Source of the DNA: a virus
Length of the DNA stretch: 46,078 bases
Strand: one strand, 5' to 3'
IMG/VR virus record: IMGVR_UViG_3300032265_000684
Coordinates: 1-46,078 of that record
The notes beneath the pieces were generated by a model, which was not told the origin of the DNA, did no database searches, and saw only the letters and a program-made list of their open reading frames with translations. The position numbers and the translations under genes are program-made. This document shows, piece after piece, positions 1 to 46,078 of this stretch (within the stretch, counting starts at the first letter, position 1; the number at the start of each line of letters is the position of its first letter).

Positions 1-23
1 CTTAAAGGAAAAGGATATCTATA

Positions 24-323
24 ATGGCAGTCTATGGAATAACCAGTCCTTATTATTCAACTTCTCAAAATAGATCTTATCTAGATGTGATCAACTTTCG
101 TGATATTCCCTCGACCGTAGATGATTTAGTATATGCATTAGATAAAAAATACGAACATAGACCGGAACTGTTGGCCTACGACCTCTACGGTGATGTTGCT
201 CTATGGTGGGTATTTGCTGTCCGTAATAAAAACATCATCCAAGATCCGGTTTTTGATATGGTCGCAGGATTAAAAATATACCTACCAAGTTTACCAAGTC
301 TACGTTCTGCTTTGGGGATATAA
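24..323 (+). CDS. 53: Baseplate wedge protein, gp53-like
   Basis: A 99-aa protein resembling T4 gp53, which joins wedges during baseplate assembly at the tail tip. The sequence carries the hallmark pattern of this family: a short N-terminal stretch ending in RSYLDVINFRDIP, then an acidic-aromatic core with DLYGDVALWWVFAVRNKN and IIQDP, and a hydrophobic C-terminal end. In this family the W-W/F-x-x-x-x-x-N-x-I-x-DP segment is typical. T4 gp53 is about twice as long (196 aa), so this is the compact form. The ATG follows a strong AAGGAAAAGGA ribosome site. The next gene starts directly after its stop codon, which suggests coupled translation with the hub genes. The family call rests on motif memory, without an alignment. 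Confidence 0.8.
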   Translation: MAVYGITSPYYSTSQNRSYLDVINFRDIPSTVDDLVYALDKKYEHRPELLAYDLYGDVALWWVFAVRNKNIIQDPVFDMVAGLKIYLPSLPSLRSALGI

Positions 324-3300
324 ATGCCAATTAATGGTCAAGCCAACGCAAGGAATTTTTTTAAAAATTTATACGGTAATCCGGGTGACGGCAAAGCCAA
401 CAATGACGTGTTTACCAACATGAATCTTGATCAACATGGCAATGTTATCAATGGTGGGAGTTCTGCGGTAGTTACAAGTTCCGCCGCTGTTGAAAGAAAA
501 ACCCCAACAGCAACGGCGTCTACCTCATCGAGGACCACTATTAAAGGATCCACAGAAAAAAATGTCTTATCAACCTATAGATCTTATACGTATCGATTTA
601 CTCTAGCCTGTCTAAATCGAGACGAAATAAACAATCCCAATACCTATACACATCCCAATGCTCTAAAATTAATAGTATTAAAATCTGGAGGAAAAGGACC
701 TAATGCAATAAACGAAGGTCTTAGCAATTCTCTTAAAAATCAAATTACTGCCAGTCAAAATTTATTAAATGCGGCTGAAGTTAGCCAAAGTGAATCGACC
801 AAGGCCACTCAAACTATTGATAGATTAAATTCTGTGCCCAAGCTGGTTGAAAGTTTCAACAAATACAGTGCCGGCCAATACGACATGTATATCGAAAATG
901 TCCAGATTGAAACAATCGCAACATTTACTCAAATGGCAAATGCTACCCTACCTACAACTATTGGATTTGATGTTATAGAACCGTATAGTGTCAATGGATT
1001 TTTAGAAGCACTGGCCACGTCGGCTAGGGCCGCAGGATGGGATACATATATTGAAGCTCCGTATGTGCTGTTGGTAGAATGGATCGGTTATCCCGATTCT
1101 TCGACATTTTCTGAACCAGAACCTCTAAAAGAAAAAAGATATATTACAATTAAATTTAGTGGAATGGAAGTAGATATCACTGAAAAAGGCACTGTATATA
1201 AATGTTCGGTTTTTCCCTGGGGGGATGTCGCTCACGGAATATCTGGAAAATTAACCGCAAACACGTCTGTCGAAGGAAGCACAGTTGGTGAAATATTGTC
1301 AGAGTTGGTAAAGGCATTCAATAATCAACTGACTGTTGACCGTAATCAAACGCAACAGAATACCAATCAGGCCAACGCCCTCCATGATCTGTTTGATATA
1401 AAATTTGATACCGTTGACAACACTGGTAATTTTATTAAAGATCCTTCTCCAAGTATTGGAGATGCGGTAGGACAATATCAATCAACTGATATTAGCGATT
1501 CGGTATTATACAGCGAAAAAGATGCCAAACTAATAGCCATGTTAGATCCACAAAATCAAACACAGGATGGTGTAAATTATCCCAATCGTGATGCTACAGC
1601 ATCGACCTATAAAGTAGTCAGCGCCGGCTCTGATAAAAAACCTCAGATAGCTTTTAACGCTGGTTCAAACCTTAGAGACATCATCGCCGAAGTGATCGTC
1701 AATAGCGAATATGTTAGAAGCACTCTAAAAGATATGTATGAAAATGGCGGTGAAAAAAGTGTAGACCCTGACGGGTTTGTAAATTATTTTTTAATTCGAG
1801 TAGACACTGAAGAGTTGCCTGGGCGAGACGAAATACGTAATACGCCACTGAGGAAATATATTTTTAGGATATCTCCTTATAAGGTGTTGCGCAGTAAATT
1901 TCCCGGATTTGCTAAATTAGAACAACCTCTGAAAGATTTAGAAAAGAATAGCTGTCGTTCTTATGACTATATATACACGGGAAAAAATACAGAAATACTT
2001 GATTTTAAGTTACAGTACAACTATTTATTTTATGAAGGATTGCCTCGAGGCGACGGTATTAATGATTCGCCTAAAACCAAAGACACTCCGTCTCCTGTAA
2101 ATCCTACCAAGCCAACGGAAAATGGAAAATCTCAAACAGAAGCCGAAAAAAATAAAGATTTAGCCAATCCTTCTAATCCCGTATCAAGGACAGCAATTTT
2201 GCCTCCTGACAGTTATTCTATAGGGGATTCGGTGCAACGTCAAGATGATCCTTATTTTGTTCTGGCTGAAAATCTACACAGAGCCTTGATCGACCCACGG
2301 GCCAGCATGGTGTTGGCCAACATCAATATCATGGGAGATCCTTTCTTTTTAGTAACAGGAGGGATAGGTAATCAAGTTAAAACAAGCGATAGATCGAGCA
2401 GTATAGATTTTACACAGGCACAGCATTTATATGGAGATATGATAGTTGACATTAAATTTCAAAATCCTCAAGATATCGGCGACAACGGTTTTATAACCTA
2501 CAATAAAAAGGTCACGAGTCCCTTCCACGGAGCCTATATTATAAACAAGATTGTTAGTACGTTCAAGGAAGGACAATTCAAACAAAATTTAGAACTACGC
2601 AAAATAGCAGGCCAAGACCCTACCAATACTGTACAGGTATTGGATCGAGATAACGGAACTACAGGATCAGAAGACAAAGCGGGAGCTCCTACTACAGATG
2701 CTAGAGATAAATCTAAAGCATCTGTAGCTGGCAATGATGTTCCTCTATCACAGTATAAACTTGGCGCTGTTAATCCTTATAGCAACTATAGTAATCTTGC
2801 TGATGGATTGGGGTCTGGGCCACTGACTCAGTCATTTGGTGCGGCAACAAACGGAATAGGAAAATTTACAGCACAGGCCAATATATATGGTAATTCTGTC
2901 GTGGGAGGAACTCCTTCTCCTATAATCAATTGGAATTTAACTTCGCTATCTGTAGCAGGTGTTAATGATAAAATAGCCAATATACAGGGAAACATCAATT
3001 CAGCACTTCCTCCATATCTTGTCAATCCAAATTTACAGTTGACAGGATTAACCAATGGATTAATTGGCAATACGACTGAAAAATTAAATTCTATTTACAA
3101 CACCATTCCGACATCTGTCGACATATCACAGGCGATCGCCGACGGATTGGTTGTCAAGGATGTTAAAAATCTAAACAACATTCCTGCCACTCAACCAAAA
3201 ACTGTAGCTCCTCCAACTCCGTTGACGGTAGATGATCAACAGGTTCTCGCAACCAAAGGCGCACAAGGATTAGCCGATCGTCTTGGAGTTAGTGTATCAG

Positions 3301-3401
3301 AGTTGTCGTCGGATGTTAAAAAGGCCGCTTCGACATTTTTAGCATCAAATAATAGTCCGCTAGGAAAATTATTAAATGGTGCAATATCTAAACTAGGGTA
3401 A
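324..3401 (+). CDS. Large virion structural protein, baseplate hub candidate
   Basis: A 1025-aa protein whose ATG directly abuts the stop of the gp53-like gene and whose end lies 3 nt before the gp5-like gene. No enzyme motif is visible. The first 100 residues are Thr/Ser-rich and low complexity. Residues about 180-330 contain a compact domain with the segments FDVIEPYSVNGFLEAL, GWDTYIEAPYVLLVEWIGYP and YITIKFSGMEVDITEKG. Residues about 560-640 contain FRISPYKVL and a segment ending FKLQYNYLFYEGLPRGDG. Residues about 650-790 include ALIDPRASMVLANINIMGDP and HGAYIINKIVSTF. The C-terminal 200 residues are Asn/Pro/Ser-rich. Placement between gp53 and gp5 homologues and the tube-like beta-rich core suggest a hub protein with a gp27-like role. 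That role is inference from position, and a peripheral baseplate protein is an alternative. Confidence 0.6.
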   Translation: MPINGQANARNFFKNLYGNPGDGKANNDVFTNMNLDQHGNVINGGSSAVVTSSAAVERKTPTATASTSSRTTIKGSTEKNVLSTYRSYTYRFTLACLNRDEINNPNTYTHPNALKLIVLKSGGKGPNAINEGLSNSLKNQITASQNLLNAAEVSQSESTKATQTIDRLNSVPKLVESFNKYSAGQYDMYIENVQIETIATFTQMANATLPTTIGFDVIEPYSVNGFLEALATSARAAGWDTYIEAPYVLLVEWIGYPDSSTFSEPEPLKEKRYITIKFSGMEVDITEKGTVYKCSVFPWGDVAHGISGKLTANTSVEGSTVGEILSELVKAFNNQLTVDRNQTQQNTNQANALHDLFDIKFDTVDNTGNFIKDPSPSIGDAVGQYQSTDISDSVLYSEKDAKLIAMLDPQNQTQDGVNYPNRDATASTYKVVSAGSDKKPQIAFNAGSNLRDIIAEVIVNSEYVRSTLKDMYENGGEKSVDPDGFVNYFLIRVDTEELPGRDEIRNTPLRKYIFRISPYKVLRSKFPGFAKLEQPLKDLEKNSCRSYDYIYTGKNTEILDFKLQYNYLFYEGLPRGDGINDSPKTKDTPSPVNPTKPTENGKSQTEAEKNKDLANPSNPVSRTAILPPDSYSIGDSVQRQDDPYFVLAENLHRALIDPRASMVLANINIMGDPFFLVTGGIGNQVKTSDRSSSIDFTQAQHLYGDMIVDIKFQNPQDIGDNGFITYNKKVTSPFHGAYIINKIVSTFKEGQFKQNLELRKIAGQDPTNTVQVLDRDNGTTGSEDKAGAPTTDARDKSKASVAGNDVPLSQYKLGAVNPYSNYSNLADGLGSGPLTQSFGAATNGIGKFTAQANIYGNSVVGGTPSPIINWNLTSLSVAGVNDKIANIQGNINSALPPYLVNPNLQLTGLTNGLIGNTTEKLNSIYNTIPTSVDISQAIADGLVVKDVKNLNNIPATQPKTVAPPTPLTVDDQQVLATKGAQGLADRLGVSVSELSSDVKKAASTFLASNNSPLGKLLNGAISKLG

Positions 3402-3404
3402 ACA

Positions 3405-5627
3405 ATGGCACAAGATTATTTTGGATCAAAAAACAAATCTAGTCCCGGCCCTGGCCCCTATCTAGCAGAGGTAGTGAACCATCTCGATCAAACCTATATG
3501 GGAACCCTCGAAGTCGCATTATTGAATAGATTAGCCACGACTGACGTGTCTCTCAAATCAGCAACTTGGACCGTTAGATATATGAGCCCTTTTGCCGGAG
3601 TGACCAGTGCTCGTTTCCAAGGAAATAATTCTGGTGATTTTAATGACGTACAAAAAAGTTACGGCATGTGGATGGTTCCTCCGGATGTAGGAACCACGGT
3701 GATGGTTATATTTCCAGAAGGTGCAGGCATTGGCTATTGGATAGGCTGTGTTCCTGACATGTACCAGAATCATATGATGCCGGGGATCGCCTCCAGCCAG
3801 AATGTAGCCATGACCACGGCACAAGAACAAAAATATGGCACACGAAATTTACCTGTGGCAGAATTTAACAAAAAGACCAATGACGGAAATAATCAAAATA
3901 TTTCAAAGCTGGCTAAACCAGTGCATCCTTTTGCTGATCGACTGCTTGAACAGGGATTGATATTGGATACTATTCGAGGAGTTACATCCAGCAGTGCCCG
4001 TAGAGAATTACCTAGCCAGGTATTTGGTATCAGTACTCCTGGACCTGTAGACACATCAGACGGTGCACCTAAGAGAAAAATAGGATTTGACGGTAACAAG
4101 GTCTTTCCTGTTAGTAGATTGGGAGGCAGTACCTTTGTCATGGATGACGGTGATCAACATGGACAGAACGAACTGGTCCGTATCCGTACACGCACGGGTC
4201 ATCAAATACTGCTACATAATTCTTCAGATTTAATCTATATAGCCAACAGCAAAGGTACAGCTTGGATAGAGTTAACCAGCAACGGCAAAATAGATGTCTA
4301 TGCCGAAGACTCAGTTAGCATACACACCAAGGGAGATTTTAATCTGCGTGCTGACAGAGATTTTAATCTAGAAGCTGGTCGTAATTTTAATATTGCCGCC
4401 AATAAAGATTTTAATCTCAATGTGTCTCAAAACTCGAGTATAATAACCAATACTGTTAAATTTAATGTAGCTGGAGATTACAATCTTGGAGTAACAGGCT
4501 CTATCATAATGGCCGCAACTGCCAATATCAGTTCAGCGGCAGGAGCAGAAAATAAAATATCTGCCAGCGGTAAACTCAGCATGGCCGGTGCTGCCGTTAC
4601 AGTGGGAGCCCAAGGCAAATTGTCTGTAAGTGGCGCTACTCTGGTGGCAGCCGCTGGACGCATAGACCTTAATGGTCCTGCTGCCGACAGTCCTTCCTCA
4701 ACCGATAGTCCCGAAGCTCCTATAGGTTTACCCTTGTTTAGCAATCCACAGCGTGCAGGCGGGACTGCTTGGGGTAACGGTGCGTTTTATAAAACCGACC
4801 CCATCATATCAATCATGCAACGCATACCTAGTCATGAGCCGTGGGATCAACACGAAAATACCAATCCATCACAATTTAGCACAGACAAAACAGATAGTTC
4901 TATAGGATATGGGGACGGTGACGCCACCGCCACTACACCATATCCAGCCAGGAACGGGCCATCTGGTGATCGAGGTACTGTACAGGGTCAACCATTCTCT
5001 TGGACCACCGATCAGCCATTTTTGACTAAGATAAAAGAAGTCTGTGGTAGATTAGGGTTTGATCCTTTGGATCTAATAGGCATCATGTATCTAGAATCTG
5101 CGGCTTCTATGGATCCCGCCAAACCTAATGGTGTCGGTTACTTTGGATTAATACAGTTTGGTGGTACTGCCGCACAGACATTGAAAACTTCAACCAGCGC
5201 ACTAGCCGCTATGACTCGTGTTGGACAGATGGACTATGTAGAGAAATTCTTCAAGTATTTGGGTTGGCCCAGCAACAAGGTTGCTAGTCCTGCCCCTATC
5301 GCAAACATTTATATGACAGTATTCCTTCCAGAATTTAGATTTGCTGGCCTAGATGATAAAGTGGCAGTTAGAGATGATCCTAAAACAGGTGCTTATTATA
5401 AAGGTAATCCAAGTTTTGATCCAAGTCCTAAGAAAGGTTATATAACTCCTCGCATGGTACAAGAAGCCGCGTTGATACAGAAACGTGCGGCTCTACAGTG
5501 TTTGGCCAATGCCGGAGTGGGGAAAGATTTGATCGTTCCGCTGTCCTCTGGCAAAAACCAAGTGGTCTCTGGTAGCGGAATTCCTGTAACCACAGGTGCA
5601 GGATTGCCTCTAACTACAGGAAAATAA
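3405..5627 (+). CDS. 5: Baseplate central spike protein, gp5-like, with C-terminal lytic transglycosylase
   Basis: A 740-aa membrane- and wall-puncturing spike at the centre of the baseplate. Residues about 15-125 form a gp5-type OB-fold (AEVVNHLDQTYMGTLEVALL, then GTTVMVIFPEG and GYWIGCVPD). Residues about 240-430 form a triple-stranded beta-helix: HQILLHNSSDLIYI, a run of repeats of the type GDFNLRADRDFNLEAGRNFN, then Ala/Ser-rich repeats. After a Pro/Ser/Asp linker, residues about 535-665 look like a goose-lysozyme/SLT-fold transglycosylase. They contain IMYLESAASM with candidate catalytic Glu564, and GYFGLIQFGG near residue 578. In T4 gp5 a T4-lysozyme domain sits between OB-fold and beta-helix, whereas here a different muralytic domain is at the C-terminus. 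The gene follows the hub candidate with a 3-nt gap. Confidence 0.85.
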   Translation: MAQDYFGSKNKSSPGPGPYLAEVVNHLDQTYMGTLEVALLNRLATTDVSLKSATWTVRYMSPFAGVTSARFQGNNSGDFNDVQKSYGMWMVPPDVGTTVMVIFPEGAGIGYWIGCVPDMYQNHMMPGIASSQNVAMTTAQEQKYGTRNLPVAEFNKKTNDGNNQNISKLAKPVHPFADRLLEQGLILDTIRGVTSSSARRELPSQVFGISTPGPVDTSDGAPKRKIGFDGNKVFPVSRLGGSTFVMDDGDQHGQNELVRIRTRTGHQILLHNSSDLIYIANSKGTAWIELTSNGKIDVYAEDSVSIHTKGDFNLRADRDFNLEAGRNFNIAANKDFNLNVSQNSSIITNTVKFNVAGDYNLGVTGSIIMAATANISSAAGAENKISASGKLSMAGAAVTVGAQGKLSVSGATLVAAAGRIDLNGPAADSPSSTDSPEAPIGLPLFSNPQRAGGTAWGNGAFYKTDPIISIMQRIPSHEPWDQHENTNPSQFSTDKTDSSIGYGDGDATATTPYPARNGPSGDRGTVQGQPFSWTTDQPFLTKIKEVCGRLGFDPLDLIGIMYLESAASMDPAKPNGVGYFGLIQFGGTAAQTLKTSTSALAAMTRVGQMDYVEKFFKYLGWPSNKVASPAPIANIYMTVFLPEFRFAGLDDKVAVRDDPKTGAYYKGNPSFDPSPKKGYITPRMVQEAALIQKRAALQCLANAGVGKDLIVPLSSGKNQVVSGSGIPVTTGAGLPLTTGK

Positions 5628-5630
5628 ATA
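5623..5630 (+). promoter_or_regulatory. T4-type late promoter motif AATAAATA
   Basis: AATAAATA matches the T4 late promoter consensus TATAAATA at 7 of 8 positions. It overlaps the stop codon of the gp5-like gene. Only GTACC (5 nt) separates it from the ATG of the gp25-like gene. With T4 geometry, where the motif spans about -13 to -6, transcription would begin at about the start codon. Confidence 0.5.
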
Positions 5631-5635
5631 GTACC

Positions 5636-6109
5636 ATGCCATATAAAAATATTGAAATTACTGTTCCCAACGCTGTTAATCAGGTTTCGGTGCAGACTGA
5701 CCACTACTATAAAGGATTCAGCAGTGTTGACAACGGCAATAAGAATTCTAGTCTCTATGATTTTGATTTGATCAAACAGGATATCATCAACAACTTTAAT
5801 ACTCGTCGAGGTGAACGAGTGATGAATCCCACCTATGGCAGTGTCATCTGGGATCTACTAATGGAGCCATTGACTGAAGATGTGCGACAGGTATTATCAG
5901 ACGACATAACTGCGATTTGCACCAGCGATCCTCGAGTGACCCCATTGCAGATAGACATCACGGAGTATGAGCAAGGATATCTGTTAGAGCTGACTCTACA
6001 GCTGGTAAATTTGAATCAATCTGCCAACTTGAAATTGACATTTGATCAAAATATTGGTCTTACCGTATCGCAAACGCCTGTTACAACAGCAAATTATAAC
6101 CCAGGTTAA
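5636..6109 (+). CDS. 25: Baseplate wedge protein, gp25-like (GPW/gp25 family)
   Basis: A 157-aa wedge component that in contractile systems nucleates sheath assembly from the baseplate. It has the family core: FDLIKQDIINNFNTRRGER followed by VMNPTYGSVIWDLLMEPLTE, then a beta-rich tail with LLELTLQLVNLNQSANLKL. The N-R-R/K-G-E-R-x-x-x-P-x-x-G stretch is the diagnostic signature of GPW/gp25 proteins. T4 gp25 is 132 aa, and the extra length here is an N-terminal strand segment and a short polar C-terminus. It lies 8 nt after the spike gene and 33 nt before the gp6-like gene, a common order in T4-like phages of aquatic bacteria. No clear ribosome site precedes the ATG, but a late promoter motif does. 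Confidence 0.93.
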   Translation: MPYKNIEITVPNAVNQVSVQTDHYYKGFSSVDNGNKNSSLYDFDLIKQDIINNFNTRRGERVMNPTYGSVIWDLLMEPLTEDVRQVLSDDITAICTSDPRVTPLQIDITEYEQGYLLELTLQLVNLNQSANLKLTFDQNIGLTVSQTPVTTANYNPG

Positions 6110-6115
6110 TCCTCC

Positions 6116-6123
6116 AATAAATA
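6116..6123 (+). promoter_or_regulatory. T4-type late promoter motif AATAAATA
   Basis: The motif lies in the 33-nt gap between the gp25- and gp6-like genes, 19 nt before the gp6 ATG. A predicted start about 6 nt downstream leaves a leader of about 14 nt that includes the weak ribosome site AAAAGAAAA. Confidence 0.55.
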
Positions 6124-6142
6124 CGCTATCTAAAAGAAAACT

Positions 6143-9100
6143 ATGACTATTCCAGCAACCAATTCTCAATTACTAGTAGCCCAAGATTGGACTAAGATCT
6201 ATCAATCATTCCGCAACGCAGATTTCCAAAGCTACGACTTTGAAACACTGCGCCGTAGTATGATCAACTATCTACAACAGAATTACCCAGAAGATTTTAA
6301 TGACTACATAGATTCTAGTGAATACATGGCCTTGGTTGAGTTGATAGCCTATCTAGGACAGAATTTAAGTTTCCGTATCGATCTTAATGCTCGTGAAAAT
6401 TTTCTTGAAACAGCACAGCGGCGTGACAGCATACTGAGATTGGCACAGTTGGTCAGTTATGTGCCTAGTCGCAACACTCCAGCCAGTGGACTGTTAAAAA
6501 TGGTAGGCGTCGCTACCACAGACAATATTTTTGACAGTAACGGCAATAATCTAGCCAATACACAGATCCAGTGGAACGATGCTACAAATTCTAATTGGTA
6601 TAGTCAGTTTATCACCATATTAAATTCTGCCATGAGTGGTGGTTATGTGTTTGGTAATCCTCAAGGTAGAGACACTATAGGCGGCGTCCTTACAGAAGAA
6701 TATAGTTTTAACAGTAGCAATACCGATGTTCCGGCTTACTCTTTTTCAAAAGCTATCAGCGGAGTCACAACTAATTTTGAGATCGTGCCTGCTACATTTT
6801 TAGGTAAGACCTATATTTACGAACAGACTCCGATTCCCGGAAATGCTCTTAGTTTTCTCTATCAGAATGACAACAATGGATCAGGCAGTGTAGGAACAGG
6901 ATTTTTCTTGTTGTTCAAACAGGGATCATTGACCGCGGTTAATTTTAACATAGATACTCCAGTGCCTAATGAAATCGTTGGAGTCAATGCATCTAACATC
7001 AACAATACAGATGTATGGTTGTGGCAGTTAACCTCCAATGGTAATTATTCAAATTTATGGACACAGGTCCCCAGCACGACTGGAAATAATGTTATCTATA
7101 ACAGCCTAAATCAACAGACACGTAATATCTACAGCGTGCGTACTAGAGATCAAGATCAGATAGATTTAAATTTTGCCGATGGTAGTTTTGGCAATTTGCC
7201 TAAGGGACAGTTTCAGTTATTTTATCGTGTCAGCAATGGATTAAGTTATTCTATCACTCCATCACAGATGAGTGGTATTGCTCTAAAAGTTCCTTATTTT
7301 AATAAATCAGGACAACCGCAAACGCTGACCTTGACCCTGGCTCTACAGTATACTGTCAGCAACGCTGCCACTGCTGAAACCAATGCCAGCATACAGACCA
7401 ACGCACCTCAGGCTTATTACACACAGAATCGTATGGTTACCGCTGAAGATTATAATATAACTCCGTTGACCGTCAGTACCAACATATTGAAAATAAAAAG
7501 CGTGGCTCGTACGACAAGTGGATTGAGCAAATATTTTGACCTTAGTGATGTGACAGGGAAATACAGCTCGACTAATATCTTTGCCAGTGATGGTATATTA
7601 TATAAGTCACAACAAGAAGAAAATTTCCAATTTACCTTTACTAGTAAAAACGATATATTTGTTATTATTAAAAAACAGATTGAACCATTGCTGTTAAATC
7701 CGGGATTGCGATCATTCTACTTAGATAAATGGCCGCGTGCCCTGATGAGTGATTTCAATTTCCATTGGAATCTGTCTAATAAAATTGCTGGTCAAAGTCA
7801 AGGTTATCTCTATGATGCCGATAATAATAAAGCTCCTCAATCTCTAGGATCTTTTGCCAATAATAATCTAATCTATGCGATACAAGGTGCCCTACTACAA
7901 TTTGATAACGGAATCTGGACCACAATCAGTCAGGTAACCGGAGATGGAGCCAACGGCGGTCTAGGTAATTTAGACAATGGTCAAGGACCATTGGTATTGA
8001 GTTCAGTGGTACCAGACGGTGCACTGCTTACAGAAATTATCCCTGTATTTGTCAACAACTATACCTATGCCTTTGAAAGCCAACTGGTCAGTCTCTGCCT
8101 AAATCAACGTAATTTTGGATTAACATTTGATATCGTATCTCGTACCTGGGTTATAATTACAGATACTAATCTAGACCTATCTAGCCCCTTTAGTTTAGAT
8201 CATCATAGAAATTTAGAAAATCTTAATCTAGACGCCAGTTGGTTAATCGCATTTAATTGGATCGGCGATGCTTATAAAGTACGTTATAGATTTACAGATT
8301 ACATATTTGAAAGTGATCGTCAAACAGCTTTTTATGTAGATAGGACTACGACGAATTATGATTTCACTGACAACAAAGTTATAAAAGATCAAATTGACAT
8401 CTTATCAATCAATGCACGACCTAACAATAATGCCGCAGGTATAGGACAGGATTTAGTCTGGCAGATAGACAATTCGATAGTACAGGCAGACGGATATATC
8501 GAACCTAAACGTGTCAAAGTCAGCTTTTATGAAAATGTACAGACCAAGCAGATAGATAACCCAGATGCTTTTGTTAATATAGTGGGAGTTAATTTAGCTA
8601 CTACAGGAACCAATTATGCATCTAATTATGTTGTTTTCAAATTAACCAGCGATGGCGCCACGAGTCAGTTATATACTGGCGCGGTGAATGCTAATTTTGC
8701 CACCCCAAACGATGCCGCATTTGCTATCAACAATGAATTAATATCTGCAAACTATGGAGATCTATTTTATTTCTATGATAATAACTATGATGTAGTTAAG
8801 AGTTATACTCCTACCTCTATCAATTCTTTAGATCCTTGGACCTATGAATATCAATATACTGCCTATCCTGGTAGAGCCGGAATTAAATTCCATTATATAC
8901 ATAACAGCGGAGAAGAAGTAAGGATAGATCCGGCTAAAAGTAATATTATAGACATCTATGTACTAACCGCTGATTATGATACGGCATTTAGGAATTGGTT
9001 GATTTCTGGAATAGGTACCGAGCCGAGTCTTCCTACCAGCGCCGGCCTTGAAAGCAATTATAGTGGTAAACTAGAACTGGTTAAATCTATCAGTGATCAG

Positions 9101-9517
9101 ATTGTATATCAACCGGTTAGTTATAGGATATTGTTTGGAAATACAGCAGATTTAAGTTTAAGAGCCACATTCAAGGCTGTACAAAATCCCAACAGCACCT
9201 CCAGCTCTAATAATATTATTTCTAGAATATTAAATGCTATCAATGCGTTTTTTGCTCTTGAAAATTGGGACTTTGGCCAGAGTTTCTACTTCAGCGAACT
9301 GTCTACCTATGTGATGAACATAATGACACCTGACATCACTAACTTTATTATCGTACCTTTGAGTTCAAACAGCGGATTTGGCAGTTTGTACGAAGTGTCT
9401 TGCCAAAGCAATGAAATCCTTATCAGTGGAGCCACAGCGGCAAATATACAGGTAATCAGCGCAATCACAGCCAGTCAATTAAATTCGACAAAATCAATCA
9501 CCACCAACGGAAGCTGA
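6143..9517 (+). CDS. 6: Baseplate wedge protein, gp6-like
   Basis: A 1124-aa protein of the gp6/baseplate J-like group that forms the inner wedge ring holding the baseplate together. The N-terminal 120 residues are highly typical: FETLRRSMINYLQQNYPEDF, SSEYMALVELIAYLGQNLS, FRIDLNARENFLETAQRRDS and LVSYVPSRNTPASG. The J-like core follows, including a segment ending AYYTQNRMVTAEDYN and NILKIKSVARTTSG around residues 420-460. T4 gp6 is 660 aa, so this version carries several hundred extra residues, mainly Asn/Thr/Ser-rich beta-type inserts at about 110-330 and 560-900. It is followed after 4 nt by the 4515-aa gene, so the two are probably cotranscribed and may contact each other in the wedge. 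Confidence 0.92.
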   Translation: MTIPATNSQLLVAQDWTKIYQSFRNADFQSYDFETLRRSMINYLQQNYPEDFNDYIDSSEYMALVELIAYLGQNLSFRIDLNARENFLETAQRRDSILRLAQLVSYVPSRNTPASGLLKMVGVATTDNIFDSNGNNLANTQIQWNDATNSNWYSQFITILNSAMSGGYVFGNPQGRDTIGGVLTEEYSFNSSNTDVPAYSFSKAISGVTTNFEIVPATFLGKTYIYEQTPIPGNALSFLYQNDNNGSGSVGTGFFLLFKQGSLTAVNFNIDTPVPNEIVGVNASNINNTDVWLWQLTSNGNYSNLWTQVPSTTGNNVIYNSLNQQTRNIYSVRTRDQDQIDLNFADGSFGNLPKGQFQLFYRVSNGLSYSITPSQMSGIALKVPYFNKSGQPQTLTLTLALQYTVSNAATAETNASIQTNAPQAYYTQNRMVTAEDYNITPLTVSTNILKIKSVARTTSGLSKYFDLSDVTGKYSSTNIFASDGILYKSQQEENFQFTFTSKNDIFVIIKKQIEPLLLNPGLRSFYLDKWPRALMSDFNFHWNLSNKIAGQSQGYLYDADNNKAPQSLGSFANNNLIYAIQGALLQFDNGIWTTISQVTGDGANGGLGNLDNGQGPLVLSSVVPDGALLTEIIPVFVNNYTYAFESQLVSLCLNQRNFGLTFDIVSRTWVIITDTNLDLSSPFSLDHHRNLENLNLDASWLIAFNWIGDAYKVRYRFTDYIFESDRQTAFYVDRTTTNYDFTDNKVIKDQIDILSINARPNNNAAGIGQDLVWQIDNSIVQADGYIEPKRVKVSFYENVQTKQIDNPDAFVNIVGVNLATTGTNYASNYVVFKLTSDGATSQLYTGAVNANFATPNDAAFAINNELISANYGDLFYFYDNNYDVVKSYTPTSINSLDPWTYEYQYTAYPGRAGIKFHYIHNSGEEVRIDPAKSNIIDIYVLTADYDTAFRNWLISGIGTEPSLPTSAGLESNYSGKLELVKSISDQIVYQPVSYRILFGNTADLSLRATFKAVQNPNSTSSSNNIISRILNAINAFFALENWDFGQSFYFSELSTYVMNIMTPDITNFIIVPLSSNSGFGSLYEVSCQSNEILISGATAANIQVISAITASQLNSTKSITTNGS

Positions 9518-9521
9518 ATAC

Positions 9522-12500
9522 ATGGCCGCTAGCACAAGCACAATAAGTTCAATCAATTTTTTACCAGAATACCTACGTACCGATAAGAACTCTAAATTTT
9601 TATCTGCTACCTTAGATCAGTGGATCCAACCTGCACAGTTAGAGCGTATCAGCGGTTATATAGGTTCTAAAAACACGCCTAATTATGTATCTACTAGTGA
9701 TGTATATATACCAGAAAGTCTCGCGTTACGCAGGGATTATCAACTAACACCTGCGTTGGTTGTCAATGATGCCTTATACAATATACAAGATGTTATAGCT
9801 CTAGATGATCTTATAGATGAAATTGCAGTCAAAGGCGGTAAGATTGGAAATCTTGATAGGCTGTTGAGAGGAGATTTTTATAGCTATAATCCTTGGATAG
9901 ACTGGGACAAACTGGTTAACTATCAAGAATACTATTGGTTGGTTGAAGGTCCCACCACTATACCTGTGTTTGAAGATATAATCACAATAGATCAAAACAT
10001 CCTCGGTCGATCAACCTATACCAACACCTCTACCGGATTGACCTTGACTAATGGTCTAAAATTAAGATTTACTAATCCTCAAGCAGGTCTATATTACGAC
10101 CGTGATTATTTTGTAGAGGGGGTCGGAACAGATCAGGGTATTAGATTGGTAGATTTCCAAACTTTAATTACTCCCGAACCGATTGCCAGTTTATATAAAG
10201 ATCAATTTGATTCTAAAAAATTTGATTATTATAAATTTGATGATCAAGAAACGCTTCCGCTAATTCCCGAATATGTGACCATCAACAGGGCCAGCCAAGA
10301 TATCAACAGCTGGAGTCGTTATAATCGGTGGGTACATTCCGAAGTTATACGCACCACAGCAGAATTCTTAGGACAGATCCCCGATTATCCTGTATCGGCT
10401 CGAGCACAACGACCTATTATAGAATTTGCCGCAGATCTTAAATTATATAATCACGGAACTCTGGGAATTCCTAATGTTGATTTTATTGACAATGTAACAG
10501 TAGATCCTACAGTGATCAATGGCACTGATGGTTACTATATTGATCAAGTACTATTACAAAAAGGCAATAGAATAATATTCAATGCTTCGTCAAATCCAAA
10601 CATCATATATCAGGTCGATCTTAAAACAAAAAAATATCAATTAGAATTAGTAGAGTCGATGGTTGTAACTGTGGGATCACAGGTGACTATAGATCTAGGC
10701 GTAGAAAATCATGGAACAGATTGGTGGTTCAACGGAACTAACTGGCAACTTTCTCAACAACACACGACGATAAATCAAGCACCTCTATTTGATTTGTATA
10801 ATTCAAATAAAGTAAGCTACAGTGATTTACCCAGTAATTTTAGAGGAAATAAAATATTTGGATATACCTTGGGAACAGGGGTATCGGACAGATATCTAGG
10901 ATTTCCCTTAAAATATCGCAATGCTGTAGAACAAGGAGATTATCTGTTTTCAAATTATTTTATGACAGATACCATAGCTGAAGTGGCAAGCTCTCAACAT
11001 GTCACTGTGGTTCCTACCAGTCAGTCCTATCTAAAGTTTTCTCATACCGGAGTTGATGATCGATATGTTAATGTATGGATCTCGGCTGTAAATTATAGCC
11101 TACCTGTACTACAGTTTCAAACGATAGGAACAGCTACAAATTCTATCGCTGTGTCGGCTATAAACACTCCTGCGGAGTTTAATTACGAAGTCTATTTGAA
11201 TACCTCTATATTGTCCAATGCCGCTACTTCCGTATCGGTCAATTCCGGAACCTATCTAATAAACTTTAACAATACATTACCGTCAGGAACAAATGTTTTA
11301 TTAAAATTTTATACAACTGCCACAGCGACCTCTAGCGGATATTATGAACCTCCTTTGAGTCAAACCAATAATCCATTAAATGGTCCTATATCACAATTTA
11401 CACTTTCAGAACTCAGCGATCATTTGAAGACGATGACAGAAAGGAATACTAATTTTGTAGGAATATTTCCCGGAGCCAGTAATCTAAGAGATTTATCTAA
11501 TATCGGTCAATATGGAACTAGATTGATATCTAGTGCTGATCCTATCGCGTTTGCTGATATGTTTATAGGTAAAAAAGAGCACAGCGTTGTTGATGCCATA
11601 ACCAAAGTTTCCGATCACTATAATCAATTCAAAGCACAGGTAATGGCGCAGATGAATCGTATGGTGGATCAACAAGATCCTGTAAGATTGTTGGATGAAA
11701 TATTATCTGTAATCAATCAAGACAAGACTCCTCAAAGTTTATATTATCTATCAGATATGATTGGCTATGGGACTAATAAAAACACTACATCAACAGTGGT
11801 TACTGTTGCTCATTATATAGGAGAAGAGCCCGCTGAATATCCTATCGCTGATGTTTTTTCTATTACAGAATTAAGTCTAAGATCTGTATTGGTATATCTC
11901 AATGGGACCCAATTAATTTTAGGTAGTGACTACAATTTTGTTCTCGGCGATGCTTATATATCTTTTGATAAAATTCAACTGAACATTGGTGATGTAATAA
12001 CCGTAGTAAACTATCCAGATACCTCTGGATGTTATATTCCCCCCACTCCTACTAAATTAGGATTATATCCAAGTTTTGAACCAAAAAAATATATAGACAA
12101 TACCTATATTATTCCTCGTATGGTCATACAAGGACATGATGGTAGTATCACCATAGCCTATGATGATTTCCGTGATGATGTTTTATTAGAATTTGAAAAG
12201 CGTGTGTACAATAATATTAAAACGCAGTACAGACCAGAATTATTTGATATAAATTCTGTACTGCCCGGCGCTTTTAGATCTAATCAATACAGTCTTTCCG
12301 AAGTAAATGATATACTAGAATCGGGATTTATCAAATGGTCTGGCCTCAATGGTGTGGATTATACAAACAATAATATATTTGATGAAACCGATCCTTTTAC
12401 ATGGAATTATCTAGGCGGATATATTTCTTCTCTAGGAATATCTGTAGGCGGTTATTGGAGAGGCATATACAAATATCTATATGATACAGATCGACCACAT

Positions 12501-15500
12501 ACTCATCCTTGGGAGATGTTTGGATTTAATAAAAAACCAGATTGGTGGGACGAGCAGTATGGTGAAGAATATGAGAATTTTTGGTTAGATGTAGAAGCAG
12601 GTATCATACGAAACGGCGATCGTGCCGGCACCTACAGCGTCTATGCCAGACCTGGTATTGTTAATTTGGGATTGATCCCAGTTGATCCCCAAGGTAATCT
12701 CATAGATCCGTCGACTATAATTTCAAACATAACCATATATAATCGTAGACAAGGTTGGCAGTTTGGAGATCAGGCACCGGTTGAAACAGCATGGAGACGT
12801 AGCAGTTACTATCCTTTTGCGGTACAGCGTCTATTGGCCTTAACCAAACCTGCTAGCTATGCCTCCTTGATGTATGACCTCAGTCGTGTCACTAAAAACA
12901 TAGCCGGTCAATGGACCTACGGAGCCAATAACGCATTTTTTAATTTTACAGATCTAGTTATACACAGTGAAAATTCTTCGTTGACCAGCGGTTATAGTCA
13001 AATGATCAGTGAGATTGGTAAACAGCGTACACAGAATTATATTTCTGAATTGCGTAATGATTTAAGTTATGCTAACTTTAATTTGTTTTATAAAGTAGGT
13101 GGATTTGTCAGCAAAGATAAACTGCAGATCACGATAGATGCTTACGAGCCAAATAGTAATAGCCCCGGAGCTATATTACCTGTTGAAAATTACACACTAA
13201 GATTAAATGTAAGTAATCCTATTATTTCCGCTAGTATGTCTGGTATGATTGTACAAAAATCCACCGACGGTAATTTTTTAATCAAAGGGTATGATACTCA
13301 AACGCCTTATTTTAATGTTTATACTCCTGTTCGTACATCCAATACTCCGACTGTTACTGTTGGTGGAGTGAGCGAACCGTATGTAACTTGGACCAACGGA
13401 ACTGCCGCAGGCGGTGCTTTATTGAGCAGTGTTGACACTACTTCTGCTGTAGGAGCCGGGGGAGTGTTTTATCAAGCTGGACAGATAGTCTCCTATGGTT
13501 CTAGTTATTATAGAGTTAAAATTAGCCACCAGGCTGAAAATAGTTTTAATCAAGACTACTATCAATTATTATCAGGACTTCCGACTACAGGGGGAGCATC
13601 GGCACAGATTGCTGATAGGTTTGACAAGGTGGTAAAAGAAATTCCTTACGGTACGGAGTTCAGTAATATACAATCTCTATATGATGTTATCGTTGGGTAT
13701 GGAGCTTGGTTAAAAGATCAAGGGTTTGTATTTGATGAATATAATAATCAAATTAACGATGTTATAAATTGGGAATTTTCTGCTAAAGAATTTCTTTACT
13801 GGACTACTCAAAACTGGGCCACCAATAATGTAATAACATTGAGTCCTTTTTCTGATCAGATCAAATATGCGTACAATCAGTCAGTAGTAGATAACCTGTT
13901 TGATACATTTTATGAATACAGCTTATTATTGGCCAATGGCACACCCTTTCCTAAAAACAACCTGTTTGTAAACAGAGAAGCAGGAGTCTGCACAATATCT
14001 TCTAAGTCAACCACTGACGGAATATATTTTGTAAGATTAAATTCTGTACAAAAAGAACACAGTCTAGTATTCAACAATTCTACTATCTTTAATGATGTTA
14101 TCTATGATATAGAAACGGGGTATCAACAACAGCGTATGAAGCTGAGCGGATTCCGCACTAAAAATTGGACAGGAGATTTATTCAGTCCAGGATTTGTTTA
14201 TGACAATGTACAAATCAACAATTGGCAGATAAACACGCCGTATCAAACAGCCGCAGTGGTCCTGTACAATGGTACATATTATTCTGCCAAAACAAATTTA
14301 GAACCCTCGTTGACTTTTGATGTTACCCAATGGTCGGCTCTAGATTCAAAACCTACAGGCGGCCTGTTGCCTAACTTTGATTATAAGATAAATCAGTTCC
14401 AAGATTTTTATAGTTTGGATATTGATAATTTTGATGCCTCCCAAGAAAAAATGGCACAGCATCTTACAGGTTACACACCTCGTGTTTATCTAAACAATAT
14501 TTTTACTGATCCTATCGCCCAATATAAATTTTATCAAGGATTCATTCGAGAAAAAGGTACACGCAATGCGGTACAGAAACTTTCCAAAGCCACGATACAG
14601 AATTTACAAGGGACTATTGACTTTAATGAAGAATGGGCCTTCCGTATAGGAGAATACGGTAGTTTTTCTACCTACAAAGAATTAGAAAGCACACTGGTGG
14701 AAGGAACGTTTTTTGAAAATCCACAGATCATTAATTTTGTTAATAAAAAACCCGACGTCAATAATTTAATATATTACAGTACCGCTAGTAATCGAACCAT
14801 CATACCTGACAATTATGATCCTACGCAGACATTCTATACTACCAGTGGTACTTACCTAAACAATGCCTACATATTACCTACAGCCGGATATGTTAGGGTC
14901 GATGATGTAACATACACCGCCTACAACGAAAATAGTTTATTATCTATAACAAATAATAATGAAATTTTAACAGGTGATACTGCTTGGTTGGGATTTAAGA
15001 AAACTGGCGATTGGGATGTTTTAAGATATACAGTATCTCCGGTCAGAGTGGTCAATGTTGAAATTGGCATTTACGGTCAAGAACTGATCCTTACAACCAA
15101 CCAATCTCATAGATTGTCTAAGGGTGATATTGTTTCGTTGCTGAATTATACCAGCCAGATTGATGGAATTTATATTATACAATCGATCGTCTCCAGTAAT
15201 CAATTTAGTATTGCATCGACTATACAAACAATAGATCCCACGCTGGTTCCTGGTACTGGACAGTTGTTTACGTTTTCTACAGCCAGATCCAACACGTTTG
15301 ATACATTGCCTACAGACCGTGAATTGTTATCATTGCCTGAAGGATCTCTATTCTGGGTCAATAGCGATCGAGAAGACGGAACAGGTAGTTGGACAGTTTA
15401 TAATAAAATACAAAATTATTATCCGATAGTAATCGCCAGCGGCATTAAAAATCAAAATGAACAACTGGGATATAGTATCAGTAGGGTAGGCAGTGACAAT

Positions 15501-18500
15501 CTGTTTATCGTCGGTAGTCCAACCTGCCCCGATCCTGTTAAAAACGATCCAGGGTATGGAAAAGTAACAGCCTATGTCAAGGTAAACGGTAGTCCGGTGC
15601 CTCGATTTAGATATTTTATAAATCCTGACGAATATAAACCTTATTACAACAGTTCTCTGTCGACCTCTACTGGATTTGGTTCTGCTGTAGCCTATGATGA
15701 TTATATTTTTCCGGGAACACAAAATGGGTTGATTTTTGCCGGTGCTCCTAAGGTTAGTCGTGTTAGAACAGTTTACGGAACCAATTTATTAAACACTGCC
15801 ACAATATCTACCCTCACTGATTATAGCACATTTATCGAACAGGGATTGGTTACTATCAGCAGTGTTGATCCAGTGAGCAATGAAGAGACAAGACAATTAA
15901 CATTGGTTAGTCCCTATCCGCAGAGTTACGAACGTTTTGGTTCGGAGTTATACGTACAATTAAACACTGGTTCTAAATTATTATTGGTAGGTGCTCCAGG
16001 AAAGATTACTGGTGTGGGTTCAGTATATGCTTATCGAGTAGGATATTATACTACATCCACTGATAGATCTATACAAGAATATAAACAAGGATATAGGACC
16101 ACAAGCACTGTTACCTATGCTTCGGTGCGTTATATTAACACTTTGACTCCAACTACCTCCACCGCTGGAATGTTATGGGGGCACAGCATCAGCGGATCAG
16201 ATGATGGAAGTGTGATTGCCGTAGGCGCACCTGGTTACAAGGATCGCACAGGTCTTGTGACTATATTCAACGGCACCAACACCACACAGGTCATACAATC
16301 TCCTTTCTCCTCAGGCGGTGGTTTCGGGTCTCATGTTGAGGTCAGCGCAGACGGTAGTTATCTAATAGTCAGTGCTCCAGATGTATATGGATTTGCTGAT
16401 AATAATGATAGTTATGGAAAGGTAGCGATCTATAAGAAAGAAGGCGGACTATTCAATACTGATTCTACTGTACAGATTTTACATAATCCTTTATATGATT
16501 CTAAAATGCGATTTGGTTATAACATTGTGATCAATACTGCTACTGATATATTGGTTATATCTGCTCTAGGAACGGATTATATAGATACAACGTTTGATGA
16601 AAATCAAACTAGAAATATCGGAGGAAAGAAATTTGTTAGTTCTATATCCACAATCGATGACAGCGGAACCACTGAATTTTTTACAGAAGTAGAACGCACC
16701 GGAACTGTTTATGTCTACAATAGACTACACAATCGATTTGTTCTTTCAGAAGAATTACGTCCTCAAACTGTCTACGAAGGCGCTGATCACGGTCATGGTT
16801 TACAAATAGCCGCCGATAATACCATATTGGTCAGTGCTCCTGCAGTAGACAATGCATTAACGGGATCTTATTTTTATCAATACGCCAGCACTTCTACAGA
16901 TTCGTTCAGTTGGAAAGCCCACAGAGTACAAGAAAATCTAGTTGATATCAGTACCATACAGCGTTTGGTGTTAATTGACTCCTATAATGAAGCAGTTGTT
17001 GATTATTTAGAAACTATAGATCCTGCCAAAGGCTATATTTCTGGACTAGCTGATCAAGAAATAAAATATAAATCTTTATTTGACCCAGCTGTATACGCCA
17101 TTGGCTCAACCGGTACTGTGGTTAATCCTTCTGTTAATTGGACCGACGATCATGTTGGGGAGTTATGGTGGGATCTCAGCACAGTAAAATATCAATGGTA
17201 TGAACAAGGCGATCTAGAATACAGAAAAAATAACTGGGGATCGACATTCCCTGGATCTAGCATTGATGTTTACGAATGGATAGGAAGTACCTTATTACCC
17301 AGTCAGTGGAGCAGACAGGCAGATACCGTTGTGGGACTTACACAAGGCATCAGTGGTCAACCTAAGTATCCTGATGATTCGTCTGTGGCCGTTAAACAGA
17401 CGTATGATCCTATTACAGATTCTTTGAGCAACTATTACTACTATTGGATAAAAAATACTGTTATTGTTCCTGCCGTTCGTGGAAGGAAAATAAGCGCCTA
17501 TCAAGTGGCCAGTATAATAGCAGATCCTGTGGCCTATGGATTGCAATATGCTACCCCCATTAGTGCAGATGCCATAGCAGTGGCCAATATAGGTGCCATG
17601 CCGGTGGGTGAACGTATCAATTTGAATATTGCCATGGATCTCAATCCAGACAATGTCCCTAAACACACTGAATGGTTGTTGTTACAAGAAAACAGTCAGA
17701 CCAGTTTACCTAACAGTTTACTAGAAAAGAAATTATTAGACAGTCTTATAGGTCACGACAAGCTAGGTAATCTAGTCCCAGATCCCGCTCTAAATCCTAG
17801 ACAGGCCTACGGAGTTAGCATACGTCCTAGGCAGAGTCTGTTCAAAAATCGTTTCCAGGCGTTGAGAAATCTGTTAGATTTTTCTAACAACGTATTAATC
17901 AATATACCTATAACTGGAAATTATAGTTTTACTAATCTCAATCGTTATGAACCCATCCCCGATCGATATAGTCACCAATGGGATCAGATCGTAGAAGCCC
18001 TAGAAGAAAGAGACGCGATTGATGTTAGATCATTTACCGCAGCCACTGCGGCTCAATTAACGGCCACAATATATGACGGTAAATTAATCAATGTTACTAT
18101 AGTCAATCCTGGAATTGGGTATCTAATATCTCCTACAGTCACAGTGGTAGGCAATTCAACGACTCCCGCAGTCATCACAACAGAAATTGACAATTTTGGA
18201 CAGATCGTCTCCGTCACTCTAGTAGATGGGGGAAGCGGCTATTATGCGACACCAGAGTTGTCGGTTAGAGGATATACAGTCATCGTTAGAAGCGATAGTG
18301 AAACCAATGGGCTTTGGGCCAAGCATACCTGGGATGCCTATAATAACAGATGGGCTCGTGTGCATACACAGAGCTATGATACCAGATTGTATTGGAATAC
18401 GGTTGATTATGCCAGCGCAGATTTTAATCAATATAAGATAATTGATTATACCATAGCATCTACTTATGAATTAACCACCTTGGTTGAAGCTACTCCTGGT

Positions 18501-21500
18501 CAATATATCAAGATCAACAATATCGGTGATAATAGATCAGCGATAGTAACTCCGACCACAGCGGCATATGGGAGTTTCAGTGACGGATATGATCTACTGT
18601 GGAGCCAAAATGGTACTATACAGTTGAGTAATAACCTATGGGATGTTCCGGATAGCCAGTTGGGCTTCGACGAATATAATAATTTTGACACGACCTTATA
18701 CAATCAAGCACCCGACATTGAACTAGAATATATACTAACAGCATTAAAAGACGACATTTTTATTAACGAATTAAAAGTTAATTGGAATCTGTTCTTTTTT
18801 ACCGCAGTCAAGTATGCCTTATATGAACAGAAGTTATTAGATTGGGCATTTAAGACCACATTTATAAATGTAAACAATTATGCCGGTGCCTTAGATCAAC
18901 GTCCTGTTTACAAAATTACTGACAGTACTTACTTTGAAGATTATATCAACGAAGTTAAACCTTATCACACAAAGATACGACAGTTTATTACCAATCAAAC
19001 AGTATTAGATTTGTCATCGTCGTATAATACAGATTTTGATTTGCCTTCTTATTATAATTCTTTAGATAATCAGTTTGAAACAGTTTCAGTTGGCAATGCT
19101 TTAACCAATGTATATCCTTGGAAATCCTGGAGTGATAATTATTCTTACGGTGTAAACACTGTTGAAATAATTGATCCAGGTACCCAATATACCAGTGTTC
19201 CCATAGTAGAGATCAGTTGTCCTGATCTATCTAACGGAACTACTGCGACAGCACAGGCCTATATAGGCGGTGGAAAGATTTATCTCGTAGAAATCTTGGA
19301 TGCAGGATCTGGTTATACAAAAACTCCAACAGCCGAGATCGTTGGAGGAACCACAGGAACCACTGCTACAGTTTCCTTAACACTACTCAATGAAAAAGTT
19401 AGAAGGAATACTGTAGGTATTAAATTTGATCGCATTTCTATTGCTGATCAAATGGGTAATATTGATGTAGTTGACGAATTTTATTGCGATGGAAGTAAAA
19501 GTGAATTTATCTTGTCTTGGCTAGCACAAGCAGATAAACAGACCATTGATATCACACTTGATAATGATTTGGTTTTAATATCTGATTATACGATAAAATA
19601 CTATACAGGTAACTATAACGGATATAATAAAAAATATAGTAAACTGGTTTTCTTAAATTATATTCCTAAACTTGATCAGATTGTTCAAATAAAATATAAG
19701 AAAAATGTAGAATTAATGTCTGCTTTTGAACGAAGCAAATATTTTACATCTATCTTAGATTTAACCACAGCGACATCTGTAGCATCTACAGGTAAAAATT
19801 TACAAGGTGTCATGTTTGATCATACCAGTGCCTGGACAGAACCGTATCCAGCCTATGATGATTTTGCCTGGGCAGATGCGGTCGATAATTACACAGTGGC
19901 CACATCCACTGCAACTTCGGTAACTGTGGCATATCCTGATACAAAATGGCCTGTGAGAACAATTATCCAGTTAGATTCAGTAGTTTCAATTAAACAATAT
20001 CAATATGCCAACGTTATAGGAGTTGCTACTACTCCTTTTGATACTTCGACTGTGGTGGTGGTTATTGCTGTTGATACATCGACTAATTCTGTAACATTAA
20101 ATTCCGGAGTAAAACAAAGACGTGATATCCCAGCAGGCAGCTCTATTGAATTTTGGAACAACGATACTAACTTTAGTATTTTAGATGTAGCAACTTCTGC
20201 AACGTCTTGGAGCACAGTGACTTCTAATGCTTTAAGCCAATACATGGGAATCGATCCTGATGATTTTGCTCTAAACACATCTACGGGATTATATCTCCTA
20301 GGTGGAAATGTTAATTCAAACACCTTGTTTGTTGACGGCGATGGTTATTACACTGAACGGACAAGTTTTACTCCAGAAGAATTAGTAGCAGGACAGTCAT
20401 CTGATAGTCTGGGAGTCAATGTATACACCAAGGATCGTTCGGGTGCTCCTACGGTGGTTGTGTCATATTTTGATATTTTGGCCAATTCAACGTCTACAGT
20501 TAAATTAGATGTGTTACCTCCCAATGTTGACAGTATCACAGTGATATTAAATCCAATGGGCACATTTGAAAATACTGTGCTTGAATATTCTACTTCAACA
20601 GAGTGGACAGCAGTTAATCAATTTTCTATAGATTGGGTCAATCCAACATTGATTATTGCTCCGCAGCCTCAAAGCGGAACAGTGGGTTATACTATGCTTT
20701 TAATCAATGGCACCGAATTTGTAGATTACAGTCATCAGGCCACAGCATCTGGTATTGACAGTGTACAACTACGAAGTCTTGGTGCTTACGACAGTTTGTT
20801 AAGATCTGCTTATGTAACTCTAGACGGAGTGGCTGTATCTGCAACGACTTCTACATCGACGATTTATTACACAATGAATTATGTTGATCCAGATGGGTCG
20901 CAGACGAATCGTAGAGCCGCAGTAGATATCTACAATATATCAACATCTACGGCACACCTGGCACAGGCTTGGTTCTTTGACAGCGAATACACAGGATTTA
21001 ATACGATACAGAGCCAGTCATTTGTCTATGATGGATCAACCAGTTCGTTCCTAATGAGTTATCCTCCAGGCAATTCTGGCCCTGCTGAAGGCAATATGAT
21101 AGTTGAGGTTATAACTCCACAATACACCAAACGATTAATGCCTCCTGATATTGCCTATTATCAATACGTAACTGGTGGTTCCGACACATTTAATATTCCG
21201 ACTACGTTTGGTCAACATCGAGCTCCGTTTACTGCTTACAACATTCGGGTATACCTCAACGGAAATTTATTGGCCTTTGGCTATGATTATAATTTAGCCT
21301 ACGGCAGTCAAATTGTAATGGTTCCTAACGTGTTGGCTGACGGTGATACGGTGGCTATCATATCCTATGCGCTAAACGATACTTTGAATTATGATTTCCG
21401 TGTTTATGGCAACATGTTGATGCTTACAACCAATGTTGGGCAAAATTCTCCAACAACCCTTGATCCCGGAGATGTGGTAAAAGTTATTACATTTAATAAT

Positions 21501-23069
21501 CAGGATAATTTACTGATGGAGACACAGATATTTCCTGCCAATCTTTCTGGAACATACCAGATCAGTCGACCTATTCTTGACAGTAATTATGTATGGGTAT
21601 CCGTTGATAATCAGTTTTTAATCAGTCGAATTGATTTTACTGTGTTAGATGATCAACGCACCATACAGATAGCAGATCAGTTTACAGGAAATCAAGTACG
21701 AGAAGTTATAGTAACCAGCATAACAACCAATGACGACCCTGTGTTGGGTTATAGAATTTTTACTGATATGTTTAATCGTACGCAATTTAAACGATTGAGC
21801 AAGGCAAACACCACTTATCTAACACAGCCATTGTATGTATATGATACTGAAATACATGTTCGTGACAGTTCGGTGTTGAGCAAACCTTTGGTATCTAAAC
21901 GTATTCCCGGAGTAGTGATTATAGACGGTGAACGTATCGAATATTATCGTGTAAGTAACAATGTCCTATCACAACTGCGTAGAGGAACATTGGGTACAGC
22001 ACCTAAAAATCACAGTCAGATATATACCAAAGTTATTGATCAGGGAGTTGGACAAACCGTGCCCTATGCTGAAAGCATCCGTAGACAGACTTATATTAAT
22101 ATAGGAACTACAAATACCTATGTGATAACCACTACCAATACCACTACCTATTATGATACCCAGATAGTGGTACTATCTAGTGGCACTGGAGCTGTTATAA
22201 AAAGCGACACTCCCTACGATAATCTAATCGAAGTATATACTCAGGTCAACTATGGTACTGTTACAATATCCACGGCCACTGGTGATTTTAATCCGTTGGA
22301 TCTAACTCCTTATGCCACCGGCAGCGGAACAATAGAAATAGATATTCCACCACAGCCCAATGATGCAGGCTATGTGGTCCAGACTTGGTTTATTGGACAG
22401 GGTGATCCAGGAGCCAGCGTACCTTATGTGTTTAGAAACGATGGTATGACCATACAAACTGACCCTGTAGATACCGGTATTCCTCTACGTGCAGAAGATC
22501 AAATAGCTGTATATTATGGCGGACGAGTATTAAACAAAAATGGCACATTCCAACAGGATCTTGATAGAGCCTATGATAGTTCGCCTGTGCCCTCGACGAC
22601 AGCCACAGTGGCAACCTTGATAGACCTGCCACCTACCAAAGTTGTTGGTACGGCCTATATAACTACAGATACTAATCAAGTATGGGTATATACGAGATCT
22701 AATAGATACGACAGCTATCTCGGCTATGAATATCAAGGATTAAATTATGTGCCACCAGAATTTACCCTCGATCCTGTAACCCAGCAATTAACGCTAAATA
22801 TACCAGAAGCCCTGGAATCTCATCTACCTGTACGTGTAGACATCGTAAAACGAGACTATGTGGCTCTAACAGAATGGAATGATCCGGATCCTATGAACCT
22901 TGGTAATACATTGAGTTTAATGCAGAGTACTTCAACACAGGCTAAATTCTTAAGAAATCAGCCTGCCGAACTGCCAGACGCATACTACTATGGTGGTGAT
23001 CCAGATCTAACAGATACATCAGGATTTGCCCTAACACTACCAGACGGCAATCCTTTAGAGGACAATTAA
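9522..23069 (+). CDS. Giant baseplate or tail-fibre structural protein with seven FG-GAP repeats
   Basis: An uninterrupted 4515-codon gene, 29 percent of the window. The N-terminus (SSINFLPEYLRTDKNSKFL, then LDQWIQPAQLERISGYIGSK) resembles large virion proteins of T4-like aquatic phages. Residues about 1980-2450 hold seven repeats of F/W-G-x-x-I/V followed by an I-V-G-A-P or V-S-A-P strand, at about 1983, 2052, 2139, 2220, 2268, 2331 and 2423. This is the FG-GAP pattern of integrin-alpha beta-propellers. Other modules are a CBM5/12-like piece near 1567 (AAVVLYNGTYYSAK), paired GSGYxxxP repeats near 2860-2918 and 3207-3280, an alpha-helical NEVKPYHTKIRQF region near 3140, and YLNGxxLxxGxDY strands near 790 and 3910. 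Position after gp6 suggests a gp7/gp8-like peripheral wedge or a fibre connector. The exact T4 counterpart was not recognised. Confidence 0.75.
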   Translation: MAASTSTISSINFLPEYLRTDKNSKFLSATLDQWIQPAQLERISGYIGSKNTPNYVSTSDVYIPESLALRRDYQLTPALVVNDALYNIQDVIALDDLIDEIAVKGGKIGNLDRLLRGDFYSYNPWIDWDKLVNYQEYYWLVEGPTTIPVFEDIITIDQNILGRSTYTNTSTGLTLTNGLKLRFTNPQAGLYYDRDYFVEGVGTDQGIRLVDFQTLITPEPIASLYKDQFDSKKFDYYKFDDQETLPLIPEYVTINRASQDINSWSRYNRWVHSEVIRTTAEFLGQIPDYPVSARAQRPIIEFAADLKLYNHGTLGIPNVDFIDNVTVDPTVINGTDGYYIDQVLLQKGNRIIFNASSNPNIIYQVDLKTKKYQLELVESMVVTVGSQVTIDLGVENHGTDWWFNGTNWQLSQQHTTINQAPLFDLYNSNKVSYSDLPSNFRGNKIFGYTLGTGVSDRYLGFPLKYRNAVEQGDYLFSNYFMTDTIAEVASSQHVTVVPTSQSYLKFSHTGVDDRYVNVWISAVNYSLPVLQFQTIGTATNSIAVSAINTPAEFNYEVYLNTSILSNAATSVSVNSGTYLINFNNTLPSGTNVLLKFYTTATATSSGYYEPPLSQTNNPLNGPISQFTLSELSDHLKTMTERNTNFVGIFPGASNLRDLSNIGQYGTRLISSADPIAFADMFIGKKEHSVVDAITKVSDHYNQFKAQVMAQMNRMVDQQDPVRLLDEILSVINQDKTPQSLYYLSDMIGYGTNKNTTSTVVTVAHYIGEEPAEYPIADVFSITELSLRSVLVYLNGTQLILGSDYNFVLGDAYISFDKIQLNIGDVITVVNYPDTSGCYIPPTPTKLGLYPSFEPKKYIDNTYIIPRMVIQGHDGSITIAYDDFRDDVLLEFEKRVYNNIKTQYRPELFDINSVLPGAFRSNQYSLSEVNDILESGFIKWSGLNGVDYTNNNIFDETDPFTWNYLGGYISSLGISVGGYWRGIYKYLYDTDRPHTHPWEMFGFNKKPDWWDEQYGEEYENFWLDVEAGIIRNGDRAGTYSVYARPGIVNLGLIPVDPQGNLIDPSTIISNITIYNRRQGWQFGDQAPVETAWRRSSYYPFAVQRLLALTKPASYASLMYDLSRVTKNIAGQWTYGANNAFFNFTDLVIHSENSSLTSGYSQMISEIGKQRTQNYISELRNDLSYANFNLFYKVGGFVSKDKLQITIDAYEPNSNSPGAILPVENYTLRLNVSNPIISASMSGMIVQKSTDGNFLIKGYDTQTPYFNVYTPVRTSNTPTVTVGGVSEPYVTWTNGTAAGGALLSSVDTTSAVGAGGVFYQAGQIVSYGSSYYRVKISHQAENSFNQDYYQLLSGLPTTGGASAQIADRFDKVVKEIPYGTEFSNIQSLYDVIVGYGAWLKDQGFVFDEYNNQINDVINWEFSAKEFLYWTTQNWATNNVITLSPFSDQIKYAYNQSVVDNLFDTFYEYSLLLANGTPFPKNNLFVNREAGVCTISSKSTTDGIYFVRLNSVQKEHSLVFNNSTIFNDVIYDIETGYQQQRMKLSGFRTKNWTGDLFSPGFVYDNVQINNWQINTPYQTAAVVLYNGTYYSAKTNLEPSLTFDVTQWSALDSKPTGGLLPNFDYKINQFQDFYSLDIDNFDASQEKMAQHLTGYTPRVYLNNIFTDPIAQYKFYQGFIREKGTRNAVQKLSKATIQNLQGTIDFNEEWAFRIGEYGSFSTYKELESTLVEGTFFENPQIINFVNKKPDVNNLIYYSTASNRTIIPDNYDPTQTFYTTSGTYLNNAYILPTAGYVRVDDVTYTAYNENSLLSITNNNEILTGDTAWLGFKKTGDWDVLRYTVSPVRVVNVEIGIYGQELILTTNQSHRLSKGDIVSLLNYTSQIDGIYIIQSIVSSNQFSIASTIQTIDPTLVPGTGQLFTFSTARSNTFDTLPTDRELLSLPEGSLFWVNSDREDGTGSWTVYNKIQNYYPIVIASGIKNQNEQLGYSISRVGSDNLFIVGSPTCPDPVKNDPGYGKVTAYVKVNGSPVPRFRYFINPDEYKPYYNSSLSTSTGFGSAVAYDDYIFPGTQNGLIFAGAPKVSRVRTVYGTNLLNTATISTLTDYSTFIEQGLVTISSVDPVSNEETRQLTLVSPYPQSYERFGSELYVQLNTGSKLLLVGAPGKITGVGSVYAYRVGYYTTSTDRSIQEYKQGYRTTSTVTYASVRYINTLTPTTSTAGMLWGHSISGSDDGSVIAVGAPGYKDRTGLVTIFNGTNTTQVIQSPFSSGGGFGSHVEVSADGSYLIVSAPDVYGFADNNDSYGKVAIYKKEGGLFNTDSTVQILHNPLYDSKMRFGYNIVINTATDILVISALGTDYIDTTFDENQTRNIGGKKFVSSISTIDDSGTTEFFTEVERTGTVYVYNRLHNRFVLSEELRPQTVYEGADHGHGLQIAADNTILVSAPAVDNALTGSYFYQYASTSTDSFSWKAHRVQENLVDISTIQRLVLIDSYNEAVVDYLETIDPAKGYISGLADQEIKYKSLFDPAVYAIGSTGTVVNPSVNWTDDHVGELWWDLSTVKYQWYEQGDLEYRKNNWGSTFPGSSIDVYEWIGSTLLPSQWSRQADTVVGLTQGISGQPKYPDDSSVAVKQTYDPITDSLSNYYYYWIKNTVIVPAVRGRKISAYQVASIIADPVAYGLQYATPISADAIAVANIGAMPVGERINLNIAMDLNPDNVPKHTEWLLLQENSQTSLPNSLLEKKLLDSLIGHDKLGNLVPDPALNPRQAYGVSIRPRQSLFKNRFQALRNLLDFSNNVLINIPITGNYSFTNLNRYEPIPDRYSHQWDQIVEALEERDAIDVRSFTAATAAQLTATIYDGKLINVTIVNPGIGYLISPTVTVVGNSTTPAVITTEIDNFGQIVSVTLVDGGSGYYATPELSVRGYTVIVRSDSETNGLWAKHTWDAYNNRWARVHTQSYDTRLYWNTVDYASADFNQYKIIDYTIASTYELTTLVEATPGQYIKINNIGDNRSAIVTPTTAAYGSFSDGYDLLWSQNGTIQLSNNLWDVPDSQLGFDEYNNFDTTLYNQAPDIELEYILTALKDDIFINELKVNWNLFFFTAVKYALYEQKLLDWAFKTTFINVNNYAGALDQRPVYKITDSTYFEDYINEVKPYHTKIRQFITNQTVLDLSSSYNTDFDLPSYYNSLDNQFETVSVGNALTNVYPWKSWSDNYSYGVNTVEIIDPGTQYTSVPIVEISCPDLSNGTTATAQAYIGGGKIYLVEILDAGSGYTKTPTAEIVGGTTGTTATVSLTLLNEKVRRNTVGIKFDRISIADQMGNIDVVDEFYCDGSKSEFILSWLAQADKQTIDITLDNDLVLISDYTIKYYTGNYNGYNKKYSKLVFLNYIPKLDQIVQIKYKKNVELMSAFERSKYFTSILDLTTATSVASTGKNLQGVMFDHTSAWTEPYPAYDDFAWADAVDNYTVATSTATSVTVAYPDTKWPVRTIIQLDSVVSIKQYQYANVIGVATTPFDTSTVVVVIAVDTSTNSVTLNSGVKQRRDIPAGSSIEFWNNDTNFSILDVATSATSWSTVTSNALSQYMGIDPDDFALNTSTGLYLLGGNVNSNTLFVDGDGYYTERTSFTPEELVAGQSSDSLGVNVYTKDRSGAPTVVVSYFDILANSTSTVKLDVLPPNVDSITVILNPMGTFENTVLEYSTSTEWTAVNQFSIDWVNPTLIIAPQPQSGTVGYTMLLINGTEFVDYSHQATASGIDSVQLRSLGAYDSLLRSAYVTLDGVAVSATTSTSTIYYTMNYVDPDGSQTNRRAAVDIYNISTSTAHLAQAWFFDSEYTGFNTIQSQSFVYDGSTSSFLMSYPPGNSGPAEGNMIVEVITPQYTKRLMPPDIAYYQYVTGGSDTFNIPTTFGQHRAPFTAYNIRVYLNGNLLAFGYDYNLAYGSQIVMVPNVLADGDTVAIISYALNDTLNYDFRVYGNMLMLTTNVGQNSPTTLDPGDVVKVITFNNQDNLLMETQIFPANLSGTYQISRPILDSNYVWVSVDNQFLISRIDFTVLDDQRTIQIADQFTGNQVREVIVTSITTNDDPVLGYRIFTDMFNRTQFKRLSKANTTYLTQPLYVYDTEIHVRDSSVLSKPLVSKRIPGVVIIDGERIEYYRVSNNVLSQLRRGTLGTAPKNHSQIYTKVIDQGVGQTVPYAESIRRQTYINIGTTNTYVITTTNTTTYYDTQIVVLSSGTGAVIKSDTPYDNLIEVYTQVNYGTVTISTATGDFNPLDLTPYATGSGTIEIDIPPQPNDAGYVVQTWFIGQGDPGASVPYVFRNDGMTIQTDPVDTGIPLRAEDQIAVYYGGRVLNKNGTFQQDLDRAYDSSPVPSTTATVATLIDLPPTKVVGTAYITTDTNQVWVYTRSNRYDSYLGYEYQGLNYVPPEFTLDPVTQQLTLNIPEALESHLPVRVDIVKRDYVALTEWNDPDPMNLGNTLSLMQSTSTQAKFLRNQPAELPDAYYYGGDPDLTDTSGFALTLPDGNPLEDN

Positions 23070-23070
23070 A

Positions 23071-26000
23071 ATGGCAGATATAACAAAATTACCCATATTA
23101 ACTTCGGCTACAGATGGTACCTATCTATTAGCGGTAGATAACAATGTGGCCAAACGTTTGCCATTTCCCGGAGCTGGACAATTACGTGGTAATCAAGGTT
23201 ATACAGGCAGCTTGGGATATATCGGCAGTAAGGGCACAGACAGTACTGTTCCAGGTTTTGTAGGTAGCAAAGGATATACGGGATCGACAGGCTATACGGG
23301 TAGTCGAGGTGCTTTTGATGCTATAGGTTTTACAGGTAGCCGTGGATTCCAAGGTCCACACGGCCCGAATGATTTACTCAATGCCAGCGCACTTCCGGAT
23401 AGTACTCCTTCTGCCAGTGCTACAGAATATATTGTAGGGGTTTCTCGAGTAGGATCAACATCAACGCCCATAGTATCGCATACCAATCCCATAGTGTTTA
23501 ATACCATATTAGGTAGTTTAAGCGTAGGGACCACTGCCGCGCATGGGACATTAAATCTAAACGGCACACAGTCTTCTATATATTTTGGTGTAAACACCAC
23601 CGCCACACTACATCAACTTTGGTCCAGTCCCAATGGGGATCTTACACTAGATATTGACACGGCCGATGCAGCCAGTGGTGCTAATTTTTATCTATCACAG
23701 GTTGGCGCACATAAACTCACAATGGCGCCTAATGGTAACATTGGCGTCCTCACAGACACTCCTGCCGAGTCTTTAGATGTTTCTGGAAAACTACGTATAT
23801 CTAGTTCTAATGTTATAGCCAAGAGCTATTCTAGACTCTACGCTCTAGATGACTCTAGACTCTACTGGGAAAATCAACGCTATGCGGCCACAGTTTCTTC
23901 CCCCACCAACGTGCTATATGCTGGTACGAGAATAGTAGGAGATATAAATTCTGCAGAAACCGGAGGAGTATTCAGCTTTGACAATGCGCCTGTTGCCCAG
24001 GCAGGGGTTAGTTCGTGGACACAGAGATTAACCATCATTGAAAATGGCAATGTTGGTATCAATGTTACTCGTCCTAACAGTCTGTTAACAGTCAACGCTA
24101 ACGTAAACACCTCCAATGTAGTTCCTTACGCATCGGCCGCAATGCAGGTCGTAGGCGCAGACAATCAGGCTAATCGTGTTGTTATGAATGCCTTCGGTGG
24201 TAGCGGGTTTACTCCTACCAGTGCCAACGTCATAGGTGCAGTATTAGCAGGCGGCACTGCCGCTAGTCCAGTCGCAACTCCGCTGGGATCACAATTACTC
24301 TCAATATCAGCAGGTGGTAGAGGATCTACAAGATATCTTGCAGGGTTAGCCAAGATAGAGATGATCAGCGAAGGATCCCAATTTGGAGTTAATCCGTCAT
24401 TCACAGATACCAGTGCCGCTACAGCGATAAAATTCAGTACCAGTGATTACGGAACTACCAGTACAGCATTAAGAATGTGGATACAGTGGGATGGAAAAAT
24501 AACCACAGGTGGGGATACATTCGGTGGATCTAGTGATGTTAATATCAGACAAGCAGGTACCGCTGTAAATCCAGGTAGTCTCAGTTTGGCCGGTTCGGGA
24601 TTGCAGGCTGGAGCAGGTACCAGCTATATCACTATGGGTAACAGCGATGGCCTAGGTGCTGCCGGACCTGTAGTCATACAGAGCAATAATAGATATTTCC
24701 AAATAGGCACAGGCACTAGTTTTGCTTCTAGTTCGGGCGGAACCTTCCAATTCAATCTAAAATTAGATCCTAGCGGAAACGGCACGGTATTTGGTAACTG
24801 GGAAATAGATGGCGGTGCGGCAGCCAGTGCTACCTTGTCCACGATCAAATCTACATTCAATCTCGTAGATACTACAGCGGCCACAGTAAATTTTGCCGGA
24901 GCAGCCACACAGATCAACATGGGCAATGCCACAGCGGCCACGATATTGACCCGTCCTGGTACTATTGTAGGAGCTAATACTACACAGAATTTATATAATT
25001 CAGTGGCCACAACAGTTAACGCATTTGGCGCGGCCACAGCAGTTAATGTAGCCGCCAATGCCGCCGGAGCTACCACACTGGTACTGGGCAATAGTTCTAA
25101 TAACAATATTTTAACTATCAATGGATCAAGCAGTTCTACCATCAATGGATCAAGTGGAGCCACTACGGCCAATGTGTTTAATACCAATGCTACTACCGGT
25201 AACCTGTTTGGCGCGGCTACAGCGATTAGTATTGGTGCAGCCACCGGTACATTGACCGTAGGTAATCCTACACTGACGATGACCAACGGTAGCGTATTCA
25301 ATATGAATGGTAATAATCCCAGTATTGTAACAAACAATACCGGCGCCGCTAGTGTATTCAACACCAATGTCCTTGCAGGCAATTTATTCGGCGCTGCCAC
25401 GTCAATTAGCATTGGTGCAGGTTCTGGTGCAACCACTGTTAATAATCAACTTAAAGTTTCCGGTGGTTTAAGTGCTTCTGCAAGCACCACAACAGTTAAT
25501 GTACAATCATTGCAGGTCACTGCCGGTGGTATAGGCATCACAGGTGATAGTAAGTTTAATGACAGTCTAGCAGTTGGTAATAATTTATGGGCAAGGAGCA
25601 ATCTCGACGTCCACGGTGGTAATATCACCAGTGATCAGACTACATTCAATATCATTAATACCAATGCTACTACAGTGAATGCATTTGGTGCGTCAACTGC
25701 ATTAAATCTAGGTGCAACATCAGGTACGGCAACGATGGGCAATCCTACCGTAGTGGGTACACAGGCTACACAATATCTATGGAACACAGTGGCCAATACG
25801 GTATATTTTGCCAATGCGGCCACAGCACTGACGATTGGCGCCACAGTTAGCGGAACATTAACAGTAAATCCAGGAACTGTAGTAGGATACAACTCTACAC
25901 AAAACCTATTCAATACCGTGGCTACCACGATGAATTTTGCCGGTGCGGCTACTAGCATAAACATGGGTGCGGCCAGCGGAACAACCACTATTAACAATAT

Positions 26001-27825
26001 GCTGAGATTGACTTACAGTGGATCTAGCGATTCGGTCCTACAGATTGTGGGATCAGATACTAAAGGTGGTGCAGGTTATCAAGATTTCCTACATGTACAG
26101 AATACAGGTGGCGGAGTAACTAATCCTAATAAATTCTTCCGAGTGGACAGTGTAGGATCTCTACAGATTGTTGATTCTGCTTATCTAAACACCATATTGC
26201 AGTTGAAAGACAACGGTGATCTGAACATACACGGTGATCTGAACATACACGGCAGCAACATTACCAGCGATCAGACCACTGTAAATTTAATTAATACCAA
26301 TGCTACTACAGTGAATGCATTTGGTGCCGCTACAGAATTAAATCTTGGCGCTAATCACAGCGGTACGACCACGGTCAGGAACGATCTAACCATACAGGGT
26401 AATCTAACTATACAAGGTGGAACTACCTACAGCGAAAGTACCAATACCGTAATATCTGACAATCTAATCGAGCTACACTCTATGCCAACTGGAGTCGGTA
26501 CACCATGGGCAGTAGATGACAGCAAAGATATTGGTATCCGCATGCACTACTACAACAGTGGAGATCAGAATGCCGCATTGGTGTTGGCCCATGATTCTAG
26601 GGCTCTAGAATGGTACATCACAGGCGCTGATACTGGTCCTAATTTCACAGGAGGTGTATATGGTACATTCAAAACAGGTGTTGTTAAACTAGTTAGCGGT
26701 ACTGCGAATTCGGGAGATGCTAGTTCAGGTGATCTACAGGTAAGTGGAGGAGCCGGAATCGGTGGTAGCCTATATGTAGGAGGATCGATAAATGTAGGTG
26801 GGGGAATACGGATCTCCGGTGCGTTTACCGCTACCAATATCGTAGATTCAGGACTTACTTCTAACCGTGTTACCTATGCAGGCGCAAGTGGATTATTACA
26901 AGACAGCAGTAATTTAACATTTGATGGCACATATCTAATTGCTAATAGTATCAAAGACTCAGCACTTACTTCTAACCGTGTTACCTATGCAGGCACTAAC
27001 GGATTATTACAGGACAGCAGTAATTTAACATTTGATGGTACTACGCTCACAGCAGTCAATACCATTACAGGAAAGATATCTGATCTAAGCAATCATACTA
27101 CTACAGATCTCTCAGAAGGAACACGACTATATTATACGGATAGCCGTGCTAGAGGTGCTATCAGCGTCAGTGGTAGTTTGAGTTATGATTCTGGTACAGG
27201 TGTGATCAGTTACACAACCCCTTCAGCTGTCAGCAGTTTCACTAACGATGCTCACTATATCACATCCAGCTCACTCAGCGTGACAACAGCCGCAGCCAGC
27301 GGCGGTGGAAGTCTAAGTTACAACAACGGCAACGGAGTATTTACATTTACACCCCCTAGCCTACCTACAAATAATACTGCTTTTACCAATGGCGCTAATT
27401 ATATAACATTGGGCGCAATTAGTGTAACAACAGCTACATCTACTGGAAGCGGCGCTCTTAGTTATAATAGCAGTACCGGTGTGTTTACATTTACACCCCC
27501 AGCACCGCCACAGGCATCGTCTAGTGTAACTGTCAGTGCCACCTCTCCAGCCACACCAAAATTGGGAGATATGTGGTATGACGAAGTCACTGGTAGACTG
27601 TATGTATATTGGAACGGTAATTGGGTAGATGCTAGTCCAACTCCTCCGGGTTATACCACAGGCGGTGGGGCAACGGCCAACGGGTGCATATATGAAAACG
27701 GTCAGACTATAAGTACTAACTATACAATGACAGCAGGAAATAATGGTATGTCAGCAGGACCGATAACAGTGGCAACAGGTGTAACAGTAACTATACCAAC
27801 AGGTAGTCGTTGGGTGATCGTATAA
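23071..27825 (+). CDS. Collagen-like phage tail fibre protein
   Basis: A 1584-aa fibre starting 1 nt after the giant gene's stop. The short N-terminal part (LPILTSATDGTYLLAVDNN) is a common attachment segment in marine phage fibres. Residues about 40-115 are collagen-like, with recurring GYTGS, GSKG and GSRG units. The middle is a beta-type shaft. Eight copies of a motif like TVNAFGAATxxNLG or TGNLFGAATxISIG occur between about residues 607 and 1090, interrupted by trimer-type linkers. A segment around 1125-1150 (YSESTNTVISDNLIELHS) is typical of cyanophage fibres. Near 1498 is a GDMWYDEVTGRLYVYWNG knob-like piece also seen in other proteins of this window. Nucleotide-level repeats fit growth by duplication. 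Role: adhesion fibre or its shaft, with the receptor unknown. Confidence 0.85.
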   Translation: MADITKLPILTSATDGTYLLAVDNNVAKRLPFPGAGQLRGNQGYTGSLGYIGSKGTDSTVPGFVGSKGYTGSTGYTGSRGAFDAIGFTGSRGFQGPHGPNDLLNASALPDSTPSASATEYIVGVSRVGSTSTPIVSHTNPIVFNTILGSLSVGTTAAHGTLNLNGTQSSIYFGVNTTATLHQLWSSPNGDLTLDIDTADAASGANFYLSQVGAHKLTMAPNGNIGVLTDTPAESLDVSGKLRISSSNVIAKSYSRLYALDDSRLYWENQRYAATVSSPTNVLYAGTRIVGDINSAETGGVFSFDNAPVAQAGVSSWTQRLTIIENGNVGINVTRPNSLLTVNANVNTSNVVPYASAAMQVVGADNQANRVVMNAFGGSGFTPTSANVIGAVLAGGTAASPVATPLGSQLLSISAGGRGSTRYLAGLAKIEMISEGSQFGVNPSFTDTSAATAIKFSTSDYGTTSTALRMWIQWDGKITTGGDTFGGSSDVNIRQAGTAVNPGSLSLAGSGLQAGAGTSYITMGNSDGLGAAGPVVIQSNNRYFQIGTGTSFASSSGGTFQFNLKLDPSGNGTVFGNWEIDGGAAASATLSTIKSTFNLVDTTAATVNFAGAATQINMGNATAATILTRPGTIVGANTTQNLYNSVATTVNAFGAATAVNVAANAAGATTLVLGNSSNNNILTINGSSSSTINGSSGATTANVFNTNATTGNLFGAATAISIGAATGTLTVGNPTLTMTNGSVFNMNGNNPSIVTNNTGAASVFNTNVLAGNLFGAATSISIGAGSGATTVNNQLKVSGGLSASASTTTVNVQSLQVTAGGIGITGDSKFNDSLAVGNNLWARSNLDVHGGNITSDQTTFNIINTNATTVNAFGASTALNLGATSGTATMGNPTVVGTQATQYLWNTVANTVYFANAATALTIGATVSGTLTVNPGTVVGYNSTQNLFNTVATTMNFAGAATSINMGAASGTTTINNMLRLTYSGSSDSVLQIVGSDTKGGAGYQDFLHVQNTGGGVTNPNKFFRVDSVGSLQIVDSAYLNTILQLKDNGDLNIHGDLNIHGSNITSDQTTVNLINTNATTVNAFGAATELNLGANHSGTTTVRNDLTIQGNLTIQGGTTYSESTNTVISDNLIELHSMPTGVGTPWAVDDSKDIGIRMHYYNSGDQNAALVLAHDSRALEWYITGADTGPNFTGGVYGTFKTGVVKLVSGTANSGDASSGDLQVSGGAGIGGSLYVGGSINVGGGIRISGAFTATNIVDSGLTSNRVTYAGASGLLQDSSNLTFDGTYLIANSIKDSALTSNRVTYAGTNGLLQDSSNLTFDGTTLTAVNTITGKISDLSNHTTTDLSEGTRLYYTDSRARGAISVSGSLSYDSGTGVISYTTPSAVSSFTNDAHYITSSSLSVTTAAASGGGSLSYNNGNGVFTFTPPSLPTNNTAFTNGANYITLGAISVTTATSTGSGALSYNSSTGVFTFTPPAPPQASSSVTVSATSPATPKLGDMWYDEVTGRLYVYWNGNWVDASPTPPGYTTGGGATANGCIYENGQTISTNYTMTAGNNGMSAGPITVATGVTVTIPTGSRWVIV
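26215..26250 (+). repeat. Tandem 18-bp repeat, two copies
   Basis: GGTGATCTGAACATACAC occurs twice head to tail, in frame, encoding GDLNIHGDLNIH in the fibre shaft. The copies are identical, which points to a recent duplication. Confidence 0.9.
26853..27038 (+). repeat. Direct repeat, two copies of about 75 bp offset by 111 bp
   Basis: Copies at 26853-26927 and 26964-27038 share ACTTACTTCTAACCGTGTTA and then TACCTATGCAGGC, followed by the AGCAGTAATTTAACATTTGA stretch, with only a few differences. The 111-bp offset is 37 codons, so the repeat is in frame and encodes LTSNRVTYAGxxGLLQDSSN twice in the fibre protein. Confidence 0.9.
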
Positions 27826-27834
27826 GGAAAATAT

Positions 27835-28224
27835 ATGGCAGGCGCACTAACAATTGATACATTAAACGCAAGTTCAGGACCATTAGCAATTCAAAATGGT
27901 ATGTCGGGTATTGTAAAAGCATGGGCAAGTTTTGCCTCTGATGGGACTATAAATGGAAGTTTTAATGTTAGTTCAATATCTCAAACTTTAACAGGACATT
28001 ATACAATTAACTTTACAACTTCTTTATCAGATGCAAATTATGCTGTAAGTGGATCATGTATTGGAAATAATAATGGTGGGGTTGTTGTTTTGGGAACTTC
28101 TGACGGGATTCTTGGATCAAAATTATCTTCATCTTTTCAAATTTTTACTTCAGTTCCAGGTTTAGCTACCTATGATGGAGTATTTAACCCACCTCAAACA
28201 AATATTATTGTTTGTGGAATTTAA
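27835..28224 (+). CDS. Small fibre-region protein, copy A of a tandem pair
   Basis: A 129-aa protein with a clear AAGGAAAATAT ribosome site. It starts with MAGALTIDTLNASSGPLAI, then KAWASFASDGTINGSFNVSS and YTINFTTSLSDANYAVSG. This pattern (T-x-D-T-L-x-x-S-S-G, K-A-W-x-x-F, F-N-V-S-S, Y-x-x-N-F-T, D-A-N-Y) occurs in small proteins and fibre tips next to tail fibres in many phages of aquatic bacteria. No enzyme motif or signal peptide is seen. The next gene is a clear paralogue. A role as a small beta-sandwich fibre tip or decoration is inferred from location and pattern. Codon use is more A+T-rich than in the fibre gene upstream. Confidence 0.8.
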   Translation: MAGALTIDTLNASSGPLAIQNGMSGIVKAWASFASDGTINGSFNVSSISQTLTGHYTINFTTSLSDANYAVSGSCIGNNNGGVVVLGTSDGILGSKLSSSFQIFTSVPGLATYDGVFNPPQTNIIVCGI

Positions 28225-28234
28225 AGGATAAATC

Positions 28235-28630
28235 ATGGCAGGAACACTAGTCACAGATACACTACAAGACAGTTCAGGTAATAGTACAGCAACTACTAAT
28301 GCTATTCGAGGTAGTGCTAAGGCATGGGTAAACTTTAATGGTTCGGGTGCGGCTTCGATGCGTAGTTCATTTAATGTCAGCTCAGTACAGTACATACGCA
28401 CAGGAGTTTATCAAGTAAACTTTACTAATAGTTTTGCGGATGCCAACTACGTCACACAGATAACTGCTGGTAACAGCGGAAGTTCTCCGTATTATGCTAC
28501 AACGCCTTGCTTAACTGATTCTGGAACTCCTTTAGGATATGCAAAAGGTTATGTTGTATTTTCTATGACAGGAACAAGTGCTGGAGGTACTCAAGATTCA
28601 AATATTGCCTGTGTGGCCTGTTTTAGTTAA
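28235..28630 (+). CDS. Small fibre-region protein, copy B of a tandem pair
   Basis: A 131-aa paralogue of the preceding gene, 10 nt downstream, with ribosome site AAAGGATAAATC. It shares MAGxLxxDTLxxSSG, KAWxxF, SSFNVSSV, YQVNFTNSFADANY and a hydrophobic C-terminal half ending ACVACFS. A short Gly/Ser insertion sits before the shared FNVSS. The two copies differ at many positions, so the duplication is old or the copies were acquired separately. As with copy A, it probably forms a small beta-rich fibre tip or decoration domain. No function can be read directly from the sequence. Confidence 0.8.
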   Translation: MAGTLVTDTLQDSSGNSTATTNAIRGSAKAWVNFNGSGAASMRSSFNVSSVQYIRTGVYQVNFTNSFADANYVTQITAGNSGSSPYYATTPCLTDSGTPLGYAKGYVVFSMTGTSAGGTQDSNIACVACFS

Positions 28631-28652
28631 TTTTTTTATAAAGGAAATAAAA

Positions 28653-29078
28653 ATGCAAGTAATTATTCATACAAACGACAACGGTGGAGTTTCAGTAACA
28701 GTACCAACAGGCGAGTTACCTATTGATGCAGTTAAAACAAAGGATACCCCATCACACTCAATAATTGTTGATTCTTCTACACTTCCACAAGGTGCTGATG
28801 CTCAGTTCTTTGATGCTTGGGTGATGAACGGTTCCGCAGTAACCGTTGATATGACCAAAGCTAAGACTGTTGCTAATAACAACCTCAATGCTATGGCTAA
28901 ACAAGAAGTGTCGCACCGTACAACTAATACGGGTATTGGTGTATCAAATGTATTATCAGATGCAGATTGGTTGGCATTACTTACAACTGCTCGTACTGCA
29001 ATTGCCGATGCTACGACAACACAAAACTTGTTAGATGCAGTAGCACCTGTTCAAACTGCAATCGCAGATAATGCCTAA
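28653..29078 (+). CDS. Fibre-associated accessory protein
   Basis: A 141-aa protein. The start at 28653 is chosen because AAGGAAATAAAA directly precedes it. An in-frame upstream ATG at 28578 would lie inside the previous gene and lacks a ribosome site. The N-terminal half is beta-rich (VIIHTNDNGGVSVTVPTGEL, then DSSTLPQGADAQFFDAWVMN). The C-terminal half is helical with SDADWLALLTTARTAIADA. Proteins of this pattern, with TxDxPSHSxIVDxSTLP and FFDAW, are common beside tail fibre genes in T4-like and other phages and are usually annotated as tail or fibre-assembly proteins. The sequence gives no catalytic motif. A chaperone or adaptor role is inferred from the neighbourhood. Confidence 0.75.
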   Translation: MQVIIHTNDNGGVSVTVPTGELPIDAVKTKDTPSHSIIVDSSTLPQGADAQFFDAWVMNGSAVTVDMTKAKTVANNNLNAMAKQEVSHRTTNTGIGVSNVLSDADWLALLTTARTAIADATTTQNLLDAVAPVQTAIADNA

Positions 29079-29091
29079 GGAATAGATTACC

Positions 29092-30816
29092 ATGTCAATA
29101 ACATTAGACGGAACCAACGGAATTACTTTTCCTAGCTCTACAGTACAATCCGATGCTGGAGTAGGTTACGGCCAAACTTGGCAAGATATGACTTCGGACC
29201 GTTCTGTGGACACAACTTATACAAATAATACTTCAAACCCGATAATAGTTAGTGTCATAGCGGGCGGAAGCCCTGCTGGAATTTTAACATTATATGTTAA
29301 CGGACTTATAATTTCTCGATCATGGGTACAGAATGTAAATGATTATACTTCAGTTCAAGCTGTAGTTCCTCCTGGACAAACTTATTCAGTTCATAATCTA
29401 AATGACGGAGCTCCTGGAGGTAGTAACGCAATACGTTATTGGATGGAATTAAGGTACGGCGCTGGAGGCGGTGGTGGTGGCGGTGGTGGTGGTGGCTATA
29501 CACCCGCTATTGGTGACATTATTTCATCTTCCAATGCATCAAATATGCCCGCAAGCGGTTATTTGAAATGTGATGGCTCAACAGTTTCATCAACAACATA
29601 TTCATCATTAGTTGGAAAAATTCCTTATAACTACAACTTGACCTATCAATCAATGGGATTTCCATCTTCAACATATATTTCAAACAGTATATGGATGGAG
29701 TCTAACGGATCATCAACTGTTCTTGCGATTGATGGAGAAGGTGACCCTTCAAATGTCTACTATTCCACAAATAGCGGAACAACATGGTCAAAGACAACCA
29801 TGACTGCAAATGTATTTGGTGGCACTGCCGATGCTGGTTTTGTTGTTTGGACAGGAACTCAATTTATTGCGTATCCAGTTGCAGGTTGTGCGGTACCAGG
29901 ATTAACTTTTGCCACAAGCACAAATGGAGTGACGTGGACTGCAGTAGAAACTAATGCAGGAACTTTAATGGCTACAAAATATGGGGGTACAAACAATACT
30001 GTATTTGGTATTAACTGGATAAAAAAAATAGGATCAAAATATTTTGCCTCATTTGAGAATTACACAACTTACGGAGGCGTTTTGGCAGTTTCTTCGGATG
30101 GTTTGACATGGTCATTTCCAAACGCTATGCCAACAGTTTCCATAAATGGAACGCCCTATTCTATTAGCATTGACAATATAAACTCAGCCACACCAATTAT
30201 ATTTTTTGGTTCTTATTATCTTTCAACTTTTAGTGCATACGATAGTTCCTATATATACAATGCTATAGGCGTTGCGTATTCTACTGATGGGTTAAATTGG
30301 TCTATAGCGTTTAGTAGCATATTTAATGGAACAGCTGGAAATTATGGCGGCAATGGTTATTTGACACAAATAGCCAGCGGAAAAATTGCTTTGCTGTTTA
30401 ATAATGGAATAATTTATACTTCCACTAACGGAACATCATGGTCATCAACCAACAATATCGGAAGTTTACCAACAACAGGCCTTGGAGGCTACACTACAAG
30501 TTTTGGTGTTTTTGATATATATGATTCTTCAAGCAATGCTTATATTCATTTAAATAATGGAAATACCCCAAACAACCCTAATCAAGATTCAATGTTAATT
30601 ACTATTGATGGCGGATATACATATATACCTAAATATGCAATGGGCATATCTAACTTTGTGTTCTCTAACCGCAATAACTTTATACAAATTAGTGCGGGAG
30701 TTTTTTTAAATTATTATGGAAATGGAACTTTGATAAAAATATCAAAAGATACAACTTCATTAATATTGCCATTTAACGGTAGTACAGGTAAAACTTCATT
30801 TATTAGGTATGCATAA
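29092..30816 (+). CDS. Tail fibre tip protein with collar-like domain and Asp-box propeller
   Basis: A 574-aa probable receptor-binding protein. The N-terminus (MSITLDGTNGITFPSSTVQS) is a typical fibre start. After a beta domain, a glycine run at about residues 124-137 acts as a hinge. Then comes a phage tail-collar-like piece, IGDIISSSNASNMPASGYL with KCDGSTVSSTTYSSL. Residues about 215-560 contain Asp-box (BNR) repeats at about 224 (STNSGTTWS), 275 (STNGVTWT), 334 (SSDGLTWS), 397 (STDGLNWS) and 444 (STNGTSWS), with a weaker sixth near 504. Such repeats mark sialidase-like or lectin-like beta-propellers, and no active-site arginine triad was identified. The ribosome site is TAAGGAATAG. Its TAA overlaps the next ATG by one base, as is typical for an adhesin followed by its assembly chaperone. 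Confidence 0.82.
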   Translation: MSITLDGTNGITFPSSTVQSDAGVGYGQTWQDMTSDRSVDTTYTNNTSNPIIVSVIAGGSPAGILTLYVNGLIISRSWVQNVNDYTSVQAVVPPGQTYSVHNLNDGAPGGSNAIRYWMELRYGAGGGGGGGGGGGYTPAIGDIISSSNASNMPASGYLKCDGSTVSSTTYSSLVGKIPYNYNLTYQSMGFPSSTYISNSIWMESNGSSTVLAIDGEGDPSNVYYSTNSGTTWSKTTMTANVFGGTADAGFVVWTGTQFIAYPVAGCAVPGLTFATSTNGVTWTAVETNAGTLMATKYGGTNNTVFGINWIKKIGSKYFASFENYTTYGGVLAVSSDGLTWSFPNAMPTVSINGTPYSISIDNINSATPIIFFGSYYLSTFSAYDSSYIYNAIGVAYSTDGLNWSIAFSSIFNGTAGNYGGNGYLTQIASGKIALLFNNGIIYTSTNGTSWSSTNNIGSLPTTGLGGYTTSFGVFDIYDSSSNAYIHLNNGNTPNNPNQDSMLITIDGGYTYIPKYAMGISNFVFSNRNNFIQISAGVFLNYYGNGTLIKISKDTTSLILPFNGSTGKTSFIRYA

Positions 30817-31178
30817 TGAGATATAAATTTAATAATTTTTCATTGTATGTTGGTGAAACAGATGAATATGATATGTCAACAGATGTTCCTGTTCCCTACC
30901 TAAATATAAAAAATAACCAATCTTGGATGTGGGATGGAGAAGCTTGGAATTTAATTGAAACTTCAAATTTACAAACAATACCAATACAGTTATCACAATT
31001 TTATAAAAATAAAATTAGCGAAAGAGATAAATTGCTTTTAATGTCTGATTGGACGCAATTACCTGACTCACCATTAAATCAAGAAGTTAAATCAGCATGG
31101 GCGTCATACAGACAAACGCTTAGAGATTTGCCTGAGCAACCTAATTTTCCAAATATTGCATTTCCAAAGGAACCATAA
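30816..31178 (+). CDS. Tail fibre assembly chaperone (Phage_tail_APC-like)
   Basis: A 120-aa protein overlapping the adhesin stop codon as TAATG. The C-terminal half carries the family pattern RDKLLLMSDWTQLPDSPLNQ, then WASYRQTLRDLPEQPNFPN ending FPKEP. This SDWTQLPDxPL...W..YRQ.LRD.P signature is shared by small assembly chaperones encoded directly after tail fibre genes. The N-terminal 45 residues (YVGETDEYDMSTDVPVPYL, then SWMWDGEAWNL) probably contact the partner fibre. The tight coupling to the Asp-box protein points to that protein as its client. The gene is A+T-rich: 17 of 60 bases at 30901-30960 are G or C. Confidence 0.88.
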   Translation: MRYKFNNFSLYVGETDEYDMSTDVPVPYLNIKNNQSWMWDGEAWNLIETSNLQTIPIQLSQFYKNKISERDKLLLMSDWTQLPDSPLNQEVKSAWASYRQTLRDLPEQPNFPNIAFPKEP

Positions 31179-31471
31179 AAATGACATCAGAAATGTTTTG
31201 TTTGTTAATGGTTATTTTTTAGATATTATTATTTTGGAAAAGCAAATCCATTAAAAGATAAAACATTGCAAGCAATATACCAAAGGCTATTGCAAATGCC
31301 CGAGTTTATCAATGCAACATTAGATTCATAATATCAAATTAAATAGTGATGTTATACCGAGATATTTACCAAAGTTGGATTGTTCTGGTTACATGAGAGA
31401 GTTTGGAAGGCAGCAGTTATACCATTAATTAAGGTAATAGATTTACTAATAAAAATTAAATAAATACCATT
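31179..31471 (+). pseudogene. A+T-rich gap with possible remnant of a lost gene
   Basis: This 293-nt gap holds no intact gene. Three overlapping open stretches in different frames read like protein: one from 31183 with DIRNVLFVNGYFLD, one ending at about 31331 with FGKANPLKDKTLQAIYQRLL and QMPEFINATLDS, and one at about 31333-31427 with NSDVIPRYLPKLDCSGYMRE. Their order suggests a gene broken by frameshifts and deletions. Composition is extreme: 11 of 60 bases at 31201-31260 are G or C. The parent family was not recognised. It may simply be noncoding spacer. Confidence 0.35.
31459..31466 (+). promoter_or_regulatory. T4-type late promoter motif AATAAATA
   Basis: AATAAATA lies 5 nt (CCATT) before the ATG of the 222-aa S74 protein. 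This spacing is the same as before the gp25-like gene. It restarts transcription after the A+T-rich gap. Confidence 0.5.
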
Positions 31472-32140
31472 ATGACTATATTAAACTTTCCTAACTCGGG
31501 ACTGACAGTTGGACAGATCTACAATGCCCCTAACGGAGTTACCTATTCCTATGATGGTACCAGATGGATAGGACAAACAGTCACAACAGCTTCTATACTG
31601 ACATTTAACTCCGTTATCACACAGAGTACTACCGGATTAAAAGCAGAAAATCCCAGCAATTATAATCAATACACACTGTATACCTGGAATGGAATAGCAC
31701 AGCCCGCAGCCTCAACAGGATGGGGAATATCTACCGGCAACGGAAGCGGAACATTGACATTTGATAATTCAGGTAATTTAACAGTCAACGGAAACATCAC
31801 AGCCTATTATAGCAGTTCTGATAGGAGATTAAAAGAGAATATTAACGAAATTACAGGAGCTTTAGATATTGTGATCTCTTTAACCGGAGTAACCTATGAC
31901 TGGACCGAAGATTATCTGTCTAAAATTCCCGCATCGGTATCAAAGAGTGATATAGGTCTTATTGCGCAGGATGTGCAAAAAATAGTACCCGATGTGGTCT
32001 ATGACAAGGGTGATGGATATCTAGCCATACGTTACGAAAAACTAGTACCCCTACTGATTGAAGCAGTCAAAGAACAGAAACAGACCATTGATCAATTGAC
32101 CTCCGACGTAGCACTGCTCAAGTCTCGACTGGGGATATAA
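31472..32140 (+). CDS. Short fibre protein with S74 self-cleaving chaperone domain
   Basis: A 222-aa protein. The N-terminus has NAPNGVTYSYDGTRWIGQ, a short domain common in marine phage fibres. The beta segment GTLTFDNSGNLTVNGNIT leads to a C-terminal Peptidase_S74 intramolecular chaperone from about residue 113. The catalytic pair is visible as SDRRLK, with Ser116 and Lys121 at the same +5 spacing as the K1F endosialidase Ser911/Lys916 pair. The typical SDIGLIAQDVQKIVPDVV and YEKLVPLLIEAVKEQ helices follow. The domain should trimerise, fold the fibre and cut itself off before Ser116. With so little sequence in front, the mature product would be about 115 aa. No classical ribosome site precedes the ATG. 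Confidence 0.9.
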   Translation: MTILNFPNSGLTVGQIYNAPNGVTYSYDGTRWIGQTVTTASILTFNSVITQSTTGLKAENPSNYNQYTLYTWNGIAQPAASTGWGISTGNGSGTLTFDNSGNLTVNGNITAYYSSSDRRLKENINEITGALDIVISLTGVTYDWTEDYLSKIPASVSKSDIGLIAQDVQKIVPDVVYDKGDGYLAIRYEKLVPLLIEAVKEQKQTIDQLTSDVALLKSRLGI

Positions 32141-32146
32141 TACCCG

Positions 32147-32154
32147 TATAAATA
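32147..32154 (+). promoter_or_regulatory. T4-type late promoter TATAAATA (exact consensus)
   Basis: This is an exact TATAAATA match in the gap after the S74 gene. Transcription would begin near 32160, leaving a leader of about 15 nt containing ACAGGA before the ATG at 32175. This supports 32175 over the in-frame ATG at 32160. Confidence 0.65.
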
Positions 32155-32174
32155 TTGCTATGGAACAGGATAAA

Positions 32175-32786
32175 ATGAATAAACCAAACGAACTAGGCGG
32201 AGTAAACATACGGGGACATATAAAAATATTTGATCCCGAGACCAAAGAGGTATATATTGACAAGCCCAACGCCATACATCACGAGAATTTTTCAAAAGCA
32301 CTGGCCAACGCTGTTAGCAATCAAGGACAGGGTTTTATATCAGAGATGGCATTTGGCAACGGCGGAACACGTATCGATCAAACAGGCATCATCACCTACC
32401 TTACTCCTAATGTTGTAGGTTCGGGTGCCAGCTTATATAACGAAACTTATTATAAAAATGTAGATGCTGCCAGTCCGTCAGATCTAGATCCTGCTCGTAA
32501 TTTCATGCAGGTACGTCACGTAGCAGGTGCTCCTTATACTGATGTATTGATCAGCTGCCTGCTAGACTTTGGTGAACCTTATGGTCAGCAGTTATATGAC
32601 AATGCCGCAACCACAGACAGCCAATTTGTGTTTGACGAACTAGGTCTCAAAGCCTACAGTCCCGACGGTGCCGATATGGGTGATTTACTAACCCACGTTA
32701 TATTCCATCCGGTACAGAAATCCTTAAATCGCATGATACAGATTGACTATACTGTGAGGATACAGAGCCTAACCGCTGGAATGTAA
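32175..32786 (+). CDS. Conserved virion structural protein of unknown role
   Basis: A 203-aa protein. The start at 32175 has the ribosome site ACAGGATAAA, and an ATG five codons upstream (32160) falls at the predicted transcription start. The N-terminal part (GGVNIRGHIKIFDPETKEVY, then NAIHHENFSKALANAVSNQG) is a pattern I associate with conserved structural proteins of T4-like aquatic phages: a phage product ferrying IDKPNAIHxENxS. The rest is beta-rich with EMAFGNGGTRID, VLISCLLDFGEPYGQ and ending IDYTVRIQSLTAGM. No enzymatic motif is seen. Location among fibre genes and 2-nt spacing to the next gene suggest a connector or baseplate-peripheral component. Confidence 0.75.
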   Translation: MNKPNELGGVNIRGHIKIFDPETKEVYIDKPNAIHHENFSKALANAVSNQGQGFISEMAFGNGGTRIDQTGIITYLTPNVVGSGASLYNETYYKNVDAASPSDLDPARNFMQVRHVAGAPYTDVLISCLLDFGEPYGQQLYDNAATTDSQFVFDELGLKAYSPDGADMGDLLTHVIFHPVQKSLNRMIQIDYTVRIQSLTAGM

Positions 32787-32788
32787 CC

Positions 32789-35143
32789 ATGCCATTTACG
32801 ATAAAATTTACCGATCCTACCACAAGTACATCAATCACGGTACCGGATATGCCTCCGGGTATCAATACCACAGACACCGACTTAAGTCTAGTAGGTCGTG
32901 GCTATCCTAATTATGGACAGAAGATAGCAGAAAATTTCCTACATCTTTTAGAGAATTTTAGCAACGGTACTCCTCCGGCTCATGCTGTACAAGGAGAATT
33001 ATGGTATGACAATGTTAATAACAAATTAAAAGTCAATACTGTAACAGGTGGACAACGTTGGTCGCCGGTAAACGGAGTATGGCAACAGCCTACCGATCCC
33101 AGTCTTTCAACCAATACCAATGTAGAGCCTGGAGACCTGTGGGTAGACACAGGAAATAATCTCTTGAGTCTATATGCCAGTAATCGTGTCTGGGAACAGA
33201 TAGGTGGAACACATGCTCAATATAATATAGATCCTAGTACGTCTACCACGATCACTCCCATAGCTGGAACCAGTACCCTATATGTATCTCCTTCTGTGAT
33301 AGGATCTATATCTAGATTAGATCTCTGCGTAGGACCTGCAGTACCTCCAGAAACTGTGGTATTGACTACAGCATCTAGTGGTGCTGTACAATTAAGTCGG
33401 CCGTTAAATTCTCTCACTCCGGGTGGTGTCTATTCTTTCTATGCTCCAATAAATCCTGCTGTAACCACAGGAAGTTTTCCAAAATTAGTTTCAGACAGTG
33501 CAGGAAATCTGCATTGGATAATAGAACATAATGTAGAAAATGTTACAATCGCTATAGATACCGCTGATAGTTTCTATCCTAATCCTGTAATACCTAATTT
33601 CAATTCTCAACTGTTTACCGGTACCAACATGACCACGGTAGGCAAATTCTGGGGAACTGCCTTCTCAGCAGATGCGCTAAATCTATATTCTGGTGTACAG
33701 ACCCTGAGAGTTCCTACTGATCGTTTCCTTATCAAAGATGACACAGCAGGTGGAGATATACCGGGACAAGGCCAGATCATCACAGGTCGTGTCTACTGGC
33801 AAAATACCGATGGTATAGTACTAACATCTAGTGATGATACCTATGGTACCAGCAAAGGTAAGATACAGATAAAAAAATCAGGAAATGATCTAGTGTTATT
33901 GAATGATCGTAATCCCGACTATGGGTACGGCAACATCGTATTGAAGACCAGGCTAGGTCGCGGAAGTATCAAAGTTGAGTCGGCCGCCCAGGCCTATTCT
34001 ACAGTAACGGGTGCCCTTACAGTACAAGGTGGTGTGGGCATAGGTGGAAATCTCTATGTCAATGGTTCGTTATGGGTATCAACAGCCAGCCAATTCCACA
34101 TAACCACATTGGTGGTGGGATATGCAGACAACGTATTTGCTGGAGCACCTGGCGAAATCATCTATCAGATAAACACCAGTACCACAGGATTTATTACCAC
34201 AGCCAGCACGGGATCGAGTGTGTTGGTCAGTGGTGGAAGTCAAGCACCATATTATCAAACCACAGGAACTGTGCGTGTAGGCTACAGTGATAACACCAAT
34301 AACATCCTAGGTGGATCAGCTGGACAGTTTGTTGTACAGTCGGCAGCTAACCAGACCTCATTTATCAACCCCGGCAGTCTAAGTGTTGCTACTGCTACCT
34401 ATGCCAGCTATCTACTAGGTGGCTCTGCTGGTACATTCCCTTATCAGATAAGTGTTGATAAAACTGTATTTTTACAGCCTTCGGCGATTTCAGTAAACAC
34501 AGCTACCAATATCGCAGGCGGTTTGGCTGGTCAGTTTGTAGTACAGACAGGAGCAGGACATACAGGATTTTCAAATGGGTCCAATCTATCAGTTAACACA
34601 GCCACTAACATTGGTGGTGGGTTGGTTGGCGGTATACCATACCAAACTGGACCAGGTGTTACAGCCTTGCTGTCGATCGGAACAGCTGGTCAATATCTAA
34701 AAGTCAATGCCGGTGCTACTGCTCCAGAATGGGACAGTCCGGTGGGATTGGGAGTAGGATATGTTGCCTACGGTGCTGGTACAGGATCTGAACTCGCAGG
34801 CGATTCGGGCATGGCATATGACTTTGCAAGCCACACGTTAACGCTATCAGGTGATGTAGTGGCCGGGTCTGATCGTGATATCAAAGACAACATAGAGACC
34901 ATAACTGATGCTCTGACTAAGACTCTGGCTCTACGTGGGGTAAGTTTTAATTATAAAAAAGGCGGACGACCAAATCTTGGTCTCATCGCACAGGAAGTAC
35001 AGGCAGTCATCCCCGAAATAGTATCAGTCAATGAAAATACAGGATTTTTAGGTATTGGATACAATGCTCTAATAGGTCTATTGGTTGAAGCTATCAAAGA
35101 ACAACAACTACAAATAGACGAACTCAAACGTCGTATAGGATAA
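32789..35143 (+). CDS. Long fibre protein with shared N-terminal module and S74 chaperone domain
   Basis: A 784-aa protein. Residues about 1-150 form a module also found in two downstream proteins: SLVGRGYPNYGQKIAENFLH, then VQGELWYDNVNNKLKV and EPGDLWVDTGNNLLSLY. The centre is beta-rich. Residues about 440-640 carry at least five degenerate repeats of the type ATNIAGGLAGQFVVQT, alternating with short linkers, like a fibre shaft. The C-terminus is a second S74 intramolecular chaperone: GSDRDIKDNIETI with Ser694 and Lys699, then PNLGLIAQEVQAVIPEIVS and IGLLVEAIKEQQLQIDEL. The Ser-to-Lys spacing of 5 fits an active self-cleaving enzyme. The mature fibre would therefore lose about 90 residues. 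A distal tail fibre role is inferred. Confidence 0.87.
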   Translation: MPFTIKFTDPTTSTSITVPDMPPGINTTDTDLSLVGRGYPNYGQKIAENFLHLLENFSNGTPPAHAVQGELWYDNVNNKLKVNTVTGGQRWSPVNGVWQQPTDPSLSTNTNVEPGDLWVDTGNNLLSLYASNRVWEQIGGTHAQYNIDPSTSTTITPIAGTSTLYVSPSVIGSISRLDLCVGPAVPPETVVLTTASSGAVQLSRPLNSLTPGGVYSFYAPINPAVTTGSFPKLVSDSAGNLHWIIEHNVENVTIAIDTADSFYPNPVIPNFNSQLFTGTNMTTVGKFWGTAFSADALNLYSGVQTLRVPTDRFLIKDDTAGGDIPGQGQIITGRVYWQNTDGIVLTSSDDTYGTSKGKIQIKKSGNDLVLLNDRNPDYGYGNIVLKTRLGRGSIKVESAAQAYSTVTGALTVQGGVGIGGNLYVNGSLWVSTASQFHITTLVVGYADNVFAGAPGEIIYQINTSTTGFITTASTGSSVLVSGGSQAPYYQTTGTVRVGYSDNTNNILGGSAGQFVVQSAANQTSFINPGSLSVATATYASYLLGGSAGTFPYQISVDKTVFLQPSAISVNTATNIAGGLAGQFVVQTGAGHTGFSNGSNLSVNTATNIGGGLVGGIPYQTGPGVTALLSIGTAGQYLKVNAGATAPEWDSPVGLGVGYVAYGAGTGSELAGDSGMAYDFASHTLTLSGDVVAGSDRDIKDNIETITDALTKTLALRGVSFNYKKGGRPNLGLIAQEVQAVIPEIVSVNENTGFLGIGYNALIGLLVEAIKEQQLQIDELKRRIG

Positions 35144-35147
35144 TTCT

Positions 35148-36914
35148 ATGGCCGCCGTATCAACAAAAGTCTATTATCTCGTAGTAGGCGGCGGTGGTGC
35201 TGGCAGTGCCGGTGGGGGTGGAGCTGGCGGCGTGATCACTGGATGTGCTACTATCTGTAGCACTCAACAATTTACTGTAACGGTGGGAGCCGGGGGAGTT
35301 GGCAGTGCCGGAAGCCCCAGCACATTTTTAGGACACACAGCCTGTGGTGGCGGAGCCGGCGGTGGTACGACACACCCTGGATACCCCGGCGGATCGGGAG
35401 GTGGGGGTGGTTGGGCCCAGATTGGTAATGAAGGGGCAGTTAATTGTTGGAGTGGCGGAACAGGAGTCCCCGGCCAAGGTTATCCCGGAGGTACAGGTCA
35501 CGGACGATGGGGTTGTGCCTGGTCCGGTGGCGGCGGAGGTGGTGCAGGTGGCATCGGTGGTAACTGGAGTGGACCTACCGGAGGAGCTGGGGGTTCTGGG
35601 GTATCGATCAACCTAGGCTCTAGTGGTCTCACATTTTCAGTAGGTGGCGGTGGTGGTGGGGCTGGTGTGATTAACGGACACGGAGGAAATTATCCTGGAG
35701 CTGGTGGTTCTGGTGGTGGTGGAGCAGGTGGACAGAACGGCACTCCTGGAACCGGTGGTGGGGGTGGTGCAAATTCTATGGGAGGCTCCGGTACTGGTGG
35801 TCCTGGATTAGTGGCCGTGGCCTACTGCGGAACCAGTCTGTTCTCGGGAGGAAATATAACCTACCAAGGTGGAAAAACCATACATTCGTTTACTGAATCG
35901 GGAGTGTTACAGCCAGAATACAAAGGACCTCCACTGCAATCTACCGGAACTATATCTCTACTACAAATAAAAGCAGAATTTCAAGGTCCAGATAATAATT
36001 TATTGGCCTATTGGGAAGGCGGCACAGATGCTAATGCATTTAGCTGTTATCCACATCCTTGGACACCCACTGGTCCTCCTCAAGCGCCCAATCAGCGTAT
36101 CAGTCTAAAAGAATTCTACGGAGCACACGCTTATTTTCCATTATCGCAATTGGCCACTTTTATTACCAGTGTCCAGTGGCGTGCCCCAGTCACTCTAAGG
36201 AGTGGAGTGGTTAATGTATTATTAGTTGGTGGCGGTGGAGGGGGCGGAACTGGTAGTTGCAATAGAGATAATCAAGGAGGCGGCGGTGGAGGCGGAGCTG
36301 GCGGAGTAGTACAGCTTTCCTGCGTACCAGTCACTCCGGGTCAAACTTATACCATTACAGTAGGTGGCGGCGGCGGTGGTTCTACTAAAAGTTCCGGTAA
36401 TCGTGGATCGGCTGGTGGGAGCACCAGTGCCTTTGGTTATACCGCTTATGGTGGAGGTGGGGGTGGAGGAATTTATCAAACCCCTATTCCTAGCTGTGCC
36501 AGCGGAGGTGGCGGTGCTGCCAGTGGAGATACCGGAACACAGGGAGGAGCTAATGGAGGTCCTCAAGGCTATCCTGGAGGTAGTGGTGGAACCAACGGTC
36601 GTACGTATGATGCTGGTGGTGGAGGAGGCGGAGCAGGAGCTGCTGGAACTTCTGCGGGAAGTGGGAGAGTAGGAGCTGGTGGAAGTGGTGTATTGGCCAC
36701 CTTAATACAATTAACAGTAGCCGGGGGCGCCGCAGGTGGTCGACATCAAGGTGTTAGCGGTAATAGAGGCGGAGCAGGCGGTGGCGGAAATAATAGCCAA
36801 AACGGATCTATGTATGGCGGAGCAGGCGGTGGCGGAGGCACTAATCAGGACGGAAACTGTGGTAATGCAGGCAGCGGATATCCGGGAGTTGTAGTTATAC
36901 AAGGAATCTGGTAG
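35148..36914 (+). CDS. Glycine-rich adhesin-like protein with duplicated module
   Basis: A 588-aa protein with many runs of three to seven glycines. Two similar halves each begin with VYYLVVGGGGAG or VNVLLVGGGGGG, followed by a short strand (QQFTVTVGAGG or QTYTITVGGGGGG) and then long Gly-rich segments. The halves lie at about residues 1-240 and 350-588. Between them is GTISLLQIKAEFQGPDNN with ISLKEFYGAHAYF, a linker motif (I-S-L-x-x-I-x-x-E-F ... S-L-x-x-Y/F-Y) frequent in phage fibres. Such Gly-rich stretches can fold into polyglycine-II bundles as in the gp38 adhesin of phage S16, which recognise receptors. That comparison is structural inference. It ends in a hydrophobic strand (GVVVIQGIW). 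Confidence 0.82.
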   Translation: MAAVSTKVYYLVVGGGGAGSAGGGGAGGVITGCATICSTQQFTVTVGAGGVGSAGSPSTFLGHTACGGGAGGGTTHPGYPGGSGGGGGWAQIGNEGAVNCWSGGTGVPGQGYPGGTGHGRWGCAWSGGGGGGAGGIGGNWSGPTGGAGGSGVSINLGSSGLTFSVGGGGGGAGVINGHGGNYPGAGGSGGGGAGGQNGTPGTGGGGGANSMGGSGTGGPGLVAVAYCGTSLFSGGNITYQGGKTIHSFTESGVLQPEYKGPPLQSTGTISLLQIKAEFQGPDNNLLAYWEGGTDANAFSCYPHPWTPTGPPQAPNQRISLKEFYGAHAYFPLSQLATFITSVQWRAPVTLRSGVVNVLLVGGGGGGGTGSCNRDNQGGGGGGGAGGVVQLSCVPVTPGQTYTITVGGGGGGSTKSSGNRGSAGGSTSAFGYTAYGGGGGGGIYQTPIPSCASGGGGAASGDTGTQGGANGGPQGYPGGSGGTNGRTYDAGGGGGGAGAAGTSAGSGRVGAGGSGVLATLIQLTVAGGAAGGRHQGVSGNRGGAGGGGNNSQNGSMYGGAGGGGGTNQDGNCGNAGSGYPGVVVIQGIW

Positions 36915-36917
36915 CTG

Positions 36918-36925
36918 GATAAATA
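36918..36925 (+). promoter_or_regulatory. T4-type late promoter motif GATAAATA
   Basis: GATAAATA lies in the 18-nt gap after the glycine-rich gene, 7 nt before the next ATG. It fits the NATAAATA form of the T4-like late promoter. No ribosome site fits between motif and start codon. Confidence 0.5.
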
Positions 36926-36932
36926 TTAAACT

Positions 36933-38060
36933 ATGTCATATACAATATACAATTCCGACGGAACCATACTATCTATCATAGCAGATGGAACTGTAGATAA
37001 GGTCACAACTAATCTCACCCTGGTAGGTAAAAATGTTGCCAGTTATGGACAATATTTCAATGAAAATTTTGTTACAGTACTGAGCAACAGCTCCAGTACT
37101 CCCCAAGATAAACCAATTAATCCTTTACCAGGACAGCTCTGGTACGATATCGTAAACAGCCAACTGAATATATTTGATACAGATTTGGGATGGAGAAATG
37201 TAATCGGAGCAGAAATAAATCCTAATTTACCTGTAAATCTAGGTATAGGTGATTTTTGGTTTGATCAGATCAACAAACAGCTACATATTAAACCCAATGC
37301 CAGTACGGCCACTTGGATCATAGGACCTGCGTTCAGTGCCTCGATAGGTGGAGAAGGTTGGGTACTGCCCACAACTCCGGTCAAAGATGTTAATGGGATA
37401 GTACAGAACATAACCCTGTTAGAAAACTATGGAACAGCGATTGGTCTAATCAGCAGTACGCCGTTCCTTATGAGCAGGAATGATTCTTTGACTTATTTTG
37501 GTACCAGCACACAGCAGTCTGTGGTAGCAGGATTGACCATATTCAAGGATATCTATTTTGGTGGTACCATGATCAACAAAGGTCTCAGTATGTCGGTACA
37601 GCTACCATCATTATTTCCGCAATATGCACAGTATTCTCCAAATCCCGGTGACACTGTGTATCCATACGATTATAATCAATTGATAACCATACACAATCCG
37701 GCCATACAGAGATTATTAACAATGTCTTTCCCCCCGGCAAATGCACATCAAGTTCCTTTTGTCAATCTCGTAGATCAAGTAGGGTTTCCTGTAGGATGTG
37801 AAGCGAGTGTAACAGTGTTTACACCTGGTGCAAATATCTTTCCGGTAATGGCAGGCGATGACCAACATGTCCGTAGATTTCGCATAGTATACGACCACGC
37901 TATAGGACAGAACCGTTGGGACGCGATCATGGTTTATCCTGTGCCTCAGACCAGAGACATAAACGGCAACGTTACAACATACTATCAGTCATTGAGCAAT
38001 GTAGTGCCAGAATACTCGCCTAACCAAACTAACCAGAATTGGATCAACGTTCCCGAATAA
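36933..38060 (+). CDS. Fibre-region structural protein sharing the LVGKN/YGQ module
   Basis: A 375-aa protein. The N-terminal module (residues about 1-125) matches its neighbours: LTLVGKNVASYGQYFNENF, then PLPGQLWYDIVNSQLNIFD and GIGDFWFDQINKQLHI. The remainder differs: a beta segment with YFGTSTQQSVVAGLTIF, then MINKGLSMSVQLPSLFPQYA and a C-terminal domain containing VGFPVGCEASVTVF. No S74 domain or other known C-terminal chaperone is present. The gene stops 2 nt before the next start. With its paralogue downstream it probably forms related tail-fibre or baseplate-tip proteins using the same docking site. The receptor or partner cannot be told from the sequence. Confidence 0.8.
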   Translation: MSYTIYNSDGTILSIIADGTVDKVTTNLTLVGKNVASYGQYFNENFVTVLSNSSSTPQDKPINPLPGQLWYDIVNSQLNIFDTDLGWRNVIGAEINPNLPVNLGIGDFWFDQINKQLHIKPNASTATWIIGPAFSASIGGEGWVLPTTPVKDVNGIVQNITLLENYGTAIGLISSTPFLMSRNDSLTYFGTSTQQSVVAGLTIFKDIYFGGTMINKGLSMSVQLPSLFPQYAQYSPNPGDTVYPYDYNQLITIHNPAIQRLLTMSFPPANAHQVPFVNLVDQVGFPVGCEASVTVFTPGANIFPVMAGDDQHVRRFRIVYDHAIGQNRWDAIMVYPVPQTRDINGNVTTYYQSLSNVVPEYSPNQTNQNWINVPE

Positions 38061-38062
38061 TC

Positions 38063-39277
38063 ATGCCATACTTAATATATAAAACCAACGGAAAAGTATT
38101 AACCACAGTAGATGATTCTAATGTAGACATCAGCACCAGCATCAATCTGGTGGGAAAAAATTACGCAGGTTACGGACTAGCGGTAAACGAAAATTTCGTA
38201 TATCTGCTAGAGAACTTTGCCAACACCCAACAACCGGCTAAACCTATCATAGGTCAAACTTGGTTTGACACCAATCCCACACAGAATAAATTAAAAGTAT
38301 ATGATGGAGCCAGTTTCAAAGGCCTGGCCACTATCCGTATACAGCCCGGTGTTCCTGTATATAGCGTGGTAGGTGATCTATGGTGGGATACACAGAACCA
38401 ATTATTAAAAACCTTTGACGGAAGCTCTTATCAAATCATAGGACCCAGCCTCAGCACCAAAGCCAACTGGTTACCTAATGATGAATATTCAACCAGCAGT
38501 AGTCCGGCCATTACCATACTCAAAGGCAGTATTGGTAACAAGATTGTTGCTGTGATGAGTGAAACTGATCCTAGTTTTATTCCTTATCAAAGTCAAGATC
38601 TTGATCCAGATCGTTTTCCCTTAATACGCCGTGGAATAACTTTGGCCAATGCTTATAATGGAACGGATCCTACTATTCCTCAAGGAAGCACTAAAGGAAG
38701 CGGTTATTATTTCTGGGGAACAGCCGCAGAATCACTATCAGCAGTTTCGGCCAATAGTATTAATCTACAATCGACTACAGTAACAACGCCTTATTATGTT
38801 CCATTGGCCAGCACCAGCACAGGAAACAGCACGTTGGTCACAGATAGTGGTATTACCTATGCCAGTGGTGTTCTAAATACCATAGCATCCGCCGCTCGTT
38901 TCGCCGACCTAGCAGAACGTTATGAATCTGATGAGGTATATGATGAAGGTACGGTACTGGTCATCGGAGGTACAGCTGAAGTTACTACTACATATATCGC
39001 AGGTGATACAAGAGTAGCTGGAATTGTCAGCAAAAATCCAGCATATATGATGAATTCCGACGCTGGAACCGACGAAACTCACCCCTACATCGCCTTAAAA
39101 GGTCGGGTACCTTGCAAGGTAATGGGTCGTGTACAAAAGGGCGATCTGCTGGTAACTAGTTCATCGATCGGATACGCACAGGTCATGACCGACGGTCATA
39201 GTCCAAATGCTGTAATAGGAAAAGCCCTAGGCAGTCAAGACCAGGGCTTTGGGGTCATAGAAGTACTGGTAATCTAA
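38063..39277 (+). CDS. Fibre-region structural protein with shared N-terminal module and conserved C-terminal domain
   Basis: A 404-aa protein. The start at 38063 is preferred because it begins 2 nt after the previous stop and matches its paralogue's N-terminus (MPYLIYKTNGKVL beside MSYTIYNSDGTIL). The alternative ATG at 38039 would overlap the upstream gene. The module NLVGKNYAGYGLAVNENF with PIIGQTWFDTNPTQNKLKVY recurs here. Residues from about 285 form a conserved phage C-terminal domain: ADLAERYESDEVYDEGTVL, then GDTRVAGIVSKNPAYMMNSD, PYIALKGRVPCKVMGRVQKG and DLLVTSSSIGYAQV. This domain is frequent at fibre C-termini, where it may act as a trimerising chaperone. Its stop codon overlaps that of the thymidylate synthase gene on the other strand. 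Confidence 0.83.
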   Translation: MPYLIYKTNGKVLTTVDDSNVDISTSINLVGKNYAGYGLAVNENFVYLLENFANTQQPAKPIIGQTWFDTNPTQNKLKVYDGASFKGLATIRIQPGVPVYSVVGDLWWDTQNQLLKTFDGSSYQIIGPSLSTKANWLPNDEYSTSSSPAITILKGSIGNKIVAVMSETDPSFIPYQSQDLDPDRFPLIRRGITLANAYNGTDPTIPQGSTKGSGYYFWGTAAESLSAVSANSINLQSTTVTTPYYVPLASTSTGNSTLVTDSGITYASGVLNTIASAARFADLAERYESDEVYDEGTVLVIGGTAEVTTTYIAGDTRVAGIVSKNPAYMMNSDAGTDETHPYIALKGRVPCKVMGRVQKGDLLVTSSSIGYAQVMTDGHSPNAVIGKALGSQDQGFGVIEVLVI

Positions 39278-40155
39278 ACAGCCATTGGTGCTCGTATCGC
39301 ATCGTGGCACTGATAGTCCACTAACACAATATCGCCCATAGTAAAATCTAAGATATTATCTACTCCAGGACTCAACATCAATTTCGGCAGAGGAAAAGGT
39401 TTCCTTAACAACTGTTCTTTTACCTGATCTACGTGATTAGAATAGATATGTGCATCTCCGATACAGATGGTTAGTGTGCCTACATCTAATCCACAGACCT
39501 GGGCTATCATATGCGTCAATAATGCGTAGCTGGCGATATTAAAAGGCAATCCCAAGAAAGTATCAGCTGAACGCTGATACATTTGGCAGCTTAATTTGTT
39601 ATCCTTGCTAACATAGAACTGTGCCAAGATATGACAGGGAGGTAGTGCCATTAATTCTAGTTCGCCGGGATTCCAGGCTGATAGTATATGACGTCGGCTA
39701 TAGGGATCCTTTTTGATACCGTTGATCAAGTCTACTAATTGATCTACGTGTTTTACTCCCATTCGGTTAGCTCCAAATACAGGAGCACGCCAAGTGCGCC
39801 ATTGTACCCCATATACCCTGCCTAGGTCACCCTTGAATTTTTTACGGCGCTGCCAATAGTCCGCCGATTCGTTATCTGACCAGATAGTCTTCTTGTCTGA
39901 GTTTGGATCACCATATAATAACTCTTTTAGTTTCCTCTCATCACCACTGCCACTGATAAACCATAGTAGCTCACTTACTACAGCACGCCAGGCTAATTTT
40001 TTAGTAGTGATCGCAGGAAACCCTCGAGATAGATCAAACTTGAGATTGATTCCGAACAGACTTACGGTGCCTGTTCCTGTTCGATCTTCTCGGTGTTCTC
40101 CGGTTTCCAATATTTCAAATAGGGCATTTGTATAGGTATGATCTGCGTTTAGCAT
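39274..40155 (-). CDS. thyA: Thymidylate synthase
   Basis: A 293-aa ThyA-type enzyme that makes dTMP from dUMP using methylene-tetrahydrofolate, raising thymidine supply for phage DNA synthesis in the host cytoplasm. Diagnostic pieces are EDRTGTGTVSLFG near residue 23, YSRRHILSAWNPGELE near 152, the catalytic LPPCHILAQF with Cys174, QRSADTFLGLPFNIASYALL near 199 and the C-terminal IRAPMAV. It is about 30 residues longer than E. coli ThyA. The extra length is mainly in the segment around YGDPNSDKKTIWSDNESADY, as in several phage and eukaryotic versions. Ribosome site AAGGAACACC. A hairpin terminator lies just upstream, separating it from the preceding minus-strand gene. Confidence 0.97.
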   Translation of the reverse strand: MLNADHTYTNALFEILETGEHREDRTGTGTVSLFGINLKFDLSRGFPAITTKKLAWRAVVSELLWFISGSGDERKLKELLYGDPNSDKKTIWSDNESADYWQRRKKFKGDLGRVYGVQWRTWRAPVFGANRMGVKHVDQLVDLINGIKKDPYSRRHILSAWNPGELELMALPPCHILAQFYVSKDNKLSCQMYQRSADTFLGLPFNIASYALLTHMIAQVCGLDVGTLTICIGDAHIYSNHVDQVKEQLLRKPFPLPKLMLSPGVDNILDFTMGDIVLVDYQCHDAIRAPMAV

Positions 40156-40164
40156 GGTGTTCCT

Positions 40165-40195
40165 TAAAAAGATATAGGGGCATCAGCCCCTATAT
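40165..40195 (-). terminator. Rho-independent terminator
   Basis: Read on the minus strand, a perfect 10-bp stem ATATAGGGGC / GCCCCTATAT with a 4-nt loop is followed by TCTTTTT. It lies between the stop of the 202-aa gene and the ribosome site of thyA. The plus-strand side lacks a T tract, so it acts on minus-strand transcription. Confidence 0.85.
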
Positions 40196-40215
40196 TGGTG
40201 TTACATCTGAGCCGA

Positions 40216-40824
40216 TTAAACTGTAGCTGAAACTTTTTTAGTTTTAGGTGCGGCTTTGGCTTTTGGTTTGTCTAATGAATCAGCCAACTCTCTTAGAGCT
40301 TTGGCTTCAGCTAATAACTCATCTGCCTTGGAACGTAACGTAGCGGGAGTCGGAGTAGCGGCTGGTTGAGCGATAACAGGAACCTCGTCAACTATGATCT
40401 CTGTAGGATCATTGGACTTCTTGGTCGGAATCGATTTAGAAGCATCTTCGGTTACTGCTAAATTATCTACACTTACCCCCTTCTGTTCAGCGATCATCTT
40501 GTTCAGTTCATCTAACGGCAGCGTTGTTTGGGTATTAGGAGTCATCAAGACCAAACTGGTAGGAACCTTTTTGAGATGACCACGTGTATGCAAAAATTCT
40601 AGCATATTAGTGCCATCTGGAAACTTGCGTACTGCCAGTACATCTGCCAGTTCATTGGCCTGTTGACCAGCGTCTTCCTGTACCAACTGCATCAGGCTGT
40701 CGTGATAGGCATCTGGTAGGCCCTGTGTTCCGACTACTAGAGCACTAGAGCCGTCTCCTGGGATAGTCCTATATGCTACAACAACTCGGGCCGAGTTGTT
40801 TTTCATTTTTGCGATGTGTTTCAT
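40216..40824 (-). CDS. Conserved T4-like phage protein of unknown function
   Basis: A 202-aa protein. The start MKHIAKMKNNSARVVVAYRT is supported by GGAG six bases upstream. The N-terminal 130 residues look like one compact alpha/beta domain (TIPGDGSSALVVGTQGLPDA, then DVLAVRKFPDGTNMLEFLHT and KVPTSLVLMTPN). I recall very similar proteins in T4-like phages of marine bacteria, always without a known role. The C-terminal third is low complexity, with Ala/Pro/Thr followed by a Lys-rich end (PKAKAAPKTKKVS) and one amphipathic helix (RSKADELLAEAKALRELADS) that could form a coiled coil. The basic tail may bind nucleic acid or a partner, which is inference. It is followed by the terminator. Confidence 0.8.
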   Translation of the reverse strand: MKHIAKMKNNSARVVVAYRTIPGDGSSALVVGTQGLPDAYHDSLMQLVQEDAGQQANELADVLAVRKFPDGTNMLEFLHTRGHLKKVPTSLVLMTPNTQTTLPLDELNKMIAEQKGVSVDNLAVTEDASKSIPTKKSNDPTEIIVDEVPVIAQPAATPTPATLRSKADELLAEAKALRELADSLDKPKAKAAPKTKKVSATV

Positions 40825-40836
40825 CTCGATCTCCTA

Positions 40837-41100
40837 TTAGGCCGCAGGTGTGTCTGTTGTCGTATCGGCAGAAGATGTAGCAGGTTGTTGTGCAGGCGCT
40901 ACAGCGTTTAAGAAAGCATTCAATCGATCAAATACCTGTCCCACTGACGATAACTCAGCACCAGTAAATGTTCCACGCTTGGCCGATAGATCAATGATAG
41001 CACGTAGATTCTGTAGATCAGCGATGCTGAATTCCGGCTGTGCTGGAGCCTGTGGTGCTTCTACTCCATCTGGAGTTGTTGTTTGAGCTTGATTATCCAT
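40837..41100 (-). CDS. Small conserved phage protein of unknown function
   Basis: An 87-aa protein. The start at 41100 (MDNQAQTTT) is chosen because AAGGAAAAG precedes it at good distance. A further in-frame ATG at 41139 would overlap the upstream gene and lacks a ribosome site. The N- and C-termini are Ala/Pro/Thr/Gln-rich and flexible. The centre is a helical core, FSIADLQNLRAIIDLSAKRG, followed by FTGAELSSVGQVFDRLNAFL. That core recurs in small proteins of T4-like phages of aquatic bacteria. It lies between two other small conserved genes in one minus-strand run. No function is known to me. Confidence 0.75.
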   Translation of the reverse strand: MDNQAQTTTPDGVEAPQAPAQPEFSIADLQNLRAIIDLSAKRGTFTGAELSSVGQVFDRLNAFLNAVAPAQQPATSSADTTTDTPAA

Positions 41101-41114
41101 TTTAATTCTTTTCC

Positions 41115-41396
41115 TTATTGTTGGTGTATATAAGGACATCCCAGAGACAACATCAATATCTCCTTTGGATCCTCTATACCTATTTCTATAACATCAGTTA
41201 GCTTATTATCTGAATCTAATACATAACCCTGTTTAATAGCATACCTACTATTTAAGTTATAGACGATCCAGCGGTCTAGAAGTTTGATATCTGTAGACGC
41301 ATCTACTGAAATCTTGGTAAAATGTGCCGGAATAAACTTGAGTTTACGCAGACCCAAAAGACCTAGAGGATTAACTTCCTGACGACTAAGCGACAT
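41115..41396 (-). CDS. Small conserved phage protein of unknown function
   Basis: A 93-aa protein with core features NPLGLLGLRKLKFIPAHFTK, LDRWIVYNLNSRYAIKQGY and a C-terminal IEIGIEDPKEILMLSLGCPY. The pattern is a small alpha/beta protein, and no motif tells its function. The ATG is preceded by TATAAATA on the minus strand, 12 nt upstream, so it is probably transcribed late and independently of the VWA gene whose stop codon the motif overlaps. The ribosome site is weak (GTGAG). Confidence 0.75.
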   Translation of the reverse strand: MSLSRQEVNPLGLLGLRKLKFIPAHFTKISVDASTDIKLLDRWIVYNLNSRYAIKQGYVLDSDNKLTDVIEIGIEDPKEILMLSLGCPYIHQQ

Positions 41397-41407
41397 TATA
41401 TACTCAC

Positions 41408-42679
41408 TTATTTATAATGGGCAGTCTGGCCAAATGGCGCATTTATGGTTTCGTCGCCATGGATGATAAACAGGGTATCGCAGTAGTCTTCATCACCCCA
41501 TGATCCACAGGGATAACCATCTGTGAACATGATGAACTTTTTAGGATGGATATCTTCATCTTTCATGAACTGCCAATTGACATCAAAATCAGTACCACCG
41601 CCGCCTTTAACCTCATAGCTCATGATCTCGTCAGCGGTATCACCTGTAAACTGGGCATAGTTGTATACCTGGGTATCAAAACACCAGATATCTAACTTGA
41701 AGTCTACATACTCGTCCATGATGCCTTTGACTTCTGACAAGAAGTCTTTGGCCTGGGCGTTGCTGATACTACCACTCATATCGATAGAGATGCTGACATC
41801 TATAGTCTCTTCATTCATCATGCCTGGTAATATGGCACCCGAATGCTGACTTTTGCGATTCGGACGACTGAAGCTGAAGTTGCTCTTTAGGATACTCTGT
41901 ATGCTCATGCGTAACAACTGTCGCCAATCCATCTTTGGTTCTGTGAAATCACCAATAATTCGAGCTACACCTGCTGGAACTCGTCCGGCACCTGCGGCCT
42001 GTGACGCGGCTACCATGGCTTCTTTGATCTCATCTCGGATCTTTTTCTTTTCTTCAGCGGAGAGTTTGGGACGACCTTTGCCTTTACCTTCTGGACCTTC
42101 CTCATCACCACCCCCACCTCCGTTGCCATCTTCATCGCCTTCACCGTCTAGGTGTTCGTCTAGCAATTCTCCCAATTCACTAAGGTCGATCTTTTCTGCC
42201 TTGTCATAGAGCTCGTTATAGATCTGCTCATAACTCCAGCCACGATATTTGTTATCCTGGAAGATCTTGATAAACTCTGGAACTTCACCAATTCGTTCAT
42301 CTTTGAGGATCTGATTGGCCGCATAGTCAGCGGCAATATTGGATAAGGTTGGATCACGGCCATCACGGCGTCCCATGTGATCAAATACATTGTGTAGGAC
42401 TTCGTGTGCGAATCCAAATTCTGCCTGTTTTGGAGTCAGCTTGTTGACGAACTCGTTTGAATAATAGAACTTGCGACCATCTGTGGCCAGTGTTGAGCAC
42501 CAGTCACTGGCATCGACTAATTCTAAACGAGTGGCTAGATTACCAAAGAATGGATGACGCAGTAATAGGCCTACACGAGCAGTAACCAGTTTTTCTACGA
42601 TCTTGTTCTTTTCAACAGCGGTAAACTCACGAGTCTTTTTGGGTTTAGCTGTTTTTTCTGCTTTCATCACTGATGACAT
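41408..42679 (-). CDS. VWA-like protein with N-terminal HExxH metallopeptidase-type domain
   Basis: A 423-aa protein. Residues about 20-170 carry a DUF2201-type putative metallopeptidase domain with FGFAHEVLHNVFDHMGRRDG, in which His92, Glu93 and His96 form HExxH. An acidic, glycine-rich linker spans about 171-205 (DGEGDEDGNGGGGGDEEGPE). Residues about 290-423 form a VWA-like domain with a MIDAS motif DVSISIDMSGSIS (Asp300, Ser302, Ser304), GGGGTDFDVNW and FTDGYPCGSWGD. In bacteria such VWA proteins work with MoxR-type AAA+ ATPases (as RavA-ViaA or CbbQ-CbbO) to remodel or load metal into partner complexes. The matching ATPase gene lies just upstream on the same strand. The ribosome site is AAGGAG, with its own sigma70-type promoter. 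Confidence 0.9.
   Translation of the reverse strand: MSSVMKAEKTAKPKKTREFTAVEKNKIVEKLVTARVGLLLRHPFFGNLATRLELVDASDWCSTLATDGRKFYYSNEFVNKLTPKQAEFGFAHEVLHNVFDHMGRRDGRDPTLSNIAADYAANQILKDERIGEVPEFIKIFQDNKYRGWSYEQIYNELYDKAEKIDLSELGELLDEHLDGEGDEDGNGGGGGDEEGPEGKGKGRPKLSAEEKKKIRDEIKEAMVAASQAAGAGRVPAGVARIIGDFTEPKMDWRQLLRMSIQSILKSNFSFSRPNRKSQHSGAILPGMMNEETIDVSISIDMSGSISNAQAKDFLSEVKGIMDEYVDFKLDIWCFDTQVYNYAQFTGDTADEIMSYEVKGGGGTDFDVNWQFMKDEDIHPKKFIMFTDGYPCGSWGDEDYCDTLFIIHGDETINAPFGQTAHYK
41409..41416 (-). promoter_or_regulatory. T4-type late promoter TATAAATA (exact consensus)
   Basis: On the minus strand TATAAATA overlaps the last codons and stop of the VWA gene and sits 12 nt before the ATG of the 93-aa gene. 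Its location inside coding sequence makes chance partly possible. Confidence 0.5.
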
Positions 42680-42708
42680 CTGGGCTCCTTGTTAACTGTA
42701 TATATACT

Positions 42709-42737
42709 ATTATAGTGTCTTTTTACCAAAAGGTCAA
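42709..42737 (-). promoter_or_regulatory. Sigma70-type promoter for the VWA gene
   Basis: On the minus strand TTGACC (42737-42732) and TATAAT (42714-42709) are separated by exactly 17 nt. The -10 box is perfect and the -35 matches five of six positions of TTGACA. The -35 overlaps the stop codon of the 58-aa gene. A leader of roughly 25 nt leads to AAGGAG and the VWA start. Confidence 0.8.
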
Positions 42738-42910
42738 TAGTTTTCTTTGATGTAATAATACTGTTCTGGAGGATATTTCTCTGCTAATTCTTGTTCTTTA
42801 ACCCATTTGTTCATATCCGGAGCAGTGAAGAACATTTTACTCTTGATTCCGTCCACTGCCTTATTTGTTCCTTTTTCCACTACGCTCAAATACCAAGATT
42901 TTACGGCCAT
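42734..42910 (-). CDS. Small 58-aa protein between the AAA+ and VWA genes
   Basis: This small gene encodes MAVKSWYLSVVEKGTNKAVD and continues through KSKMFFTAPDMNKWVKEQE to end YYYIKENY. The ATG has a good ribosome site, AAGGAAAAC. The reading frame is free of rare stretches and ends in TGA inside the next gene's -35 box. Aromatic residues and lysines are frequent, and the fold is probably one small alpha/beta domain. No homologous family was recognised. Its placement between a MoxR-type ATPase and a VWA protein makes it a candidate adaptor or substrate of that pair, which is inference from position only. Confidence 0.72.
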   Translation of the reverse strand: MAVKSWYLSVVEKGTNKAVDGIKSKMFFTAPDMNKWVKEQELAEKYPPEQYYYIKENY

Positions 42911-42931
42911 ATTGTTTTCCTTTTTATATGT

Positions 42932-42952
42932 AAAAAGAGCCCTTGCGGGCCC
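42932..42952 (-). terminator. Rho-independent terminator after the AAA+ gene
   Basis: On the minus strand the stem GGGCCC / GGGCTC (one G-T pair) with loop GCAA is followed by five T. It begins 6 nt after the stop codon of the MoxR-like gene and precedes the 58-aa gene. Confidence 0.8.
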
Positions 42953-42957
42953 GTGTA

Positions 42958-44040
42958 TTAACTTTCCATAGCCTGTATGATGTATTTTCCATACTGCTGA
43001 TGGAAACGATCGAAGTTCTTTAGTTTAGAAGCATCGAACGGCAACTGATAGGATGTGAGAGCCACTTTCGCTCCCATCACAACCAACTCAGTCGGGAAAT
43101 TGTCCATCATAAACTGGAAGAAGTTATCTGCCATACCATCCCAGTTCTTGACCTTTTTCTGGTTAGCGGTCTGGAGCTCATAGCACATACTCACAGTCAA
43201 CGAATACATAGCGGAGATTTCTTTGATATCACACTTGACAATTTTTCCACTGAGGATGTCTTCTGGTTTAGGCATCTGTTTGGCTACCTTGCGATGTGCC
43301 ATGAACTTCACAGCCAGCCCTTCACCAACGCTACCTGCTACCAAATCAGTGAGTGTACCTTCGTCCAAATCGTCATCTTTGAGCAATTCACTTACGAAGC
43401 TCCATGAACGTGGAGTAGCAAAGGCACGTGAACTGCTTTTTGGATCGAAGTCATATAAGTCGTTTTTAGCGAATCCGATATAACCTACTACCTGCTCATG
43501 TACCTTGTTGTTGACAGCCCACTCTAACCAATCTTCGTAATCGGATTTTAATTCAACGTGTACGAAACGATTAGCCAATGGACTAGGCATGCGATATGTC
43601 ACACCCTTGTCAGCTTCACGATTACCGGCGGCAACGATTGACACACCTTTTGGAAGCACATAAGTACCAACTCGGCGATTTAATACCAGTTGGAAAGCCG
43701 CGGCCTGTGTAGCAGGAGCCGCTGAGTTCAACTCATCAAGGAATAGGATAGCAGTTGAATTTGGATCTGTAGGCAGTTCTGCTGGAGGTGCCCAAGTCAT
43801 TGTATTGGAATTGCTGTTGTAATAGGGGATACCTTTGATGTCTGTAGGTTCCCAGAGTGATAAACGGACATCGATCACTTCACGACCCTGTTCTTCACCA
43901 ATCTGCTTTACGATATCGCTCTTACCGATACCTGGAGGACCCCACATGAATACAGGACGCTGTACTTTGATACACTTACGGATGCTACGTTTAGCTTCGT
44001 TTGGAGTGACTGTGCGATTGCTACTGATCTTTTCTGCCAT
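42958..44040 (-). CDS. MoxR-type AAA+ ATPase
   Basis: A 360-aa AAA+ ATPase of the MoxR/RavA/CbbQ group, expected to form hexameric rings that remodel proteins using ATP. Walker A is WGPPGIGKSD (Lys40, Ser41), Walker B is AILFLDELNSA (Asp102, Glu103), sensor 1 is VSIVAAGNREAD (Asn140), and the region PSPLANRFVHVELKSDYEDW with its arginine follows. The C-terminal lid lies at about residues 200-300, ending PFDASKLKNFDRFHQQYGKY. The ribosome site AAAGGA and a sigma70-type promoter with a 17-nt spacer precede it, and a terminator follows. Together with the HExxH/VWA protein two genes on it resembles a bacterial MoxR-VWA pair. The phage target, whether virion assembly, metal loading or host takeover, is unknown. 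Confidence 0.93.
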   Translation of the reverse strand: MAEKISSNRTVTPNEAKRSIRKCIKVQRPVFMWGPPGIGKSDIVKQIGEEQGREVIDVRLSLWEPTDIKGIPYYNSNSNTMTWAPPAELPTDPNSTAILFLDELNSAAPATQAAAFQLVLNRRVGTYVLPKGVSIVAAGNREADKGVTYRMPSPLANRFVHVELKSDYEDWLEWAVNNKVHEQVVGYIGFAKNDLYDFDPKSSSRAFATPRSWSFVSELLKDDDLDEGTLTDLVAGSVGEGLAVKFMAHRKVAKQMPKPEDILSGKIVKCDIKEISAMYSLTVSMCYELQTANQKKVKNWDGMADNFFQFMMDNFPTELVVMGAKVALTSYQLPFDASKLKNFDRFHQQYGKYIIQAMES

Positions 44041-44086
44041 GATATTCCTTTGTTAGTGTGTTGATATTTACTGCCTTAATAGTAAT

Positions 44087-44115
44087 ATTATACAGGAATT
44101 TCTGGAAAAGATCAA
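44087..44115 (-). promoter_or_regulatory. Sigma70-type promoter for the AAA+ gene
   Basis: On the minus strand TTGATC (44115-44110) and a perfect TATAAT (44092-44087) are spaced 17 nt apart. The -35 matches TTGACA at four of six positions. The transcript leader would be about 40 nt before the AAAGGA site. The -35 abuts the 3' end of the preceding 121-aa gene. Confidence 0.78.
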
Positions 44116-44481
44116 TCAATCTTTTAATTTGTCTATTTTAGCCCGAATAAACCGTTCTAAGTTGCCAGAAAACAACATCAGTTGGACGGCCATGTGTTCG
44201 CTGAACACATAGATTCTGTCTCGTGTTAGGAAAAATGGGCAGGGCATGTGCCTGTTTAACCAAATGGTCAACTGATTGGTTATATAGAGTTCTTCTTCGA
44301 ACTTTATGGGATAGCTTTTGATATCAGCATCTGTCAACGCTATAAACCCTTCAGTGGTTAGTTGGAACCCATAGTCTTGATCACGAGAGTCTTGCCACCA
44401 TGCCACACGACATTGTGCAAGGTCGCCTTCTAATCTGAGATGTGCCGCTACTTTTTGGGTGAGTTCAGTCTTTAGACCCAT
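44116..44481 (-). CDS. Small conserved phage protein of unknown function
   Basis: A 121-aa protein overlapping the end of the 99-aa gene by 17 nt. The pattern is alpha/beta: an N-terminal helix (GLKTELTQKVAAHLRLEGDL), then AQCRVAWWQDSRDQDYGFQL and FEEELYITNQLTIWLNRHMP. It ends with a basic segment RFIRAKIDKLKD. No catalytic motif or membrane segment was seen. It belongs to a tight minus-strand run shared with the RNase H gene and is probably cotranscribed with the 99-aa gene from the late-type motif at 44793. Confidence 0.72.
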   Translation of the reverse strand: MGLKTELTQKVAAHLRLEGDLAQCRVAWWQDSRDQDYGFQLTTEGFIALTDADIKSYPIKFEEELYITNQLTIWLNRHMPCPFFLTRDRIYVFSEHMAVQLMLFSGNLERFIRAKIDKLKD

Positions 44482-44764
44482 AGGTTATCTTTTCTCCCGT
44501 GATGAGTTTATACACAGAAAAGTCCTGGGTTTGGAACATTTTATTGAGTTTTTCAGCGAGATTAACAGCATGACCAGAGTTTGAAAATGAAACCTTTTTG
44601 TATTTTGGACCCAATTGATTAACTACCACACTGGTGGTTTTTAAATTAATAGGTTGATCCTGATAAAACACAGCCCAGATAGCTTCTGCTTCTAATACCT
44701 GTTCGGTTTTATAGGTTTTTTTATTAGTGATTTCTAACATGACTTTTGGTTTTGGACGACTCAC
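44465..44764 (-). CDS. Small conserved phage protein of unknown function
   Basis: A 99-aa protein that begins with GTG rather than ATG. It reads VMLEITNKKTYKTEQVLEAE, AIWAVFYQDQPINLKTTSVV, GPKYKKVSFSNSGHAVNLAE and LNKMFQTQDFSVYKLITGEK. I recall close relatives in T4-like phages of marine bacteria, always uncharacterised. The YKTEQV and GPKYKKVSFSNxGHA segments look like a small nucleic-acid-binding or beta-rich fold, but that is not established. A late-type AATAAATA motif lies 28 nt upstream with a short AAGAGAG ribosome-like site. It overlaps the following 121-aa gene, indicating coupled translation. Confidence 0.75.
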   Translation of the reverse strand: MSRPKPKVMLEITNKKTYKTEQVLEAEAIWAVFYQDQPINLKTTSVVVNQLGPKYKKVSFSNSGHAVNLAEKLNKMFQTQDFSVYKLITGEKITYGSKD

Positions 44765-44792
44765 GATATACGCTCTCTTAAATGTGCGTATA

Positions 44793-44800
44793 TATTTATT
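44793..44800 (-). promoter_or_regulatory. T4-type late promoter motif AATAAATA
   Basis: On the minus strand AATAAATA lies in the 44-nt gap before the GTG start of the 99-aa gene, leaving a leader of about 23 nt. It matches the motif found before plus-strand structural genes. Confidence 0.55.
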
Positions 44801-44808
44801 CCAAACGT

Positions 44809-45030
44809 CTAGAAACCCCCACCGTCTATTTTGACGTCAGTTGGGCCTTGACCTGCTGATGCCACTATCTGATCCATTTCACCGGTCAATCGTGTCATGA
44901 CCACGCTGAGACTGTTCTGTAGATTAGTGACTTCGTCTATGGTCAAGGTGAGATTGCGCTGATTGGAACGGATGGCGATGCGAGCTTTTTCTAGGAAAGA
45001 TTCGATGGGTAAGGTGTTTAACTGTTTCAT
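44809..45030 (-). CDS. Small conserved phage protein of unknown function
   Basis: A 73-aa protein. Its ATG shares bases with the TGA of the preceding gene (ATGA overlap), so translation is coupled. The core is two helices: LNTLPIESFLEKARIAIRSN, then LTIDEVTNLQNSLSVVMTRL. A short acidic and glycine-ending tail follows (PTDVKIDGGGF). The helical hairpin and the SFLEKAR/VxNLxxSLSxVMTRL pattern recur in small proteins of T4-like aquatic phages. The amphipathic helices suggest an oligomeric or partner-binding protein. Function unknown. Confidence 0.75.
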   Translation of the reverse strand: MKQLNTLPIESFLEKARIAIRSNQRNLTLTIDEVTNLQNSLSVVMTRLTGEMDQIVASAGQGPTDVKIDGGGF

Positions 45031-45500
45031 AATTTATTAACCGTGTTTAACATGCTCTTCATTTCTTGTTCAGTCTTGAATGGACCATGATAGGGATATC
45101 GTTCTAGTGTGATCAATTTTGGACAGAACGACTTTACCCAACCCTTTCGGAATTGTATAACATAGTATCCTGCACAGTATTGGCTCTTGCTCTTAGAGCT
45201 CTTGGCGAACAAGGGTAATTTATCTTTGACACTGTAAACGGGTTCATAAGGTCGACTGCTACATGGATAGTCGTAGATGGATTTGTTTGTTATGGTATCT
45301 GTTGATTTTTTTATAGGCTCGGCCAGTTCGATAATTCCAAACTGTGATTTGACTTCATTTAGATCAGAGAATGGAATGCTCTGTCCATTACGATTAAACG
45401 TGTATCCTTTTTTCTGTTTACTGATACTGCCAATCTTAAATACACCATCTTTAACCAACCATTCTTTGTTAGGAACTAAAACCTTAGTAGTTGACATCAT
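45027..45500 (-). CDS. Conserved phage protein of unknown function downstream of RNase H
   Basis: A 157-aa protein linked by ATGA-type overlaps to RNase H upstream and to the 73-aa gene downstream. The start could be 45500 or the adjacent ATG at 45497. The sequence is basic and aromatic. The first half contains VLVPNKEWLVKDGVFKIGSI and NRNGQSIPFSDLNEVKSQF. The C-terminal half contains KSKSQYCAGYYVIQFRKGWV, FCPKLITLERYPYHGPFKTE and a final short helix. The C-terminal pattern is shared by uncharacterised proteins of T4-like marine phages. Coupling to a replication nuclease hints at a DNA-metabolism role, but no motif proves it. Confidence 0.75.
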   Translation of the reverse strand: MMSTTKVLVPNKEWLVKDGVFKIGSISKQKKGYTFNRNGQSIPFSDLNEVKSQFGIIELAEPIKKSTDTITNKSIYDYPCSSRPYEPVYSVKDKLPLFAKSSKSKSQYCAGYYVIQFRKGWVKSFCPKLITLERYPYHGPFKTEQEMKSMLNTVNKL

Positions 45501-46078
45501 GACTCATACCTCGCATTTAGGGGTTGGACATAACTGTCCACTTGTTCTGCTACTTTTTGTAGATCGTATTCGGCACAGAACTTCAAGAAACGTACTCCTA
45601 CCTGTGCTATACTTTTTTCTGCTGTCGTAGCAGTTGTGATTGTTTCTTTAATAATATTTTTAATATCGTCTGGCTGTGCTGTGAGGTCGCAGAGATTGAC
45701 ATTACGACTGTAGTCATCTAGTACACGATGCTCGACACCTTCATGATCTACCCATTTCTGTAGCATCATGTTGTTCCAGTTATAACCTTTAGAACTTCTG
45801 TCGGCAAATGCCTCACGGAGTCCTACCTTGTTCTTCGTGCCTTTTTCTCTCACACCAGGATAGGCTGAAAAGATATTATCACTGGTATCACCACGCATAC
45901 ATTTTTCAAATAATAACCAACTTGGATCTGGAGCAGGCTTTTCTAAGCCAGTTTTCTTGTCTATTACAGGTTTACCCTTTTCGTCAAAGTATCCTTCGTG
46001 TGTGGTAGTGACCTGCATGACGCCATTATACTGTTTGACATTGGGTGCGATTAACTGTGCGAAGTCTCCATCTGTAGA
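45497..46078 (-). CDS. rnh: RNase H / 5'-3' exonuclease, partial (C-terminal part)
   Basis: A gene cut by the right window edge. 193 codons are present, and the T4 enzyme is 305 aa. The reading frame stays open to the edge and starts in the window with STDGDFAQLIAPNVKQYNG, the part of the FEN-1/T4 RNase H fold with a metal-binding aspartate pair. The helix-three-turn-helix DNA-binding part follows: LFEKCMRGDTSDNIFSAYPG, then VREKGTKNKVGLREAFADRS. A helical C-terminal domain follows with VNLCDLTAQPDDIKNIIKET. In T4 this enzyme removes RNA primers from lagging-strand fragments. The ATG at 46018 is internal. Its stop codon overlaps the next gene's start. Confidence 0.88.
   Translation of the reverse strand, partial: STDGDFAQLIAPNVKQYNGVMQVTTTHEGYFDEKGKPVIDKKTGLEKPAPDPSWLLFEKCMRGDTSDNIFSAYPGVREKGTKNKVGLREAFADRSSKGYNWNNMMLQKWVDHEGVEHRVLDDYSRNVNLCDLTAQPDDIKNIIKETITTATTAEKSIAQVGVRFLKFCAEYDLQKVAEQVDSYVQPLNARYES

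Follow-up and report, generated by a model that had tools for sequence, protein, structure and literature searches.

The question raised by this locus is whether the giant protein encoded directly after gp6 carries an integrin-type propeller, and what such a domain would do in the phage. The window is the whole stretch of 46,078 nucleotides that was analyzed (IMG/VR record IMGVR_UViG_3300032265_000684). A reading of its sequence alone had proposed seven FG-GAP repeats between about residues 1980 and 2450 of this protein, and had suggested that they form a closed, integrin-alpha-like propeller. The open reading frame is intact, with ATG at 9522 and the stop codon at 23069, and encodes 4515 aa.

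The whole protein was searched with a repeat HMM, which was trained on blades from four other contigs, the window and its two nearest relatives (L001 and L002) being excluded from the training set. Exactly seven matches were obtained, and all of them were within residues 1982-2469. In a control with 200 shuffled sequences, the repeat HMM gave no match in 188 and one match in 12. The FG-GAP glycines of the seven blades are listed in Table 1, and blade 7 ends near residue 2469. The number and the position of the repeats had thus been read correctly by eye.

Table 1. Features of the giant protein gene and its upstream neighbour (nucleotide positions in the window).
Feature	Position	Strand	Basis
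gp6-like baseplate wedge subunit, directly upstream	6143..9517	+	phrog_10646 baseplate wedge, E 7e-289
Giant virion protein, 4515 aa, gene position after gp6	9522..23069	+	PHROG 10938 "virion structural protein", 1079.7 bits at E 0; 87 phage records with homologues
Conserved N-terminal region, residues 1-1789, common to propeller-less jumbo phages	9522..14888	+	tblastn coverage up to 88% in PA5oct-like phages; many invariant columns
Variable interval, residues 1790-2500, propeller inside	14889..17021	+	0 invariant columns among 14 homologues between 1789 and 2501
Propeller, seven-bladed, integrin-type FG-GAP, residues 1982-2469	15465..16928	+	Repeat HMM, motifs, AlphaFold2, profile and fold searches
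Blade 1 (FG Gly 1983, GSP Pro 2000, cage Gly 2013)	15465..15674	+	HMM, motifs, predicted strands
Blade 2 (Gly 2053, GAP Pro 2076, Gly 2108)	15675..15935	+	HMM, motifs, prediction
Blade 3 (Gly 2140, GAP Pro 2159, Gly 2166)	15936..16175	+	HMM, motifs, prediction
Blade 4 (Gly 2220, GAP Pro 2237, Gly 2244)	16176..16322	+	Best repeat match, 27.5 bits; motifs
Blade 5 (Gly 2269, SAP Pro 2286, Gly 2299)	16323..16511	+	HMM, motifs, prediction
Blade 6 (Gly 2332, Leu 2349 instead of Pro, Gly 2394; long 2-3 loop)	16512..16787	+	HMM, motifs; pLDDT <50 in part of loop
Blade 7 (Gly 2424, SAP Pro 2440)	16788..16928	+	HMM, motifs, prediction
C-terminal anchor, conserved, residues 2501-2800, after propeller	17022..17921	+	A5 alignment; at least 588 IMG/VR relatives

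With the window sequence alone, the Pfam match was weak and below the cutoff (FG-GAP_2, E 0.011), and no significant match for the propeller was found in Pfam, PHROGs, or the PDB sequences. Therefore, profiles made from homologues were needed. The homologues exceeded the Pfam FG-GAP_2 cutoff of 23 bits (24.6, 26.8, and 43.8 bits). When a sequence profile of 45 homologues was compared with the PDB, the best match was integrin alpha-4 (E = 4.5e-12), and integrin alpha accounted for 44 of the 45 matches at E ≤ 0.1. AlphaFold2 with the 45-sequence alignment predicted a propeller with confidence (pLDDT 83.6, pTM 0.84), and each repeat had four strands across most of the domain. In the Foldseek analysis, 301 PDB matches were obtained at E ≤ 0.001; integrin alpha chains came first and occupied all of the top 50 places (best E 1.3e-14). 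The TM-score was 0.55 by the query and 0.69 when normalised by the alpha-V chain (440 residues). Since the rmsd against the matched structures was 7 to 10 angstroms, the overall fold agrees, and the loops and details differ. The prediction of a closed seven-bladed fold with four-stranded blades is well supported. The repeat HMM, AlphaFold2, and the profile and Foldseek searches agree, and together they give strong support for an integrin-alpha-like seven-bladed propeller in a giant structural protein whose gene directly follows gp6. That the repeats are another class of propeller, or an unclosed array merely resembling FG-GAP, is highly improbable: the window sequence alone does score under the Pfam cutoff, but the homologues exceed it, and integrin alpha was first in both the profile and the fold searches. 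The propeller had also been described as buried in the centre of the protein. This holds for the sequence only, and not for the particle as far as the data show.

The Cage motif, defined for integrin propellers, consists of Gly, 13-20 residues, Pro, 2-15 residues, and Gly (PMC3192720). Among the 45 homologues, the FG glycine is kept in 44-45 at each of the seven blades, and the GAP proline and the second cage glycine are each conserved in six of the seven blades. On average, 14-21 residues lie between the FG glycine and the GAP proline. The repeats thus have the Cage motif, with 2-3 loops in blades 2 and 6 that exceed the defined length. No DxDxDG Ca2+-binding loop was detected in the window domain, and of the seven loose matches in the 45 homologues, no more than a few lie within a 1-2 loop. 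Such loops are present in three to four blades of animal integrins and in seven blades of the bacterial examples (PMC3192720). Thus, the propeller is of the integrin type by fold and Cage motif, without integrin-type calcium sites.

The integrin alpha propeller (PF01839 FG-GAP) shares the seven FG-GAP/Cage blades with the phage domain and is its best match in both sequence and fold. In the phage domain, however, Ca2+ loops are almost absent, and blade 6 does not have the GAP proline. Thigh, calf, or other integrin domains were not found by Pfam in the 4515 aa; the flanks are those of a phage virion family, and the whole protein is not of the integrin alpha subunit class. Seven FG-GAP/Cage repeats are also present in the integrin-type propellers of bacteria (PMC3192720) and in repeat proteins of the FG-GAP_2 type (PF14312), and it is the FG-GAP_2 model of Pfam that the phage homologues match. 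Whereas the bacterial propellers have a Ca2+ site in every blade (PMC3192720), the phage propeller has nearly none. When the loops were compared, the 2-3 loops showed the largest variation in length, and the 1-2 and 3-4 loops showed the lowest residue identity. Because these two measures disagree, a single variable face was rejected. The long 2-3 loop of blade 6 (16563-16706, residues 2348-2395) has a TTFD-type signature, which is common to most propeller homologues; this loop is partly poorly modelled.

Homologues of the family (PHROG 10938) are present in 87 phage records, including PA5oct, RaK2, GAP32, SCTP-2, and Atu_ph07, and the baseplate wedge gene directly precedes the family gene in most annotated examples. 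The members PA5oct gp355, RaK2 ORF070, GAP32_230, Atu_ph07 gp180, and SCTP-2 gp140 have the same position after gp6, conserved N- and C-terminal blocks, and a comparable giant size (3326-4555 aa), with 23-29% identity over the alignment. By its gene position and flanking blocks, the window protein is a member of this post-gp6 giant protein family of jumbo phages. The record of PA5oct gp355 carries an "ESI-MS/MS" note. In phAPEC6 virions, a 381.88-kDa protein with 17 unique peptides is listed directly after the baseplate wedge protein (PMC7247149), and we infer from its position and size that it is a family homologue. On the evidence of PA5oct and phAPEC6, the family is a virion protein family. 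Gene position and virion association together suggest a location at the baseplate. Identity with T4 gp7, which the sequence-only reading had put forward for comparison, was rejected: hhalign against a single gp7 sequence detected no similarity (probability 0.1%, E 0.79), and only the gene position agrees.

Elsewhere in the giant protein, GxGYxxxPxV-type repeats with a PHROG 460 match were observed at residues 2837-2920 (18030-18281) and again near residues 3203-3270. On the minus strand, 39274-46018 encodes thymidylate synthase, an HNH endonuclease family protein, an ATPase, and an exonuclease-like fragment.

In the alignment of 14 members, many columns are invariant as far as residue 1789 and from residue 2501 onward, and no column between these positions is invariant. 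The length of this variable interval is 190-192 aa in GAP32/RaK2, 251 in a Vibrio phage, 316 in PA5oct, 489 in SCTP-2, and about 1465 in Atu_ph07 and Phosso (cultured range, 190-1468); it is 711 aa in the window protein. The window protein differs from the cultured members in its FG-GAP repeats, which the repeat HMM detected in none of the nine cultured homologues examined. GxGYxxxPxV-like repeats occupy part of the interval in Atu_ph07 and Phosso. The interval of SCTP-2 appeared LamG-like by eye; this assignment was rejected, as there was no Pfam or PDB match.

A scan of IMG/VR with the propeller as the query gave 113 relatives. In the fetched loci, 95 ORFs had at least three repeat matches, most commonly seven; this count takes in the window itself and some contigs that were fetched twice. 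After removal of identical ones, 128 distinct intervals from IMG/VR remained, each with at least two repeat matches, and seven was again the commonest number (67 of 128). About 55 of the 128 intervals came from a search with the C-terminal flank, not with the propeller. Thus, the presence of the propeller in these intervals was not produced by the search. No repeat match was detected in L016, a more distant environmental relative, within the approximately 600 residues available after the N-terminal block. The best reading of this distribution is that the propeller is clade-defining within a large uncultivated jumbo-phage clade. Relatives in bacterial genome contigs, which were sought for the host, were not found with a single search pattern.

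The window domain gave no match in the phage records at E 1e-5. In a looser search with another member as the query (E up to 1), one separate FG-GAP protein each was found for Phosso and for an uncultured phage. Sinorhizobium phage Phosso encodes a separate giant protein (L109:5752-14244, recorded as 3692 aa) that contains 19 FG-GAP_2 stretches (E 4e-174), and this region also encodes an S8-family peptidase. The stand-alone 393-aa "hemagglutinin" of Atu_ph07 is a fold match. UFOVP1367_22, a stand-alone FG-GAP gene (473 aa) located among the tail genes of an uncultured phage, resembles our case in that its propeller would lie in the adsorption apparatus or close to it, whereas the window propeller is a domain inside a giant protein and not a separate gene product. 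The receptor-binding protein of phi11 is also said to place a propeller in a phage tail, one of a different kind in a much smaller protein.

The propeller was less conserved than its flanks by a median of 22 percentage points (929 pairs), and its divergence followed that of the flanks (r 0.83, all pairs). In three pairs (L163/L165, L179/L180, and L162/L164), the propellers were more alike than both flanks, which hints at occasional exchange of the propeller by recombination between phages. Free swapping was rejected: since only these 3 of thousands of pairs exceed the flank likeness by more than 0.03, exchange is at most occasional. The dN/dS in the propeller was well below 1, and thus strong diversifying selection was not indicated. 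Within the giant protein, residues 3400-4000 were as variable as the propeller.

The next gene (23071-27825, 1584 aa) possesses collagen-like repeats near the N-terminus and has a virion structural PHROG match. When the flanks were accounted for, the partial correlation with this gene was 0.16 for the propeller, 0.62 for residues 3400-4000, and 0.60 for residues 4000-4190. Since residues 3400-4190 co-vary with the next gene, the docking of fibres is better assigned, as a candidate role, to the C-terminal part than to the propeller. This result is suggestive only, because the sequence pairs are not independent but share ancestry, and neighbouring regions share linkage; the next gene was the one candidate partner in the test.

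The integrin-type propeller fold is used by animals for cell adhesion, and propellers are common scaffolds for protein interaction. Our preferred explanation, to which we give about an even chance, is that the propeller is an exposed binding module on the giant baseplate-region protein, most likely for adhesion to the host surface. The propeller evolves faster than its flanks yet keeps its blade number, propellers of the FG-GAP type are found repeatedly in other viral proteins, and lectin-type adhesion domains have been described on jumbo-phage virions (PMC7824862). Against this, the loops single out no face, strong diversifying selection is not seen, residues 3400-4000 are equally variable, and inheritance of the propeller is mostly joint with that of its flanks, without free swapping.

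The main rival explanation, less probable but substantial, is that the propeller serves as a docking hub for virion proteins, such as side fibres or neighbouring wedge proteins, and not for the host. The scaffold role common to propellers fits this explanation, as do several fibre-like genes downstream. Furthermore, none of the measured intervals lacks the domain, even among the loci fetched by the C-terminal flank, as expected of an obligatory structural part. However, the propeller evolves faster than the adjoining structural parts, and the near independence of its divergence from the collagen-containing next gene is mild evidence against a hub to which that fibre would dock. It is improbable that the propeller is an insert with no specific partner, which fills space or adds stability in an enlarged baseplate and diverges by relaxed constraint: cultured relatives are without the propeller and their intervals accommodate other content of widely differing length, but nearly all of the 45 homologues, even those at 32% identity, retain the blade number and the cage positions, and the low dN/dS indicates purifying selection.

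The gene encodes the post-gp6 giant structural protein of T4-like jumbo phages, and in the uncultivated clade a complete seven-bladed integrin-alpha-type propeller is set between its two conserved scaffold parts. According to the adhesion explanation, these parts, probably at the baseplate or tail tip, would present the propeller on the outside as a binding head that lacks the usual calcium sites, and this head would most likely help to fix the virion to a partner on the host surface, beside the fibres encoded downstream. More tentatively, and with a lower probability than the docking hub, the clade-wide, calcium-site-free head beside the gp6 wedge might be a host-contact sensor of the baseplate, possibly one that triggers the tail.

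Integrin-type propellers in animals and bacteria are already known, as are FG-GAP proteins in other viruses and elsewhere in phages. The new observation is a propeller set in a giant protein of the baseplate region, which is present across a large uncultivated clade and has nearly no calcium sites. No annotation library names the propeller in the giant protein, the literature searched contained nothing joining FG-GAP, phage, and baseplate, and two jumbo-phage reviews mention neither FG-GAP, integrin, nor propeller. Our results place an integrin-alpha-type propeller in the baseplate gene cluster of a large, so far uncultured jumbo-phage group. The variable interval is a defined place in the family where whole modules come and go, and the propeller is a concrete domain, suitable for expression, that may be used to seek the surface partner of these phages.
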